From Alphaproteobacteria bacterium (GTDB taxonomy: Bacteria > Pseudomonadota > Alphaproteobacteria > SMXP01), in contig JANQPV010000044.1 in NCBI GenBank assembly GCA_028285305.1, positions 124,001 through 188,000 on the forward strand: DNA of 64,000 bases, read 5' to 3'. Shown in pieces: positions 1 through 64,000 of this stretch. The notes below the pieces were generated by a model. It made no database searches. It was not told the origin of the DNA and saw nothing but the letters and a program-made list of their open reading frames with translations. The translations under genes and the position numbers were made by a program. Within the stretch, counting starts at the first letter, position 1. The number at the start of each line of letters is the position of its first letter.

Positions 1-2
1 TG

Positions 3-920
3 CGTGATCAGCAGGACCGGGCAACCCATTATTCGATCCAAGAGGCCAAGCAGCATGTGCGGCCGGAGGACAGCGTCATCGTGATCGAGAATAACGGAGA
101 GGCGCAGGCCTATCCTGACCACCAGATCAAACGCCCGCATCTGGCGAGCCGACCAAAAGGTCTGGGAGGGGAGGACGTGATGATGTCCTATTGCGCGATG
201 ACGCATTTGGGTTTGGCCTACAAGCCTGTGATTGACGGCAAGAAATTGGACCTGGAAGTCATTGCTCAGCACGGCAATAATTTGATCATGAGAGATAAGG
301 TAACGGGCGAACCCATCCAACAGGTCTACGGCACGCGAGAGCGGGATGGAAGGGGAGGTGTCGGCATGGCGCCCTGGCCGACGTTCCGTATGTCGTTTCG
401 GGCGTTTGAGCAGGCCTTTCCCGATGGCGAAGTCTTTCTCAACAAGATCAAGACATTTCGGGAGAACCCCTTGCTGTGTGTATTCGACAATATTGTAGAG
501 GCGATCTTTCTATGGGCCGTAACTTCCCATCACAACAGTCACACTCTCTTGTTTGAAACTTTGGATCACGAAGATGACCGATTGCCGCGCAAGGAGCTGA
601 TCTGGGGTTTCACCGTTAACGGCGAGCCTGTTGCGTATACTGAGGAGTTCGTTCGCGGGGAGGGTAACGTCGTCAATGCAGAGGTTGGGGGTCGCCGCGT
701 GGTCATCGCCTATGATCCGAACTACGAGTCCCTCGGTGTCTACTATAATGAAGGGGCGCTGCCTGTTCATAAGATTGATTTCTGGGGCAACTCAGATCGC
801 GGACGGCTGAAACGTGTTGAGACGTTACAGGCGGGGGCGTATTGGTGTGTTTGGGCAAACTTCTTTCCAGAAACGGATCTCAATCGTACGGACTCTGTGC
901 GACTGTCGGAGGCGGCTTAG
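3..920 (+). CDS. DUF3179 domain protein, 5' end cut by window
   Basis: The reading frame is already open at base 3, so the gene begins before the window; a GTG at 57 is only an internal candidate start. The protein has the DUF3179 pattern: an opening strand followed by EAQAYP, then SYCAMTHLGLAY where family members carry a YCPLC-like cysteine motif, and then a MRDKVTGE segment. One cysteine of that motif is retained. The function of the family is not established, and no catalytic role can be assigned. The stop lies 3 bp before an amidase start, so the two are probably cotranscribed. No signal peptide can be judged because the N-terminus is missing. Confidence 0.75.
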   Translation, partial: RDQQDRATHYSIQEAKQHVRPEDSVIVIENNGEAQAYPDHQIKRPHLASRPKGLGGEDVMMSYCAMTHLGLAYKPVIDGKKLDLEVIAQHGNNLIMRDKVTGEPIQQVYGTRERDGRGGVGMAPWPTFRMSFRAFEQAFPDGEVFLNKIKTFRENPLLCVFDNIVEAIFLWAVTSHHNSHTLLFETLDHEDDRLPRKELIWGFTVNGEPVAYTEEFVRGEGNVVNAEVGGRRVVIAYDPNYESLGVYYNEGALPVHKIDFWGNSDRGRLKRVETLQAGAYWCVWANFFPETDLNRTDSVRLSEAA

Positions 921-923
921 GAG

Positions 924-2306
924 ATGACATTGACAAACGATACATATGGTCCTTTTGAATCTCTTTTGGCGCTCTCAAATCGCATCAAGGCGCGTACGGT
1001 CTCGCCGGTTGAGGTTACACAAGCCGTCCTCGAGCGGATTAAACGAACGGATGACCATTATGGGGCTTACGTCCTGGTGGATGAGGCTGGCGCGATGGCG
1101 GCGGCGCGGGAGGCCGAAAGTGCCATTGCGGCCGGCGACTACAAAGGGCCCCTGCACGGTGTTCCCCTTGCGGTCAAAGACATCTTTGGAACTGAAAATC
1201 TACCCACGCGGTGTGGTTCCGTCATTTCAGAAGAGCTTGTGCCCGAACGAGATGCGCCCGTCGTACGGCGTCTGCGCCGGGCGGGCGCCGTTATTCTTGG
1301 CAAAACCGCTACGACGGAGTTTGCGTTGTCCGGCTATCATCCAACTTTGTCCCCACCGCAAAACCCTTGGGGGCACGATCGCTGGGCAGGCGTTTCGTCA
1401 AGCGGCTCCGGTGTTGCGGTTGCGGCCGGGCTCGCTTATGGAGCCCTTGGCACAGACACGGGCGGGTCCGTGCGCTATCCGGCGGCAGCTAATGGCTGTG
1501 TAGGGATGAAGCCTTCTTACGACCTGTTGAGCAGGGAAGGGGTCTTTCCTCTTGCGGAGAGTCTTGATCATGTGGGCGTGTTTGGCCGCCGGGTCGGCGA
1601 TGCGGCCTTGCTCTTAGATGTCTGCGCCGGCACAGCGCAACCTTCGGCTGATCGGTCTCGTCCATCGTCCGTTCGGATCGGCCTGGACCGAACTCTCGTT
1701 GAGCAATCGGCACATCCCGAAGTTGCAGCCTCGCTATCTGAGGCCCTTGCGGTGCTGGAATCCCTGGGTCACGAACTTGTGGAACTGGATCTTTCCATTT
1801 TCTCTCAGTTGGCGGAGTTGTGGGGTGCGACCACGGCGATGGAGGCCTGGCACGGCCACAAAGATCTATTTGAGGCGCATGCAGATGAATACGGACCGGT
1901 ATTTCGAAACTTGCTTGAGGAGGGGCAAAGACTGACGTCGGAGCAAAAGAACCATATCATTGAGACCCGCGAGGGGCTGGTCGCGCAGCTTATTTCGGTC
2001 TTTGACCTCGTGGACGTGTTGGCGTGCCCGAGTTGCCCAATGCCTGCGATGCCGTTGGCCGAATTCCCACCTCAGCAAGTTTTGCCGCCGGAAGCCGTCT
2101 CCCAATTCTTGACGTTCACGGCGGCTGCCAATTTCGGCGGGTTGCCGACGATTTCGGCTCCGTGCGGTTTTTCTTCGGAGACGATGCCGATCAGTCTGCA
2201 GCTCATCGGCCCCCGGAACAGTGAACGCACTATTATCCATCTTATGGAGGCCTTCGAAGGCGCCACCGATTGGAAAACGCGTGTTCCTCCGGCCATGCCC
2301 AATTGA
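924..2306 (+). CDS. Amidase signature family hydrolase
   Basis: This 460-residue protein is a full-length amidase signature enzyme (GatA/AtzF/aryl-acylamidase type), which hydrolyses C-N amide bonds in the cytoplasm. The Ser-cisSer-Lys triad is visible: K85 in LAVKDIF, S158 in the GVSSSGSG loop, and nucleophile S182 in GTDTGGSVRYPAA. The spacing of 24 residues between the two serines matches GatA. A GGAGG ribosome site lies about 11 bp before the ATG, overlapping the end of the upstream DUF3179 gene. There is no gatB or gatC beside it, so it is more likely a catabolic amidase than the tRNA amidotransferase subunit. The substrate cannot be told from sequence. Confidence 0.9.
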   Translation: MTLTNDTYGPFESLLALSNRIKARTVSPVEVTQAVLERIKRTDDHYGAYVLVDEAGAMAAAREAESAIAAGDYKGPLHGVPLAVKDIFGTENLPTRCGSVISEELVPERDAPVVRRLRRAGAVILGKTATTEFALSGYHPTLSPPQNPWGHDRWAGVSSSGSGVAVAAGLAYGALGTDTGGSVRYPAAANGCVGMKPSYDLLSREGVFPLAESLDHVGVFGRRVGDAALLLDVCAGTAQPSADRSRPSSVRIGLDRTLVEQSAHPEVAASLSEALAVLESLGHELVELDLSIFSQLAELWGATTAMEAWHGHKDLFEAHADEYGPVFRNLLEEGQRLTSEQKNHIIETREGLVAQLISVFDLVDVLACPSCPMPAMPLAEFPPQQVLPPEAVSQFLTFTAAANFGGLPTISAPCGFSSETMPISLQLIGPRNSERTIIHLMEAFEGATDWKTRVPPAMPN

Positions 2307-2381
2307 GAGGTCTCGACGCAACCGGCAAGTCACAAAGGATCAGACCCAACGATGAGGGTCCGTCTCTGAATGCGGAGCGCC

Positions 2382-4340
2382 TTATCCAGGAACAGCCGCT
2401 AAATCTGCGGGGAACGTGATGGAGACGGTTGTTCCGGTTCCCGGTGTGCTGTCTATCTTAAACGAGCCGCTATTCGCTTCAGTCAGCGCCTTTGCCAACG
2501 GAAGTCCAAGCCCTGTACCCTTGAGGTGCGGCTTCTCGGACGCCAGTTTTCGCGCCGACTGTGTTTGCCGGAAGGGTTGTAAAGCGATTTCGACGTCGTC
2601 GGCGCTCATGCCGGGGCCGGAGTCTTTGACTTGGATTGTCACACCGCCGTCGGTGCGCGTTTTGGCGACAAGGTAGACTTTGTCGCCTTGGTTGCTGAAC
2701 TTGACTGCGTTGGACAAAAGATTGAGCAGCACGCGCTCGCATGCGTCGGGATCGATATGGACACTCGGCAAGTGGTTGGACGCCCGCAAGCTCAACGTCA
2801 CCCCCGCCTCTTTGGCGAGAGGCAGCAGCATGCGCGCGCAATCGGCCATGAGCTGCTTGAGATTGACGTCTGCGCGGCGCACGTCGAACTGACCGGCTTT
2901 GATCTTCGACAGTTCCAAGAGATTGTTCACTAGTCCAAGCAAGTGAGTGCTGCTGGAGTGGATGTCGGAAACATAGTCCTTGTAACGATCATTGTCGAGC
3001 GGACCTAAATGTTCGTCCCGCATGATTTCGGAGAAACCTTTGATCGCATTCAAAGGCGTACGCATGTCATGACTAAGCGATGCAACGAAACTGAGTAATT
3101 CGCTCGTGCGATCGCCATCCTCCGGGTCTTGCGATGCTGCTTCCAGTTCGCCTGCTTCCTCGAAAACGGCATAGTAGCGCGCACCGTCCTGATCGTTATT
3201 GACGCCAATTAGGCTCAACGTCACACTCAACGGACCTTCCGACCGCACGAGGTTTGCCGGACACTGGGACAGGATTGTCGCATTGCCGGTGCCGATTTTG
3301 TCCGTAGACAGCGCATTCATGACGAGGTCTTTTGTGGCCGGGTCAAGCAGCGTTGAGAACCGTTTTCCGACAACGCGTGTTTCCTCGCTGTCCGTTTCCG
3401 GTTCTTCCGGATTCAGCAGGTGAACCGCGGTCGTGTTCGCATAGTCGATGATACCGCTCGGTAAAAATGAAATCACGCCCCAGGCGACTTCGTCAAAGAC
3501 GCGCAGACGTGCAGACGCTTTGGGCATCCGGTGGCTCATATGATCGAACAGAGATGTAACTTCGTCGGTTGCCGATTCCTTGTTCCAGAATGTGTTCTCA
3601 CGGCGAGCAACATCTTCGAAGACACGGGCGACGTCCATCCAGATCTTGTAGGAATCCTCAATATCACGAACATGAACGGTGAAGGCTGGTGAACCGGTCA
3701 GTGGATGACTTGCTCTTTTGGCCGTAAGGCGGTGGCGCCGCACACCAAACTTGGTATTGACACGGACGGTCCGGCTGCAAATTCCATCGGCGAGCACGCG
3801 CAGAATAATGCGAACGGCTTGGTCGCCGCCGCTGATTCTGCCGGACAGATCTGTTGGCAGATTTGTTCCGAAGAGATCGCTGGCGGCCTGATTTTCGGTC
3901 ACCAATGCTCCGTCGATCCCATAAAGGCTGAGGGCAACCGGGGCGTGGCGCGCGAGTGCGATTTCCGGATTGTGTTCGGGAGATTGACCGCTCTCTTCGA
4001 CATGCTCAATTTCGACCAGCAGTCCGGGCCGGCCTGTGCCAACCTGATACAAAGTGATCTCGCAGTTGGCGAAAACCGTTTCGTGATCAGGATTGAGTTG
4101 CAGTCTTGCCGTCAGTGGGGACGCATCAGCTACATGGCGTTTGGCACGTTCGAAGCTGCGAACGGATACGTCATCGGGACCAAAATCGCGTGCCAGCAAG
4201 TCAAGCAAAGTGGCCTCTCGCCAAAAGACCACAGCAGCATCTGTGGCCCATACGATGCGCCGGCGCTCTATATCCCACAACCAAGCGGGCCGATCATGTT
4301 GCCTTAGGGATTGCAGGTCTTGCTGGGTTCCCTCGTTCAT
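2382..4340 (-). CDS. PAS-domain sensor histidine kinase, PleC/DivJ-like
   Basis: This is a soluble histidine kinase of about 652 residues. I chose the ATG at 4340 because AGAGG precedes it; an in-frame start at 4409 would add 23 residues. The N-terminal half holds PAS-like regions (about 15-100, 125-230 and 275-395). The HisKA box SLSHDMRTPLNAIKGFSEI has phospho-acceptor H424. The following LGPLDNDRYKDYVSDIH stretch is typical of the PleC/DivJ/PdhS kinases that control the alphaproteobacterial cell cycle. HATPase N, G1 and G2 boxes follow (NLLSNAVKF, DSGPGMS, GTGLGLPL). No transmembrane segment and no receiver domain are seen, and no response regulator gene lies nearby, so the partner is unknown. 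It is convergent with the amidase. Confidence 0.9.
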   Translation of the reverse strand: MNEGTQQDLQSLRQHDRPAWLWDIERRRIVWATDAAVVFWREATLLDLLARDFGPDDVSVRSFERAKRHVADASPLTARLQLNPDHETVFANCEITLYQVGTGRPGLLVEIEHVEESGQSPEHNPEIALARHAPVALSLYGIDGALVTENQAASDLFGTNLPTDLSGRISGGDQAVRIILRVLADGICSRTVRVNTKFGVRRHRLTAKRASHPLTGSPAFTVHVRDIEDSYKIWMDVARVFEDVARRENTFWNKESATDEVTSLFDHMSHRMPKASARLRVFDEVAWGVISFLPSGIIDYANTTAVHLLNPEEPETDSEETRVVGKRFSTLLDPATKDLVMNALSTDKIGTGNATILSQCPANLVRSEGPLSVTLSLIGVNNDQDGARYYAVFEEAGELEAASQDPEDGDRTSELLSFVASLSHDMRTPLNAIKGFSEIMRDEHLGPLDNDRYKDYVSDIHSSSTHLLGLVNNLLELSKIKAGQFDVRRADVNLKQLMADCARMLLPLAKEAGVTLSLRASNHLPSVHIDPDACERVLLNLLSNAVKFSNQGDKVYLVAKTRTDGGVTIQVKDSGPGMSADDVEIALQPFRQTQSARKLASEKPHLKGTGLGLPLAKALTEANSGSFKIDSTPGTGTTVSITFPADLAAVPG

Positions 4341-4684
4341 CGTGTCGTCCTCTGCCACCGTTTGCCGAGTTTTCTGCGCTTGGCATCTCCACCGGCGGTG
4401 TCGTTCCAAATTTACTCAAACGCCCTTCGGAACTGTTCGTCAGGTCGAAAGACAGTGTTTGATTCGGCACACTTGTCGCCCCGGGTTCGGGTTCAGGCGC
4501 GAGACCGTCCTGAGTGCACCACTCTAAGAAACCGCGTCGAACCGTGCTTTCGTGTCAAGGTACGGACGCAGATTAAAGACGCCTGACTGTACCCTACTTG
4601 CAGACAGCGGGCCATCTTTTTTGAGGGCGATTGGGTAAATCTCTGTTGGGCTTCATCACATTCAACTCGGGGGAAGAGGCGACC

Positions 4685-4888
4685 TTAATGGGGCGCGTTT
4701 TGTTCCGCGAGAGCGGCGGCCTGTTCGATTTCCGCTGCGATTTCCCGGGCCTCATCAGGGGTGAAGTCCATCGGCAGAGAATGGCGTTCCGTTCTAACGA
4801 ACAGGCGGACCATGCCTTGGTCGGTTGGCCCAATTTGGATTTCTCCTGCTTCGTCGGTCTGCGTGTTGATGTCGGTTTTATCGGCCAT
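4685..4888 (-). CDS. Small acidic protein, DUF6324-like
   Basis: This is a 67-residue ORF with a clear core, IQIGPTDQGMVRLFV, followed by LPMDFTPDEAREIAAEIEQAA. That reads as a short beta hairpin plus a helix and resembles the small alphaproteobacterial family DUF6324; I make the match from memory and it is tentative. No signal peptide or membrane segment is present. It follows the DprE2-like gene on the same strand with a gap of 75 bp, so it may share its transcript. Function is unknown. Confidence 0.7.
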   Translation of the reverse strand: MADKTDINTQTDEAGEIQIGPTDQGMVRLFVRTERHSLPMDFTPDEAREIAAEIEQAAALAEQNAPH

Positions 4889-4963
4889 GAGTCGACTTCT
4901 TTCGTTCTTTGTATTCTTCTTTGCGGAAGACGGCGCAGTGACAGGCTGCCGTTTCCAACCTGT

Positions 4964-5692
4964 TCAAAAGTTGATCCGCTTATAGATAAACCAAGGCAGC
5001 AAGCGGTGGACAATCATGAGTGGACGCCACCATCCTGGTATGTAGGCAACCAATCCGGGCTGTGCGCAGCTTTTGAGAATCAATTCTGCAGCATGGTCGG
5101 GTTTGAGCTTCGGCAGAGGGCGCTTTTCGCCAAATCCCATGTTCGTGTCCAGATAGCCGACCCGCATGATCTTTATGCTTAGGCCGGTGTCTGCGAAGCG
5201 GTGGCGAAGTCCTTTAACGTAAAACTCAAGGGCGTGCTTGCTTGATGCATAGACGGTGTTGCGTCCGCGGGGCCTGTTCGCCGCTACGGTGGATATGATC
5301 ACGATTTGGGCCGCTTGATGCTCAAGCAGATTTGGCAAGACAAAGTTGATGATGCGCACCGCCCCCTCGTAATTGACCCGAATGAGCTGTGTGGCTTGAT
5401 CGTCCGACACGGGGCCCGCGTCCTGATGGGTTGAGGATCCGGCGACGACAAAGACCCTGTCGATGCTCTTTGAGTGCATCGCGGTGTCTGCCAAAGACCT
5501 TGAGTCCAATTTGTTCAAATCGAGTTCAACGCACGCCACCGCAACTCCGAACCGCAATTTCAAGTCTTGGGCGAGGGGATCGAGATCTTCCATTGCCGAT
5601 GAACATAAGATCAAGTCTTGACCTCTTCGCGCCAGAGATTCCGCCAGAGCGCGACCGAGGCCGGCTGAGGCTCCGACAATCAACGACGTCAC
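4964..5692 (-). CDS. SDR oxidoreductase, DprE2-like ketoreductase
   Basis: This 242-residue short-chain dehydrogenase starts at GTG and overlaps the stop of the upstream FAD oxidase by 4 bp (GTGA), which implies translational coupling. The cofactor loop is GASAGLGRALAESLARRG. The catalytic Ser and YxxxK are in STVAAN and VYASSKHALEF. The C-terminal tail PGWWRPLMIVHRLLP, rich in aromatic and hydrophobic residues, resembles DprE2 of mycobacteria. DprE2 uses NADH to reduce the 2'-keto intermediate to decaprenylphosphoryl-D-arabinose. Pairing with a DprE1-like oxidase supports the same two-step epimerisation of a polyprenyl-phosphate sugar at the inner membrane. A different polyprenyl sugar remains possible. 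Confidence 0.85.
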   Translation of the reverse strand: MTSLIVGASAGLGRALAESLARRGQDLILCSSAMEDLDPLAQDLKLRFGVAVACVELDLNKLDSRSLADTAMHSKSIDRVFVVAGSSTHQDAGPVSDDQATQLIRVNYEGAVRIINFVLPNLLEHQAAQIVIISTVAANRPRGRNTVYASSKHALEFYVKGLRHRFADTGLSIKIMRVGYLDTNMGFGEKRPLPKLKPDHAAELILKSCAQPGLVAYIPGWWRPLMIVHRLLPWFIYKRINF

Positions 5693-7020
5693 AGCCCCAG
5701 CCTTTCTGAGAGTTTTGATTTGAACCGCCGATTAGGATCGAACGTGTGTAGACGCTCTCTAAACTCTTCGTAATCGGCGTACTGAGCTTTGACCGTTTTC
5801 TGATCGATTCGATTGTCTTTGATGAGGTTCGTTCTCGCGCCCATGGCAACGTTTAGCGCATCGATCTTCTTCAGAAGATCTTCGGACTTAGGTGTCCGGG
5901 GCACGTCAAAGGATATGCTCAGGCCGTCCCCTTCGAAGCGCAGGAGCTTATGGTTGCCGCGGAAGATTTGGAGGACGGTCCGGCTGATGTCGTATTCACC
6001 CTGTTGAACAAGGGTGCGGAGGTCGTTTAAATATCTGTCCACTGCGTTCGCAGGGATCAGAACCTGATGCTGAACGATAATCTTGTCTTTATGGAGAGCA
6101 AAATAGGACCAGTCCGTATGCGGGGAAAACAGATAGTCTCGAAGGGGAGCGATAGGATCTGAGTTGTCCATGCTATTTGCCGGTGACGATCTCCCACGAA
6201 ATCTGGACAGTAAGTTGAAGACAAATGAATTGTTTCCGGGTTCGATGTTCGGGTTCAGTTTGGGGTACTCGAACTCTGCTGTTTCTTTTCGGCCGTCTCC
6301 ACGGTGGAATCTGGCCAAAACGGTGGTGCCGGGTATGTCCGCGGTCCGGCCGAAGTCATGCGTGCTTGTCATGAAGTCCGCGCGTTGCCAATTCTCCTGG
6401 AGCAGTTTGTATGCTTCTTCGAGACCGACGAGTTTTTGCTTTTCTTGCTCGACACACTGAGCCGGAATTCTCCCCACTTTGATCTTTGCGCTTAAGATAG
6501 CGCCGGTCAGACCGAACCCCCCGCACGTTAACTCGAACACTTCAGGATTGGATGCTGGACTTAAGAGGAGTTCGCCATGGTCTGGATGGAAGAGTTTCAT
6601 CTCCTCGATGAGAGAGCAGAAATTTCCCTCCCTAAATTGGTTTTTTCCGTGGGCGTCTGAGGCGATCAATCCGCCGACCGACAATTGCGGGTGCCCAGCG
6701 CATACAGACGGGACATATCCTCGCGAGATCAGGAATGAGTAGAGTTTGCCCAGCGTGATTCCTGCTTCGACGGTCACCGAGCCCCAATCTTGGTCTTGTG
6801 GAAGTTCCGCAGCGATAATGCGATCGAAGTGGCGCATGCTGACCGTGCGAGAATGATCCGCGAAGGATGCCGACGCGTAGGACAAGCCTGCCCCTTGTAC
6901 GATGGAATTGGGGGCGGAGAACGAAGCGCGCAGATCGCGATAGCGGTCCGGTGCGCACCACTCCGCCCGGGCGAGGTCGTCTTGCCCGATCGTTGTAAAG
7001 GTTCTTGAAGCGGTTTTCAT
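5689..7020 (-). CDS. FAD-dependent oxidase, DprE1-like
   Basis: This is a 443-residue VAO/PCMH-fold flavoprotein. FAD-binding features include GAGLSYASASF near residue 43, then AGHPQLSVGGLIASDAHGK and TCGGFGLTGAIL, which follow the DprE1 layout (VGGxIAxDxHGKN, GGxGLTG). The C-terminus ends with a DPNRRFKSKLSERLGL segment, close to the DprE1 ending. In mycobacteria DprE1 oxidises decaprenylphosphoryl-ribose at C2', and DprE2 then reduces it to the arabinose epimer. Here the two genes overlap. The partner UbiA-type phosphoribosyl transferase is not seen in the window. The likely product is a polyprenyl-phosphate pentose donor for a cell-surface glycan, perhaps made by the exopolysaccharide locus downstream. 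Confidence 0.85.
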   Translation of the reverse strand: MKTASRTFTTIGQDDLARAEWCAPDRYRDLRASFSAPNSIVQGAGLSYASASFADHSRTVSMRHFDRIIAAELPQDQDWGSVTVEAGITLGKLYSFLISRGYVPSVCAGHPQLSVGGLIASDAHGKNQFREGNFCSLIEEMKLFHPDHGELLLSPASNPEVFELTCGGFGLTGAILSAKIKVGRIPAQCVEQEKQKLVGLEEAYKLLQENWQRADFMTSTHDFGRTADIPGTTVLARFHRGDGRKETAEFEYPKLNPNIEPGNNSFVFNLLSRFRGRSSPANSMDNSDPIAPLRDYLFSPHTDWSYFALHKDKIIVQHQVLIPANAVDRYLNDLRTLVQQGEYDISRTVLQIFRGNHKLLRFEGDGLSISFDVPRTPKSEDLLKKIDALNVAMGARTNLIKDNRIDQKTVKAQYADYEEFRERLHTFDPNRRFKSKLSERLGL

Positions 7021-7333
7021 GAAGGAGAGGACCGACCTAAACTGTGTTTTAGCGCTCTTTACGTGTTGAGCGCCTGGGTTGCCCCGACTCGGCGGATTAT
7101 GTCAATTGCCCGCACAAGATATTCTAGCGCTAAGTCGTACCGGATGGGGGAGCGATATTGCGAGCGTCCCGAGCTGGGATGAGTAGGAGCGGTTATTCCC
7201 ACGTACAATTTTCGGGAATGGCCAGCATCCATTGACGCCGCGGCCTCTCACGCCATATATGTGTCCTTCTTTGGTTGATCGCCTCAGAGGTCGAGTTCAG
7301 CTGCGAGAGATCGCACATGCGATCGGCTATTGT
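7021..7333. other. Intergenic stretch between DprE1-like gene and tRNA-His
   Basis: No supported gene lies here. It must hold the promoter of the minus-strand DprE1/DprE2-like genes and that of the tRNA. I see no strong palindrome or terminator. Confidence 0.5.
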
Positions 7334-7410
7334 GCCGCCTTAGCTCAGTTGGTTAGAGCGCTAGATTGTGGATCTAGAGGTCCCCCGTTCGAACCGGGGA
7401 GGCGGTACCA
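7334..7410 (+). tRNA. tRNA-His (GTG), alphaproteobacterial type
   Basis: A complete cloverleaf with encoded CCA is present. The acceptor GCCGCCT pairs with AGGCGGT, giving a G1:U72 wobble pair. The D stem is GCTC/GAGC. The anticodon stem CTAGA/TCTAG encloses loop TTGTGGA, so the anticodon is GTG (His). The T stem is CCCCG/CGGGG around TTCGAAC. The discriminator is A73. Most bacterial tRNA-His carry an extra G-1 pairing with C73; this one has neither. A73 with U72 and no G-1 is the known exception in many Alphaproteobacteria, which read it with a divergent HisRS. Confidence 0.97.
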
Positions 7411-7652
7411 TAAAACCAAGAGACTTCAACTCATTATGAGAACCCGCTGAAAACTCGCTCGAAGCCATTGCTTGAGTGTGTTCATAGGGCCCGCTATTAT
7501 CAAGTGGGCGGTTACTTAGGGACGTCGGCTCTGGAATGGGCGCGTGCAGGCGTCGCAAACGAGCCCAGCGGAGTATGACAAGAGAAATTCGCTTCGAGGC
7601 TGTGGTTTGCAAAACGACGTCGCGGCGCTTGGGGATACTTGGAGGGCAATTT

Positions 7653-8324
7653 TTGGAGCTGTCAGACCTTATTTTTGAGCTCATTGAAGAGATCGAAGTT
7701 CAAACGAATTTTGAGGACCTTCACCGGTTGATGGCCGCCGCGTTGCCCTTGTCGAACGTCGACCATCTCGCGGCGCTCACAATTCCGCATGCTGAAACTA
7801 TGTCTCGCGCGAATTGGCCGAACTGGCCGGAGGACTGGACCGACTTTTGTCGGCAAAAGGGCTTCCGCACGGCCAGTGACAGCCATGTCTCTTTGGAGAT
7901 CGGTTTCGGGTCCGAGCCAGAGTCTTGGCGAAGAATAGACTTGGTTATCGATCCCATCGGGGAAATCTGGAATTCCCTAAGTGCGGGCCGCGATGTTTGG
8001 GTTTCGGATTCTTTGTTGGTTCCAATCTTGTCTGGTTCAAGCCGATTGAGCGGAATAACACTGATCGGTTTGGATCGAGGGGAAAGCAAAAAGTCGCAGT
8101 TAGCCATGTCTTTGTTAGCCCCTTACATTTTGCGACAGTGTACCTTCATCCACCATATGAGCTCGCCGGGAAGTGTTCGGGCGAGCCGGAGCAGCACGGA
8201 GAGAGCGAGTCCAAACGTTGTTGATGTCCGTTCTCGTGATGCAAGTGGAGAAGTACTCTTCGTTTCGCAACACACCATCCATGATATCTTAGTCCGCTCA
8301 CAGAAGAAAAAAACTAGGGATTGA
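7653..8324 (+). CDS. Degenerate LuxR-family protein (possible decaying paralogue)
   Basis: I place the start at TTG 7653 because GGAGG sits 7 bp before it and the protein then aligns end to end with the next LuxR; an ATG at 7575 or 7536 would add unaligned residues. The 223-residue product keeps the outline of an autoinducer-binding domain, but the expected Tyr of the ligand pocket is Cys or Phe and the DP pair reads DS. The C-terminal helix-turn-helix is eroded: only the recognition helix VSQHTIHDILVRS is recognisable, about three residues are missing before it, and the protein ends soon after. It is either a LuxR solo or regulator with changed function, or a pseudogene in progress. It lies upstream of luxR and luxI on the same strand. 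Confidence 0.65.
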   Translation: MELSDLIFELIEEIEVQTNFEDLHRLMAAALPLSNVDHLAALTIPHAETMSRANWPNWPEDWTDFCRQKGFRTASDSHVSLEIGFGSEPESWRRIDLVIDPIGEIWNSLSAGRDVWVSDSLLVPILSGSSRLSGITLIGLDRGESKKSQLAMSLLAPYILRQCTFIHHMSSPGSVRASRSSTERASPNVVDVRSRDASGEVLFVSQHTIHDILVRSQKKKTRD

Positions 8325-8385
8325 CCGAAGCTCTGAACACGGTTCGTTTGTTCTTGGGTTCTGTGTCAGTAAAGAGAAGTAATCA

Positions 8386-8586
8386 ATGGCTCACGAACCG
8401 CAAAGTCGCTTCCTATTTGATCTTGGCCTCATCGATTCGTACTCTCTTGCTGCGTTTTGCGGGGTGGAGCTTGACTACGGAGATGCGGTTTCTTGGAAGC
8501 GCGTTCTTTCCGGCGGTCGCTTGAGCCGAACTTTATCGTGCAATATGATCTACTCATCAGGGAGTGAAACTCGGTGCATGGCGTGA
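8386..8586 (+). CDS. Possible small protein between the two luxR genes
   Basis: A 66-residue ORF follows AGAGAAG at a usable distance and ends 10 codons inside the next luxR in another frame. Its composition is not obviously wrong for a protein, but no family is recognised. It may be chance. The alternative is that this 250-bp gap is only the luxR leader. Confidence 0.25.
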   Translation: MAHEPQSRFLFDLGLIDSYSLAAFCGVELDYGDAVSWKRVLSGGRLSRTLSCNMIYSSGSETRCMA

Positions 8587-9305
8587 AACTTCAGAGTTCC
8601 GTTTTCGAGATTGTCGAGAAGATCGAGACGTTTCAGGAACAGAGCGATCTTGAGAGATATTTGAGTGAAGAGCTCAAAAATCTCGGGATTGATAATTTCG
8701 GTTTGTCCGAGTTTGGCGGCGTTCCTGTTGACCAGCGTGTCTATCTCGACCAGTCCGCCAATGATGAGTGGAAGCAGGCCTATTTCCAGGAGCGGCTGGA
8801 GCGTTATGATCCGGTTGTGCTTGAACTTTATGAAGGGAGTTCCGGTCCAATATATTGGGACCATTTGGTTCAGCGGTATGAGCCCCAATCCAAACCTTGG
8901 GATGTGATGAATCGCGCGCGGCTTATGGGTTTTGAACAGGGCGTGAGCTTTCCCATCAAGGGTTCAGGCGGTCAATTGGCATGCGTCAGTATGCTTGGCC
9001 CTCTTGCGAAAGAAGGCGGCCTGGCGTGCAGGGCTCTCGATTACGTTGCGATCTACCTTTACCGCCAAGTGGTCAGCTTGAGCGGACGGCCTGACTGGAG
9101 TGGGCAAAAAGACCTAACCGAGAGAGAACGTGAATGCGTCCTTTGGATGACCCACGGAAAATCGGATTGGGAAACCGGGGAGATTCTTAATATTTCCCAG
9201 CACACGGTAAGGACGCATATCCGACGTTCGATGGTCAAATTGGGTGTCTTCTCAAGGGTACATCTCGCTGCTGAAGCACTTCGCCAAGGACAGATCAGGT
9301 ATTAA
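8574..9305 (+). CDS. LuxR-family quorum-sensing regulator
   Basis: This is a 243-residue LuxR regulator starting at GTG with GGAG 9 bp upstream. The N-terminal autoinducer-binding domain keeps the ligand-pocket residues W66, Y70, D79, P80 and W95, with spacing almost the same as LuxR/TraR (W57, Y61, D70, P71, W85). The C-terminal GerE-type helix-turn-helix runs from DLTERERECVLW to ISQHTVRTHIRRSMVKLGV. It should bind an acyl-homoserine lactone made by the LuxI encoded 90 bp downstream and act at lux-box-like sites. The inverted repeat at 9319-9336 in that gap is the obvious target. Confidence 0.92.
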   Translation: MHGVKLQSSVFEIVEKIETFQEQSDLERYLSEELKNLGIDNFGLSEFGGVPVDQRVYLDQSANDEWKQAYFQERLERYDPVVLELYEGSSGPIYWDHLVQRYEPQSKPWDVMNRARLMGFEQGVSFPIKGSGGQLACVSMLGPLAKEGGLACRALDYVAIYLYRQVVSLSGRPDWSGQKDLTERERECVLWMTHGKSDWETGEILNISQHTVRTHIRRSMVKLGVFSRVHLAAEALRQGQIRY

Positions 9306-9318
9306 CTTCGCATTACTT

Positions 9319-9336
9319 GTAGCCAATATTGGCGAC
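9319..9336. promoter_or_regulatory. Candidate lux box upstream of luxI
   Basis: An 18-bp inverted repeat, GTaGCCAATATTGGCgAC, has a perfect 12-bp centre (GCCAATATTGGC). It lies about 60 bp before the luxI ATG and just after the luxR stop. Length, symmetry and position fit a LuxR-type operator for positive autoregulation, but it does not match the classical lux box base for base. Confidence 0.55.
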
Positions 9337-9395
9337 TATCGTTCCTCAAGCGAATACATCAACATCGGGCCTTCAACGAAATAAAGAGGGCTACA

Positions 9396-10109
9396 ATGTT
9401 GTTTGTCGTAACGCGGTTGAATGCTCGCGAATTCGAAGCTGAGTTGGACGAAATGTTCGCATTGCGTCACAAGGTGCTTGCTGAGCATCTAAAATGGGAC
9501 GTTTCCAGCGAAAACGGTCGCGAAAGAGACGAATTTGATGATGGGAATGCAATCTATCTGATGTGTCAGCATCAGGGAGCCATGGTCGGCGTGATACGAT
9601 TCGTGCATTCGATGTTGCCCACATTGTCGTCTGAGATCTTTTCTTCCCTGTTCACGCGGCGCGGGGTGCCAAGAGAGCAGGATATCTATGATGGTTCGAG
9701 ATTCTGCGTCGACCCTGAGACTCCTTACTTTAGAATGCATATCGGCGAACTCATGGTGGGCATGGCAGAGTTTGGCCGCCACGTTGACCTGTCGGCGATC
9801 ACTTCGGTCAATGACTATGAGATGTTTCGGCGGTATGCGGCCTCGGGACTTCCCACCTACCCTCTGGGATTGCCTGAGCAAGTCGGTGAGGGGACAAGTA
9901 TTGTTGCGACCTCGTTCGAGATGTCCGAGGACGTCGTTGAACTCACTCAGAAGACCATCGGCTATTTCCAAAAAGACCTCATCTCCGAACCCGATGTTCG
10001 AATGTTGAAGCAATTTCATGCGGAGATGTTGTACCAGGTGTCGGACAGGTCCTTACTCAATGTCAGACGTGAGTCCGCGCGGTCCCAACAGGAAATTGTT
10101 TTGCACTAG
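9396..10109 (+). CDS. LuxI-family acyl-homoserine-lactone synthase
   Basis: This 237-residue autoinducer synthase shows the invariant LuxI residues at their usual positions: R24, W34, D45 and D48. R68 follows in VIRFV, then YDGSRFCVD, in which Asp replaces the usual Glu of the ExSR motif. It should join S-adenosylmethionine with an acyl-ACP or acyl-CoA to give an N-acyl-homoserine lactone in the cytoplasm. GAGG lies 7 bp before the ATG. It stands directly behind its luxR with an inverted repeat between them. F28 of the classical set is Leu here, so the acyl chain cannot be guessed. Confidence 0.93.
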   Translation: MLFVVTRLNAREFEAELDEMFALRHKVLAEHLKWDVSSENGRERDEFDDGNAIYLMCQHQGAMVGVIRFVHSMLPTLSSEIFSSLFTRRGVPREQDIYDGSRFCVDPETPYFRMHIGELMVGMAEFGRHVDLSAITSVNDYEMFRRYAASGLPTYPLGLPEQVGEGTSIVATSFEMSEDVVELTQKTIGYFQKDLISEPDVRMLKQFHAEMLYQVSDRSLLNVRRESARSQQEIVLH

Positions 10110-10111
10110 AT

Positions 10112-10142
10112 CCGTTTTGGTTTTGACGGAAACACAAAACGG
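10112..10142 (+). terminator. Hairpin just after luxI
   Basis: A perfect 8-bp stem, CCGTTTTG paired with CAAAACGG, encloses a 15-nt loop and begins 2 bp after the luxI stop. No T tract follows directly, so it is a weak candidate for an intrinsic terminator or a 3' mRNA-stabilising hairpin. It separates luxI from the convergent galE. Confidence 0.4.
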
Positions 10143-10364
10143 CTCCAGACTCCTTGTTTTACGCGATTTCGGACGGTGGCGAGGTGCATTCGTGCCGAAC
10201 GTTTCCTTCGCTTGGTCGATTGATCCTCGATCAGTCGACTCTCAGCCTCACACCTGGAAACGCCGCAGTGTAAACGACGCAGCGCAGGAGAACCTTGCTG
10301 AGACTATTTGTCACTGGACAGACTATTTGGTTCTGGCCAAACCCAAGTTAAAGAGGGCGAAACA

Positions 10365-11429
10365 TCATGTTTGGCTGTGACTGTCCAGGCCTAGTCGATG
10401 TTGTCTGGCTTCTGTCGGCTTACGAAAGCCACTAGGATTCGCGGCTTGCCAACGCCAGGTGTCGGCGCACATGGCGGCAAGATTGCGTTTGGCTCGCCAA
10501 CCAAGCAGCTGCTTAGCAAGTGAAGCATCTGCCCAGTAAGCGCTCACATCTCCGGGCCTCCTGCCAACGATTTCGTACGGAATGTCTTGCCCACTTGCTT
10601 TTTGGAATGCGCCGATGACTTCCAATACGCTGCTGTTCGTTCCTGTCCCCAAATTCACGGTGAGTAATCCCTCGTTGCCGCGCAGGTGGTCCAGCGCAGC
10701 CAGGTGACCTTCGGCGAGATCCATGACATGGATGTAGTCTCGCAAGCATGTTCCATCACGGGTCGGATAATCTCCTCCAAAGACAGACAGGCGTTCTTGC
10801 TGCCCCACGGCCACTTGCGCAATGTACGGCATGAGGTTGTTTGGCGTATCTCTAGGGTCTTCCCCAATCAGGCCGCTCTCATGAGCTCCCACCGGATTGA
10901 AGTATCGTAATCGTGCTATCCTCCAATCGGGCTCGGCTTCGGTTAGATCTGCAAGGATGTCTTCGATTATGACTTTGGTCCGCGCGTACGGACTCGTGGG
11001 ATTTCGGGGACTATGTTCTTGGATCGGAACTTCTTTTGGTTCGCCGTATACGGTTGCGGAGGATGAAAAAACGAATGTCTTAACTCCGTACTCCTTCATC
11101 GCCTCCAATACTGTCAGCGTTCCGCCTACATTGTTGTGGTAGTAACTCAGAGGAACTTCAACGGATTCGCCGACGGCCTTATGGGCTGCAAAATGTAAGA
11201 CCGCATCGATCTCCCACGATGAAAACACTTCTTTGAGTGTTGTGGCATCCCTGACGTCTCCGCGGATAAACGTTGGACGAACTCCCGTGATTTCGTGAAT
11301 CCGCTCAATGACGAATTCACCGGAATTGCTCAAATCGTCTAGGATGATTGGATGCCAGCCCGCTTTGATTGCGACGACGGCGCAATGCGAGCCGATGTAG
11401 CCACAACCACCTGTGATCAAAATATTCAT
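10365..11429 (-). CDS. galE: UDP-glucose 4-epimerase
   Basis: This 354-residue extended SDR enzyme interconverts UDP-glucose and UDP-galactose in the cytoplasm. The NAD-binding motif GGCGYIGSHC is at the N-terminus, followed by LHFAAHKAVGESV, the Ser of FSSSATVYG, YARTK (catalytic YxxxK) and RYFNPVGAHESGLIGEDP. The CLRDYIHVMDLA and C-terminal GRRPGDVSAYWAD segments are typical of GalE. Length is normal. It stands at the edge of the exopolysaccharide locus and transcribes away from it, and it probably supplies UDP-galactose for that polymer. Confidence 0.96.
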   Translation of the reverse strand: MNILITGGCGYIGSHCAVVAIKAGWHPIILDDLSNSGEFVIERIHEITGVRPTFIRGDVRDATTLKEVFSSWEIDAVLHFAAHKAVGESVEVPLSYYHNNVGGTLTVLEAMKEYGVKTFVFSSSATVYGEPKEVPIQEHSPRNPTSPYARTKVIIEDILADLTEAEPDWRIARLRYFNPVGAHESGLIGEDPRDTPNNLMPYIAQVAVGQQERLSVFGGDYPTRDGTCLRDYIHVMDLAEGHLAALDHLRGNEGLLTVNLGTGTNSSVLEVIGAFQKASGQDIPYEIVGRRPGDVSAYWADASLAKQLLGWRAKRNLAAMCADTWRWQAANPSGFRKPTEARQHRLGLDSHSQT

Positions 11430-11886
11430 CCGTTAGTCATCCCCACCGGGCTGCGTTGATGCAGTCGTTTCAGTCTCGGCGCCGTCTATGCATCTTACTT
11501 ATACTGTTTTGTCGCTCGAAATCTATTCTAAGAGTCCGAACTGAACAGTACAAAAGCCGTTTCTTCTTCCGAAATCGTCAAATCTCGGCGCACGATTAGG
11601 ATCTGCCTGGCAATTGGGCTCTCCCTACTGCAACTTGAAAGGGTTTCGTCCCATTGGGCGCGCGCAGTCTTGTTTTGACCAAATTGATCGCGTGGTGTGC
11701 GCTCGGATGTGATACCTCAAACGGGTTTGATCGATTTCTTCTCGTGCCCGCCGTTTGAAACCGTCTTAGGTTGATCTGTAGGCGGTCTTCATTCATCCGC
11801 GAGTTGAAATTACTGGGCCGAGAATTGTGCGTATAACAAATGGCAGGTGACTGGGACGCTATGTTTGTTTTGGATATACTTGCCGG
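11430..11886. other. Divergent promoter region between galE and the flippase gene
   Basis: About 450 bp separate two divergent genes of the polysaccharide locus. ORFs here look like chance. The stretch is more AT-rich than its surroundings and should hold both promoters. I find no clear operator. Confidence 0.5.
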
Positions 11887-13443
11887 ATGAGTCCATCTTC
11901 CCCAAATGGCCGGCCCACAGATGACGATCTCTTCGATGTCTCGCATCTGGATACCGAATTGTCTCGCCGGGCAACTTTTGGGGGTACGCTTGTTCTGTCG
12001 GCTCAGCTCCTAAAGATCGTACTCTTTTTTGGCGTTACGGCCATTCTTGCTCGATTGGTGCCACCGGCGGAATTTGGCCATGTCGCACTCATCCTTCCGG
12101 TCTTTTTCTTCATTGTCGATGTGAGCCGGAATTCGTTGGGTTCTGTTGTTATGCAGCGCAGTGAAATCGGACATGATGAGGTGAGCGGACTGTTTTGGAT
12201 CAATCTGCTTATCGGCGGGGCATTGGCACTTTTGTTTTGTCTTTCCAGTCCGTTTTTTGTGGCGTTCTACAACAATAGTCAGGTCGTCTTGATTATGCTC
12301 GCCTTGGCCGCTCCAATGTTCGTTGCACCGATCGGAACGCTGTACGAAGCAATCTTGGGGCGCCAGATGAATTACCGGGCCATCGTTCTGGCGTCTCTCG
12401 GCTCCGAGATTCTGGCTGCAATTCTGGCCGTTATCGCGGCTCTTTCGGGTTGGAGCTATTGGGCGTTTGTGGTTCAAATTGTTGCGCGGTTTTGCGGCAA
12501 TTTGGTCTTCGTCATGTTGGCAACGAAGTGGCGGCCAGCAGGACCCCGCGTCTGGCGCAAGGCGGTCCATTTGATGAAGTTCGGTGGGGACTTGGCTGCT
12601 TACTTCGTTTTGCAGGAAGGAACGAGTGCTCTTGGGACCGTGATTGTGGGGCGCACTCTGGGGCCCACAGCCGCGGGAATTTATTTCCGTGCGTGGAATG
12701 TTTCGATGTGGCCGATGACGCGCGTTATCGGCCCGCTCAGAGGGGTCATCGCATCAGCTTTGGCGCGAGCTATGGATGATGATGTTCGTGCTAAGCGGGC
12801 ATTATTTCGTACGGTGACTTTGGCAGCGATGATTAGTGTGCCGCTCGCGGCATTCTTTTCGACGTGCGCGGATGGGATCGTGCTGTTGCTGTTGGGACCG
12901 GCATGGATCGAAACGGCATCTGTCCTGTCTTGGTTTGGTCTAATTCTGCTTGCCGCACCGATCATGTCGACGCTTGAGAGCTTTGTGACGATGACCGGGA
13001 ATACGAGGAGCCTTTTGAGATACGGTGTATTCGGAGCGATTGTATCGATTCTTGGATACGTGATCGGTATCCAATTTGGTATGGTTGGCTTAGCCATATC
13101 CTATTCAATCACACAGGTTGCGTTGGCCTTGCCTGTTTTGATGATTGTCTCCGCCCGAGCGTTATCCGGACCTTGGTTCGCGACGCTAAGGGGTTTGCTC
13201 GGTGCAGTTGTGCCGTTTTTTATTGAGGCAGGCTTTATTGTCCTTGTGGTCCTGGAGGTGCGCGGACAGATGAGTGAACACTTGTCATCTTGGCCAGCGA
13301 TCGTCGACTTGGCGGGAACTGGCGCATTTGTGGCGGTTTTGCATCTTGCCTTTTGTCTGGCGCTCCGCTCCTCCAGAGATGAACTCAAAAAGATGGCGGG
13401 ACTAGCCCAATTGGGTATAAGAAAAACTTTAGGTGTGGGCTGA
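11887..13443 (+). CDS. Wzx-type polysaccharide flippase (MOP/PST family)
   Basis: This 518-residue integral membrane protein has about 12-14 hydrophobic segments starting near residue 30 (TFGGTLVLSAQLLKIVLFFGV). The layout is that of PST/Wzx exporters, which move lipid-linked oligosaccharide units across the inner membrane. The central PTAAGIYFRAWNVSMWPMTRV stretch, facing the lumen between helices, matches this family. It begins a plus-strand run with a GT2 and a glycosidase, so these three probably form one transcript. A different lipid-linked substrate, such as O-antigen, is possible. Confidence 0.9.
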   Translation: MSPSSPNGRPTDDDLFDVSHLDTELSRRATFGGTLVLSAQLLKIVLFFGVTAILARLVPPAEFGHVALILPVFFFIVDVSRNSLGSVVMQRSEIGHDEVSGLFWINLLIGGALALLFCLSSPFFVAFYNNSQVVLIMLALAAPMFVAPIGTLYEAILGRQMNYRAIVLASLGSEILAAILAVIAALSGWSYWAFVVQIVARFCGNLVFVMLATKWRPAGPRVWRKAVHLMKFGGDLAAYFVLQEGTSALGTVIVGRTLGPTAAGIYFRAWNVSMWPMTRVIGPLRGVIASALARAMDDDVRAKRALFRTVTLAAMISVPLAAFFSTCADGIVLLLLGPAWIETASVLSWFGLILLAAPIMSTLESFVTMTGNTRSLLRYGVFGAIVSILGYVIGIQFGMVGLAISYSITQVALALPVLMIVSARALSGPWFATLRGLLGAVVPFFIEAGFIVLVVLEVRGQMSEHLSSWPAIVDLAGTGAFVAVLHLAFCLALRSSRDELKKMAGLAQLGIRKTLGVG

Positions 13444-13572
13444 TCAAGATGTCAGCCGATAAGATTGGGAGACCCGGACTTTGTGAAGTCCTGTACGCCA
13501 GTGTTGGGGGTGTCACGGTTGGTGCAACCGAGCCTGCGCAGCGTAGAGAGTGGTTGTGGAAGGCAAGTGGCC

Positions 13573-14469
13573 GTGGCGGATAGTTTGGGAACAGCGGTCA
13601 TAATTGCGAGCCTTGGCCGGCCGGACGAACTTGCGCAGTTGAGCGTGGCCTTGAAGGGTCAGACGGTTCCACCTGATAGAGTGATTTTCTCGGTGACATG
13701 CGAGCAAGATCTTCCCGATAGGGATCAGTTGGTTGATGGCTGTGATGTTGTGTTTGGAGACAAAGGCTTGTGCGCCCAGCGGAATCGAGGGCTGGACCTT
13801 TGCCGTGATGACTATGATATCATTGTTTTTCTTGATGATGACTATCTTCCCACTTCCAGCACGATTGAGGGGATGAGGAAGTTCTTTAACGAACATCCTG
13901 ATTATGTGGGTGTCAACGGCAACTTGATCGCGGATGGTATCAATTCTGGAGGAATCGATTACCACCAAGCTCTTGAAATGATCCGTCAATGGGAGGATCG
14001 GGGCGATGCGCTCGACACCACTCTGCTGACGGATCTAGATGGCCTTTATGGTTGCAACATGGCGTTTCGGGCGGACGCTATCGGCAGTAATCGTTTCGAT
14101 GAGAGTTTGCCGCTTTATGGCTGGCAGGAGGATATTGACTTTTCCGCGCGGGTCGGGCGCGGGAAACATATGGGGAAGACAAAGGCTTTCGCAGGCATTC
14201 ATCGCGGTGTAAACCGAGGCCGCACCAGCGGAGTACGCCTCGGCTATTCACAAATTGCCAATCCGATTTATCTCGTTCGTAAAGGAACAATGTCCCTTCC
14301 GTTCGCTCTTAAGATTTCTATAAAGAACTTTATTGCCAACCATGCGAAACTCATGAAACCGGAGCCTTGGATCGACCGGGTCGGGCGGGCCAAAGGAAAC
14401 TGGTTTGCCATCGGAGACTTCCTTTTGGGCAAGGTCGAGCCGTCACGAATGCTTGAAATCGAGAAGTAG
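13573..14469 (+). CDS. Family 2 glycosyltransferase
   Basis: This is a GT-A fold transferase. I place the start at GTG 13573, preceded by GGAAGG, because the fold begins immediately with GTAVIIASLGRPDELAQLS; an upstream TTG at 13465 would add 36 residues unlike the family. The metal-binding motif VFLDDDYLP follows a nucleotide-binding KGLCAQRNRGL segment, and YGWQEDIDFSAR supplies the ED base motif. It would add a sugar from a nucleotide donor to a lipid-linked intermediate at the cytoplasmic face. It is 129 bp after the Wzx gene and 36 bp before a secreted glycosidase. Donor and acceptor are unknown. Confidence 0.88.
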   Translation: MADSLGTAVIIASLGRPDELAQLSVALKGQTVPPDRVIFSVTCEQDLPDRDQLVDGCDVVFGDKGLCAQRNRGLDLCRDDYDIIVFLDDDYLPTSSTIEGMRKFFNEHPDYVGVNGNLIADGINSGGIDYHQALEMIRQWEDRGDALDTTLLTDLDGLYGCNMAFRADAIGSNRFDESLPLYGWQEDIDFSARVGRGKHMGKTKAFAGIHRGVNRGRTSGVRLGYSQIANPIYLVRKGTMSLPFALKISIKNFIANHAKLMKPEPWIDRVGRAKGNWFAIGDFLLGKVEPSRMLEIEK

Positions 14470-14505
14470 GTCTGGCGCAGACTTCAAAAAAAATCGGGGA
14501 TAGGA

Positions 14506-16167
14506 ATGAAGATCTCGCACAATGGGGAAGACGCATTGAACTCGGTGAAGCCGATTATTCTGGGTCTTGCTCTTTTTCTCCTTTCAGCGAACGACCGCCT
14601 AGAAGCTGAAGGCTGTACTCCAAGACTTGGGGTACAGACTCATTTTGCGCAAGGCTGGTCAATTGAAACTCTTCGATTGGCGGAGCGGGTTGGTGCGGGC
14701 GGGGTTCGCGATGGGATTCCTTGGCATGAAGTAGAGCCCCGACCCGGGTATTATGAGGTGCCTGGATATATAGATACATATCTAAAAAAGGCTGCTGCAC
14801 GGAACATGAAAGCCACCGTGGTTTTTACCGGAGGAAACCCTCTTTATGATGAGGGATACACGCCTTATACGGCTGAAGGGAGGCAGGCATTTGCTTCTTT
14901 CGTTGCCTTCATTGTGCAACGTTATCGAAACGAAATCCAAGCGGTTGAAATCGGGAATGAGTTTAATGGGTCATTCGTAACGGGGCCCGCGACCGACAAT
15001 CGTGAAGAACACTATGCTGCTTTGCTTCGCGAGGTCTATCACAAAGTCAAACAGGTCGCACCGGAAATGCCTGTTTTAGGCGGCGCAGCCCATTCGGTTC
15101 CGATCGGATGGTTTCAAGAGCTCATCAAACTGGGCGCCGCGGACTATATGGATGGGATCGTTGTTCATCCTTACCGAGAGATCCCAGAATTCTTGGACGA
15201 TGAGATAGAAGGGCTCAAGGAACTCTTTAAGCGGAGCGCTTCGCTCAAACCGATCCATGCAACTGAAGTTGGTATTGAGACGGACCACCCCAGCAAGTCG
15301 CCGGCCCATTTTCTCAAATTGGTCACCCTCTTGTCCGCAAGCGGTGTCTGCGACATGCACTGGTATGCGCTGAGAGACGAAGAATGGTACGCGAATACCG
15401 GCTTGTTCACCACGGACGCCAAGCCCAAACCAGCGGCTTCGACGTTTGAAGTGCTGGTGAAGGACTTGCTGGCTTTTGGGCCTGCAAAACGCTTGGGGTC
15501 GGACGCTCTTACGCGTGTTTACCGATATGGCGATGCCGGACCTTATGTGGTCTGGGGGGCTGGACACAGCTTGGCGGCCGACGATGGTGCAGTCTTTCGC
15601 GATGCCACGGGTACAGAAATCCCCACACCGGCAGTACTGTCTGATAGTCCCATTATCGTCGAATCGCAAAGTCTCGAAATCGGCCACTCGAACATTGTTG
15701 GCGATACACTTTATCAGTATGCAAAGTTACCCTGGACATATCGAGCCGTTACGAGAGAGGGAACTGCGTATCTGTTGACTCGGCAGGACTGGGTCTGGTC
15801 AAGTTATTTGGGAAGCCCTCTCGTTTCCGACGTTGCGGTTGGACTTGATGCTGTAACCGTATCCATGACAGGTGCTTTTTCTGGTCGCGTCGTGGAGAAG
15901 TTTCGCGTGCCCGAGACAGGACGCTACGAGATCTCCGGGTGGCTCAAAAAGAAAGGTGATGCCGGCGGAGAAGCTGTCGTTCAGATTTCGGCAGGTGAGG
16001 TGGTATTGGCGTCCGTTCAACTTGTGCCCGGTTTTTCCATTGATCTCGACCCTGCGTCAGTGGTGCTCGAGTCCGGCGCTGAGATCGCGTTTGTTTATGA
16101 CCCCAAAGGTGATAGCCTCGGAGATGTCATCGAGCGCCGGTTTTTCATCCGGAAGGGAAGTAACTAG
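14506..16167 (+). CDS. Secreted clan-A glycoside hydrolase (GH39/GH5-like)
   Basis: This 553-residue protein has an N-terminal hydrophobic segment (about residues 15-35, VKPIILGLALFLLSA), read as a signal peptide or anchor, followed by a (beta/alpha)8 domain to about residue 330. The likely acid/base is E152 in EIGNEFNGS and the nucleophile E254 in HATEVGIET. The NE...E pattern at the ends of strands 4 and 7 defines clan A. A C-terminal beta-rich region (about 420-550) resembles a carbohydrate-binding or jelly-roll module. Such enzymes in export loci trim or release polymer in the periplasm. RBS GGGGATAGGA precedes the ATG. Its exact GH family is not certain. Confidence 0.82.
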   Translation: MKISHNGEDALNSVKPIILGLALFLLSANDRLEAEGCTPRLGVQTHFAQGWSIETLRLAERVGAGGVRDGIPWHEVEPRPGYYEVPGYIDTYLKKAAARNMKATVVFTGGNPLYDEGYTPYTAEGRQAFASFVAFIVQRYRNEIQAVEIGNEFNGSFVTGPATDNREEHYAALLREVYHKVKQVAPEMPVLGGAAHSVPIGWFQELIKLGAADYMDGIVVHPYREIPEFLDDEIEGLKELFKRSASLKPIHATEVGIETDHPSKSPAHFLKLVTLLSASGVCDMHWYALRDEEWYANTGLFTTDAKPKPAASTFEVLVKDLLAFGPAKRLGSDALTRVYRYGDAGPYVVWGAGHSLAADDGAVFRDATGTEIPTPAVLSDSPIIVESQSLEIGHSNIVGDTLYQYAKLPWTYRAVTREGTAYLLTRQDWVWSSYLGSPLVSDVAVGLDAVTVSMTGAFSGRVVEKFRVPETGRYEISGWLKKKGDAGGEAVVQISAGEVVLASVQLVPGFSIDLDPASVVLESGAEIAFVYDPKGDSLGDVIERRFFIRKGSN

Positions 16168-16218
16168 CAGTGCGTTGGCCGTGACGTGCCGCCGGAATGT
16201 TGGATAGCATGAAATCCA

Positions 16219-17400
16219 TCACGGCTTCGGGCAATTTGACCTGGCTCTGTCCGTTGACACTGGGTCCGCCGTGCCAGTGATCTCGCTGTTTCCTCCGTGC
16301 GGTGCAATAGAGGTTCTGCCAAGAGCATGCAGAAGTTTTTGAGCGGATGATTTCCAGCGGTAGTCTTTTGCCCGTTCTATTCCCTTTTGCCTCATGTGGT
16401 CGCGGAGTTCGCGGCTTTTCAGAACCCGCGAAACAGCTGCGATGATGGAGTCTGGGTCCGTTGAAATGCAGTATTCAGCAGCATCTGCACACCGTTCGCG
16501 CAACGCGGGAATATCGGAGCAGACCACCGGGCACCCAAGGGACATGGCTTCCATGGGTGGCAGTCCGGAAGATTCGTAATGGGACGGAAACACCAAGCAC
16601 AATGCGTTTCGATAGATATCCATTAGCTGTTCGGGGTCATTGATTTGACCAAGGAATTCAATTTGTTCTGCAACATCATCGGGCATTTCAAAGTCCAGAT
16701 CCGAAAAGACTTCACTGGTTCCACCGACAATCTTGAACGTGGTTCCTTCTTGCCGAGCCAACGCGATCGCGGCGCGAAGCAGTCCGTCGGCATTCTTGCG
16801 TTTCGAGAGCGAGCCTACATACAAGGCGTAGCCATTTTCTGATTGGTTGGCCGGCTGTTCCTTCTCTATGAGTTCATCTGGCAACCCACCGTTTTCCACG
16901 ACATGCATACGCTTGGCGGCCTTAGGAAACCGTTCGGAGATCTTGAGTCGCTCCGCCTCCGACACTGTAAATAGCTCGCTTGATCGCTCCATAATCAGTG
17001 GTATGAGCGCCTTGTAAACGGCTCTAAACGGCAGACTGTAGGCTTGCGGAAAATACTCGTAGGACAGGTCGTGAATCATGACGGCGGTCGCACCCCCTGA
17101 TACCAGTCTCAGAGCGGGCGCAGTATTCCCGAGGCAGAGTAGTGTTTCATCACCTGCGGTATGAGCAAGATCGATTTGTTCCCAGAGGTGACCGCCAAGG
17201 CGTCCAACCTTCTCTATCTTAATCTCGGACAGTGTTGGCGGATCGATGAAGGGGCGGTTTGGTGCAAGCAATCTTGCGGATTGGATCGGGGTGTTGCCTC
17301 CGGCAATCAGCTGATCAATGCTTTTGACGAGTTCCCGTGCGACTCGTTGCACACCGGTTACATCTTGGGTCAAGAACCGGCCGTTTATTGATAACTTCAT
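16219..17400 (-). CDS. Family 4 glycosyltransferase
   Basis: This is a 393-residue GT-B transferase. The acceptor domain opens with KLSINGRFLTQDVTGVQRVARELV. The donor domain carries YVGSLSKRKNADGLLRA and the E-x7-E motif region FPSHYESSGLPPMEAMSLGCPVV. It lies upstream of nothing on its strand within the locus and is preceded by a second GT4 gene (17483-18595), with which it shares the N-terminal ING(R/K)FL...VQRVA / VHRVA plan, so the two are likely duplicates. Retaining transfer from a nucleotide sugar is expected. The Pro/Ser-rich C-terminal 30 residues are not part of the fold. Confidence 0.9.
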   Translation of the reverse strand: MKLSINGRFLTQDVTGVQRVARELVKSIDQLIAGGNTPIQSARLLAPNRPFIDPPTLSEIKIEKVGRLGGHLWEQIDLAHTAGDETLLCLGNTAPALRLVSGGATAVMIHDLSYEYFPQAYSLPFRAVYKALIPLIMERSSELFTVSEAERLKISERFPKAAKRMHVVENGGLPDELIEKEQPANQSENGYALYVGSLSKRKNADGLLRAAIALARQEGTTFKIVGGTSEVFSDLDFEMPDDVAEQIEFLGQINDPEQLMDIYRNALCLVFPSHYESSGLPPMEAMSLGCPVVCSDIPALRERCADAAEYCISTDPDSIIAAVSRVLKSRELRDHMRQKGIERAKDYRWKSSAQKLLHALGRTSIAPHGGNSEITGTADPVSTDRARSNCPKP

Positions 17401-17482
17401 GTCTCGCCCCCCTCGGTCCCGCGCGCGGTGGCCGGTGAACGGCAGGGCAAGGCAATGAGTGTGGAATGCATCTTTATCGTCT

Positions 17483-18595
17483 TCACTGTCGCCGTGAAAT
17501 CTCTTGCAGCGTTTTTATCAGTTTGCTTGACGCATTGCTCCAGGTGAATTGGGCAGCGCGCTCTCGCGACAGTTCCGAGCGGCGGGTTCTTTCCGCTTCA
17601 TCGTTTTTGAGTCTTGCGAAGGCATTCGCCCAGGCGCCTGGCTCTTTGGCCGGCGCATAGATGGCCGCGTCCCCGCAAACTTCGGGCAACGCTCCTTCAG
17701 GGGAAACCACAGCAGGACAGCCAAAGAGCATCGCCTCCAGCGGCGGCAGACCAAAGCCCTCAGTGAGGGAAGGAAAGGCCAGGCAAAGGGCGTGCCGATA
17801 GAGTACCGCGAGGTCTTCGTCTGCGACCTTCCCGGCAAAAACGACCCCGTCTGGAACTGAGTGGCCCGCTGCCTCAAAGTCTTCCCGGGTGGCCGCGCCG
17901 AAGAGAACCAAGCGCATATCGCTCATCCGGATATCGTTCAGTATAGTGAATAAAATGCTGATATTCTTGTGAAAGCGGACGTCCGATAGCGCCAAGACGT
18001 ATTCATTTTGCCTGAGCGCGTGCTGCGTTAGGATTTCGGTATCGGATTGTTCTTTGCCAAAGTGATCCACCCCATTATGGATCACGGTGATCGGCTTGCT
18101 CGGAGGAACGACTCTGTAGCGGTAGAGCATTTCCTTGGAGTACTCGGAAATGGCGGCCACACATCTCAGTCTGTGGCCAAGAATGGTCTGTATGTATCTG
18201 TACCACACCCGGAAGGCGGGGCGGTAGGACTCAGGCACGAGAAAGACCTGTGCGTCGTGAATAAGAACGAGGCCGTCTTTCTTAAGGCATGGGGCGAGGT
18301 TACAGAGGCTTACAAGAAAGCGACCTCGAGTGTGAAGCGGGAGCTCCAATTGTTCCCAAAGCTGCCAAGACAAAAGGCCGATTTGTCTTTGGTTGATGTT
18401 CTTAAGCCCCAGATCGCGGATCGGCCTGTTCGGCGTCACGACCTCGAACTCAAACTCTTGCGCAAGGTGGGGGTCTTCCCCTAACAGTCTGTCGATGCCA
18501 TAAATGAGTTGTTCCGCCACTCTGTGCACGGCCGTTTGCTCAGCGGCTAAAAACTTGCCGTTGATCGTAACGCGAAATGGGGAAGGATGTGTCAA
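17483..18595 (-). CDS. Family 4 glycosyltransferase
   Basis: This 370-residue GT-B enzyme probably starts at TTG (18595), directly before the conserved FRVTINGKFLAAEQTAVHRVA. The donor site is visible as LALSDVRFHKNISIL and FPSLTEGFGLPPLEAMLFGCPAVV, which holds the E-x7-E pair. It is a paralogue of the neighbouring GT4 at 16219-17400. With the exonuclease/phosphatase-fold gene 20 bp upstream they form a three-gene minus-strand group inside the exopolysaccharide locus. The sugar is unknown. Confidence 0.9.
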   Translation of the reverse strand: MTHPSPFRVTINGKFLAAEQTAVHRVAEQLIYGIDRLLGEDPHLAQEFEFEVVTPNRPIRDLGLKNINQRQIGLLSWQLWEQLELPLHTRGRFLVSLCNLAPCLKKDGLVLIHDAQVFLVPESYRPAFRVWYRYIQTILGHRLRCVAAISEYSKEMLYRYRVVPPSKPITVIHNGVDHFGKEQSDTEILTQHALRQNEYVLALSDVRFHKNISILFTILNDIRMSDMRLVLFGAATREDFEAAGHSVPDGVVFAGKVADEDLAVLYRHALCLAFPSLTEGFGLPPLEAMLFGCPAVVSPEGALPEVCGDAAIYAPAKEPGAWANAFARLKNDEAERTRRSELSRERAAQFTWSNASSKLIKTLQEISRRQ

Positions 18596-18614
18596 CTGGG
18601 CCTCTCTTTGCGTT

Positions 18615-19634
18615 TCAACCCGGTTGGCTTTTGCTGACGGTCGGGGCAGCGTTCCGGTGAGAGAGCTCTATCACGATCGGGATATGATCCGACCCCAGAG
18701 CAGGGCCGTTCGACACTTTGTGAACGGTGAGACCTGCTCCCAAGAAAGCATGATCAATCGGCAATATGGGTACTGTCCAACGCAGCGCCGGCCATGTGGG
18801 CAAAGAACGGGTTACACGCGCCGGACCCAAGGTCTGATCGAGGCGGCGCATCGCCACGGACCACGGCGTTAAGTTGAAATCTCCTGCAACTATGAGATCA
18901 TCGTAGATGGGATCGTCTTTTAGGGAATGGATGAAACGCGTCAGATCACTTATGTCTCTCACCTGTTTACCGGGCTGGTTCCAAGGCCTCTCAAGCGCTG
19001 GGATTTTGGGCCTGGACAAGTGCGTTGCGACAATTCCGATCTGACGACCTTCAATCCCAAAAACAGCAAATGCAGCAGACAGGGATTGGCGATCAAAAGG
19101 GTCGATGCTGGCCAAGCCTTTGGATCGCAGGGGCGGGGTTTTTGAGAGAACAAGCGTCGGGCAAATGGTTTCGGCCGGAAGGCAATCGACCAAATAGGGA
19201 TATTTCGTTTGGAGTTCGCCAATAAGGGGAAAAGCCAACTTGGTGGCTTCAAGTAAAATAACAAAGTCAGGGTTGGTCTTGAGTAGCCAATCGGCTGCCT
19301 CACGCCAAGAGGTGTTGTCCATCGAAACGTTGAAGCTGACCAAGCTTATGGTGCGAGCCGCTATTTGCGCCGTGCCGTGCGTCGTTGTCGTTAGATCTGG
19401 CAGAACGCGCGCTGAGAACGTTCCGACAGCTCCAAGAAAAATCATGAGGATTGCCGCCATTGCACCCATTCGCTTTTCCCTCCGGATGAAGAGCAATAAA
19501 GCGCAAAGGCCGATTTGTGCCGTCAACCAATAGGGCGCGAAATGGTTGACGAGATCAAGTTCGTCATAAAAGTGCGCACCAAAGCTGGCGGCAAACAGCG
19601 CCAAGGATGAAATGAAAAAGACTATCAAAAACAA
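18615..19634 (-). CDS. Membrane-anchored endonuclease/exonuclease/phosphatase-fold protein
   Basis: The first 80 residues hold three hydrophobic segments (MFLIVFFISSLALFAASF, WLTAQIGLCALLLFI, AMAAILMIFLGAVGTFSA). The rest is an EEP-fold domain: VSFNVSMDN, the metal Glu in VILLEATK, VATHLSRP, VAGDFNLTPWS and the terminal GSDHIPIVIEL, all the usual catalytic motifs. Orientation should place the domain in the periplasm. The family includes DNases, sphingomyelinases and phosphatases; its presence in a polysaccharide locus suggests action on a lipid-phosphate or a glycan substituent, which is inference. The start appears to be TTG and the true start could be slightly different. Confidence 0.82.
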   Translation of the reverse strand: MFLIVFFISSLALFAASFGAHFYDELDLVNHFAPYWLTAQIGLCALLLFIRREKRMGAMAAILMIFLGAVGTFSARVLPDLTTTTHGTAQIAARTISLVSFNVSMDNTSWREAADWLLKTNPDFVILLEATKLAFPLIGELQTKYPYLVDCLPAETICPTLVLSKTPPLRSKGLASIDPFDRQSLSAAFAVFGIEGRQIGIVATHLSRPKIPALERPWNQPGKQVRDISDLTRFIHSLKDDPIYDDLIVAGDFNLTPWSVAMRRLDQTLGPARVTRSLPTWPALRWTVPILPIDHAFLGAGLTVHKVSNGPALGSDHIPIVIELSHRNAAPTVSKSQPG

Positions 19635-19915
19635 AAGGATGGCGATCCTGCTTGAGTCTCAGACTGTGCGAGCGCACCCTACCTTAATCAATTGCAGAAA
19701 TCCTTGACCGCAATGCAACACCAACCAAAAAAAGGGGGAACATAGAGCGAACAGGCGCAAAAAGATGTAGGCATGCCTTCTCATTGGTTTACAACCATTA
19801 ACCATGATGAGTGGCCGCTTTTAGGCTTGAGTTTGCAGGAGTTTGCGCGACTGACCAAACAAAAGCTTCAAGTGCAAAGCGCAAGGGTAAATAGGATTTT
19901 GGGTGGGCGTCGAGC

Positions 19916-22240
19916 ATGAGTAATCTTCCTGATCTCTACATTGATCATAACAAAGCACCTGTAGCGCCCCCTCAAGGGGCGTCCTATCAGGCAGGGCCAA
20001 ATCAAGGTCCCGCGACCGGGACCTATGGTTTTGAACCTGATGATGATCAGCTTGATCTGCGTTATCTTCTGGGAACGTTCGCGCGTCAGCGCAAGCTCTT
20101 CTTTTTGGTCTTCGCGGCTATCTTTGGCCTTGTTGTCGCTTTCACTCTCCTTCAGACACCGCATTACTCGGCGACAACGGAGGTTGCCCTCAGTACACGC
20201 GATAAATCGTCAGGGCCTGAACTTTTGGATATGTCGAACGACTTACCAAAAGGGGACGCCGACATCAGCACGGAGCTTCGTGTCTTGTACTCCCGAAATC
20301 TTGCCGAAGCCGTCTACGACAAGGTCAACTCTTCTCAGGATGCCGTCCTGTCAACCGACCTTGAGGCCGGCTCCGGTCCTATGGATCTGGCGAAGTCTTA
20401 CCTCAACGCGGGTGTGACGTTTATCAATCGTCAGATCGCATTGATCGGCTTGTTTGCGCCTAAGACTCTGTCTCCGGAAGAAATCGAGCAAGAAAAATCC
20501 CAGCATATTGATCAATTCCTCAAAGGTCTGAATGTGCGGAGAATTGGCAATGCTCATGCCGTTGCGATTTCCTATGCCCATCCGGACGCCGAGACTGCGG
20601 CGAAAGTGGCCGACGAGTACGCGCGTGCCTATGTTTACGATCAGTTGAAATACAAGCGCGAAACCAATCGGCGCGCTGCGGAATTCATGGAGAAACGGAT
20701 CGACGAGCTTGGGGCGCAGTCCCAGGACGCGTCGCAACGGGCACTCCAATATCGGATCGAAAATGGTCTCTTGAGCGAATCCGGCTCGAGCTTGGACGAA
20801 CAGAACATCGCCGCGCTTAATCGGGAATTGGCGCAGGCCCGTGCTGATCTCGCGGAGGCAGAAGCGCGATATAAGACCGCGACGACCATGATTTCTAAGG
20901 GTTCCAAGGGGGATGACTTTACCGAAGCGTTGTCCTCTGACGTCATCAAGAACTTGAGAACACAGCAAGCTGCGGTAACCGGGAAACTCGCTGAACTCAG
21001 CGTCGATCTTGGCTCTCGCCATCCTACAATTTTGCAAACCAGACAAGAACTGCGCGACGTCAATCGGCAAATCCAAAGTGAAATCGACCGTCTGGTTGCC
21101 AATCTGAAGAACGAAGTCCAAGGATTGGAGGAACGTGTTAATTCGTTGTCGGACAGTGTGGCGGCGTCTCGAACTCAGTTGGCGGACAAAAATCGTGCCC
21201 TGGTGCAGTTTGAAGAGCTGGATCGTCAGTCTGAAACCTCCAGAATTCTGTATGAAAACTATTTGAACAGCTACAAGGAGACCGTCGCCCGCGAAGGGAT
21301 TGAGCAAGCAGATGCACGTATCTTGTCCCACGCACTGGTTCCAACAAGTCCGTCTAGTCCCAATATCAAGCTCAATCTTGCCTTTGGGTTGGCTTTGGCG
21401 TTTGCTGCTGCGAGTGCAGTTGCCTTCATCGCCGAGATGAATTATCCGGGGCTGACTCTGGGCCGGGATGTCGAGACCAAACTGCGCTTACCCAATTTGG
21501 GAATTGTGCCGACCTATACCCGCGGGAAAGTCCGCAAGAAGACAATGGAAAAGTCTCTGTCGGGTAAGAAAGCGTCAGTGCTTGGGGAATCCGTCTCGAA
21601 CATTCTCACGTCCGTCCAGTTTATGTCCGGCAGCGGAACGCAGGTCATTTACGTGACGTCATCGTTCCCCAACGAAGGGAAATCGACGCTTTCGGCTCTC
21701 ATCGCGCTGGTGGCCTCGCGCAAAGGTGCCAAGACAATCGCAGTGGACTGCGATCGCTTCAAGGGCGGACTGACCCGGCTGCTCAAGAGCGCAAAGGAAC
21801 CGGGACTGGCCGAGTATTTGACCGGCAAGAAAGGTCTCGATGAATTGGTTCAACACGGCGTGTACAATGAAAACAGCAGTTTTCTGGGCGTTGGCAACAC
21901 GAAACTGTCGGACGGCCGCGTTGAAGAAGACCATTCGTTCCCGGCGTTGGTACAAAAGTTGCGACAAGATTATGATTTGATTGTGCTGGATGGTCCGCCG
22001 CTTTTGCCGATTGCCGAAGCTCGAGAAATTGCTGCCCTTGCCGATTACACTATTATGGCTGCCAAATGGCGTTCTACGCCGCGCGATGCCATATCGGAAG
22101 CGATTAGAAAGCTACCGCACCACGTCCAAGCGAAGCTGGGTGTGGTTTTGACGCAGGTCGATTTGAAAGCCATGAAACGCATCGGTGTTGGCGATTCGTA
22201 TCATTACTATGCGAAGCACATCACGGATTATATTGGCTGA
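19916..22240 (+). CDS. Wzc/ExoP-type chain-length regulator with BY-kinase domain
   Basis: This 774-residue polysaccharide co-polymerase joins a Wzz domain to a bacterial tyrosine kinase. The first membrane helix is near residues 60-80 (KLFFLVFAAIFGLVVAFTL). A long periplasmic coiled-coil spans about 220-450, and the second helix is near 485-505. The cytoplasmic kinase has Walker A FPNEGKSTL (K589), Walker A' AVDCDRF and Walker B LIVLDGPPL. The C-terminal tail HYYAKHITDYIG is Tyr-rich, as expected of an autophosphorylation cluster. It controls polymer length and export with a Wza-type channel, but no Wza gene is seen here. It begins the second plus-strand run of the locus. Confidence 0.94.
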   Translation: MSNLPDLYIDHNKAPVAPPQGASYQAGPNQGPATGTYGFEPDDDQLDLRYLLGTFARQRKLFFLVFAAIFGLVVAFTLLQTPHYSATTEVALSTRDKSSGPELLDMSNDLPKGDADISTELRVLYSRNLAEAVYDKVNSSQDAVLSTDLEAGSGPMDLAKSYLNAGVTFINRQIALIGLFAPKTLSPEEIEQEKSQHIDQFLKGLNVRRIGNAHAVAISYAHPDAETAAKVADEYARAYVYDQLKYKRETNRRAAEFMEKRIDELGAQSQDASQRALQYRIENGLLSESGSSLDEQNIAALNRELAQARADLAEAEARYKTATTMISKGSKGDDFTEALSSDVIKNLRTQQAAVTGKLAELSVDLGSRHPTILQTRQELRDVNRQIQSEIDRLVANLKNEVQGLEERVNSLSDSVAASRTQLADKNRALVQFEELDRQSETSRILYENYLNSYKETVAREGIEQADARILSHALVPTSPSSPNIKLNLAFGLALAFAAASAVAFIAEMNYPGLTLGRDVETKLRLPNLGIVPTYTRGKVRKKTMEKSLSGKKASVLGESVSNILTSVQFMSGSGTQVIYVTSSFPNEGKSTLSALIALVASRKGAKTIAVDCDRFKGGLTRLLKSAKEPGLAEYLTGKKGLDELVQHGVYNENSSFLGVGNTKLSDGRVEEDHSFPALVQKLRQDYDLIVLDGPPLLPIAEAREIAALADYTIMAAKWRSTPRDAISEAIRKLPHHVQAKLGVVLTQVDLKAMKRIGVGDSYHYYAKHITDYIG

Positions 22241-22283
22241 CAAAGAGTTCCATTGAGCTCTTTTGAAGACTTTTCGGGTTCAT

Positions 22284-23393
22284 ATGGATGATATCAAAGT
22301 TGCCATACTGCACTATTGGCTGGTGTCCATGCGCGGGGGCGAGCGCGTCCTAGAAAGCCTGCTGCGCTTGTTTCCGAATGCGGACATTTACACCCATGTC
22401 TATGATCCCGAGCGTGTCTCGGACTTGATCCGTGAGCGCAACGTAAAGACAACGTTCATCCAAAAGCTACCCGGGGCCAAGAAACACTACCAGAAGTATC
22501 TGCCGCTCATGCCGATGGCCTTGGAAGCGTTGGATCTGAGAGAATACGATCTCGTTATCAGCAGCGAGTCCGGGCCTGCTAAAGGCGTGATTACCGGTTT
22601 GGATGCTTTGCATGTCTGTTATTGTCATTCCCCCATGCGCTATTTGTGGGATCACTATCACAACTATCGCGACTCTGCGGGTTTTCTGAGTAGATCGCTC
22701 ATGCGGCCCCTATTTCACTATCTCAGGATTTGGGACTTCGCCTCGTCGGTGCGCGTGGACAAATATGTTGCCAACTCGAATTTTATCAGACGGCGGATTG
22801 CCCGCGTTTGGGGACAAGAAGCCAGTGTTGTCCATCCACCGGTGGCCACGCATTTGTTTTCACAATCCAATCACGTTAGCGACCGATATTTGTGGGTTGG
22901 CCAATTCACCGCCTACAAAAAGGCCGAGTTGGTTATTGAAGCTTTCAATCGGCTGGGTTTGCCCATCACCATGGTGGGGACAGGTGAGCTTGAAGGCCGT
23001 TTAAAGGAGATGGCGAATCCGAATATCGAGTTTGTTCCCAGACTCTGTCTTGATGATCTGCGTACGGCTTACGCGCAATGCCGCGCGCTCATCTTCCCCA
23101 CTGAAGAAGACTTTGGAATTGTTCCCGTGGAGGCCAATGCGTCCGGCCGGCCTGTGATTGCTTATGGCAGTGGCGGCGCGACCGAGACCATTGTGGATGA
23201 ACAGACGGGACTTTTCTTTAAGGAACAAACGGTGGAAAGTTTGATCGACGCGATCAACCGATTTGAAGACTGGCTTCCCGACTTTTGTCCAAGCGCAGCG
23301 ATGACAAATGCTGAGCGCTTTTCAACAGAAGAGTTTGAACGCAGCTTCATGGAAGAAGTGAAGAGTGCCCAGCTTCGCTTCTATGAAGCTTAG
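22284..23393 (+). CDS. Family 4 glycosyltransferase
   Basis: This is a GT-B transferase of about 369 residues, started at ATG 22284 because the fold begins at once with KVAILHYWLVSMRGGERVLE; a TTG 21 bp upstream is an alternative. It has the WbaZ/mannosyltransferase look: CYCHSPMRYLWDHYHNY, VANSNFIRRRI, YLWVGQFTAYKKAELVIEAF and the donor-site FPTEEDFGIVPVEANASGRPV. It follows the Wzc gene by 43 bp and precedes the polymerase. The sugar is probably mannose-like by family resemblance, which is inference only. Confidence 0.9.
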   Translation: MDDIKVAILHYWLVSMRGGERVLESLLRLFPNADIYTHVYDPERVSDLIRERNVKTTFIQKLPGAKKHYQKYLPLMPMALEALDLREYDLVISSESGPAKGVITGLDALHVCYCHSPMRYLWDHYHNYRDSAGFLSRSLMRPLFHYLRIWDFASSVRVDKYVANSNFIRRRIARVWGQEASVVHPPVATHLFSQSNHVSDRYLWVGQFTAYKKAELVIEAFNRLGLPITMVGTGELEGRLKEMANPNIEFVPRLCLDDLRTAYAQCRALIFPTEEDFGIVPVEANASGRPVIAYGSGGATETIVDEQTGLFFKEQTVESLIDAINRFEDWLPDFCPSAAMTNAERFSTEEFERSFMEEVKSAQLRFYEA

Positions 23394-23447
23394 ACCGGTG
23401 ATTTCCGTGCGTGCAGGAATATGTGATTGTGGGGGATCGGTTGAGCC

Positions 23448-24887
23448 ATGACGATCACTTACTTTGGGTTTTTTGTTGCGCTTGTGGGCGGTCTCTTGTT
23501 GGTTGTGAGCCGGCCCATCAGCTTGCTGAATTTTGTTCTCATTCTCAGTCTCATGGGTGGTTCGGCGGCGCTGATCGTTAGCAGTCTCGGCGGCGCGTCT
23601 GTTCAGCCCGTCTCGCTTGGGCTGGGGTTTTTGATGATGAGTGTTGCTTTACCCGGCCGCGGGAGGAACTCCCTCCTCATGGATGGGCTGCGAGAGAATT
23701 GGGCGCTCGTTTTCTTCGCTCTGTACGGGCTTATCGCAGCCTTCTTTCTGCCGCGCATATTTGCTGGGGCGATGGACGTCGTTCCGATGAATCCGTCAAA
23801 TATCAGCTTCTTGTTCGACACATTTCCTTTACAGTTCAGCAGCCAGAATATCACCACGTCGTTCTATTTGGCGGGCACAGCGGCCGGCGCGGTGTGCGCC
23901 TATGTTGCCTGTAAAGCGCTCGAGGATCATTCCTCTCTGATTAAGATCGGCATTGCTGCAGGCGCCTTGCACGCGTTCTTGGGTCTTTCCGATGTTGTGC
24001 TCAATGGAACGGTTTATACACAGTTCCTGGACTTCTTCAGAAATGCGAACTATGCGCAAACGAACCATTACTTCGGCGGCATGCCGCGTATTGACGGCAT
24101 CATGCCGGAGGCATCGGCATATGCGTCGATGGCCTTTGTCTGGTTTGTCTTGATGACCGAGTTTTGGCTGCGACGGATTATGCCGGTCTATTCGGGGGTC
24201 GTTGCGGTTGCGCTCTTGTGTGCACTGATATTGTCTCTTTCCTCCACCGCTTATGCCGCGCTTGCTGCATATGCGCTTCTGCTGCTGGTTCGCATTCTGA
24301 TCGTTCCGGGGTCTATTACAGCCTCTCGCATATTCATCTTGATCTGGTTTGCGACGGTGGGACTCGCGACCGTTCTGGCCTTGTTTATGTTTAAACCGCT
24401 TTTGGCTCAGGAGTTCACTGCGATGATCGTTGAGTTGACAGCCGGCAAGGTCGACTCGGAGTCAGGTCAACAGCGTCTCTTTTGGGTGATGCAAGGGTTC
24501 AACGCGTTCTTGCAGTCCTATGGATTGGGAATTGGCCCCGGGAGTTTTCGGTCGTCCAGCTTTATCGTGGCAATATTAGGAAGTATGGGGATCATAGGGA
24601 TTGCCCTGTTTGTGCTCTATTGCCTCAAAGTGTTTAAGCCTCTTGCGACGTCGACCTATGCGGTCAATCAAGAGGCGAAGAAGGCGCTCGGAGCTGCTCT
24701 CAGTTGGACGGCTATGATGCTCTTGGTGCCTATTTCGGTGTCGGGGCCTTCACCGGACCCCGGCCTGTTGTTTGGCCTTCTGGCGGGGGCCTCCATGGGG
24801 TTGCGGGAGCGAAAGCGCGCAGGTGTGACCCAGCCAAGGTGGGGTACGGATTTTGCATTAGAAGGGGCGCCGCACCCGGCAGGCTGA
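23448..24887 (+). CDS. Wzy/O-antigen-ligase-like membrane polymerase
   Basis: This 479-residue protein is almost entirely hydrophobic, with about 11-12 membrane segments. A larger loop (about residues 190-225, MPRIDGIMPEASAYASM) and a second one (about 320-365, with DSESGQQRLFWVMQGF and GIGPGSFRSS) match the Wzy_C/O-antigen ligase plan, in which periplasmic loop residues act. It lies between a GT4 and a phosphoribosyltransferase-HAD gene in the exopolysaccharide run. The polymerase role fits the presence of Wzx and Wzc. It could instead be a ligase. Confidence 0.85.
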   Translation: MTITYFGFFVALVGGLLLVVSRPISLLNFVLILSLMGGSAALIVSSLGGASVQPVSLGLGFLMMSVALPGRGRNSLLMDGLRENWALVFFALYGLIAAFFLPRIFAGAMDVVPMNPSNISFLFDTFPLQFSSQNITTSFYLAGTAAGAVCAYVACKALEDHSSLIKIGIAAGALHAFLGLSDVVLNGTVYTQFLDFFRNANYAQTNHYFGGMPRIDGIMPEASAYASMAFVWFVLMTEFWLRRIMPVYSGVVAVALLCALILSLSSTAYAALAAYALLLLVRILIVPGSITASRIFILIWFATVGLATVLALFMFKPLLAQEFTAMIVELTAGKVDSESGQQRLFWVMQGFNAFLQSYGLGIGPGSFRSSSFIVAILGSMGIIGIALFVLYCLKVFKPLATSTYAVNQEAKKALGAALSWTAMMLLVPISVSGPSPDPGLLFGLLAGASMGLRERKRAGVTQPRWGTDFALEGAPHPAG

Positions 24888-24903
24888 CGGGACGCAAGAG
24901 CTG

Positions 24904-25878
24904 ATGGATTACCGATCTTTTCAGGATATGAACAAGACGATCCTTCTGAACCGGCATCGCTTGCCAGCTAAGATCGATCTTGTCGTGGGAATTCCGCGGA
25001 GTGGTCTCATTTCGGCGGCGTATTTGTCGGTTGCTCTCAATCTTCCTATGACGGATCTTGCTACGCTTCTGGACGGGGGCGTGTTCGAAGCAGGAACAAC
25101 AAAGAAGCGACCCGACTTTGAAGCTGCGTTGCAACGTGATCGAACCGTGGTGGTGATCGATGATTCCATTGGGTCAGGAACCGCGATGCGTTCCTATCGC
25201 AAGCGCATCGCCGAGTCGGGGATCGATGGAACGTTCTATTTTTGCGCAGTATACGGTCATATGTCGCGGCATCCGGACGCGGATGCTGTTCTCGAAAAAG
25301 TCAGCACGCCTGCTCTTTATGAATGGAACTTCATGCACCGACCGGAGATCGCCGAGGCGTGCTGCGATATTGATGGCGTGCTGTGCCCAAATGTTCCTCC
25401 CCAAGATGACGATGACGGCGAACGCTATTTGGAGTTTATACGCACCGCCCCGCCGTACTTCCTTCCCACACAGCGGATCGGATGTCTGATAACCGGACGC
25501 CGGGAAAAATATCGGGCTGAAACCGAAGACTGGCTCAAAAGGCATGGGGTGCAATATGATGAACTCGAGATGGTCGGGGATCTTTCGTATTCCCACGGCG
25601 AAGCAAAGGGCGTCTACCTTCGCGATTCTCGTCACAGCTTCTTCATTGAAAGTGAGCCTGATCAAGCCCATCAGATTGCGAGTCTTTCCAGCAAGCCCGT
25701 GATCTGCGTTGAGACACAAGAACTCGTGCAGCCTGGCGGTCCCTTCCTTAGCAAGAACTGGTTTTCGAGAACGGCAGTAACCAGTCAGTTAGGGCTTGCC
25801 AAGATTGCGCTTAGACGGTGGGTTGGCGACCGAGCTTACTACCGGCTGAAGTCGGCGTTGCATCGTTCTTCGCGTTAG
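24904..25878 (+). CDS. Phosphoribosyltransferase-HAD fusion protein
   Basis: This 324-residue protein has two domains. Residues about 1-135 are a type I phosphoribosyltransferase: GIPRSGL near residue 29 and a PRPP loop VVVIDDSIGSGTA at 82-94. Residues about 150-255 are HAD-like, with motif I DIDGV (D155, D157), motif II LITGRR and a later lysine plus SFFIESE segment. PRTase and HAD together in a polysaccharide locus are unusual. It could move a phosphoribosyl group and dephosphorylate the product, or be a regulator or salvage enzyme. The gene begins 16 bp after the polymerase stop, so it belongs to the same transcript. No close named homologue is recognised. Confidence 0.82.
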   Translation: MDYRSFQDMNKTILLNRHRLPAKIDLVVGIPRSGLISAAYLSVALNLPMTDLATLLDGGVFEAGTTKKRPDFEAALQRDRTVVVIDDSIGSGTAMRSYRKRIAESGIDGTFYFCAVYGHMSRHPDADAVLEKVSTPALYEWNFMHRPEIAEACCDIDGVLCPNVPPQDDDDGERYLEFIRTAPPYFLPTQRIGCLITGRREKYRAETEDWLKRHGVQYDELEMVGDLSYSHGEAKGVYLRDSRHSFFIESEPDQAHQIASLSSKPVICVETQELVQPGGPFLSKNWFSRTAVTSQLGLAKIALRRWVGDRAYYRLKSALHRSSR

Positions 25879-25930
25879 GACCGTCACGGCTGGGGAGACG
25901 CGCGCAATTTGCTGCGGGTCAGACTCTCAC

Positions 25931-27403
25931 TTACATGCCGCTGCGGTTCCACAGCATTTCCGGGATAGTCTTGATGGCAATACAAAAATCCCGCCAAAGT
26001 GTCCAGTTGCGCACATAGTAGGCGTCGAGCCGGACGCGTTCCTCATAGGTCGTACTGTTCCGGCCGTTGACTTGCCAGAGACCGGTCACGCCGGGGTCGA
26101 CCCGATGATAATAATCAGCATAGTCACCATATTTGTCTAACTCGCCGGGGACGACGGGACGGGGTCCGACCATGCTCATTTCGCCCTTCAGAACATTGAT
26201 CAGCTGGGGAAGCTCATCGAGACTGGTTTTGCGGAGAAACGATCCGATAGGGGTGACTCTCGGATCATTCTTGAGTTTTTGATGGAGTGACCATTCGTTG
26301 GCAGCGTCCGGATCAACTGCCAATAGCTTCAGCAGTCTTTCTTCGGCATCGACTGCCATTGTCCGGAACTTCAAACACTTGAAGATCTTTCCGCCGCGCC
26401 GGATGCGGTCTTGCCGAAAGAATACAGGTCCGCCGTCGAGTTTGATGGCAAGTGCGACTACGGAAAAGAGCGGCAGCAAAACCAGAAGCGCAACAAAAGA
26501 AACGATGCGGTCTGCGGCCGATTTGGCGATACGGGCCAGGGGCCGGTCTAAGTTGTCCAAGGGGGACATGAGAACACCGTCGAACGGCGAGAGAGACTGG
26601 ACCATCATGTTGTCGATTGAGAGAGCTCCGGTCTCCGGTGCATAGATGTACGGTATCCGCAAACGCTGCAAGACCTCGATGAGATCGAGGGCATCTTCAA
26701 AGTCATGCTTGGACGGAGCGATTAAGACCCGGACCGCCCCGTTCGATTTCAAAACGCGGTGCATTTCATCCGGGCCTATCCTGTTGCCCATTCTCTGGAT
26801 CTCCGCGACGACATGGGAGATTTTCAAATTGGAGACAACTTTCATGCCCAGTTCGGGGTGGGCACGTATGATCAGTTCTAGGCGCTCATGTTGTTCGGGT
26901 GTGCCAAGCAACAGGGTGGGCGCGAACCACGTGCCATACCGCATCAGGGCCAGACGCACCATGTGGCGTGCCGTCAGCATAAGAAATCCGGCGAAGGTCC
27001 AAGTGAGGACGACCGAAAGCCGGGAGGGATCGCCTTTGATCAAAAAACTGAACAAGGCGGTTGCCACAAACGCGCCCAAACACCCCACGAATATGTCTTT
27101 GAATTGCGAACTGTTGGTTTGGCGCGTTGAATAGTGTTTGCGCGCAAAAAGCCACAAGATCAGACAGGCACCCAACGCGAGCGTGAGTATGGTCTCATCG
27201 GCGAACTTGGCACTGGTAATGCTGAGGAGTTCGATGTGCAACTGCGCCCGCACGAAATTACTCAGATAATGCGCCAGAGGGATCGATAGGATGAGGCTGG
27301 CTAAATCGGCCACCAAATAGAACGAAGACGCCCGTCTTGTTCCCTCGACCAAGGACCGCCGCGCGATCTTTTCATTTGTTGCCTCAGTGGCAATGATACT
27401 CAT
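25931..27403 (-). CDS. Polyprenyl-phosphate hexose-1-phosphate transferase (WbaP/ExoY type)
   Basis: This is an initiating glycosyltransferase of about 490 residues. I use ATG 27403, preceded by GGTGGA; an ATG at 27433 has no clear ribosome site. Four to five hydrophobic segments lie within residues 30-130, a CoA-binding-like cytoplasmic domain follows, and a further membrane segment is near 300. The C-terminal catalytic region has [46 protein letters not shown] and [13 protein letters not shown], all hallmarks. It transfers sugar-1-phosphate to undecaprenyl phosphate, starting the repeat unit. It converges with the PRTase-HAD gene and closes the polysaccharide locus. Confidence 0.95.
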
Positions 27404-27433
27404 GTTTCCACCAACCCGGCGGCCGTTAACCAT

Positions 27434-28006
27434 ACCGCCGAGATTCGGCTACATGGTCAACGCCCCACATTGCAACCAAAAAAGCGCTCTAGAATGCGGA
27501 TTTCGCGCCTTTTGAGGACGGAAACGGCAGGTCGCAGGGACCGGCCGGCGGCCCGGGTTGGAAATACACTTTAAACACGAAAGCTGGACGAGATTTGTTC
27601 GGCTGAAGAGAGTTGGCGGGGTGCAAGGGTGGGCGCCTGTTCAGGGCGGGGGAAGAACCATGGCAATAACGGCTGAGTCCCAAACAATGACGCTTCCCCG
27701 GCTCGCCCGGGATCCAGAAAAACTGGGCCCCCGCTTAAAGCGGGGGAAGGGGTGGTTTGAAAACCAGCGTAGCCTTCTTTCCCCGGCCGCGCGAAGCGCG
27801 TGACCGGGGACCTATGAAGAAAGCGGACCCCCGCTCAAGGCGGGGGAATGAGCAAGTTTGAAAACCGGCGTAGCCTTCTTTCCCCGCCGGAGCGTGGCGA
27901 AGAGCGGGCAACAAGTGAGTTTGACCTCGTATCCTGACCCAAATTCAATCTTGATTAATCAGGATTTGTTAGGATTTGAACGTGTCATCACCTCGTCCGT
28001 TAACGT
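27434..28006. other. Gene-free stretch with GC-rich repeats before pseudopilin operon
   Basis: The first 250 bp hold no convincing gene. From 27702 to about 27910 there are inverted-repeat elements described separately. The last 90 bp turn AT-rich (AATCTTGATTAATCAGG) and should hold the pseudopilin promoter; the inner TTGATTAATCA is a near palindrome. Confidence 0.6.
27702..27910. repeat. GC-rich palindromic repeat cluster 1 (REP-like)
   Basis: Two imperfect direct copies of a 31-bp unit, GTTTGAAAACCRGCGTAGCC followed by TTCTTTCCCCG, sit at 27755-27785 and 27856-27886. Each is preceded by a hairpin of the form CCCCCGCT-loop-GCGGGGG (27729-27749 and 27828-27848). The 29-bp element at 27781-27809 (CCCCGGCCGCGCG..TGACCGGGG) is the exact reverse complement of one at 30649-30677. 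Confidence 0.85.
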
Positions 28007-28663
28007 ATGATTAAGCAAGTTCGACCTTTCCAGATCCTAAGACATAAACAGGGATTCACGCTCAGCGAGTTGATGATCGTGATGGCTGTCATGGGTACTA
28101 TCGCCTTTATGGCGATCCCGAGGTTGAACATCGCGATGCTCGATGCGCAAGTGCAGGAAGCGGTTCCCTGGCTCACGGAAATTGCCGCCAAGAACCGGAT
28201 GTACATGCTGGAAAACGGCCTCTATTGCTGCGGGTCGAGCACCATTCAAGAAGATGAAATCGTCTCTGACCTGGGCGTTCAGCTCGCCGACGTCGGCGAC
28301 TTTTGTTTTGTCATGATTTGCCGGGATGCCTCACTTTGCGAAACGCCGGTGTCGACGGATTTCATCGCGCCGGCGGAGGCGGATGATCCGACCATTGAAT
28401 TTGAAGTTTGGGCGGTTTTGCGCAGTTCGTCGTCCGGCGCCATAAACGCGCCGAACGCGACGTCGTGTACGCCGGCCACGGGTAAGCGGGATCCGTCGGG
28501 ATGGGTGCGGTCCTCAACGTCCGGGGATGCCGGACGGGAGGGGCAAGTTTACGTCTTGCGGTATGCACCGCCCCCGGACGGACGGGACGCGGTCCAAGGG
28601 GCGCGCGAGATCAATTATGAGTGGCTCGATGGCTTTTCGAAATCGATGGTCCTTCGGCCGTAA
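28007..28663 (+). CDS. Type II/IV prepilin-like protein (GspH-like position)
   Basis: This 218-residue pseudopilin has a class III signal, KQG^FTLSELMIVMAVMGTIAF, with Glu at +5, cut by the prepilin peptidase encoded at 32143. The hydrophobic helix is followed by a globular domain with six or more cysteines (LYCCGSS, DFCFVMICRDASLCE, ATSCTP), probably disulfide bonded in the periplasm. It is the first gene of a four-gene set that overlaps end to start. By order it would be a minor pseudopilin (H-like), but the globular part is not recognised, so the letter is uncertain. Confidence 0.85.
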   Translation: MIKQVRPFQILRHKQGFTLSELMIVMAVMGTIAFMAIPRLNIAMLDAQVQEAVPWLTEIAAKNRMYMLENGLYCCGSSTIQEDEIVSDLGVQLADVGDFCFVMICRDASLCETPVSTDFIAPAEADDPTIEFEVWAVLRSSSSGAINAPNATSCTPATGKRDPSGWVRSSTSGDAGREGQVYVLRYAPPPDGRDAVQGAREINYEWLDGFSKSMVLRP

Positions 28664-29345
28664 AGCATCTAGCCGGCGAGGCTTCAGCCTCATTGAGGTC
28701 ATGGTGGCGGGCGGCATGTTCGCGGTTATGGCGACGGGCACCATGCATATGTGGGTGTCGTCCAATCAAGTCTCGCATGATCTTTTGATCCGGCAGAAGG
28801 CGGTCTTTGTTCTGCACGGCGAAATGGAGCGGCTGACGTCCATGGCGCGGCGGTCGGAGTTTTTTCATAGTGGTCTTCACTATGGAAGCTTTTTTCCCAA
28901 CCTTGCCTATAAGACGTTTGCCTTACCTATCTTCAGCTGGGAACGGTACATGTACGAAAACACTGTGGACCCGTTCACAGGTGGTGGGAATAATGATTTT
29001 GTCACGGAAGATGTGAACAAATTCGATCACGAGAACGATCACTATGTCTTGTTCGATGAAAACGGGTTCACGACCGACCGCAACTATGTATGGATCGACC
29101 GGGATCGTAATATTGCGGGAATGATCAGCTTTTGGGTCCAGGGGGTGAGCGTTGATGATTGCGAATTCTCCGATTGTGAATGTGTGGATTTTGAAGGCAC
29201 GTCGAATGGCGATCTGTGTGCAATGACGGAACTGTTGCTGGATTATCCTTATTCTCTGAATGACAGCGACGAAATGGAGCAATCGGGTCCCCTCAAAACG
29301 CTTACCCTTCGAACGATTATCGGGCGGCAAGATGTTGTGTTCTAA
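28617..29345 (+). CDS. Minor pseudopilin, GspI/J- or PilV-like
   Basis: Starts at ATG 28617 (or 28629), inside the end of the previous gene. The leader SSRRG^FSLIEVMVAGGMFAVMATG is a standard prepilin signal with Glu+5. The 242-residue product has a short basic leader, one hydrophobic helix and an acidic globular domain rich in Asp/Asn (DPFTGGGNNDF, DSDEMEQSG) with a small cysteine cluster (CEFSDCECVDF). It should be assembled at the tip of a pseudopilus. Overlap with both neighbours implies coupled translation. Confidence 0.85.
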   Translation: MSGSMAFRNRWSFGRKASSRRGFSLIEVMVAGGMFAVMATGTMHMWVSSNQVSHDLLIRQKAVFVLHGEMERLTSMARRSEFFHSGLHYGSFFPNLAYKTFALPIFSWERYMYENTVDPFTGGGNNDFVTEDVNKFDHENDHYVLFDENGFTTDRNYVWIDRDRNIAGMISFWVQGVSVDDCEFSDCECVDFEGTSNGDLCAMTELLLDYPYSLNDSDEMEQSGPLKTLTLRTIIGRQDVVF

Positions 29346-29946
29346 AAGACGCGCTCGTTCGCAGAGCGGTTATATGCTCCTTGAGCAGATGACATCCTTG
29401 GGCGCCGTTGCCGCGATCGTTTTGCCTGTGGTTGGTTTGTTCGCAGGGTCTGCTGCGTTCTTGGATAGTGCGGAGTCCCGTTTTGAATTCAACCGCCAGG
29501 CCCGGCAGGCCTTTTCTATCGTTATCGATGGGGGGCAAGACATCAAGGGCGGACCGGGAACGGATGGGTCCAGCTATGCCTACGGGTTGCATTCCCGAAA
29601 GGATGCGTTCAACGAACCCATTACCGACTTTCAAATCCATCTGACGACGAATGGTATTACAATCAAAGGGGACAAGGTATCTCCGGAGACATTTGACTGC
29701 GCTGCAAAGGATGATCCCGTGGGCGAGTGCAAAAACCACAATGACGACTTCACCTTGGAGGGATGGTTCGACAAGGACGAAAGCAAGTTGGAAGACAATC
29801 ATCGCTCGGTCAATGACCGCACGGTGGAGGTCTTTATGCGGCTGATCAATCCTTACCTGTTGAAAGATGGGGTGACAGAGCAAGAGCGCCTGACGGAAAG
29901 CTATCGTATGATCGCCACGCTCAATCGGGAGATCGGGGATCCATGA
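29332..29946 (+). CDS. Minor pseudopilin, GspJ/PilW-like
   Basis: Starts at ATG 29332, overlapping the previous gene by 14 bp. The leader RSQSG^YMLLEQMTSLGAVAAIVLPVVGLFAG carries Glu+5 after the Gly cleavage site, with Tyr rather than Phe at +1. The 204-residue product has an FNRQARQAFSIVIDGGQDIKG stretch like that in GspJ/PilW, then an acidic globular domain. It is followed by a fourth pseudopilin with a 4-bp overlap. Assignment to J is by order and size. Confidence 0.82.
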   Translation: MLCSKRRARSQSGYMLLEQMTSLGAVAAIVLPVVGLFAGSAAFLDSAESRFEFNRQARQAFSIVIDGGQDIKGGPGTDGSSYAYGLHSRKDAFNEPITDFQIHLTTNGITIKGDKVSPETFDCAAKDDPVGECKNHNDDFTLEGWFDKDESKLEDNHRSVNDRTVEVFMRLINPYLLKDGVTEQERLTESYRMIATLNREIGDP

Positions 29947-30554
29947 GGCGCCGACGATCACAGCAGGGATACCTCGTCATGTTCGTTGGGGTGCTGGGCA
30001 GCATCGCCACCCTGGGCACGGTCCTGCTGTTTCAAGGGACCTCGTTGATGGAGCAGCGGGCGATTGAAGAGAATCTCGCTCAGTCTCGGGCCTATTGGGC
30101 GGCGATGGGGGCATTCAATTACGTGCTCTCCCGCGCCAATCAGGACGGCGCGTGTGCCTGCGATTTCGATACGACCACGTGTCCTAATCCGTCGGGCCAA
30201 TGTTCCAGTGATCTGGACCGTGTCTACACGTTTAGTGTGTTCCGGGATGAGCTGGGGACACCCTATTCGCTGGAGCATGAATATTTGGATGGTGATTACA
30301 CGATGAACGTTACGCTGGACATTCAGAATGATGAAGATGGTTCCAGTTCCGACAATGGCCATTTGAAGATGGTCGCAACGATTTCCTCCGTCGGCACGCA
30401 CAGATTTTTGAGTTCTATTGCCGACCGGCTGCATGTGTGGGAGATGGGGTTTTGTATCGATACGGGCGGTGCGAATTGTCCGGCGGTCACAGATGATCTG
30501 GCGCCCACGGAGACGACGGGATTGACGCATATAAAATACGTCCGCCGTCAGTGA
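29943..30554 (+). CDS. GspK/PilX-like tip pseudopilin
   Basis: This 203-residue protein overlaps the previous gene by 4 bp. The leader RRRRSQQG^YLVMFVGVLGSIATLGTVLLF has the Gly cleavage site but no Glu at +5, which is the known trait of GspK. After the helix, EENLAQSRAYWAAMGAFNYVLSRA resembles the PilX/GspK helix region. A cysteine-rich loop (ACACDF..TTCPNPSGQCSSD) follows. It is shorter than typical GspK (about 300), so PilX is an alternative. A GspK-like subunit would cap the pseudopilus. Confidence 0.8.
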   Translation: MRRRRSQQGYLVMFVGVLGSIATLGTVLLFQGTSLMEQRAIEENLAQSRAYWAAMGAFNYVLSRANQDGACACDFDTTTCPNPSGQCSSDLDRVYTFSVFRDELGTPYSLEHEYLDGDYTMNVTLDIQNDEDGSSSDNGHLKMVATISSVGTHRFLSSIADRLHVWEMGFCIDTGGANCPAVTDDLAPTETTGLTHIKYVRRQ

Positions 30555-30910
30555 AGAGGTGTGGCACGCCGCGCTTCAAACCTACTTCATTCCCCCGCCA
30601 AGCGAGCGTAGCGAGTGCAGAGCGGGGGTCCATTTTCTTGCTGGATCCCCGGTCACGCGCTTCGCGCGGCCGGGGAAATGAAGGTGGGTGATGGTGAAAC
30701 GTACACGAAGTTCATTCCCGCGAAGAGCAATCGGAGCTTGCGAAGATGGGGGTCCAGTGTCGTACTTTCCGGACGTAACATGCGGAACGTGCTCACATTG
30801 AGATTTCGGGAATGGATCCCCGGTCGAGCCGGGGAAAGGGCCGTAGGTTGTGGCAAGAAGTTTAGAAACTGGTTCTCTTCCCCGCTTCACACGGGGATCC
30901 AGATGTGACC
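30555..30910. repeat. Repeat cluster 2, module order A-B-C
   Basis: Three modules occur here, all on the same strand: A 30595-30657 (63 bp), B 30673-30717 (45 bp) and C 30748-30833 (86 bp). Each reappears at 31473-31665 but in the order C-B-A. Module C is identical over its 86 bp in both places. The 29-bp hairpin CCCCGGTCACGCG..CGGCCGGGG (30649-30677) joins A to B. No gene is supported in this stretch. Confidence 0.85.
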
Positions 30911-31204
30911 CTAGGGACTGATCAAAGTGTAAAGATCGTCCCAATCCGGATTATCGCGCTCAATGAGTTCGATCTTCCAGGCGCGGTTCCACCGCTTCAA
31001 CCGTCGTTCGCGCTTGGCTGCATCGAACCTATTGGTGAAACTCTCCACGTGCACCAATCGCTTTACATCGTACTTGCGGGTGAAACCCGGGACGACTGCG
31101 ATCCGGTGCTCATACACACGCCGAGCGATGTTGTTGGTCAGGCCCGTATATAATGTGCCGTTCCGCTTGCTCGCTAGAATATAGACATAGAAGGCTTGAT
31201 CCAT
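30911..31204 (-). CDS. GIY-YIG nuclease family protein
   Basis: This protein of about 97 residues starts at ATG 31204 (a start 30 bp upstream is less likely). It is a minimal single-domain GIY-YIG protein: FYVYILASKRNGTLYTGLT holds the two motif strands, followed by the Arg of NNIARRVYEHR, the helix FTNRFDAAKRERRLKRWNRAWKIELIE, and the terminal NPDWDDLY. The family includes small structure-specific endonucleases such as YhbQ. It lies antisense to the flanking operon and exactly between two clusters of the same repeats, as if it were part of a mobile or passenger unit. Confidence 0.88.
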   Translation of the reverse strand: MDQAFYVYILASKRNGTLYTGLTNNIARRVYEHRIAVVPGFTRKYDVKRLVHVESFTNRFDAAKRERRLKRWNRAWKIELIERDNPDWDDLYTLISP

Positions 31205-31792
31205 ACAAAGAGTATATATGAAGCTATGGAACATATCAAGAACAGAGTTGAGTGGACAAAGTTTTTGGGTCGCCGGTCACGCGCTTCGCGCGGCCGGGGA
31301 AAGCGCCGTGGGTTGGCCGACGGAGTCTCAATGATGGTTCTTCCCCCGTCTTGAACGGGGGTCCAATTTCTTGTTGGATCCCCGGGCGAGCCGGGGAAAT
31401 GACACGTGGTTGTCGTGGGAAGGATAGAAACTGATCCTTTCCCCCGACGAGCAAACGGAGTTTGCGAAGATCGGGGGTCCAGTGTCGTACTTTCCGGACG
31501 TAACATGCGGAACGTGCTCACATTGAGATTTCGGGAATGGATCCCCGGTCGAGCCGGGAAATGAAGGTGGGTGATGGTGAAACGTACGCGAAGCTCATTC
31601 GCCCGCCAAACGGGCGTAGCGAGTGCCGAGCGGGGGTCCATTTTCTTGCTGGATCCCCGGTCACGCCGGGGAAATGACCTCTGTGATCGAGTGTTAGTCT
31701 TATGTTTACTTTCCAACATCGCGCAGCGGCATTGAGAGTTCGTTCACCCCGTTTTGGCACACTGTGTTCAATTCACTCGGAGCCGCCAGACC
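31205..31792. repeat. Repeat cluster 3, module order C-B-A
   Basis: Modules C (31473-31558), B (31556-31600) and A (31603-31665) lie in direct orientation but reverse order to cluster 2. A further copy of the CGGTCACGCGCTTCGCGCGG hairpin sits at 31273-31299, and CCCGTC/GACGGG-type stems punctuate the rest. Nothing in the stretch looks coding. The last 100 bp hold the promoter and ribosome site of the PilZ gene. Confidence 0.85.
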
Positions 31793-32131
31793 ATGACCTC
31801 TCAGTCAAACCCCCTTCGTGTAGGCGCCGCGGGACAGGAGCGCCGGCGCCACAAGCGCTATGAAGTGGAGTGGAACGTCAATATCGAGTTCGATGGCGAG
31901 ATCTATCATGTGACGGTTTCGGACGTCAGCGTGTCGGGGGCCCTCGTTTTGGCGTCCAGCCCACCGCCCATTGGGGAGTATTTAAAACTCGAACTTCCCG
32001 GATATGGTTGGATTGGCGCACGTATTGTTCATGCCTCGGATGACTTTTGCGGGATAGAGTTTACTGATCCGGCAAAGCACAGAGACTCTCTTGCGCGCTG
32101 GCTCTCCCAAGAACTTGTCGAAGGGGTCTGA
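31793..32131 (+). CDS. PilZ-domain c-di-GMP receptor
   Basis: This is a protein of about 112 residues consisting of one PilZ domain. The c-di-GMP site is visible: RRRHKR (RxxxR) near the N-terminus and DVSVSGALV (D/NxSxxG) after the first two strands. It ends with CGIEFTDPAKHRDSLARWLSQEL. I chose the ATG at 31793 since the family begins there; one at 31754 is possible. It lies 11 bp before the prepilin peptidase gene and so is part of the secretion/pilus locus, where a PilZ protein would link c-di-GMP level to assembly. Confidence 0.9.
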   Translation: MTSQSNPLRVGAAGQERRRHKRYEVEWNVNIEFDGEIYHVTVSDVSVSGALVLASSPPPIGEYLKLELPGYGWIGARIVHASDDFCGIEFTDPAKHRDSLARWLSQELVEGV

Positions 32132-32142
32132 CCGGCAGGCTC

Positions 32143-32988
32143 ATGACCTTTGCTCTCGTTGCGGACCTCGTTCTTTATGGCCTGGTGCTGTTCGCGGGTC
32201 TGGCGGCCGGCAGTTACTTGAATGTTCTGGTCACGCGTTTGCCACTGCGCATTCTGGCGGCGGACGGTATTTCGGCTGACGAGCTCGGATGTGCCCGAAT
32301 GGACCCGTCCTCGGTGCGCTCCCTTTGTCCGTGCTGCGGGGTCTCGCTGCGTTGGTATGATAATGTTCCCCTCGTCAGCTATATTCTTCTCAAAGGCAAA
32401 TGCCGTTCGTGTCAGGCTGCGATTTCGATCAGATATCCGCTAGCAGAGGTCATGGTCGCCTTCGCTGCTCTTTTTGCGGTGGCGCTGTTTGGTATGACCT
32501 GGCACGCGTTAGGGGCATCCCTTTTCTTCTGGCTGTTGATCGCTGTCGCGATCATTGACTTTGAAACGGGCCTTATTCCCGATCTGCTCTCCTTCGGGGG
32601 ATTGATGCTTGGTCTTACCTATGCAGCCTTTACCGGTGCGGGGACCGAGGCTGTTTGGGGAGCGGTTCTCGGGTACGGATCCCTTTGGGCCCTGGCGACC
32701 GCGTATCGGGTTTCATCGGGCCAAGACGGCATGGGGCAAGGGGACCTTAAACTTGCCGCTATGTTGGGGGCGTGGTTGGGACCGATGGGGCTGTGGCTAT
32801 GTCTGACGATTGCGTTCGTGACCGGAACTCTCTTTGCGCTGGTCTTTGTCCTGCGGCGCAGTGAGGGGCTTCAGATGGCCGTCCCCTTTGGTCCCTTTTT
32901 GTGTTTGGGAGCGGCGACTGCGTTTCTCGTTCAAGAAAGCGGTGTCGACTGGATCACCGCTTGGACGAACTTTGTTCTCGGGTATTGA
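32143..32988 (+). CDS. Prepilin peptidase (GspO/PilD, A24 aspartic protease)
   Basis: This 281-residue polytopic enzyme cleaves and methylates prepilins at the inner membrane. The N-terminal domain holds the zinc cysteines LCPCCGVSLRW and GKCRSCQAAI. The catalytic aspartates are in AIIDFETGLIPD and in the GxGD-type loop GMGQGDLKLAAMLGAWLG. Seven or eight membrane segments are seen. Length is standard. It is the last plus-strand gene of the block and converges with the minus-strand lipoprotein gene 17 bp away. The gspO-type cytosolic methylase domain appears complete. Confidence 0.93.
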   Translation: MTFALVADLVLYGLVLFAGLAAGSYLNVLVTRLPLRILAADGISADELGCARMDPSSVRSLCPCCGVSLRWYDNVPLVSYILLKGKCRSCQAAISIRYPLAEVMVAFAALFAVALFGMTWHALGASLFFWLLIAVAIIDFETGLIPDLLSFGGLMLGLTYAAFTGAGTEAVWGAVLGYGSLWALATAYRVSSGQDGMGQGDLKLAAMLGAWLGPMGLWLCLTIAFVTGTLFALVFVLRRSEGLQMAVPFGPFLCLGAATAFLVQESGVDWITAWTNFVLGY

Positions 32989-33005
32989 TCTCTTGGTGTG
33001 CGTTT

Positions 33006-33779
33006 TTATTGGGTGGATGCCGTTTCGAACTCTTCCAAATCAAGGGCCGTTTCTTGCATCCAATCCATGATCCAATAGTCCATCAGGACACGGGACATGG
33101 TCGGCATTGTGCCGTAACGGTATTCCATTCGAACATAATGCTTCACATCGGGCGCGTAGTACCACCTTTCAAATCCTGACCAGTTCGTGGTTATGTTCCG
33201 GGTCCGCCAGACAATCACCCAGGTGTCGAAGGTACCGGCCGGAACGGTGATGCGCTTCTTGCCCTCGACAGTCCAAGAGGTCGCGTGGGTTCTCAGCTCC
33301 CCATTGGAGAGGTACTCCCGCTGAAACGTCAGCGGTTTGTTGCTACTCAGGCTTTTCATTTGTTCCGGTTCTAAGGTGCGGTAGATGACCTGCCGGGTGC
33401 TTGTCGCCGATGATGATCTATCCCGGAAAAACCCCTTGCGTGTAAACCACTGGTCTGGTGTGTCGGTTCGGTGAAACGTAGTTGTTCCTTCATCGATGGA
33501 GGTTACACGTAATCCGTAACCATCGCTATAGGTCCACCAATCGCCTTTATTCCAAGCGGGGGGCGTGATTCTTCCACGCAAACGAGACAGGGAGCCCGGC
33601 TTTGCGAAAGGCTGCGATGAGGCCTGCGCACTCGACAGGTCTTCCTCACTCGCGGCACTGGGAGACAAAGAGGTACTGATCGGGTCAACGATGCGTTCGT
33701 TCAACGTTGCGCAGCCGCCGGTGGTGGCGCTAAGGGTGAGCAGAAGTGTCAGGCGATGGAGCGTTCGGCGGTTTATCAT
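33006..33779 (-). CDS. Lipoprotein of unknown function at end of secretion operon
   Basis: This 257-residue protein has a lipoprotein signal, RLTLLLTLSATTGGC, with Cys near residue 23, and then a Ser/Pro-rich linker of about 40 residues. The folded part (from WNKGDWWTYSDGYG) is rich in Trp and Tyr and contains KRITVPAGTFDTWVIVWRTRN, a pattern seen in DUF3108-like beta-barrel lipoproteins; the match is weak. It is the last gene of the minus-strand operon, 27 bp after a small membrane protein. A role as pilotin or secretin partner is possible but only by position. Confidence 0.7.
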   Translation of the reverse strand: MINRRTLHRLTLLLTLSATTGGCATLNERIVDPISTSLSPSAASEEDLSSAQASSQPFAKPGSLSRLRGRITPPAWNKGDWWTYSDGYGLRVTSIDEGTTTFHRTDTPDQWFTRKGFFRDRSSSATSTRQVIYRTLEPEQMKSLSSNKPLTFQREYLSNGELRTHATSWTVEGKKRITVPAGTFDTWVIVWRTRNITTNWSGFERWYYAPDVKHYVRMEYRYGTMPTMSRVLMDYWIMDWMQETALDLEEFETASTQ

Positions 33780-33806
33780 GATTATCAGGATCAGCCATGT
33801 GAGGCT

Positions 33807-34235
33807 TTACGGTGTCCACCCCCGCGCCAGGATTTTGCCTTCGCCGTCGAACTCTAGGTAAAACATCTGGGCTGCGACTTTGCCTTCCTTGATTGAATGG
33901 GCTCGGGGCCAGGCGCGAAACTGATATCTGTCCTCATCGACTTCCGAGGCTTCCAGCATGTAGTGGGTGGACAAAGTGGGCGGGACATCCGCTTTGGCGA
34001 TCATCTTTTTCCCGTCGCGATGATCGATACCGAAGGGTGCAAAATCACCGCCACGCGAAAGTGCTGTGCGATGCGATTCACTTGCCGTCAACAGAGAGTC
34101 CTCGACTTCTGACTTCACGCGATTGATGTGTGTACTGTGTAACAGTGAAGATATACCGACCCACACTCCGATCGTCACAAGCGAAAGGATGAGGGCTGCG
34201 CCAATAATCATTTGGGTGCGGGTCACTTCCATCAC
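33807..34235 (-). CDS. Small single-pass membrane protein next to secretin
   Basis: This 142-residue protein has one hydrophobic helix (TQMIIGAALILSLVTIGVWVGI) just after a short N-terminus and a soluble C-terminal domain of about 110 residues. No prepilin Gly-Phe site is present, so it is not a pseudopilin. Its start overlaps the secretin stop by 4 bp, which implies linked synthesis. Size and topology would suit a reduced GspC-like or pilus accessory protein, but no family can be claimed. Confidence 0.7.
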   Translation of the reverse strand: MMEVTRTQMIIGAALILSLVTIGVWVGISSLLHSTHINRVKSEVEDSLLTASESHRTALSRGGDFAPFGIDHRDGKKMIAKADVPPTLSTHYMLEASEVDEDRYQFRAWPRAHSIKEGKVAAQMFYLEFDGEGKILARGWTP

Positions 34236-36178
34236 TCATCCTCCTCCAGGCGGTGAATGGAAATGGGGGGTGCAGGGCTGTCGCGGTAAACCTGGTTTGT
34301 TTGTTCCTGTAAGAAGCTGCGTTGCCGCTCGATATAATCGGCCGAGCCGACCATGGTGGCTATGTCTTTGTCGGCGAGTTGGGTTTCTTCCACGACTTTT
34401 GGTGTGATGAAGAATATGGTCTCGCGAACAGTATTCGAGGAGTTCCGGGAGCGGAACAGCTTGCCGACCCCGGGTACCTTCCGCAGCCCCGGAACGCCGG
34501 TTTTGCGATCCATATAGGTGTCATCAAATAACCCGCCAATTACGTACGTTGCTCCATTGGGCACCAACACGTTGGTTTGAACCTCTTGAGAGGTCACGTC
34601 AATCTCGCCAAAAACGCCGCCGCCCGGTGCGGAGTTGATCGCATTCAAATTGAGCCGGATCATGGTCTCTTCAGACGGTCCACGAGCCTCAATCACCGAG
34701 GGACTGATCTCCAGCGTCAATCCGGTTCTGATTTCTTCCAATCCAACCCCATTTTCGCTTCCGGTATCGGTCTGTACAAATATGTTTTGGCTGCGCGTGA
34801 TGCTTGCCGTGTTGTTGTCGAGCGTAACGAGACGGGGGGCCGATAAAACCGTTCCTTTGTTGTCTTCCGAGAGCGCGCGCAACTGTGCCTGTAGGAACCC
34901 TTCCGAGCCGCGTATGACGAAAGAGGCCACACTGCCGCCGGCGCCCGGCGCTAACGGGAGCAGGGAAATTGCGTCCAAACCGTTGGTCGTAAACAGGTTG
35001 CCGCTGTCTCCGTCAACAATGCCGCCGTCCGTGCCCGTGTCAAAGGCGCCGCTCTTGGGGTCTCCGTCTGCGCCGGTGAGGGATCCGCGCCATGCGATCC
35101 CTAAATTCTCAGCGGTTCCAACTTCGGCGCGGGCGATGACGACTTCGATTAGGACCATGCGTTGGGGCTTGTCCAGTTCGCGAACGAGACGCTCAACTTC
35201 AGCGACAAATCGGGGCGCGCCCCAGACAACGACGGAATTGGTGCGCTCGTCAATAGAGATTCGTCCACGTCCTAAGAGGCCTCCTGGCCCCTTCGCAGCC
35301 CCGTCCTGATAGTCCATCTCATCGCGATAATCTTCGATGAGACTGGTGCCCAGGAGAGCCCTCAGAGTTTCTTCCAGACCGGGTATGGACATGGTTTCGC
35401 CCTGAAACTTTTTCGTGGTCGGACCAACCTCGGCGAAGCGCAACGGGATCACTTTGATGCGAGCGGACTCCCAGTCAAAGTCATCGGCAAGTCCAAGACG
35501 TGCGGTCTCAACCGGCTGTCCATCTTCTCCCAACAGAGTGGCCGGATCGATCTTGGCGTAATGTTCCTCAAGGGTCTCGATCAGTTTTTCCAATTCGCCT
35601 AAGCGTTTTTCAGAGCCGAAGGCAGACACTGTGCGGCTTGCAGGATCGTAACTGATCCCCGATGTGCCAAGGCCAAAATTCTTGAGCGCTTTGGTGAGCT
35701 GGGCGAAGGGGACCCGCTTCAGCGTGAAGAAGGCCCTCTCGTTCGCCCGTCCGTATTCTGAGTTTTGAGGGTAGACCGTGACCGTGCGCGTCAACGGATC
35801 GTACCGGTAGGCCAAGGAAAACTGATCCGCGATTTGCTCAAAGATCAACCGAGGCGCCACGTCCGAATAGGTCGAGGTGACTTTGCCTTCTAAGGGAGCG
35901 GGAAACATGGCCGAAAGATTGTTCGCGGACAAGAGGCTCCGCAATATCGTCCCGATTGGTTCGTTGACGGATGTACGAGAGTATTTGACGCTATCATCCC
36001 ACGGGATGGTCGATACCTGCTGGCTATAGGCATTGCCCGAGACGATTGTGATCAAGATGAGGGCGAAGGCAGTTCGGAGAAGAACACGGGCGTCAAGCAG
36101 TCCCGTTCGCGCGCGGCCGGGGAGCCCGCTCTTTCCGAGAGCGGTGCTCACCCTTCTCTGATAGTTCACCGTCACCAT
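34232..36178 (-). CDS. gspD: Type II secretion/type IV pilus secretin (GspD/PilQ family)
   Basis: This 648-residue outer-membrane channel subunit has a signal peptide near residues 33-51 (LLRTAFALILITIVSGNAYSQ), suggesting the true start may be downstream of the first ATG. Periplasmic N domains follow, including a TYSDVAPRLIFEQIADQFSLAYRYD secretin N0-like region. The secretin core begins near residue 340 and contains the VPGLRKVPGVGKLF motif. The terminal region has FFITPKVVEE. Length suits GspD. It lies between the PP2C gene and a small membrane protein on the minus strand. Confidence 0.92.
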   Translation of the reverse strand: MVTVNYQRRVSTALGKSGLPGRARTGLLDARVLLRTAFALILITIVSGNAYSQQVSTIPWDDSVKYSRTSVNEPIGTILRSLLSANNLSAMFPAPLEGKVTSTYSDVAPRLIFEQIADQFSLAYRYDPLTRTVTVYPQNSEYGRANERAFFTLKRVPFAQLTKALKNFGLGTSGISYDPASRTVSAFGSEKRLGELEKLIETLEEHYAKIDPATLLGEDGQPVETARLGLADDFDWESARIKVIPLRFAEVGPTTKKFQGETMSIPGLEETLRALLGTSLIEDYRDEMDYQDGAAKGPGGLLGRGRISIDERTNSVVVWGAPRFVAEVERLVRELDKPQRMVLIEVVIARAEVGTAENLGIAWRGSLTGADGDPKSGAFDTGTDGGIVDGDSGNLFTTNGLDAISLLPLAPGAGGSVASFVIRGSEGFLQAQLRALSEDNKGTVLSAPRLVTLDNNTASITRSQNIFVQTDTGSENGVGLEEIRTGLTLEISPSVIEARGPSEETMIRLNLNAINSAPGGGVFGEIDVTSQEVQTNVLVPNGATYVIGGLFDDTYMDRKTGVPGLRKVPGVGKLFRSRNSSNTVRETIFFITPKVVEETQLADKDIATMVGSADYIERQRSFLQEQTNQVYRDSPAPPISIHRLEEDE

Positions 36179-36291
36179 TTCACTGCAATCCGATCAGCAT
36201 TCAAATTAGCAAAAGCCCAGCTCTTAGGCGGGTTTCAGGTACTGTCACTTTTTCGGAAAAGCGTAATTTTATGGTTAAGAAGGGGCTAAGA

Positions 36292-37056
36292 TCAGCGGAT
36301 CCAAGCCACAATGACGGAGAGATTGTCTTTCGACCCCGCGTCTGTTGCCGCTGTGATGAGCGCCTCGCACAACGCTGTTCCACAGTCGGGGATGTGCCCG
36401 TCCATGACATTCAAAATTGCGTCATCATCCAGGGTACCGCTTATGCCGTCCGAGCAGAGAATAAAGACATCGTTAACACGTGGTTTGATGCCCGCGACGT
36501 CGACCTCAATTGAGGACTGTATACCCACGGCACGGTTGAGAATGTTCTTGCTCGGACACTCCCCTTCGCTTCCCGCCATTTTCCAGGCCTCAAAGGATGT
36601 GTGGTCTCTCGTCAACAAATTGAGCTTTCCATCGCGGTACAAATAAATGCGCGAGTCGCCCGCATGGCAGTAAGAAAGATACTCATAGTCATGTTCGGGC
36701 CATAACAAGCTCGCAATTGTCGATCCCACCGGGTTCCCTGCGCGTTCGGGATCCGTTTGATTTTCCTCATAGAGGCGTGCGTTTGCCCGCTGGACACCTG
36801 ATTTGAGGATCGCCGACGTTATTCCGCTCTGTGTCTTGAGCGTTTGGCCAGGCGATCCTGCTGTGTCGGGAAGAGACTCTTCTGCGTGAGCGCGCAATTC
36901 TTCAACGACCGTTTGAGACGCGGATACTGCTTCGGGCCGGCTGCCCATCCCGTCTGCCAAGACACAGAGGCCCAGGCGTTCTTCGGAGAGAACTGTGTCG
37001 GCATTCAGCTGTCTGACCGGTCCGATCTCGGACTTCGAGGCGAATGAGAGTTTCAT
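36292..37056 (-). CDS. PP2C-family Ser/Thr protein phosphatase
   Basis: This is a 254-residue single-domain phosphatase. I use ATG 37056; a TTG at 37077 would add 7 residues. All the metal-binding motifs of PP2C/SpoIIE-type phosphatases are present: RQLNADTV, VLADGMGSRPEA, YCHAGDSRIYLYRDG, TRDHTSFE, ILCSDGISGTLDD and SKDNLSVIVAW. It would remove phosphate from Ser/Thr in the cytoplasm. It lies 19-40 bp after the FHA-histidine kinase gene and in the same operon as a Ser/Thr kinase, so it is the natural antagonist of that kinase, as PppA is of PpkA in type VI secretion. Confidence 0.93.
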   Translation of the reverse strand: MKLSFASKSEIGPVRQLNADTVLSEERLGLCVLADGMGSRPEAVSASQTVVEELRAHAEESLPDTAGSPGQTLKTQSGITSAILKSGVQRANARLYEENQTDPERAGNPVGSTIASLLWPEHDYEYLSYCHAGDSRIYLYRDGKLNLLTRDHTSFEAWKMAGSEGECPSKNILNRAVGIQSSIEVDVAGIKPRVNDVFILCSDGISGTLDDDAILNVMDGHIPDCGTALCEALITAATDAGSKDNLSVIVAWIR

Positions 37057-37096
37057 CTTTTCAAGTTCGTACCTCAATGGGTCGCGGGCGTAAGCT

Positions 37097-38359
37097 TTAT
37101 TCCGTCTCTACACAGAATTCAATGAATGGCGTGTCTCCCTTAAGCGGGTGATCACCCAAATAAATCCTGCCTGAACCTTCGAGTTTGACGCTTGCGCCGT
37201 GTTGTAAGCTTACGAGTTCGTCGTCCTCTTTCATAATGTGGCTTCCGGACCTGCTTTCGTCGCGATATGTAAAGCTTCCGTTTTCGTAAGAGACTGACGC
37301 GTGGGGACGTGATACACGTTTATCGTCAACGATGATGTCGCAGCCAATTAAAGGCGGCTTCGTTCTGTTTCGGCCAATGAGGATTTTGCCGCAGCCGGCA
37401 TAAAAGACGCGTTCAAAGCCTTGATAGCTGATCTTCAAGAGATTCTTGAGGCTGACGCTTGGATCGGTATCGTCGAAGAAGATGGTTTCATCTTCACTGT
37501 GGTTGATGACCTCATTGCGGAATGTGGGCATAACGATTGAGACGATCGTTCCTACATCGACACGGCTCTCAAAATTTAGTGTCGCTCCGTGTAGATCAGC
37601 GATCCGCGAAACGACCGTGAGACCCGTTCCCAATCCCGCAGTCTTGCGGGTCAGTACGTCTTCAGCGAAGTAGAAGGGGGCCGTGATCTCGTTAAGCTTC
37701 TGTTTTTCGATGCCGCAGCCCACATCCTTGACGCTCAGAATGACGTGTCCCTCGCCATTCTGTGCTCCGCTGACGGTGATCACGTCTCCCGCCTCGGAAA
37801 ACTTGATGGCATTGTCGATGAGATTGACAAGCGCCTGGGTCAACGCGCGCTGATCCACGTAAACTTTCGGAAGTCCGGGTTGGATTTCCGTTCGAATGCT
37901 CTGGCCACTGTCAGTTACTTGCTTCTGGACAAGGCGGACAGCTGCCGTCGTAATTTCGTGGACCGACTCATACTCTTCATTGAGGGCGACTTTGCCGGCT
38001 TCGTGGCGGGCAACGTTTAGCAAATCGTTTACGACAGCAGTCAGCTTCTCTCCGCCTTCCTTGATTGATTTTAAGTATTCCTTATACTGGTCATTGCCGA
38101 TCGGTCCTTCGACTTCGGCAAGCATCAGATCGCAATAGCCTACGATCGCGTTGAGTGGTGTTTTGAGCTCATGTGTGGTGTTGGACAGAAACGCGTCCTT
38201 CGCCAGCCGGGTTTCGTCCTGAGCGGCGAGGAGCTTGGCAATCTCTTTGCGCAGTAACTCGACTTCGGACTCGGGGCTGTTTGTGGCCTCGGCGTCCTGG
38301 TTCGCCGGCGCGTCATTCGAATGAACGAGCGAGATACTGGATTCTTGAGGCTGAGACAT
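37097..38359 (-). CDS. Histidine kinase with C-terminal FHA domain
   Basis: This 420-residue soluble protein has three parts. A HisKA box carries H63 in NTTHELKTPLNAIVG. A HATPase domain (about 165-280) has NLIDNAIKFS, DVGCGIEKQ and GLGTGLTVVSRI. A C-terminal FHA domain spans about 320-410, with GR (329-330) and SRPH (350-353), the phosphothreonine-binding signature. The linker between catalytic and FHA parts is acidic and contains DETIFF with T292. FHA fused to a histidine kinase is rare. The FHA end should read Thr phosphorylation made by the kinase at 44245, joining two phosphorylation systems. No response regulator is seen. Confidence 0.92.
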   Translation of the reverse strand: MSQPQESSISLVHSNDAPANQDAEATNSPESEVELLRKEIAKLLAAQDETRLAKDAFLSNTTHELKTPLNAIVGYCDLMLAEVEGPIGNDQYKEYLKSIKEGGEKLTAVVNDLLNVARHEAGKVALNEEYESVHEITTAAVRLVQKQVTDSGQSIRTEIQPGLPKVYVDQRALTQALVNLIDNAIKFSEAGDVITVSGAQNGEGHVILSVKDVGCGIEKQKLNEITAPFYFAEDVLTRKTAGLGTGLTVVSRIADLHGATLNFESRVDVGTIVSIVMPTFRNEVINHSEDETIFFDDTDPSVSLKNLLKISYQGFERVFYAGCGKILIGRNRTKPPLIGCDIIVDDKRVSRPHASVSYENGSFTYRDESRSGSHIMKEDDELVSLQHGASVKLEGSGRIYLGDHPLKGDTPFIEFCVETE

Positions 38360-38448
38360 CGAAACTCAGTCGTCTGTTCCCTGTTGGTTACTCATTCATT
38401 ATTGGCTAGAAGTCTTTCGTTCCCGTAAAAAACGGCAGAAAACCTTGA

Positions 38449-39228
38449 CTACCCAGAGTTGAGAGGGGCGGCAAACTCTAGCACAAAACTGCGGGAGTCA
38501 TCCGAAAGCCAAACGCGGCTCGGCTCGATGCGCGTGATTTTTCGTCCTCCCAATACCTCGCCTTCGACGTAATCCCGTCCATCGATCGTGGCGGTTTCAA
38601 TTCCGTTAATGGAAGAGATGCCGGTTAAGGAGTGGATCGCATTTAGGGCCCAGTAATACTTGCCCTCGACCTCAATGCGGGTAGGTCGAAGCCGCGAGAA
38701 GGGGTTGCGCCACTTTGGGGTGGTCTCAGTATGCGCCGGAAAGGAATCCGAGATGAGGTTCCGCGGGGATGTCACTAATATACGTGTGCGGATATCCGGC
38801 GAAGTGCTAAACGAATTTTCGGCTGACAGATCGACTTCGGAAATCTCAAATCCCACAAACTCAAGATCCCGCAAGAAGGCGTTGGTTTCCCAAAAAGTGC
38901 CCTCTAAACCCAGCCGAATGAGGTTGGTTCGGGGCCCTTCGCGAAAGAGGTTCTCCAATCGAAGGGCGTGACGTGTGGCGCTACGATGGACCAGATCAAG
39001 GTGCTGGGCCAGGGCCGGGTCGAGTCCAACAAATTGTGTCCTGTCTTTCTGGGCGTTTTGGGATAAACTGGCCTGTATCAGAGACGTCAGTTCGATTGCT
39101 TGCTGCCGTGTCTGTTCAGCCCTCAGACTCTTGGACGCAAGCACAGCGAATACCGGCGTTGCCAAAACGATGATCATGAGGATGGCAACCAACGGGGAGA
39201 ATTCGAGCTTTCTGAGGTGATGCATCAT
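38449..39228 (-). CDS. GspM/PilO-like inner membrane assembly protein
   Basis: This 259-residue bitopic protein has a short cytoplasmic N-terminus, one helix (LVAILMIIVLATPVFAVLAS), a coiled-coil of about 60 residues and a ferredoxin-like periplasmic domain near 85-150 (RHALRLENLFREG..LEFVGFEISEVDLSAE), as in GspM and PilO. An extra C-terminal domain of about 90 residues contains a conserved-looking SINGIETATIDGRDYVEGEVLGGRKITRI, which resembles GspC/PulC HR-like or PilP sequence; this suggests a fused PilP/HR module. It lies 3 bp after the PilM/GspL-like gene. Confidence 0.75.
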   Translation of the reverse strand: MMHHLRKLEFSPLVAILMIIVLATPVFAVLASKSLRAEQTRQQAIELTSLIQASLSQNAQKDRTQFVGLDPALAQHLDLVHRSATRHALRLENLFREGPRTNLIRLGLEGTFWETNAFLRDLEFVGFEISEVDLSAENSFSTSPDIRTRILVTSPRNLISDSFPAHTETTPKWRNPFSRLRPTRIEVEGKYYWALNAIHSLTGISSINGIETATIDGRDYVEGEVLGGRKITRIEPSRVWLSDDSRSFVLEFAAPLNSG

Positions 39229-39231
39229 TGG

Positions 39232-40995
39232 TTATCGCCTCGCCACAATCAAGAAGTTGAGATCCGGACTGCCCTCACTGTTGCTTGTTCGGATCACTTT
39301 GACGTCGGACAGGCCGTCCATGAATGTCTCGTCTGATTTCAGACGGCGGACAAACTGATTGATGGCTGCTAGGGCTTGCTCATCCTGATTTCTAACGAAA
39401 CCGCTGATTTCGATTGCTCTGTCTGTACGCGAGTCTTGGGCGCCACCGCTAATGGATGTGATCCACATGCCATCGATCGAATGCTGCGCGATGGACACGA
39501 TCTTCGGCGCCCAAACTACCGTTGAACTTGAGGCTGGCTGAAACTCGTTTGCTTGTGGGGAGACGGGCGTCTCCCGGTCCGCAGTGATTTTTTTGGCTTG
39601 GTTTTCCGCTTGCTGATAGATGTTGAGTGCGGACCTCATCGAGCCTTGGGCGGGGGCATAAGAGAGTTGCCAAAGACCAAACACAATCGAAGCGAGAAGA
39701 GCCGCAAATGCGCCAACCTGCTTTATCGATTCTGCGTCGAACCCGGATGTTCGGCTCCCGAGTAAGGACATGAGGTCGGGCGCGCTTGAGAACGGATCAG
39801 TCGTTTTGGCTTTCTTGGGTGTTGCCGTGCTTTGGTTGGCCGTGAGCTGTCCTTTTTCGAATCGGTATGTTTGATCTCCGATCGTCAGCAGAGACTTTGG
39901 GGCGCCCGCCAGAAGGTTTGCAGATTGCCCCGTGGCGAGTTCGGTGATGAGGTCGTCGTTCGACAAAACAGATATTCCGCCTACCCCTAAAATCGCACTT
40001 ATCCAATTCGCCAACCCGCGGATTTGATCGATTTCCGGTGTCGCCACCGCTAAAGTCGGCTTACCATGGAGGCGCTGAAAGGCGAAGAACTCAAGGCCCT
40101 CTTGAAGTGCATGATAGATTTTCAGAAGCGGCGCCCGTAAGGCCTGCGCCGTTCCGGTCGATAAAGTGGGATTTGAAAAATCCTGCTCGAGAAAGGCTTG
40201 TGGATCCGGTAGGAGCGAACGGTTTGTCAAAGCTTCTTGCGCTTCTTCAGGGCTTACACCCATCTCGTCAGAAAGGATTTGACGCAGAGTTTGTGTTCCT
40301 ACACGGACCGTTTGCTGAAACACTGCACCGGAGACACGGTTTGCGAACAAGATTGTGGTGGTATGACCACCTATGTCGATTGCACAAGACGTCGTATCTT
40401 GCGAACGGGAGAGCCTCTGGATGAGGAGAGACAGTCTCGGGACGACTTCGGTTATGCGCAAACTCAACTGTCCCATCTCGATCAAGTATCGCCGAAGCGT
40501 GTCGATACCGGTCGAAAAGACAATCTCTCTGGTCTGCTCCTCGTTACTCGATTCACCGAAGGGAACGAGGGCGAACGCGCTTTCTTCCGCCCCCAATTGT
40601 TGTGCTGCGAATTCACGAACTTTCTGGGGGTCATCGTGCCGGAGGCGTGTCAGACGATTGTCAAAGGCTTCAATGGTCGGGTCGGCGATGATTAAATGCA
40701 CACAGCGAATGGCCCTTTGTTGGCTGGGAGACATCGCAGCCAGAGCATCTTGGATGATGGCAAGCTGATCGAGACTTGCTTCCGCCGCGTCGCCAGGACC
40801 CGAACTGGTAACGGACTCTGCGTCTTGCGAAGTTGCGCTGATTCGTGAGAACCAATTCTGGTCGGTGATGATAAGACAGAGTTGATCTGTACCTGATGCG
40901 GTTTCTTCCGCCGCTTCTGTGCCTCCAATCCTCAAACCGTCCGCAGAAAACGCCCGAGAGATAAAGTTCTGTATAATGTCGACGCCGACTTGCAT
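39232..40995 (-). CDS. GspL/PilM-PilN-like assembly platform protein
   Basis: This 587-residue protein has a cytoplasmic actin-like domain (about 1-400) with the ATP-site signature SCAIDIGGHTTTILFA and an IYHALQEGLEFFAF helix, as in PilM. A membrane helix follows near 430 (GAFAALLASIVFGLWQLSY), and a periplasmic PilN-like ferredoxin fold ends the chain (AIEISGFVRNQDEQALAAINQF). GspL of type II systems has the same plan in one chain. It docks the GspE ATPase to the inner membrane. It lies between gspF and the GspM-like gene. Confidence 0.85.
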   Translation of the reverse strand: MQVGVDIIQNFISRAFSADGLRIGGTEAAEETASGTDQLCLIITDQNWFSRISATSQDAESVTSSGPGDAAEASLDQLAIIQDALAAMSPSQQRAIRCVHLIIADPTIEAFDNRLTRLRHDDPQKVREFAAQQLGAEESAFALVPFGESSNEEQTREIVFSTGIDTLRRYLIEMGQLSLRITEVVPRLSLLIQRLSRSQDTTSCAIDIGGHTTTILFANRVSGAVFQQTVRVGTQTLRQILSDEMGVSPEEAQEALTNRSLLPDPQAFLEQDFSNPTLSTGTAQALRAPLLKIYHALQEGLEFFAFQRLHGKPTLAVATPEIDQIRGLANWISAILGVGGISVLSNDDLITELATGQSANLLAGAPKSLLTIGDQTYRFEKGQLTANQSTATPKKAKTTDPFSSAPDLMSLLGSRTSGFDAESIKQVGAFAALLASIVFGLWQLSYAPAQGSMRSALNIYQQAENQAKKITADRETPVSPQANEFQPASSSTVVWAPKIVSIAQHSIDGMWITSISGGAQDSRTDRAIEISGFVRNQDEQALAAINQFVRRLKSDETFMDGLSDVKVIRTSNSEGSPDLNFLIVARR

Positions 40996-41088
40996 GAACG
41001 TGTGTCTTGGATATCCCGCTGGAGAAGTATGACTACTAGAGCTGAGTAAGAATATTCCTAACGGGCGGAGGGGCCGGTTTACGGACTG

Positions 41089-42129
41089 TTAAACGAGTGT
41101 GGCTCCCGCCAGATCGAAGACTGGCAGGAATGCCGCGATCATCATGGCCGCAATCAGAAGTCCCGCAACGGCCGTCATGATCGGATTTGCAATGGATACA
41201 GCCGTTTCGATGCGCTGCTGCCAAAGGCGGTCATAGTAGGACGCAACTGAATCCAGCATTTCGTTGAGCTCGCCCGTTTGCTCGCCGACTGCCGCCATCT
41301 GTTGGACGACCCCGGTAAACAATGTGTGCCGTCCCAAGGCGTCTGCAAATCCAGAGCCTCGTTCAACGTCGGTTGCGACTTTCTCAACGCGATCAGCGAT
41401 GTGCAGGTTTCCTGTGGCGGGGGCCGAAAGACGCAAGGCGCGGACAACGCCGACAGAGCTGTCAACCTGCAAGGACATTGTGCGGGTGAATTGGGCGAGG
41501 GCGGCGAGGCGCCACACTTCGCCTAAGAACGGGAGGTGCAGCTTGCGCCGATCCCAGGCGGTGCGGCCTGCGGGTGTCGCCAGCACGGCTGATGCAACAA
41601 CTGCTACGGCGGCCCCCGCAATCAGGATCTCCAAGAGATGAGACGAGTAAAAATCACCAAAGGCCAATAGCATTTGTGTGGGGAGAGGCAGGTCTTTGCT
41701 GAACTGGGAGAACATCTTCTCAAATCGCGGCAAGATGAAAAACACCATGAGATTCATGGTGATAAGGAGGCCGGCAAACAAAACTACCGGATAGATGAGT
41801 GCGTTGCGCAGCTTTGTTCGTATACGTCCTGCCTGATCAAGATACTCGCTGACATTTGTCGCCGCATCGCTCAAGCGTCCCGTTTCCATACCCGCCCTGA
41901 TAATGCTGGTGTAGATGCCGCTAAACGTTGCTGACTGGATCTCGAGGGCGTCCGCGAAATCTACGCCGATCTTCACATTATCCAGCACGTTGCGGATCGC
42001 CTGTTTGAGCTGCTTATCCGGCGTGTCCTTCGCCAGGTGCTCGAGCGCGTCGACGAGCGGTAAGCGGCTTCTCAGCATGGAGGCAAGCTGAGATGTGAAG
42101 ATGATCAATTGTCCGCGCGAGGAGCTCAT
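41089..42129 (-). CDS. gspF: Type II/IV inner membrane platform protein (GspF/PilC)
   Basis: This is a 346-residue polytopic protein with two tandem GspF domains and three hydrophobic segments (near 112-130, 165-185, 320-340). The N-terminal domain shows FTSQLASMLRSRLPLVDALEHLA and GIYTSIIRAGMETGRLSDA; the second repeat has QFTRTMSLQVDSSVGVVRALR and QQMAAVGEQTGELNEMLDSVASYYD. It lacks the N-terminal 50 residues of standard GspF (about 400), starting directly at the first domain. It overlaps the gspE stop by 4 bp. Confidence 0.93.
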   Translation of the reverse strand: MSSSRGQLIIFTSQLASMLRSRLPLVDALEHLAKDTPDKQLKQAIRNVLDNVKIGVDFADALEIQSATFSGIYTSIIRAGMETGRLSDAATNVSEYLDQAGRIRTKLRNALIYPVVLFAGLLITMNLMVFFILPRFEKMFSQFSKDLPLPTQMLLAFGDFYSSHLLEILIAGAAVAVVASAVLATPAGRTAWDRRKLHLPFLGEVWRLAALAQFTRTMSLQVDSSVGVVRALRLSAPATGNLHIADRVEKVATDVERGSGFADALGRHTLFTGVVQQMAAVGEQTGELNEMLDSVASYYDRLWQQRIETAVSIANPIMTAVAGLLIAAMMIAAFLPVFDLAGATLV

Positions 42130-44240
42130 GTCTGGCCGTCACCGAATACGCGGATGACTTCCGTCAGGGTCGTGGCTCCCTCTTCCACCAGCTCGACTGC
42201 ATGATTCAACATCGTGCTCATGCCCAAATCTTTTGCTTGCTGGCGCATGTCCTCGGTACTGAAGTTCGTGCTGGCGATCAGTTCTCGCATGTGGTGATCT
42301 ATATCAAGCAGCTCGAACACCGCCTGGCGGCCCGAGTAGCCGGTGTGCCGACAAGATGCGCATCCTGTTGGGTGGACGAGCGGTGTGTTGGAATCTAATT
42401 CGATCCCGAGGCTTTCGATCTTGCCTTCAGAAACCCCTTCGGTTTGAAGGATACCCAGCATCTCCGAGCCTGAAATCGACACCGCACACTCTCTGCATAC
42501 GGAACGAACAAGTCGCTGTGAGACCGTCAGCGAAAGTGCAGATGCAACGAGAAAGGGCTCGACACCCATGTCGAGCAAGCGGCTTACAACGCCCACGGCA
42601 TCGTTTGCGTGGATTGTGGAGAAAACTACGTGTCCAGTGAGCGAGGCCTGCACAGCTAGTTCTGCAGTTTGTACATCCCGGCACTCACCCACCATAATGA
42701 CATCCGGATCCTGGCGCAGAATCGTGCGTAGGCCGGCAGCAAAGGTCAGTCCGATTTTGTCGTTGGTCTGCATTTGGTGAACGCCTTGGAGGCGGTACTC
42801 GACCGGGTCTTCAATGGTCACGACATGGCGGTTTTCACGGTCAACCGCCGTTAAGCAGGAATAGAGTGTTGTCGTTTTTCCTGCACCTGTTGGTCCGCCC
42901 ACGAATATTAAACCATGGGGATTGTTGATTTTGTCGAGGAACAAGCGAAGACTTTCGTTGCGAAGTCCAAGCATCTCAGGCGTGGGCCGCAGAGCGTCTT
43001 CATCAAGAAGACGCATAGCGATTTTTTCGCCGCCAACAGTGGGAAAGCTCGATACGCGAATGTCAATCGGGGTCTTGCGAATAACAGCACTGATGCGGCC
43101 GTCTTGGGGGCGACGTCGTTCGGCCACATCCATGCCGGAAAGAATTTTGATTCGAGACACTAAGGGCGCATGAAGATTTTTTGGCAGGCGCGTGAGTTCC
43201 TGCAAGAGACCGTCCACTCGAATTCGCGTAATCAAAGCGTCTTCTGCGGGTTCAACATGCAGGTCAGATGCACTGTGCTCGATTGATTTGTGAAGGAGGA
43301 AATCAACGATGGCAGGTACTTGGTTGACATCGGAGTTCCCGATCGCACGTTCGGTTTTCTCCCAATTGACATCGACGGGAACCAAATAGTCCGAGCGGGT
43401 CTTTTGTTCATCGCCGTGGCGCCTTAGTCGGCCGATCACTTCGAGAAAAACCCGGGGCGAGACGACGACGGGCTGTGCCGGTTTACCGGAGGTTCGGCTC
43501 ACCCAGTTCTTTGCAAACAGATCAAATGGATCGTAGGCGGCGTAAGTGCATACGGAGGGATCGTCTGATTTTATGACGAGGACTCCGCGCTGCAGGGCCA
43601 CATTCGGGGGAAGCCAGTCGGTTGCTTCGACTTCATTTAGGAGCGCAAGCTTGTCTTCGATGAATAGCGTACCGAGGGCTTGGGCGGCTTCACGGCAGAG
43701 GTCGTCCACGTTCGAAATCGAAGAGTCTGCAATCAATGTCCGCCAAACGGTCTCATCGCGCTCTCTCGCTTTTAGAGCGATTGATACGGCTTTGCGTTCC
43801 GGGAGCACGCCTGAAACAATGAGGTGCTGGATGAAGGCGCCGAGCAATCCCGTGCTGGCCGCTGATGTGCTGGCTGATTGCTCATTTGGGGAAACCTGAG
43901 GTTTCGAAATATTGACCTTGGGTTTGCCGAAGAACTTTTTCGATTTGGGTTTTGCTTCGGTGTGGTTCCGGTCTCCGGCAGGAATGGATTGACCCGCATC
44001 CGGCTCAAAGACTGTTTCATCACTGCTTTCGAGGGATTGGTCGTCTGGGCTCGTCAGTTCCTGTTGTAACTCAACGGCGACCTTGATGAGTTTTGACACT
44101 GGTGTATCAGGCCCGACAGGAGAAGCGGGGTTTTGTTCGAATACAGTTTCGTCCTCCTCTTGTGCAGAGGCCAGATGATCTGCTTGCTGAGACATAGTCT
44201 CAGTTTCGGTTCCACCTTCAACTGCTTTGGGCCGCGCCAT
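42126..44240 (-). CDS. gspE: Type II/IV assembly ATPase (GspE/PilB)
   Basis: This 704-residue ATPase drives pseudopilus assembly at the inner membrane. Walker A is GPTGAGKTTTLY (K455); the Asp box is SASDLHVEPAEDA; Walker B is ILRQDPDVIMVGECRD, with Cys in place of Ile in the usual GEIRD; the His box is VFSTIHANDA. A zinc tetracysteine (VCREC...GCASC) is present. The first 135 residues are an acidic, probably disordered tail that repeats DETVFE at residues 30-35 and 74-79. That tail is not standard and is a candidate phosphorylation platform for the kinase encoded 4 bp upstream. Confidence 0.95.
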   Translation of the reverse strand: MARPKAVEGGTETETMSQQADHLASAQEEDETVFEQNPASPVGPDTPVSKLIKVAVELQQELTSPDDQSLESSDETVFEPDAGQSIPAGDRNHTEAKPKSKKFFGKPKVNISKPQVSPNEQSASTSAASTGLLGAFIQHLIVSGVLPERKAVSIALKARERDETVWRTLIADSSISNVDDLCREAAQALGTLFIEDKLALLNEVEATDWLPPNVALQRGVLVIKSDDPSVCTYAAYDPFDLFAKNWVSRTSGKPAQPVVVSPRVFLEVIGRLRRHGDEQKTRSDYLVPVDVNWEKTERAIGNSDVNQVPAIVDFLLHKSIEHSASDLHVEPAEDALITRIRVDGLLQELTRLPKNLHAPLVSRIKILSGMDVAERRRPQDGRISAVIRKTPIDIRVSSFPTVGGEKIAMRLLDEDALRPTPEMLGLRNESLRLFLDKINNPHGLIFVGGPTGAGKTTTLYSCLTAVDRENRHVVTIEDPVEYRLQGVHQMQTNDKIGLTFAAGLRTILRQDPDVIMVGECRDVQTAELAVQASLTGHVVFSTIHANDAVGVVSRLLDMGVEPFLVASALSLTVSQRLVRSVCRECAVSISGSEMLGILQTEGVSEGKIESLGIELDSNTPLVHPTGCASCRHTGYSGRQAVFELLDIDHHMRELIASTNFSTEDMRQQAKDLGMSTMLNHAVELVEEGATTLTEVIRVFGDGQT

Positions 44241-44244
44241 ATCG

Positions 44245-45807
44245 TCATCTCTGATCTAAGGGGATGACGATGCGGAAGCCCAGATCCGGTCTCGGCTGGT
44301 CTGCTGCACTATGCGACCGGAAACTGCACCTTCCATGAGAGGGAAAACTGTCGTAACTCCCCCCACGGATGACTTTTTCTGCACCTTCAGGATTGAAAAC
44401 CGGGTCTTTGTGACCTTTGGTTATGGATGCGAAAGCGTGTTCGAGGTAACCATCTTGGCACCATTCCCATACGTTTCCGCACATGTCCCGCAGACCCCAG
44501 CGATTGTTACCGCGCGGATGACTGCCCGAAGGGAGCGGACTTTCGCAAACGCCGTTTAGATTCGCAGTGGTGCCATCAGGCTTTGCTGCACCCCAGGGAT
44601 ATTCGGCATTTGACTCACCCGCCTTTGCCGCCACCTCCCATTCTGCCTCGGTCGGAAGTCTTCCTCCGGCCCACTCAGCGTAGGTCGACGCCTGTTCCCA
44701 ACTCACACAAACGACTGGACAGTCGGGGCGCCCAAAGATCGGATCGGAGAGAAGTGGAGGGGCGGAAGACCCTGTTGCGTCCATGAACCTTTGATAATCC
44801 GCGTTCGTCACAGTTGAACGGCTGATCTGGAAAGCGGAGAGTTGAACCATTCGCGAGGGGCGCTCGTTTTCCCGCGCATTGGGATTGGCGGATCCGATGA
44901 AATATGCCCCTTCGGGGACTTCGACATACTCGCCTGTCTCTTCTTTAGGTGCGGAGGCAAACTCGAGTCCGGTTCCGAGGGATACTTCGCTTAAAAGCTC
45001 GCAAACCAATCCGGCGTCTTCCGGCCGGCGCTCGAGGTCCGACTCCACCATCTGTAAGATCAGTCGGTCAAGCTCAGGGGGGATGGCGCCGCAAAAGCTG
45101 CTGGGCGGTGTCATTTTGCTGCTGGTGATGTTGGGTATATCGCCGCCTTTCGTTAGCGAAATGAGGCTGCTTTCCGGCAGGCGCCCGTCTGTGAGCAGTT
45201 CGTATGCAACTATGCCTAATGAGAAGATGTCCGAGCGCTTATCTTTGCGATCGGGAAACAAGTACTGCTCGGGCGGCATGTATTTGGGTGTTCCGCCCCT
45301 TAATGTCGGCCCGCCGTCCGTGCTGGTTGCCGAAAGGCCGAAGTCAAGAATGAGGGGATGTTCGCATGAACCGTTGCGCAAAAAGATGTTTGCCGGCTTG
45401 ATGTCCCTGTGAACAATCACGCTGTGCGCGGTCGCCAGTGCGGCAGCGGTGAGCCTCAGGACCGTTAAGCGGTCCGAGATCGTGTTAAGCAGTTCTCCCT
45501 TGTGGCGGGCGGACCAGGCCTTGAGTTCTTCGCCCTCCAAGAGTTCCATGATGATCCCAATCCCTTCCGGTCCTTCATATAGGTCATGGATCGGACAGAT
45601 GTTGGGGTGGCGCAGAGCGCGTGAAATGAGAACTTCGCGGCGGAGGCTGTCGACTTGACTGGCATCGGCGTGATGAATCTCTTTTAGGATCTTGATCGCG
45701 ACGGGGATACCGAGTTCAGAATCGAACACTCTGAAGACATCGGCTGCCCCCCCGCTGCCGAGCTGTTGCCAGTCCTGATATCTTTCGCTGACGGCCCGAG
45801 CGTACAT
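44245..45807 (-). CDS. Ser/Thr protein kinase fused to SUMF1/FGE-like domain
   Basis: This 520-residue protein has an N-terminal Hanks-type kinase (about 10-280): glycine loop GSGGAADVF, VAIK (K39), HRDIKPANIF (D135), LDFG (D155) and PPEQ. No membrane helix is seen, so it is cytoplasmic. The C-terminal part (about 294-518) is a SUMF1/formylglycine-generating-enzyme-like domain (EVPEGAYFIGS, CVSWEQASTYAEWAGGRLPTEAEWE, GNVWEWCQDGY, VIRGGSY, GFRIV). The active-site Cys pair of true FGE is absent: the region reads SHGRCSFRSHS. It is thus a kinase with a sensor/ligand domain. It probably phosphorylates GspE or the FHA-kinase. Confidence 0.93.
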   Translation of the reverse strand: MYARAVSERYQDWQQLGSGGAADVFRVFDSELGIPVAIKILKEIHHADASQVDSLRREVLISRALRHPNICPIHDLYEGPEGIGIIMELLEGEELKAWSARHKGELLNTISDRLTVLRLTAAALATAHSVIVHRDIKPANIFLRNGSCEHPLILDFGLSATSTDGGPTLRGGTPKYMPPEQYLFPDRKDKRSDIFSLGIVAYELLTDGRLPESSLISLTKGGDIPNITSSKMTPPSSFCGAIPPELDRLILQMVESDLERRPEDAGLVCELLSEVSLGTGLEFASAPKEETGEYVEVPEGAYFIGSANPNARENERPSRMVQLSAFQISRSTVTNADYQRFMDATGSSAPPLLSDPIFGRPDCPVVCVSWEQASTYAEWAGGRLPTEAEWEVAAKAGESNAEYPWGAAKPDGTTANLNGVCESPLPSGSHPRGNNRWGLRDMCGNVWEWCQDGYLEHAFASITKGHKDPVFNPEGAEKVIRGGSYDSFPSHGRCSFRSHSAADQPRPDLGFRIVIPLDQR

Positions 45808-45874
45808 GCCTCATACCTTCCGTATGGCAACCCAATCAGACCAGTTCGCTACGGGCGGGCTGGAGCGCTTTACC

Positions 45875-46471
45875 TTAACAGTTTGTACACGTGGCTTGCG
45901 CAAGTCCTGTGGCCGCACAATAGCCTCCAGCGGCCGCAGACGAGAAATCCGTTTCGCCTTTCACGTAAGGCAGACGATTTACGCGACCATCCCAGCCGGC
46001 GCTTGTTGTAAATACGTTCGTGTACATTAGTTTGCCGTTTTGGACGCTGGCTGTCGCCCGGCCGTTGGCTTGAACGCAGTACACAACCTCGCCGTTCAGC
46101 GGCCCCGCGGTCGCAACGATCGCGTCGATGGTGTAATCGAAGTTTCCATCAATCGCGAGCTGGGCTTGTGGAATAATGTCTGAGAGCTCATTGGCGCCGG
46201 AGCCGTCAGGAGTGAGGGTTGTGCCGTCGAGTTCTGCTTGGAGCGTGGCAGGTGTTTTGCGCTGGGTTTCAGCATAACCTGTAACCGCGCCCATAATCCG
46301 GCCCAAGGTCTGAGACACTTCTGCCGTTTCCGACGTGCGAATATAGGCAAAAAGGCGAGGAACACCGATTGCCGCGATGACGCCGATAATTGTTACGACG
46401 ACCATCAGCTCGACGAGCGTAAAGCCAAGTTTCTTTTTTGTGATGTTCCGGTTTGAAGCCACCTTAGACAT
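45875..46471 (-). CDS. Major pseudopilin/type IV pilin-like (GspG/PilA)
   Basis: This is a protein of about 198 residues, started at ATG 46471 preceded by GAGAGTAAGAG. The prepilin signal KKKLG^FTLVELMVVVTIIGVIAAIGVPRL is classical, with Glu+5. The globular domain is small and ends with a cysteine-rich tail, GGYCAATGLAQATCTNC, together with an inner VVYCVQ, consistent with a disulfide loop as in PilA. It is the first gene of the minus-strand operon and has a 67-bp gap to the kinase gene. The GspG calcium site cannot be confirmed. Confidence 0.87.
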   Translation of the reverse strand: MSKVASNRNITKKKLGFTLVELMVVVTIIGVIAAIGVPRLFAYIRTSETAEVSQTLGRIMGAVTGYAETQRKTPATLQAELDGTTLTPDGSGANELSDIIPQAQLAIDGNFDYTIDAIVATAGPLNGEVVYCVQANGRATASVQNGKLMYTNVFTTSAGWDGRVNRLPYVKGETDFSSAAAGGYCAATGLAQATCTNC

Positions 46472-46498
46472 AACTCTTACTCTCAACATAGCACCCAA

Positions 46499-47244
46499 TT
46501 TTGGTTCACCCTATCCAAGAGAGGTTGATAACTTTTTAATCAAGACTGAGCTTGCGCGACGACGAATGTGATTGTTCGTATGGTGTATTTCGGAGCGCAG
46601 CGGTGCTGTTTTGGGACGCTGGCTTTCGGTGTATGCTTTAACAGAAGAAAGTGTTGCGGGAACGCGGCGCGTGATGTGTAAAGATTAACCAAATTGCATA
46701 CAGTTGATGTGTGCGGTGTTGCTTCGAGCCGCGGTACCGACCTTGTATCTCCTTTGTCTAAGAACCCGCGAAACCGAGTCGGACGAATACTGCTCGCTAC
46801 AGGTCATGGGGGAATCTATGGTATACGGAAGGTTAACAGAGGGTCGATGGTACAATCACGAGCGTGACGAAAGAACCAAGCGCAACATCCGTTCGCTTAA
46901 TCTGACATTCGTAGGAGCACTTGGCGGATTGGGGCGTCAATTTGTCCGATCACCCAATGCCTCGCCAACGCGTGCCCCACCATCCAATGCCCAGTGGGGC
47001 CGGCGGAAGGAATGACAGATTGTCCGTTTCCATCCCGCTCTTTGAACGCTTTATCAAGACCCTAAAAAACGGAAGACGTTTTGGACAGCCTCGTGATCAC
47101 CCCAATTATGCGTTTTGGTGACTGCGATCCCTTAGAAAGCTCTTATGTTGAAGAGTGCATGAGTAGCCCGGCACATGCCATCTCCACGCTGCGATTTTGT
47201 TCCTTGTAGATACATTCATCCGCAGTCGATTAGATTCGGCCCTC
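46499..47244. other. Gene-poor stretch upstream of the secretion operon
   Basis: About 750 bp with no convincing gene. The 46499-46700 part should hold the promoter of the minus-strand pseudopilin operon. An ORF from ATG 46819 to 47015 on the plus strand (65 codons, GGGGGA before it) is the best candidate, but its protein resembles nothing and its C-terminal half is Pro/Arg-rich. It is left as possible only. Confidence 0.4.
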
Positions 47245-47457
47245 TCATCTGCCTTCGATGGTTCCTTTAAGCTCACGCCATATTGTTGCGGTGTCTTGGG
47301 TCCCATTTGGTTTCGGGCTGCCGCCAAAATGAAGAATGGCCATCTCAAGGAAGTACAATCCGGCCTTGTCATCAAGTTCTCGCGCCGAGTACCACAATTT
47401 GTAGAGTTCATCCCTTATTTCTGCGATTTGGTGGTCGCGCGCTCCCGACTCGCACAT
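47245..47457 (-). CDS. Small helical protein of unknown function
   Basis: This is a 70-residue ORF with a very strong ribosome site (AAAGGAGGGA, about 11 bp before the ATG) and amphipathic helical sequence ARDHQIAEIRDELYKLW followed by an acidic-basic stretch. No signal peptide or membrane segment is present. It is divergent from the polyketide synthase gene, and a perfect palindrome lies 62 bp upstream of its start, so the two may share regulation. The family is not recognised. Confidence 0.6.
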   Translation of the reverse strand: MCESGARDHQIAEIRDELYKLWYSARELDDKAGLYFLEMAILHFGGSPKPNGTQDTATIWRELKGTIEGR

Positions 47458-47949
47458 GTTAACCGCTCCCTCCTTTAAACACTTTTATGACTGAATAGAG
47501 CCTTTCGACCCGTTTCAAAATGGTCAGATCTGACCATTGCTGAAATTCAGGGTGGTTGGGTCGGAAGGTTTCAATGGACGCGAGCGCATTGGATCGCTAT
47601 TGTGGAAAAGCATCCGATTTTCTCAATTTGATTGTCGTAAACGTCTTTGTGATCTCCGCTCCCAGCGGTGTATTCGGAACAAAAAAGCAATTACCGCCAG
47701 TGGGGACGGGTGTGTTGGGTTTGTTTGAGTAAAAAAATGGGGTGGATTTTCCGGCGTGACTGTTTGGTGACAGTCGGTCCCGCATCGTGTTCTATGATCC
47801 GCGTTAAGTTTAATCGATATCGCATATGCGGTTGAGGAACCGCTCAACACGTGGTCCACTCACGCTCTCTTCGAGTGCGTTTGTGGCGGTGCTGAGTTCT
47901 TTGCCCCTCCCGACGAAGTTTTTGTGTCGTACTAAGTTTGAGTGTTTCC
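47458..47949. other. Divergent promoter region before polyketide synthase
   Basis: No gene is supported. The stretch separates the small minus-strand gene from the PKS start. Besides the palindrome at 47519-47538 it holds a smaller perfect one, CGCATATGCG (47821-47830). Confidence 0.5.
47519..47538. promoter_or_regulatory. Perfect 20-bp palindrome, candidate operator
   Basis: AATGGTCAGATCTGACCATT is a perfect 20-bp inverted repeat. The half-site TGGTC matches operators of FadR/GntR-type repressors (TGGTCnnGACCA family). It sits 62 bp before the small minus-strand gene and 412 bp before the polyketide synthase. Confidence 0.6.
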
Positions 47950-50900
47950 ATGTCAAAACTCCATCGGGAACCCATCGCGATTGTCGGCATTGGTTGCCGC
48001 TTTCCGGGGGGAGCGTCTTCGCCAGAAGAATTCTGGACTTTTCTTAATTCAAAAGGGAACGGCATTTGCGAGATCCCATCGGATCGTTGGAGCATCGACG
48101 GCTTTTACGACCCTGATCCCGTGGCCATTGCGCGCGCCAGCACGAAGTGGGGCGGCTTTCTGGAAAGTGTTCGTGCGTTTGACGCAGAGTTTTTCGACAT
48201 TTCGCCGCGCGAAGCGAGCAGTATGGATCCTCAGCAGCGGATCGCTCTGCAGGTCGTTTACGAGGCAATCCAAGACTCCAGGTTGCGCATTGCGGATTTG
48301 CAGGACCAGAAGACCGGTGTCTTTGTCGGTGTCTCCGTTTCAGATTATGGCGGGCTGCAAAGGCTTCGCAAAACCACCAACGAGATCTATGCCGGGACAG
48401 GTGCTGCACTGAGTATTGTCGCGAACCGGATTTCGCACCGGTTCAATCTGTCAGGGCCTAGCTACTCCGTCGATACGGCGTGCTCTTCATCATTGGTTGC
48501 CGTCGATCAGGCCTGTATGAATCTGTTAAGCGGCGAATGTGCGACCGCGCTCGTGTGCGGTGTGAATGTGTTTGCGGACCCGGCAGGATTTGTTGCGTTC
48601 AGTAAAGCGGGCATGTTGTCCGAGACCGGAACAATTTCCACGTTCGATGCGCGGGCAAACGGATATGTCCGAGGTGAGGGATGCGGAGCAGTTGTCTTGA
48701 AACGGCTTTCAGATGCCGAACGGGATGGCAATGACATCTATGCGGTTATTCGCTCAACCGGGATCAACCAGGATGGCCAAACCCCGACGCTGACGGCACC
48801 CAATCCCGCTCGCCAGGTGCTTCTTTTGAAGCAGTTGTGTGAGAAAGTGGGCATTGACACGGCAAGTGTAGATTATGTTGAAGCTCACGGAACCGGTACG
48901 CCAATCGGGGATCCGATTGAGGCAACCGCCATTGGCACCGTCTTTGGATCAGGGGGAACCGCAGAGCCAACCTTGGTTGGATCGGTCAAGCCCAACATAG
49001 GACACCTAGAGTCAGCGGCCGGTATCTCCGGACTCATCAAGTCTGCCTTGGTGGTGAAAAACTCCTTAGTTCCCCCCAACCGCAATTTTGAGGACCCAAA
49101 TCCAAATATTCCATTTGAGACTCTTGGCATCGCCGTTCCCCAGCAAGCGACCGCGATTGGGAACGGTGTTTGCCGGGCAGCCGTGAACTCCTTCGGATTT
49201 GGGGGTACGAATGCGAGCGCGCTGGTTGAGCGGTACGAGCCCGTCCGCAAGTACAGCAGTGCAAAGAGATCAAAAGTTCGTGACGTTCCGGTTGCGCCTT
49301 ATTGCCCGGTCGCTTTATCGGCGGCAACTGAGACGTCCCTGCGAGCGTTTGCAGGTCGATTGGCAGATCAACTCGGTGAGGGCGGTTCTTTGGAAGGGGT
49401 GTCAGCCAAAGAACTATCTGCGCACATCAATGCGGAAAGAGACCACTTCAAACACCGGGCCGTTTGCCTCACGGGCCCGGAGGATTTGGAAGAACAGCTT
49501 AGAGACGTTGCGGACGATAGTGTTGACGAACCGGCGCCGCGAACACTTCCGCACACGCTCATAGGGCAAGCCACGCAGGCGCCGAAAGTCGCCTTCACGT
49601 TCGCTGGCCAAGGCGGACAATGGTGGGCGATGGGACGCGGGCTGCTTGAGGCCGAACCGGCCTTTCGTGCCAAAGTCAAAGAATTCGACAAGATCTTCCG
49701 TGACATCGCCGGTTGGTCGATCATTTCGGAACTGAAGCGCTCCGAAGGAAAATCACGCGTTCACGAGTCCGAGGTGACGCAGCCTGCGATATTCGCAATT
49801 CAAATCGGCTTGGCGGCGCTTTGGCAAAGGGCGGGTGTGCGGCCAGACGTTATTGTTGGCCATAGTTTTGGCGAGGTGGCAGCGGCCTATGTGGCTGGCG
49901 CCCTGTCGCTCGAAACAGCGGCCAAACTCATTCACCGGCGAGGCTTGATCGCGTCGGTGATCGGTGAAACCGGCGCCATGATGGCTGTGGGTATGAGTTC
50001 CGATCAGCTCCTAGACTTTATGGATACTGACGATGTCGACATTGCCGCCTATAACGGTCCGACGATGGTGACGGTCAGTGGGGAGAGCGGAGCGATCGAC
50101 CATCTGGAGCATCGTCTGACGGTTGAAAAACCTGAGGTTTTGGCTCGCCGCTTGGCGATGAACATTCCCTGGCATTCACGAGCTTTGGACCCCGCGGAAG
50201 CGTGGTTCAGAGACGGGATCGGAGAAATCGAATGGCAGGCGCCATCGGTTCCATTCATCTCAACCGTCACTGGGAGACCTGAAACCTGTCTTGATACCGA
50301 CTATTGGTGGCAAAACCTTCGACAGCCCGTTGCTTATGAACGCAGTGTTGGCGTGGCACTCAAGATGGGGGCCGAGTTCTTTCTTGAGCTGGGACCTCAC
50401 CGGACGCTTTCGGGACTTTCCGTCACAATCGCCTCTGCACTAGATGCGCAAATCAAAAACGCGAACTCTCTCTTACAGAACGTCGATGATTTCCACGCCG
50501 TCGGTGTGGCAGCGGCAACTATGTATACAAGCGGTATCGATATCGATTGGTCGGCGTTTGTCGGTGATCCGCAGACGGATGTATCGCTGCCCAGCTATCC
50601 GTGGGATCAAGATGATTACTGGGTTGAGTCGGAAGAGACATCGCGCCGATTGCACTACAAGCCCGGTCATCCGCTGTTGGGGACGAGAGATGCGGGTCCT
50701 CACCCCATTTGGGATAATGAAATAAACCTGACGGCGTTTGGATATATCGCTGACCACGCCGTCAGTGGAGATGTTATCTTCCCGGCTGCCGGGTACATGG
50801 ATATGATGTTCGCAGCCGGCCTGGAATATTTCGGACAGGCGCCGATTGAGCTCGAAAACTTGTCCATTTCAGATGCGCTGTTTATTGCCCAGGACGATGA

Positions 50901-53900
50901 TATTCTCTTGAAGACTGTCTTTGACGAAGACTCAGGCCGTATCCGGATATTCAGTCATTTGAGAGACAGCTCAATTGGTTGGGTGGAGCGGGCCTCGGCT
51001 CGGCTTTCGCAGCCGGACGTCGTGGTTCCTGAAGCTCAACCTCTGGGGCAAGCCAAGTATATCGATCGTCTTGAAAAGGATGACTTTTACGCATTGGCTT
51101 TGCGCCATGGATTTCAGTACGGCACGCACTTTCAAGGCGCCCAGGGCATAAACATCACGGCTCACGGCGTGGAAGCTCATATCCGGTCCACTGACTTTGT
51201 GGAGAAGCGCGCCGAACTGCATGCGGCCCATCCCTCAATACTGGATTCCAGTATCCAAACCGCTATTCCCTTGGCTGATATTTCAGCGGGTGTCGACCTA
51301 AGAGGCAATGAAGAGTCGGAAGAAAGTGATGCCTATCCCCTCTATCTTCCCATCGGTGCGGACCGCGTCAGATTCTATGCTCCCTTATCTGCCGAGGCCA
51401 ACGTTATCGTTCTTGGCGATGAAGATGCTGCCGGTGACAATCTTGCTTCGTACACGATAACAAAAAGCGATGGCACGGTTTGTTTGAAGATCGATGGATT
51501 TCGCATGAAAAAGATGGAGGGTGAGGGAGCTTCGTCCAGTGAAGCGACGACCAAAGCTCTTTTCCATCGAGAGTCGTTTATCAGCGTTCCAATGCCCACG
51601 AACGAAATTGAAAACGCGGGCGAGTGGCTGATCTTGTCCGGTGGTCAGATCGGATGCAATCTGTCCAAAGCCATCTCGGATCTAGGCGGCTTTACGCATG
51701 TAAGGCGGCTTTCTCTGGAAGAACGTTCGGATAAGGACTTTCTGATTGATTTGCTGACAGAATGGTTGAAGGTCGCGACAGATCCCCAGGGAATCGTTGT
51801 GTGTTGGCCGCTTGATGCGAAAGAGCTGAGTGGGGATGTCTCGAGCGAGGAGTTACAGGCCGAAACGGAAAAGACCGTTCTTTCGTGCACCGCGATGGGC
51901 CAAGCGATCGACCATCTGCGAGACAATGGTCCTTATCCCCATGTCTGGATCCTAACGGAAGGCGCGCGCGCTCTTCCCGGAGATGCGCCTTTGAGCGAGC
52001 GCGGTTTGATCCAGTCACCTGTGGTCGGATTATCAAGAACGTTCGCTTCTGAATGTGTCGAGTTCGACTTCCGCCATTTGGATCTTGAGAATAGCGGCGC
52101 CGCCGCCGTTTCGGATATGGCCGAAGTGATGCTTCGTGGAACCGAAGAAACCGAGCTTGTATTCCGGGGTGGTGAGATCTTTGTTCCGCGCATCGATTCT
52201 CCCGAAACGGAAACGCTTCCAAAACGGCCTATCCTGCTGGATCCCAAAGGGGCGGATGCCAATTATGTCGCGACTATGATTTCGCCCGGATCGCTTGACG
52301 CGATCCAGCTTCAGGAAACAGATCTCGAGCCGGTGGGCGCGGACGATGTGCGCGTAGCCGTTTCCGCGGTGGGGCTCAATTTCCGAGATATCATGGCAGC
52401 GACCGGGTTGTTGCCCGAAGAGGCGGAGACAGAGCCCGCTTATCGTAACTTGGGCCTTGAGTATGGCGGCACGGTGGTCGAGGTTGGGTCCGCGGTATCC
52501 TCACTGGTTCCAGGTGACCGCGTTATGGGAATGGGCAAGCGCTGCTTGCAAGCTTACACAAATCAGCCGGCGGCGATCCTTTCCAAGATCCCCGACACGC
52601 TGGATTTGAGCGAAGCGGCGACCATTCCTTCCGCCTTCGCGACAGCGCACTACGCCCTCAATCATGTAGGACGATTGGCGAAAGGCGAGTATGTCCTGAT
52701 CCATGCGGCGACCGGCGGCGTCGGTCTTGCGGCCATTCAGTTGGCGAAGAGGGCTGGTGCAGAAATCATAGCGACCGTCGGCAGTCCGCATAAACGTGAG
52801 CATCTTGAGAACTTAGGCATCAAGCACATCCTGAACTCGCGCTCTCTCGATTTCGCCGACCGCGTCCTTGAAATCACGAATGGGCAGGGTGTTGACGTCA
52901 TTCTGAACTCACTCCCGGCAGACTTCATCCTGAAAGGGCTGGATGTTCTCGCCCCTTATGGACGCTTCTTGGAGATTGGCAAGCGTGATGTCTATGCGGA
53001 TAGTCTGATCGGTTTGAAGGCGCTGCGCAGAAACGCTTCTCTTGCCGTGATCGATCTCGCCTCGATGGGGCATGAGCGGCCTCAGTTGTTGCGGCAACTG
53101 GTTGATGAAGTTGTCGATATGCTGGCGGACGGGGATTTGGAGCCCTTGCCCGTCACCGCGTTTCCAATCACCGAGGTGAGTGAAGCGTTCCGCTACATGT
53201 CGCAAGCGCGTCACATTGGGAAGGTTGTCGTTACGCTTCCCGACGAGACGGTTCCTGTGCTGAGTGCTGATGATAAAGAACTCTGTCTGTCCAGAGACAA
53301 GAGCTATCTGATCACCGGCGGTTCTCGAGGTTTCGGCATCACTGTTGCGCGCTGGATGAGCGAGCGCGGAGCCGGCCAGGTTGTTCTTGCTTCCCGGAGC
53401 GGGCGACCGGACGAGGACCAACAGTCTCATCTTCAAGCCATTGAAGCGAACGGCACTGCGGTTCGCCATCTTCCGCTCGACGTGACAAACGAGAGTGACG
53501 TTGCTAAGGCGGTTGCGGAGTTGGCTACGGGACCAAGACCGCTTGCCGGGATTATACATGGCGCGGCTGTGATTATTGATGGGTTCCTTGGGCAAATGGA
53601 CGAGACTTCCGTCACATCCGTCCTCAGACCAAAGACAATGGGTGCATGGAATCTGCACCGGGCCGTAGAACAGACCGGTCAAAGTCTGGATTTCTTTGTT
53701 CAGTTCTCTTCACTTGCGCAAGTGATGGGCTCTTCGGGGCAATCAAACTACGTTGCGGCCAACTCTTTTTTGGAGGCGATCTCTCATTACCGCTCCGGCA
53801 GAGACCTCTCCGGTCAAACCATGCATTGGGGTGCTCTGGCTGATTCCGGATTTGTTTCTCGAAGCGATTCTATGACCACTTATCTGGAAAGCATGGGAAT

Positions 53901-56900
53901 GGCGCCCATTACCGACGAGGATGCGTTGGACGGTTTGGAACGTTTGCTGGGCTTGGAGACCCCAGCCATCGCCTATGGGTCGGTTGATTGGGCGACTGTG
54001 GCCAGGACGAATCCAAAGGCCGGGACGGTTCCGCGACTGAAAGGTGTACTTGAAACAGGAAATACCGGAGGCGGACGAATTCGAGCGGATATTGCTGAGG
54101 CGCCGCGCGATCAGTGGCCCGATTTGCTTGCGAACTTCTTGGTGGATCAAATCGTCAAGGTCCTGAAAGTTGATGCGGATACAATTGATCTTAACAAAGC
54201 TCTGACCGAACTCGGCTTTGATTCTCTGTCGTCCATCGAATTGAAGAACCGGGTTGAGCGGCAACTCGGGATCTCCATCCCCGTAAGCGCCTTCCTGCAG
54301 AGTCCAACCCTGCTGGGCTTGAGCGATACCATCTGTGACACGATTGAAGAAGATTTGAGGAAGCAAGCCTCGGCCGCGACCGGCGGTGGAACCCAGAACG
54401 GAGATGCGTCCGGCGCATCTAGAAATGACGCGAAGTTTCGGCCGTCTCACGATCAGCATGTGTACGTTGCGGCTTCAACCGGTTCGCTTGCCAGTGTTGC
54501 CGGGCGACGGGAGCTTGAGCACACCGCACTGGTGAAGCTCAATAGTGCGGTCGAGGCAAAACGCGTGCGGTCCGCCTGGCGGTCCCTTTTGAAGCGCCAT
54601 CCTTTGCTGCGCCTCACGGCGAGCCCGGCGCGTGCGGCCGGCGAATTCCAGCTGACGTTGGATGGGGCTCCGCAAGTGGAGGTCGTGGACGATCCAAAAA
54701 CAGAATTGGAACAGCCACTTGATGTGGAAAACGGCCAGCTGGTTCGCCTGGTTGTGACTCAAAATGCGCGCAAAACGGAACTCGGTCTCAAGATCCACTT
54801 TTCGGTTGCTGATGATCAATCGTTTGCACTCGTTTTCTCAGAGTTGCTCAGACTGGTCGATGGTCAGAAATTGCCCAAGCGGATCGGCGATAGCCTCGTG
54901 TTCCGTACGTTATCAAAAAGCCAATTCGACGAGGAAAGAGATGATGCGTTAGCGGCGCGGGCGCACTGGGTTACAATGCTCAAGTCAAGTGCATTGCCTG
55001 TTTCCTATGATTCGCGACGGCGTGCCTTGATTCCGCTCCACTTCGGTTCGCACCGGGATAGTCCATCCCGCATTTCATTCGAGCTTGACTGGCATGGTGA
55101 AACGGACTCGGCTGAAGTGGTCGTCCTGGCGGCTTTGGCGCGGGCTCTTAAAGAAGATGCTAATGCGACGGACTTCGTCATTGAGCGGGCGAGCCATAGT
55201 GAAACAGGGGACGATCAGTCCCGTGCTTGTCTTTCACGTGAGGTTCGTGCTCCGATCTTTGTTCGCACCGAAGGCAGGGCGCTGTATGCAGACATCGCTC
55301 AGCAGCTTGATCTGAGCGACAAACATGGACATTTGGGCACGGCCTTTATCGAAATGAACCTCGCGGATGAATGCTCGGAACCAGCCGCGCTGCGACAGTT
55401 TGGATTTAAATATGCTGATCGGTCACAAAAGGATCGAATGAGTCAGTCCCTCAAAGCACTGTCGGTGGATGGTGGCGAGGTTCGCTTAACTAAAGTTGAG
55501 AGTGGGAACGGATTTTTCTACGATCTCAGTTTGGCTGTGGTGCGGAAGAACTCGAAGACCTTGGCCTTCACGCTCAGCTTTGACTCCGACGTCTTTGACG
55601 AAGTGCGTGCGCGCAAAATTGCGAAAGGCATCGCCCGACATTGCGACCGCAAAGCTAATGTCAAGAAACTCGTCGCTCGCGTGGTTGAAAGGACACGGCA
55701 GGCTCAAGACCGCGGCGTGCTCAACCAGCCGCCAAAAGTTGCCAAACCGCTGTCACCTAAGACAGCTCGGAGGGCGGCCAAGAAGAGTGCACCGCGTCAA
55801 GCGAGCAATGACAATCTCAGCTATCCGGTTACGCCCAACCAACTTTCTGTGTTGAAGGGCCTTGCGGCACCCGATTGTACCGCTTCCTACCGGGAAGGGC
55901 TGATGCTTCCTCAGGCTCTGGTTGCCGGTACGAAAGTTGATGCTAAGAGATTGAAACGTGCGCTTGCTCAGGTGGTGCACGCTCATGAGGCTTTGCGGAC
56001 GCGGTTTGACTACCATAACAATCAATGGCGGGCCATTGTTGAACCCAAAATGATCTCTGAGCTGACCGTCGTCGATCTAGGTGAAATCTCAGATGAAGAA
56101 CTGACGCGCTATGCCGTTGAGTTTGCGGATAGTCCCTATGATGTTCTGAAAGGGCCGCTGTTCGAGGTCCGGCTGGTCAGGCTCGGTAAGAATAGCGACG
56201 CCATCTTAACCAGATGCCATCATCTGTTCATCGACGGCTGGTCGCAGATCAAGCTCTATGAAAGCTTGCTAAATACGTACATGGGGGCTGCGATTGAGCA
56301 CAATCCGGCACTCTCTACGGCAAGCCTATTCCGGGAAATGGACGCGCAGAAGAAACAAAGCAGTTCGCGTCAGAATTCGGCCTATTGGAAGTCGGTCCTC
56401 GAGCCGTGGCTTCCGGCTCCTAAGTTCGGCCGAGTCAATATGAACATCCCGCTTAACGAAAGTGGCGGATGGGTGTTCCCCAGAGAGACCGCCATCGCCC
56501 ATGTCGACGGCGAGGCCTACGCGCGCTTCAACGAGCAAGTCAAGAAGTCCGGGGTTTCCATGAACTCGTTGCTTATGTCGGCGTTTGCAAAGGCGCTCAC
56601 AGGCCTTCATGGGGACGAGGCGATGTATTTGTCTTCTCTCTACCCCAGACGAACAGACCCGGTTTTCAAGGACTTTGTCGGCTTCTTGGTATCGGATGTT
56701 CCTGTGCGAATTAACTGCTCCGAAAGTATGTCTGTTCACCAGATCGCTTCGGAAGTGCACCGGCAGGCGATGTCAAGTTATGCTCGGGCGGATATGAACT
56801 TCTCGATCAGTGAGGTCTTCGAAAAGGCGACCCCAACGGCTTGGTCGCACCAACGGGCGATATGCTCGAGTTTGGCGCCTGAGCATCTTATGCAGTCTTC

Positions 56901-57279
56901 TGCGTTCCAAAGTGTCGGGACAGGCGAAGAAGCGAACGAGTTTTCGTTTGGCACGACTTCCATCCGTACACTTCCCCTACCACAACGTACTCTGATCAGT
57001 TCGGAGATTGGCTTACGCCCGCTTGCAACAGCGACGGACCTCACACTGTGGCTATCCTATGAAATGCCGTCTTTCTCACGCGAACAAGCCGATCAAGTTA
57101 TCGATGCGATGCTTGACAATCTGGATATCGAAAAACCGGCAACCGGGCATGTCCGTCACCGCGAAAGATTCGGTGCAGAAATTGATTGGGCGAGAGTGGA
57201 AGAAGGCAAGCTGCCTGCCGCGAGTCCTCAGGAAGGTAAGACATCCGAAGATCGCCCTCATCCCAAGGCAGCGGAGTAA
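47950..57279 (+). CDS. Reducing type I polyketide synthase with two terminal condensation-type domains
   Basis: This protein of 3109 residues starts at ATG 47950 (a TTG 12 bp earlier is unlikely). Domain order: KS (about 5-425; Cys178 in DTACSSS, HGTGT, NIGHLES); AT (about 540-840; Ser639 in GHSFGE, later IPWHSRAL, neither the malonyl HAFH nor the methylmalonyl YASH form); DH (about 885-1170; His936 in HAVSGDVIFP, HPSILDSSIQ); ER (about 1440-1760; AATGGVGLAAIQLA); KR (about 1780-1960; TGGSRGFG, YVAAN); ACP (about 2050-2130; Ser2092 in GFDSLSS); a degenerate condensation-like domain (about 2160-2580; HFSVADD for HHxxxDG); and a second with intact HHLFIDG (His2758). It should build a saturated chain iteratively and release it by acyl transfer. 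Confidence 0.93.
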   Translation: MSKLHREPIAIVGIGCRFPGGASSPEEFWTFLNSKGNGICEIPSDRWSIDGFYDPDPVAIARASTKWGGFLESVRAFDAEFFDISPREASSMDPQQRIALQVVYEAIQDSRLRIADLQDQKTGVFVGVSVSDYGGLQRLRKTTNEIYAGTGAALSIVANRISHRFNLSGPSYSVDTACSSSLVAVDQACMNLLSGECATALVCGVNVFADPAGFVAFSKAGMLSETGTISTFDARANGYVRGEGCGAVVLKRLSDAERDGNDIYAVIRSTGINQDGQTPTLTAPNPARQVLLLKQLCEKVGIDTASVDYVEAHGTGTPIGDPIEATAIGTVFGSGGTAEPTLVGSVKPNIGHLESAAGISGLIKSALVVKNSLVPPNRNFEDPNPNIPFETLGIAVPQQATAIGNGVCRAAVNSFGFGGTNASALVERYEPVRKYSSAKRSKVRDVPVAPYCPVALSAATETSLRAFAGRLADQLGEGGSLEGVSAKELSAHINAERDHFKHRAVCLTGPEDLEEQLRDVADDSVDEPAPRTLPHTLIGQATQAPKVAFTFAGQGGQWWAMGRGLLEAEPAFRAKVKEFDKIFRDIAGWSIISELKRSEGKSRVHESEVTQPAIFAIQIGLAALWQRAGVRPDVIVGHSFGEVAAAYVAGALSLETAAKLIHRRGLIASVIGETGAMMAVGMSSDQLLDFMDTDDVDIAAYNGPTMVTVSGESGAIDHLEHRLTVEKPEVLARRLAMNIPWHSRALDPAEAWFRDGIGEIEWQAPSVPFISTVTGRPETCLDTDYWWQNLRQPVAYERSVGVALKMGAEFFLELGPHRTLSGLSVTIASALDAQIKNANSLLQNVDDFHAVGVAAATMYTSGIDIDWSAFVGDPQTDVSLPSYPWDQDDYWVESEETSRRLHYKPGHPLLGTRDAGPHPIWDNEINLTAFGYIADHAVSGDVIFPAAGYMDMMFAAGLEYFGQAPIELENLSISDALFIAQDDDILLKTVFDEDSGRIRIFSHLRDSSIGWVERASARLSQPDVVVPEAQPLGQAKYIDRLEKDDFYALALRHGFQYGTHFQGAQGINITAHGVEAHIRSTDFVEKRAELHAAHPSILDSSIQTAIPLADISAGVDLRGNEESEESDAYPLYLPIGADRVRFYAPLSAEANVIVLGDEDAAGDNLASYTITKSDGTVCLKIDGFRMKKMEGEGASSSEATTKALFHRESFISVPMPTNEIENAGEWLILSGGQIGCNLSKAISDLGGFTHVRRLSLEERSDKDFLIDLLTEWLKVATDPQGIVVCWPLDAKELSGDVSSEELQAETEKTVLSCTAMGQAIDHLRDNGPYPHVWILTEGARALPGDAPLSERGLIQSPVVGLSRTFASECVEFDFRHLDLENSGAAAVSDMAEVMLRGTEETELVFRGGEIFVPRIDSPETETLPKRPILLDPKGADANYVATMISPGSLDAIQLQETDLEPVGADDVRVAVSAVGLNFRDIMAATGLLPEEAETEPAYRNLGLEYGGTVVEVGSAVSSLVPGDRVMGMGKRCLQAYTNQPAAILSKIPDTLDLSEAATIPSAFATAHYALNHVGRLAKGEYVLIHAATGGVGLAAIQLAKRAGAEIIATVGSPHKREHLENLGIKHILNSRSLDFADRVLEITNGQGVDVILNSLPADFILKGLDVLAPYGRFLEIGKRDVYADSLIGLKALRRNASLAVIDLASMGHERPQLLRQLVDEVVDMLADGDLEPLPVTAFPITEVSEAFRYMSQARHIGKVVVTLPDETVPVLSADDKELCLSRDKSYLITGGSRGFGITVARWMSERGAGQVVLASRSGRPDEDQQSHLQAIEANGTAVRHLPLDVTNESDVAKAVAELATGPRPLAGIIHGAAVIIDGFLGQMDETSVTSVLRPKTMGAWNLHRAVEQTGQSLDFFVQFSSLAQVMGSSGQSNYVAANSFLEAISHYRSGRDLSGQTMHWGALADSGFVSRSDSMTTYLESMGMAPITDEDALDGLERLLGLETPAIAYGSVDWATVARTNPKAGTVPRLKGVLETGNTGGGRIRADIAEAPRDQWPDLLANFLVDQIVKVLKVDADTIDLNKALTELGFDSLSSIELKNRVERQLGISIPVSAFLQSPTLLGLSDTICDTIEEDLRKQASAATGGGTQNGDASGASRNDAKFRPSHDQHVYVAASTGSLASVAGRRELEHTALVKLNSAVEAKRVRSAWRSLLKRHPLLRLTASPARAAGEFQLTLDGAPQVEVVDDPKTELEQPLDVENGQLVRLVVTQNARKTELGLKIHFSVADDQSFALVFSELLRLVDGQKLPKRIGDSLVFRTLSKSQFDEERDDALAARAHWVTMLKSSALPVSYDSRRRALIPLHFGSHRDSPSRISFELDWHGETDSAEVVVLAALARALKEDANATDFVIERASHSETGDDQSRACLSREVRAPIFVRTEGRALYADIAQQLDLSDKHGHLGTAFIEMNLADECSEPAALRQFGFKYADRSQKDRMSQSLKALSVDGGEVRLTKVESGNGFFYDLSLAVVRKNSKTLAFTLSFDSDVFDEVRARKIAKGIARHCDRKANVKKLVARVVERTRQAQDRGVLNQPPKVAKPLSPKTARRAAKKSAPRQASNDNLSYPVTPNQLSVLKGLAAPDCTASYREGLMLPQALVAGTKVDAKRLKRALAQVVHAHEALRTRFDYHNNQWRAIVEPKMISELTVVDLGEISDEELTRYAVEFADSPYDVLKGPLFEVRLVRLGKNSDAILTRCHHLFIDGWSQIKLYESLLNTYMGAAIEHNPALSTASLFREMDAQKKQSSSRQNSAYWKSVLEPWLPAPKFGRVNMNIPLNESGGWVFPRETAIAHVDGEAYARFNEQVKKSGVSMNSLLMSAFAKALTGLHGDEAMYLSSLYPRRTDPVFKDFVGFLVSDVPVRINCSESMSVHQIASEVHRQAMSSYARADMNFSISEVFEKATPTAWSHQRAICSSLAPEHLMQSSAFQSVGTGEEANEFSFGTTSIRTLPLPQRTLISSEIGLRPLATATDLTLWLSYEMPSFSREQADQVIDAMLDNLDIEKPATGHVRHRERFGAEIDWARVEEGKLPAASPQEGKTSEDRPHPKAAE

Positions 57280-57288
57280 ACCCAAGAC

Positions 57289-58032
57289 GTGCACATGGGG
57301 TGGGACGATTCTTCTGGCGTAGCGGCTTTCGGTCTCGTCGCCAATCCGGCGCCTTTCATTCGTGTACGTTGGATCGAGTTGAACCGGGATGGTGACCGCT
57401 TGGTCGATTGGGGGCGCGGCGCCGATGCGTTTGTGAAAGAGGAGATGGACCGGGCGCGCCGTATGGAAAGTGACCGGGCGCGCAGGGACTTTTTGGCTTC
57501 CAGGGCAGCGCTGCGTCAATTGCTTGGCCAGGAGGTGGGCGAACCTGCTTACTCAGAGCGTTTTTTGCTGACGAAATCAGGTAAGCCTCGCGTACAGGGC
57601 GCGAACATCCATTTCAGTCTTTCGCGGACGAAAGAACTTGCGGTTATCGCAATTTCGTCTCGTCCGGTTGGGATTGATGTCGAACGCAATGAGCGCCTTT
57701 CGGCGGATCTCGCCAGAAAAATTAGATCTTCGACCGATTGCCTCAACGTATGCTTTGCGAACAGCGCGGATGCCCGAAAAAAAACGTCCTTGAATGAGAT
57801 TGAGTTGTGGGCCTTGCTTGAGGCGTATTCGAAGCTTAAGGATACGCGGTTGGCGGAGCACTTTTCAGATTGGGGAAGCCCCGGCGGGACGGTAGATCGT
57901 TTGCCCAGCGGAAGTGATCGTCCGGTGATCGCGTATACCGTTCAGATGCCCCGTGGGTATCGCTGTTTCTGCTGCAGCGAGCAAAGCGACGCTCATCTGG
58001 ACGTAGGCGAGTTTGAAATGGATCTCGTTTAG
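57289..58032 (+). CDS. 4'-phosphopantetheinyl transferase (Sfp/AcpT type)
   Basis: This 247-residue protein adds the pantetheine arm to carrier proteins. The magnesium motif GIDVERNE and the WALLEAYSKLK motif (W/KExxxK) are present, as is the conserved KSGKPRV...IHFSLSRT segment. The start may be GTG 57289 or ATG 57295. It begins 9 bp after the PKS stop, so it is the dedicated activator of that synthase's ACP. Its end overlaps the convergent peptidase gene by 4 bp. Confidence 0.9.
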   Translation: MHMGWDDSSGVAAFGLVANPAPFIRVRWIELNRDGDRLVDWGRGADAFVKEEMDRARRMESDRARRDFLASRAALRQLLGQEVGEPAYSERFLLTKSGKPRVQGANIHFSLSRTKELAVIAISSRPVGIDVERNERLSADLARKIRSSTDCLNVCFANSADARKKTSLNEIELWALLEAYSKLKDTRLAEHFSDWGSPGGTVDRLPSGSDRPVIAYTVQMPRGYRCFCCSEQSDAHLDVGEFEMDLV

Positions 58033-59993
58033 CCCGTTGCCGCTCCTCTTAGGTGTTTTCTTAGGAAATCTCCCAATTCATTGAAATACCGTTTGCGGTC
58101 ATTGGGAAAGCTAAGTTCGTGATCTGCGCCCGGAATGATCACCAGCTCGACCGGCTTTTGATTGCGACGGAGCGCCCTGGCCATGTCTTTCGAGTGGGCA
58201 TCGGAAACCACTTGGTCATCAGCTGCATGCACCAAGAGAATCGGTACACCAATTTTTTCCGCATTGTGGTAAGGCGATGTTGCCGTTATCCGATCCTTGT
58301 CTTTTACAGGGTCACCAACAAGAATGTCGTCGATCGCAAAATCCAGTTGCGATCTTCTGTCTCGAAGCATGCGGAATAAATCGGCTACCCCGTTTAAACT
58401 GACCGAGCATTGTATTTTCTGAGGCATCTTGTAGGCGGATATGAGCGCCTCGTAGCCACCGTAACTGGCTCCCGCAACGCAGATCCGGTTGGGATTCGCT
58501 ATACCGCTCTCAACCGCCCAGTCGAGGCCTTCCTCAACGTCGCGCTGGATGGCCAATCCCCACTGGCGGTAGCCGGATTTCCTGAATTCCCAGCCATATC
58601 CGGAAGATCCGCGATAGTTGACCTGCAGAACCAAGTATCCCTGAGTTGCCAGAAACTGCGCAAAGGGATTGTATTGCTGGATGTCACGGTAGAATGGGCC
58701 TCCGTGCAGTAGAATCACCATGGGGCGGTTCTCTGCGCGTTCAAGGTTAAAGCCGGTCAAATAGCCTCTGATCGTTTTTCCGTCTTTGGTCGAATATTCG
58801 ATTTTTTTCATCGGAGCCAGCGATCTGTACGGTAGGGCGCTGAATGCATCGGCTATTTTCGCCGATTTACCGTTGTCCAAGCGTACGAAATGGTAGGCGC
58901 CCGGGTCATATTTCCCACGCGTGAACACGATCGCATAGCGATAGTCCTTGTCGGCGCTGTCTATCCTTACGACGGCATCCGAAAACTGGGCTCGCACTTT
59001 TTTCTCCAGCGCTTTTCTCTCGGGATCGATGAAGTGACGCCGGGGTAGATCGTCTGTATATGCTGCACCAACTACATTTCGCGATGTCGTTGAGATCAAC
59101 GCGCCGCTCACATCGTAGTTTGGATGACTATAGATACGTTCTTTAAATGTCTGTGTACCGATGTCATATGTGTAGAGTGCAAGGGTGTCGCTTGCGTGCG
59201 TAGAAATGGCATAGAGTTCGTCCTTCGTGCGACTCAGAGTGATGGGTGAAAAGAACGGCGAGTCTTCTTCTTGTTTGATGGTGATCCGGCGGAAAGACTG
59301 ACCGCTCTGGTCTTTGTAGAACAAGTACTTTTCCTTATTGCCGAACCCCAGACCCAGCCGGGGAACCCCTGCGGGATCGGTAAGCCAGTGGGAGACGTTG
59401 GACCGCGAGGGTTGGACCGTATTGCGCTCGCCCGTTCGCACATTCACTCTGATGGCAGAGGGGGTGGACGAGTCAAAACTGCGCGTCGATTGGATCAAAA
59501 CGTGCTCATCTTGGCCAGGCAGAAGGTCAATCAATTCATCGGTGCCAAACCGGGCCGCAAGTTGCCCTGAGCCGCCGCGTCCTAGAAATCTTTTGTTCGC
59601 TCCTTTGCGATCAACGGCGGCGATACGGTAGAAATCTTCGCGTTTGCCTCTTACGCGTTCCACGAAGCGGACCTTTGCCAGGATCCAGTTTGAATCCAGC
59701 CATCGGGCCCAAACGATCCCGCCCCCAAATTCAGCCGTCACAGGAGGGGCTTTATTGATCGATGGCAAGCCGTTCTTGCCAATTGTTAGAGGATCGATTG
59801 CGATGAAACTGCGATCACGGGTGCCTCGTACACTGACAATATGGCTGCCATCGTGAGAGATCTGAACGTTTTGGACGGTCATGGGTGTGGAAAAGACCAA
59901 CGCGGCCTGGTCTTGGGAGAGGGTCGGCGCAGCCTGGGCCTGCGCAGAAAAGAAGATCAGAATGGAAAGGACAAGGCGCAATCGTGCGGTCAT
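58029..59993 (-). CDS. S9-family prolyl oligopeptidase-type serine peptidase, secreted
   Basis: This 654-residue protein has a signal peptide (LRLVLSILIFFSAQAQA^APT). A beta-propeller of about 380 residues precedes an alpha/beta-hydrolase domain. The catalytic triad is Ser510 in GASYGGYEA, Asp592 in HAADDQVV and His625 in GADHELS. Such acylaminoacyl/dipeptidyl peptidases cleave short peptides, here in the periplasm. It converges on the pantetheinyl transferase gene with 4 bp overlap. A link to the PKS product (peptide or ester cleavage) is only positional. Confidence 0.9.
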   Translation of the reverse strand: MTARLRLVLSILIFFSAQAQAAPTLSQDQAALVFSTPMTVQNVQISHDGSHIVSVRGTRDRSFIAIDPLTIGKNGLPSINKAPPVTAEFGGGIVWARWLDSNWILAKVRFVERVRGKREDFYRIAAVDRKGANKRFLGRGGSGQLAARFGTDELIDLLPGQDEHVLIQSTRSFDSSTPSAIRVNVRTGERNTVQPSRSNVSHWLTDPAGVPRLGLGFGNKEKYLFYKDQSGQSFRRITIKQEEDSPFFSPITLSRTKDELYAISTHASDTLALYTYDIGTQTFKERIYSHPNYDVSGALISTTSRNVVGAAYTDDLPRRHFIDPERKALEKKVRAQFSDAVVRIDSADKDYRYAIVFTRGKYDPGAYHFVRLDNGKSAKIADAFSALPYRSLAPMKKIEYSTKDGKTIRGYLTGFNLERAENRPMVILLHGGPFYRDIQQYNPFAQFLATQGYLVLQVNYRGSSGYGWEFRKSGYRQWGLAIQRDVEEGLDWAVESGIANPNRICVAGASYGGYEALISAYKMPQKIQCSVSLNGVADLFRMLRDRRSQLDFAIDDILVGDPVKDKDRITATSPYHNAEKIGVPILLVHAADDQVVSDAHSKDMARALRRNQKPVELVIIPGADHELSFPNDRKRYFNELGDFLRKHLRGAATG

Positions 59994-60097
59994 ATGGCGA
60001 ACCCCTGGTGTCGTTCGAGATTTATGAGGCCGAACGCGTAGTCTGTCCAGTCTGTCACCCCCGGTCCAATAAGATAATCGTGAGGTTGGCCCGTCTT

Positions 60098-61612
60098 TTA
60101 GGATGCCTCTGCGGACGCCAAATCCGATTGCGTGACCGTCTTGGATTTGCGGACTTCCTGTGATTTTGAGCCGCTGAATGTGAGGGCGCCGTCATCCAGG
60201 GCGCCAAACCGGAGGCTGAGTGTGTCCAGGGCATAGTTCTGGTTCAGTTTCCAGGGCTTCTTGTTTCCTTGCTTGGGGAACTTGTGGATCGAGCGCTGTA
60301 TGTAGCCGGAGGTGAAATCAAGCCAGGTTTCCTCTTCAACGCTCCAATCGTTCAACTGAGGAACGGCTTTGGTGAAGCCGTGCTTGCCCATATGATTGAG
60401 GATACGGCAGACATATTCCGACACAAGATCGGCTTTGAGCGTCCAGGACGCGTTTGTGTAGCCAAAGATAAGCGCCAGATTTGGCACATCTGACAACATC
60501 GCGCCGCGGTAGTACATTTGGTCGGCTGGCGCGATTCGTTTGCCGTCCACTTCGACCTCCAGGCCGCCCATGAATTTGAGGTCAAGGCCTGTGGCCATGA
60601 CGATGATGTCCGCCTCCAGGTGTTGGCCGGACTTCAGTTTGAGCCCTGCTTCTGTAAAGGATTCAATGTGATCCGTTACAACATGGACCTTTTGATCCCG
60701 GATTGTCTCAAAGAGATCTGCATCGGGAATGAGGCAGAGCCTTTGATCCCAAGGATTGTACGTGGGCGTGAAATGCTGATCGACGCAGTCGTCACCGATT
60801 TCTTCCCGTGCCATATCAAGAAGGCGCTTTTTGATGTATGCGGGTCGTTTTCTTGATTGGTTATAGAAAAACATTTGCAGCAACACATTCCGCCACCGGA
60901 TGATCTGGTAGGCGGCTTGAGCGGGCAGGAGCTTTTGGAGCCGTTCGGCCAGTGTGTCGACCGCGGGACGCGAGACCACATAAGTGGGTGAGCGCTGGAC
61001 CATCGTGACGTTCGCGCCGTTCATGGCCATCGACGGAACGATGGTCATAGCCGTTGCGCCCGATCCGATCACGGCCACTTTCTTGTCCGCATAGTCCAAG
61101 TCCTCCGGCCAAAACTGGGGGTGGACGATTTGTCCCTTATAGTCGTCTACGCCTTCGAACTCCGGAACATAGCCGTGTTCGTAATTGTAGTAGCCTGGGC
61201 ACATCATGAGGAAATTGCAACTTACTCTGACGGTTTCACCTGTTTGGGTGTTTTCGGCTTGCACCGTCCAGGCGGAGGTGTCCGAATTCCAAGAGGCCCG
61301 CTTGACGTTGTGATGGAATCGAATGTTCTTTTCGACGTCATATTCTTTCGCGGTTTCTCTAACGTAGTCGCGAATGGAAGGGCCGTCGGCGATCGCTTTG
61401 CCGGTCGTCCAGGGTTTGAAATCATAGCCCAATGTGAACATGTCCGAATCAGAGCGAATGCCGGGATAGCGGAAGATATCCCAGGTGCCCCCAATGGCGC
61501 CGCGTCCCTCCAAAATCGCATACGTGCGCTCGGGACAGTCTCGTGTGAGATGACAGGCCGTGCCGATCCCGGATAGACCGGCGCCTACAATCAAAACGTC
61601 CACATGATCCAT
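60098..61612 (-). CDS. Baeyer-Villiger/flavin-containing monooxygenase, EthA-like
   Basis: This is a protein of about 504 residues, started at ATG 61612 with AGGTGA 7 bp before; the TTG/GTG frame continues upstream to 61711 but is not family-like. FAD motif GAGLSGIGTACHL, GGTWDIFRYPGIRSDSDMFTLG, the fingerprint region IVHPQFWPEDLDY and NADP motif VIGSGATAM are present. GYTNASWTLKADLVSE and LPKQGNKKPWKLNQNY are close to the mycobacterial EthA arrangement. It oxidises ketones or sulfur compounds with NADPH and oxygen. Substrate unknown. Confidence 0.94.
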   Translation of the reverse strand: MDHVDVLIVGAGLSGIGTACHLTRDCPERTYAILEGRGAIGGTWDIFRYPGIRSDSDMFTLGYDFKPWTTGKAIADGPSIRDYVRETAKEYDVEKNIRFHHNVKRASWNSDTSAWTVQAENTQTGETVRVSCNFLMMCPGYYNYEHGYVPEFEGVDDYKGQIVHPQFWPEDLDYADKKVAVIGSGATAMTIVPSMAMNGANVTMVQRSPTYVVSRPAVDTLAERLQKLLPAQAAYQIIRWRNVLLQMFFYNQSRKRPAYIKKRLLDMAREEIGDDCVDQHFTPTYNPWDQRLCLIPDADLFETIRDQKVHVVTDHIESFTEAGLKLKSGQHLEADIIVMATGLDLKFMGGLEVEVDGKRIAPADQMYYRGAMLSDVPNLALIFGYTNASWTLKADLVSEYVCRILNHMGKHGFTKAVPQLNDWSVEEETWLDFTSGYIQRSIHKFPKQGNKKPWKLNQNYALDTLSLRFGALDDGALTFSGSKSQEVRKSKTVTQSDLASAEAS

Positions 61613-61780
61613 GATTTCACCTAAGGGCTTGCGTTTGGGGGCTTTAACTATAATCGTGACTGCTGCGTCACCTTTCAAGTGACATAGTACTGATTTAGGA
61701 GGGACCCGCAAGCGCGATAGGGCATCTGGTCATGGTGTTGTGCGCTCGTGCGGCGCGTATGAAATCGAGAAAGACGAGGC

Positions 61781-61930
61781 ATGAAACAATCAGGATTTAT
61801 CGCATTTGCCCTATTCGCACTGGCGGCGGCCGCCATGGGCTATGCCATGTGGCAATCGGGAGCGGAAATTGAAAAACCGTCCCCGCCGCGGGAGGACTGG
61901 GTGCCGTGCGAAGAAAACAATGATTGTTGA
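61781..61930 (+). CDS. Small single-pass membrane protein
   Basis: This is a 49-codon ORF. It encodes MKQSGFIAFALFALAAAAMG, then a short acidic C-terminus with two cysteines near the end (CEENNDC). One N-terminal hydrophobic helix or signal peptide is clear. AAAGACGAGG lies directly before the ATG. It lies in a 480-bp gap between the monooxygenase and a lipoprotein gene. No family is recognised. Confidence 0.5.
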   Translation: MKQSGFIAFALFALAAAAMGYAMWQSGAEIEKPSPPREDWVPCEENNDC

Positions 61931-62091
61931 ACCGTATTGCTGAGTTGGTTCGTCCTCATACCGCTACCGTGTGCAATTTTCAGGCAAGTATTGACGATAC
62001 TGCAACCCCAGGTATATACTGACAGATACATGCGCCAAACGAGCGATTGTAGGCACTTGTCAATTCTACCGCATACTGATGGAGGGGTGGT

Positions 62092-63078
62092 ATGTCACGA
62101 GTCTTATTTTTCCTTGAGCGTTTTCTTCCAATCTTGTCTTTGCTGTTTGTGGGCGCCTGTAATTCTGTGCCGCCGGATCTGCATGGATCCGGTCCGATAT
62201 ATATGGCCGATGGTGAGTCCGAAATACCGGTGGACCGTGAGGGGCTCGGATTTGGCGGAAAAGAAGTTGAGCCTTTGGAGAAAGTGGATCTCGTACATGA
62301 ATTGGATCCTTTGAGACTAGGAGAACTTGATTGGTGCAAGAAGTTGAACAGCAGCTTAGGGGCTGGCAACGTCGGTGAACGGCTGAATCTTTCTGATCGG
62401 AATGATAGAGAACTCCTAAATTGTCGGGAGGTTTTAGGTAGAGATGATGGTAACTCTTATGTTCGGCGGATAAAGCCTGATCCGCTCTCACTCGCCTTTC
62501 ACGGTTTTTATCTTGAAGGGTATGGAAACAGCGAAAAGCAAAAACTCCGGCGCAATCGAATTCAAGATCGAATCACGGCTGCATCGGATAGATCATGTGA
62601 TCGGTATCACAGACGCCTTAACGCAGTCTTCAGTGATGTGAATTTTACGCTAGGATCTTTGACGACCGTGACAGGCGGATTGGGGGCTCTCTTTGCGGAT
62701 ACAGTCACGTCGAACTCTCTTGCGGGTGCTGCCAGTATTTTGAGTGGAGTAAGGGCTGAATTCAATAGCGACATTTTCAGGGAGAAAGTTGCACACGCTC
62801 TAACGAAGGCCATGGATGGGGCAAGAAAAACCAAAAATCAGGAAATGAAGGGGCGAAGAGACAAGGTAATCAACCAATACTCAGTAGAGGAGGCGATCAA
62901 AGATGCAATCGACTACAACTCTATGTGTTCCTTGGTTGCGGGACTTGAGGCTATCGACACCGCAGTGACAATATATAACGATCCGGGTCTGAAATGGCTT
63001 GCTACAGTTTTCAAGAACTCGGAAGCTTTTGAAGACGATCAATTGATCAAGGATGTTTTCAGAAACCTCGCCAAATAG
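62092..63078 (+). CDS. Lipoprotein of unknown function
   Basis: This 328-residue protein has a lipoprotein signal FLPILSLLFVGAC (Cys23), preceded by GGAGGGG. The chain then has an acidic region (about 30-110), four or five further cysteines, and a helical C-terminal half (about 165-328) with a Gly/Ala/Thr-rich stretch, LGSLTTVTGGLGALFADTVTSNSLAGAAS, that might be an amphipathic or membrane-associating hairpin. The base composition of this gene and its flanks is lower in GC than its neighbours, suggesting recent gain. No known family is recognised. Confidence 0.75.
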   Translation: MSRVLFFLERFLPILSLLFVGACNSVPPDLHGSGPIYMADGESEIPVDREGLGFGGKEVEPLEKVDLVHELDPLRLGELDWCKKLNSSLGAGNVGERLNLSDRNDRELLNCREVLGRDDGNSYVRRIKPDPLSLAFHGFYLEGYGNSEKQKLRRNRIQDRITAASDRSCDRYHRRLNAVFSDVNFTLGSLTTVTGGLGALFADTVTSNSLAGAASILSGVRAEFNSDIFREKVAHALTKAMDGARKTKNQEMKGRRDKVINQYSVEEAIKDAIDYNSMCSLVAGLEAIDTAVTIYNDPGLKWLATVFKNSEAFEDDQLIKDVFRNLAK

Positions 63079-63202
63079 ATAACGTGATGGTTGCTAATTT
63101 AACTGACAATCGCCGTTTCACGGCAGAGGTACTGTGAATGTTCATTCGTTTGCAGATTGAAGAGCCATATTGATCAATATACTAGTTCGATGTTCTAGGG
63201 CA

Positions 63203-63982
63203 CTATGCGTTCTTAATCGTCAGCCCTCCATCCACAGGAATAACTGCGCCGTTCAGATAAGACATTGCGGGCAAACAGCAATTAAAGGTCATTTGGGCGA
63301 CTTCCTCGGGGTCGGCGTAGCGGACAAGGGGAACACGGCGGCGGACGAATTTGGTTTTGTGCTCTTCCGGAATGTCTTTGGTGATGCCCGTTCGGACCGC
63401 GCCGGGGCAGATGCAATTGACCGTGATCCCTTCCTTTCCCAGATCGACGGCGAGCGACCGCGTCAATCCGACAACAGCGTGCTTGGCGGACGTGTACGGA
63501 GCGATATTGGGCGTTGCGCCCAGCGCTTCAGTTGATGCTACGTTGACGATCCGCGCGGCATCAGACTGGCGCAAATGCGGGAGAGCAGCGCGGACCATCC
63601 TCACCTGACCGGTCAACATGGCGTTATGAGCCTTGTCCCAAACCTCTTCAAAATTGTCTGCATCGATGACAGCGCCCGCGCCAAAGCCCGCATTGTTGAC
63701 AACGATGTCCAGGCGACCGAATTCCTGAACAACTTCGCCGACGACCCGTTCGATGTCGTCTCTGCTGGCCATGTCCAATTGCCAGCCACGGGCGCGCAGA
63801 CCGGCATCGGTGATCTCCTTGGTGACAGTCTCAACGCCCTCCGCATTGATGTCGGTCACAGCCACCATGGCCCCTTCATCAGCGAACAAATGAGCGGTCG
63901 CGCGGCCCATGCCGCTGGCTGCGCCTGTCACGATCACGGCACGGCCTTCGACGGATCGGCTGAGTTTGGTAAGTCTGGACAT
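63203..63982 (-). CDS. SDR-family oxidoreductase (3-oxoacyl-ACP reductase-like)
   Basis: This 259-residue classical short-chain dehydrogenase has cofactor motif TGAASGMGRATAHLF, VTDIN with Asp after strand 2 (NAD preference), NNAGFGAG, the catalytic Ser in NVASTEALG, YTSAKHAVVG (YxxxK) and CPGAVRTGI. GGGAGAAAA before the ATG is a good ribosome site. It is the last gene seen; its neighbours to the right lie outside the window. Substrate unknown. Confidence 0.92.
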   Translation of the reverse strand: MSRLTKLSRSVEGRAVIVTGAASGMGRATAHLFADEGAMVAVTDINAEGVETVTKEITDAGLRARGWQLDMASRDDIERVVGEVVQEFGRLDIVVNNAGFGAGAVIDADNFEEVWDKAHNAMLTGQVRMVRAALPHLRQSDAARIVNVASTEALGATPNIAPYTSAKHAVVGLTRSLAVDLGKEGITVNCICPGAVRTGITKDIPEEHKTKFVRRRVPLVRYADPEEVAQMTFNCCLPAMSYLNGAVIPVDGGLTIKNA

Positions 63983-64000
63983 GTCATTTTCTCCCTGAGA

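Follow-up and report, generated by a model that had tools for sequence, protein, structure and literature searches.

The window analysed here, a stretch of 64,000 nucleotides from an alphaproteobacterial genome (5.4 Mb, 95% complete), contains an operon in which genes for a secretion or pilus-assembly machine stand among genes for a Ser/Thr kinase, a PP2C-type phosphatase and a protein with an FHA domain. This raises the question whether the signalling proteins serve the machine and, if so, on which of its parts they act. The best reading of the sequences is that a dedicated writer-reader-eraser circuit acts on the assembly ATPase GspE, in a machine that resembles type II secretion systems (T2SS) and type IV filaments and for which no retraction ATPase was found. 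The probability of this description of machine and circuit is estimated at roughly 0.6.

The locus and its machine

The operon (33006-46498, minus strand) comprises the genes for a GspG-like major pseudopilin (45875-46498; N_methyl 31 bits, GspG model 33 bits and below cut-off), a Ser/Thr kinase fused to a SUMF1-like domain (44245-45807), GspE (42126-44240), the platform protein GspF (41089-42129; T2SSF 171 bits, GspF model 259 bits), a GspL-like protein (39232-40995), a GspM-like inner-membrane protein (38449-39228), a histidine kinase with an FHA domain (HK-FHA, 37097-38359), the PP2C-type phosphatase (36292-37077), the secretin GspD (34232-36178; Secretin 124 bits, two Secretin_N domains), a small membrane-anchored protein (orf142, 33807-34235) and a DUF3108-like predicted lipoprotein (33006-33779). 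Neighbouring genes are spaced -4 to 113 nt apart. Content, order and strand are those given in an earlier, sequence-only reading, which also noted catalytic motifs; these are present in the kinase, PP2C, histidine kinase and GspE, and in PilZ and GspO, described below. That reading ended the operon at 46471, which lies in the same gspG gene but is an internal ATG, the longest reading frame extending to 46498. A promoter scan gave no more sites than shuffled sequences did.

GspE has a 135-residue N-terminal tail and an MshEN domain, with Walker A and CREC/CASC motifs (T2SSE 395 bits, GspE model 477 bits). The GspL-like product is without a Pfam match, and its AlphaFold model combines a PilM-like actin fold, a membrane helix and a ferredoxin-like end, with Foldseek matches to PilM (E 2.8e-12) and cyto-EpsL (2.4e-7). 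The label GspM rests on position and on homology among related loci, not on a family profile; the protein has one N-terminal membrane segment, and its homologues adjoin GspL in five loci (L006, L007, L009, L011, L101). A single N-terminal membrane segment is also found in orf142, and a gene of similar size lies between gspD and the lipoprotein gene in L009, L011, L015, L097-L100 and L173. The lipoprotein scores 22.8 bits in Pfam, below cut-off, and has homologues elsewhere that are 33-44% identical; its AlphaFold model gave a weak YmcC-like match that points to no function.

The other half of the system is divergent (28007-32988, plus strand). It encodes two minor pseudopilins, GspH/FimT-like (28007-28663; N_methyl 28.6 bits, homologues at other loci) and GspI/PilV-like (28527-29345; N_methyl 20.2 bits, slightly below cut-off, syntenic homologues), and two minor pilin-like proteins in the PilW (29260-29946) and PilX/MshP (29943-30554) positions, both without a Pfam match but conserved in position. 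These are followed by a PilZ-domain protein, a predicted c-di-GMP receptor (31754-32131; 45.9 bits, RRHKR and DVSVSG motifs) that is kept in L006, L164 and L173, and by the prepilin peptidase GspO/PilD (32143-32988; A24_N_bact and Peptidase_A24). This half was absent from the sequence-only reading, as were the threonine motifs and the single-copy status of the signalling genes reported below.

Secretin, GspE, GspF, GspG, GspL- and GspM-like proteins and a prepilin peptidase, the T2SS set, are thus all present, with the scores of GspD, GspE, GspF and GspG all under the NCBIfam equivalog cut-offs. No profile match to GspC or GspK was found among the proteins scanned, and orf142 and the two pilin-like proteins are without family assignment. 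A retractile type IVa pilus was rejected, as the only two T2SSE-family matches of the genome are this GspE and a CpaF-like ATPase, and PilT was not among them. An MSH pilus was likewise set aside: the prepilin peptidase lies inside the locus, the MshL model gave 81 bits against a cut-off of 250, and no MshM-like gene was seen between 28 and 47 kb. Nor is the motor an FHA-fused Tad ATPase (CpaF class III), as it scored 477 bits with the GspE model against 56 bits with the TadA-family model. The machine parts correspond to those of the T2SS in a survey of T2SS and MSH pilus; kinase and FHA are unmentioned in the main text of that survey, whereas phospho-circuit and lipoprotein are conserved parts here (PMC6668835).

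Kinase, phosphatase and FHA protein

Kinase and SUMF1-like domain had been described as fused, and Pkinase (124 bits) and FGE-sulfatase (179 bits) indeed match a single 520-residue protein, the proposed writer. No membrane segment separates the two domains in any of nine sequences, and the SUMF1 domain is therefore expected to be cytoplasmic. Of the catalytic Cys pair of FGE, one Cys is invariant in a GRC motif (C494) and the upstream position is non-Cys, as judged from the alignment by eye. The proposed eraser scores 41.9 bits with PP2C_2, and 141 bits with the Stp1 model against a cut-off of 230. The proposed reader, the cytoplasmic HK-FHA, matches HisKA (60 bits), HATPase_c (79 bits) and FHA (36 bits); its FHA domain (residues 327-393; 37181-37381) is C-terminal, is conserved with the copy in genome G198, and carries the signature residues IGR and SRPH and a DESRSG motif, the usual NG being SG here. 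The genome gave one match each to Pkinase, FHA and Stp1-type PP2C, namely the kinase, the FHA domain and the phosphatase of this operon. A phosphorylation switch of its own is therefore probable for the machine, whose cluster holds the sole threonine kinase found in the genome, with a matching phosphatase and reader, and whose motor bears short threonine tags that would suit such a kinase (see below).

In 16 of 16 loci with a readable next gene, from Alpha- and Gammaproteobacteria and Magnetococcales, the kinase-SUMF1 gene adjoins gspE. Distances among the kinases track those among the GspE proteins (r 0.94), and the two trees concur on the clade of the window. One homologue unlinked to gsp genes (L013) was set aside as a likely pseudokinase paralogue because it departs from the catalytic consensus, with HGN in place of HRD and KFG in place of DFG. 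The family and order of the window are represented by five genomes including its own, and the kinase was found in none of the others.

Linkage to gsp genes in other genomes had been suggested as a check on the proposal that the signalling set belongs to the machine, its absence counting against the proposal. It holds for the kinase, also in G198, but not for HK-FHA and PP2C, which are unlinked to gsp genes there. In the main loci of the relatives neither PP2C nor HK-FHA was found (BLAST, E 1e-6), and both PP2C and FHA were then searched for across the whole genomes. That FHA is absent from the relatives proved wrong, since it is fused to GspE there, at nine loci. Strong HK-FHA matches among 385 genomes of the class were confined to G000 and G198, exactly the pair with the kinase, a co-occurrence based on n=2 genomes.

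The unlinked genes in G198, and kinase-FGE combinations among the Poribacteria and Chloroflexi matches, in unrelated settings, would fit signalling genes whose place in the transcript is fortuitous, or whose role is a general one in the envelope, the machine not being their target. We consider this quite unlikely in view of the gspE linkage in distant groups, the FHA-GspE fusions, the threonine motif common to GspE and HK-FHA, and the single kinase, FHA protein and PP2C of the genome. The proposal that the set belongs to the machine is thus upheld, and the set may control its assembly or activity.

Kinase, PP2C and FHA protein are encoded together here as in the threonine phosphorylation pathway of the type VI secretion system (T6SS), and the sequence-only reading had drawn the parallel to PpkA/TagR/PppA/Fha. 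In the T6SS, PpkA is a membrane-spanning kinase and TagR a separate periplasmic protein, so that SUMF1 is not cytoplasmic. The likeness is functional only, and a specific derivation from that pathway is not supported, the SUMF1 domain here being cytoplasmic and the FHA protein a histidine kinase. Direct acquisition from a T6SS would account for a set of identical domain types, and TssC is present in Acidisphaera and Rhodospirillales genomes. It is nevertheless very improbable: TssC was absent from G198, from five Magnetococcia tested and from the window genome, which gave no TssC/VipB match; no homologue has a membrane segment between kinase and SUMF1; and FHA resides on the histidine kinase or on GspE, not on a T6SS Fha protein.

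Threonine motifs in the GspE tail

The GspE tail contains two DETVF motifs, at Thr32 (44139-44153) and Thr76 (44007-44021), and the linker of HK-FHA one DETIF motif, at Thr292 (37478-37492), all three being candidate phosphosites from the motif scan. DET[VI]F occurs nowhere else among the 47 proteins of the window, where 0.02 were expected. The motif, in its broader form D/E-x-T-phi-phi, was defined after the sequences had been seen; the tail has 2 motifs against 0.10 expected (p 0.004). Where FHA is fused to GspE, tandem motifs of this kind usually follow. Among the GspE tails of other loci there are 9 against 0.58 expected in L098, where the p-value overstates independence because the repeats also form a 30-bp DNA tandem array, 7 against 0.18 in L100 and 5 against 0.22 in L007. 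One or two motifs, not significant, were found in each of L094, L101 and L008, and none in L006 and L010. In Acidisphaera, an FHA-phosphatase with an EDQTIF sequence adjoins gspO.

A possible circuit and related systems

In the circuit we propose, the SUMF1-like domain would tune the cytoplasmic kinase, which would phosphorylate Thr32 and Thr76 of GspE and Thr292 in the histidine kinase linker. The FHA domain would bind phosphothreonine, tying the histidine kinase to the motor, closing on its own linker, or both; binding would alter motor assembly or activity, and the histidine kinase would report the state of the machine. PP2C would remove the marks and so reset the system, and PilZ is a likely additional input for c-di-GMP. 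In relatives whose GspE itself carries the reader, next to a tandem motif array, phosphorylation would join subunits within or between motor hexamers.

The circuit could also be a sensor: engagement of the machine would lead the kinase to mark GspE, and by way of FHA the signal would reach the histidine kinase, whose output would alter the expression of genes elsewhere. FHA is the only evident input of the histidine kinase, in which neither a membrane segment nor a further sensor domain was recognised, and in Magnetococcales the PP2C gene neighbours one for an FHA-bearing class III cyclase, likewise an output enzyme. On the other hand, FHA is on GspE itself at nine loci from which the histidine kinase is absent, and no response regulator gene adjoins that of the histidine kinase; this makes a sensor doubtful, and action on the motor is preferred.

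In the open-licence PMC literature on GspE or PilB with FHA domains or Ser/Thr kinases, no description of this system, or of such a switch in a machine of this type, was found. The control described for pilus and T2SS motors involves c-di-GMP, cAMP and two-component systems. In a recent review of PilB control only histidine-type kinases are named and FHA is unmentioned.

A close parallel for the signalling parts is the T6SS threonine phosphorylation pathway (PpkA, PppA, Fha, TagR), with PpkA, pThr14 of TssL and Fha taking part in Agrobacterium (PMC3953482). There too kinase, PP2C and FHA reader are encoded alongside a secretion machine, and FHA binds phosphothreonine in the N-terminal cytoplasmic tail of a component, much like the contact predicted for the GspE tail. 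The machine here is, however, T2SS/type IV pilus-like, with the GspE tail as predicted target, the kinase is soluble and SUMF1-fused, and the role of reader falls to a histidine kinase or to GspE itself.

An N-terminal FHA domain on a motor ATPase, as in the FHA-GspE of the relatives, is also described for class III CpaF of Tad pili, which has a disordered linker as well (PMC12019362), and for KilF, the corresponding ATPase in the Kil system of Myxococcus (PMC8460266). Both are Tad/CpaF-type ATPases, whereas the motor here is GspE, and the parts of these papers that concern them report neither an ATPase-coupled kinase gene nor a tandem threonine motif array. In Bdellovibrio DgcB, a phosphothreonine in the flexible tail of the protein binds to its FHA domain and controls the attached enzyme, as might one in the linker of HK-FHA, but the output is a diguanylate cyclase rather than a histidine kinase or motor (PMC6733907). 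A type IV filament is likewise governed by Ser/Thr kinases together with a phosphatase and an FHA protein in the Sulfolobus archaellum network, which works on transcription through the repressors ArnA/ArnB and not on the motor (PMC5300886).

With the sole threonine kinase, Stp1-type phosphatase and FHA reader found in the genome, the locus would constitute a self-contained, minimal phosphorylation circuit whose sites can be predicted, and writer, reader, eraser and substrate can therefore be tested singly. More tentatively, with the odds somewhat against it, these loci may define a type IV filament machine of a class of its own: contacts between phosphothreonine and FHA along multi-site tails of the assembly ATPase (up to eight or more motifs) would make a scaffold, written by the kinase, through which assembly of the motor is gated, the reader having been exchanged among motor, histidine kinase and phosphatase in evolution. 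The relatives, in which either the motor or another enzyme has the reader, provide natural rewiring experiments.

Gene content of the machine

The minus-strand operon at 33006-46498 carries the genes listed by the sequence-only reading. Pfam and NCBIfam profiles matched a GspG-like pilin, GspE with an MshEN domain, GspF, a PP2C phosphatase and the secretin, together with a 520-aa protein combining a Ser/Thr kinase with a C-terminal FGE/SUMF1-like domain, and a histidine kinase (HK) with a C-terminal FHA domain. The GspL-like protein gave no Pfam hit, and its AlphaFold model resembles PilM and cyto-EpsL in fold; pLDDT averages 66 and is 80-89 over much of the actin-like part. Intergenic spacing is -4 to 113 nt.

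The facing plus-strand group (28007-32988) encodes two proteins with a prepilin motif and two that are pilin-like, followed by a PilZ protein, in which the motifs RRHKR and DVSVSG are present, and by a prepilin peptidase. It is the second half of the same machine, since a related genome, G198, keeps the same facing order on a separate contig (minor pilins, PilZ and GspO opposite DUF3108, a small gene and GspD). A GIY-YIG ORF (30911-31234) that separates the pilin genes from PilZ is surrounded by GC-rich direct repeats (30587-31666); these are 33-89 nt long, and several pairs of them are 91-100% alike. At 8574-27433, quorum-sensing genes of the LuxR and LuxI types precede an exopolysaccharide cluster (flippase, Wzz-like, Wzy-like, sugar transferase), which lies immediately upstream of the pilin genes. 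A 3113-aa polyketide synthase (47938-57279, +; KS-AT-DH-ER-KR-ACP, with a condensation domain at the end) lies just before an ORF (57289-58032, +) with a weak match to phosphopantetheinyl transferase.

Across the 5.4-Mb genome (95% complete), the Pkinase and FHA families and the Stp1-type model, the one PP2C type covered, gave a single match each, all three inside the gsp operon. The T6SS marker TssC/VipB was not found in this genome, and nor was PilT: beside GspE, the only T2SSE ATPase is a CpaF-like one whose neighbours are of Tad type.

Kinase-SUMF1 proteins and gspE

A GTDB genome scan with the kinase-SUMF1 query returned full-length relatives (41-55% identity) in Acidisphaera, Rhodospirillales, Magnetococcales and one Gammaproteobacterium; G198 and five further genomes, all Magnetococcia, came to light in whole-genome searches. 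Acidisphaera (Acetobacteraceae) holds the kinase's nearest named kin. The protein is sparse, occurring in 2/385 genomes of the class, 8/399 of a phylum sample and 7/48 of a Magnetococcia class sample. The earlier suggestion that the signalling genes keep company with gsp genes held in other genomes for the kinase, which gspE directly follows in all 16 loci with a readable downstream gene (the window, L005-L012, L014, L094 and L097-L101), but not for the HK-FHA/PP2C pair, unlinked to gsp genes in G198. In locus L015, where gspG, gspD and gspO lie upstream, the sequence stops after the kinase; L016, a kinase-domain match only, was kept outside the comparison. A Rhodospirillales paralogue without gsp neighbours (L013:9833-11632) has altered HRD and DFG motifs and looks like a pseudokinase.

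The pairwise distances of the kinase track those of GspE (correlation 0.94; 0/5000 permutations as high), as species history alone could also bring about. In the trees of both proteins the window falls with Acidisphaera and G198.

No membrane segment separates the kinase and SUMF1 domains in the window protein or eight homologues, the lone weak membrane score of the former falling within the kinase fold, and the SUMF1-like domain is therefore predicted to be cytoplasmic. In T6SS, by contrast, PpkA is a membrane protein and TagR is periplasmic.

Candidate readers and erasers, and threonine motifs

Judged from domain architectures, the FHA reader appears to move between carrier proteins. It is N-terminal on GspE in nine loci (L007, L009, L011, L012, L014 and L097-L100; 46-58 bits), and on an HK adjoining PP2C in the window and G198 (HK-FHA copies 33% identical). 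In Acidisphaera, an FHA-SpoIIE-type phosphatase adjoins gspO and pilins in genome G745, and its homologue adjoins a PP2C gene in G746. In Magnetococcales (L148-L152) a PP2C gene precedes a class III cyclase with an FHA domain, as checked in L149, the L152 cyclase not being resolved by ORF calling. Among the 385 class genomes, the HK linker plus FHA had strong matches (>250 bits; next best 41) only in the window's genome and G198, the same two that hold the kinase; the probability under random placement, 1/73,920, is a rough guide affected by relatedness and transfer. The HK lacks membrane segments and further recognised domains, which leaves FHA as its one evident input.

FHA domains recognise phosphothreonine specifically (PMC3953482); that of DgcB has the tail of DgcB itself as its ligand (PMC6733907). 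GspE tails of FHA-fused relatives contain runs such as DATVVRPR (L098) and DEATIMAP (L007). The pattern D/E-(x)-T-phi-phi, picked post hoc from sequences already seen, exceeded shuffled tails in L098 (9 vs 0.58), L099 (7 vs 0.57), L100 (7 vs 0.18), L007 (5 vs 0.22), L097 (4 vs 0.23) and the window (2 vs 0.10; p 0.004), and was absent from the GspE tails of L006 and L010. At the DNA level the L098 array is also a tandem repeat of 30 bp. The window's 47 ORFs (19,563 residues) contain three DET[VI]F motifs against 0.02 expected, two of them in the GspE tail and one in the linker of HK-FHA. Acidisphaera FHA phosphatases carry EDQTIF and DEDATFI close to their N-termini. An uncharacterised protein after gspF (L097:14677-15348, L098:14737-15327) has acidic motifs (DDTTR/DDYTR) close to its N-terminus that may be additional phosphosites.

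A putative phosphorylation circuit

At the gene level, the signalling set is coupled to the machine. We infer phosphosites, binding, direction and output as follows: the kinase would phosphorylate GspE and the HK linker, the FHA domain would read these marks and PP2C would remove them; the marks would set motor assembly or activity, and the HK would pass on the state of the machine. Alternatively, the circuit may act as a sensor only.

T6SS is a known case of a secretion machine subject to threonine phosphorylation (PMC3953482), and FHA-fused motor ATPases are known from Tad-type systems (PMC12019362, PMC8460266). FHA is mentioned neither in a type IV filament survey (PMC6668835) nor in a 2024 PilB review (PMC11656802), and their relevant passages name no Ser/Thr kinase. 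We therefore rate the window's system as a variation on known themes, the variant itself being new. Directly upstream of gspD, L098:1815-4993 encodes a second Ser/Thr kinase, which has a cyclic-nucleotide-binding domain, together with a membrane FHA protein in which DATVM/DATLM motifs occur.
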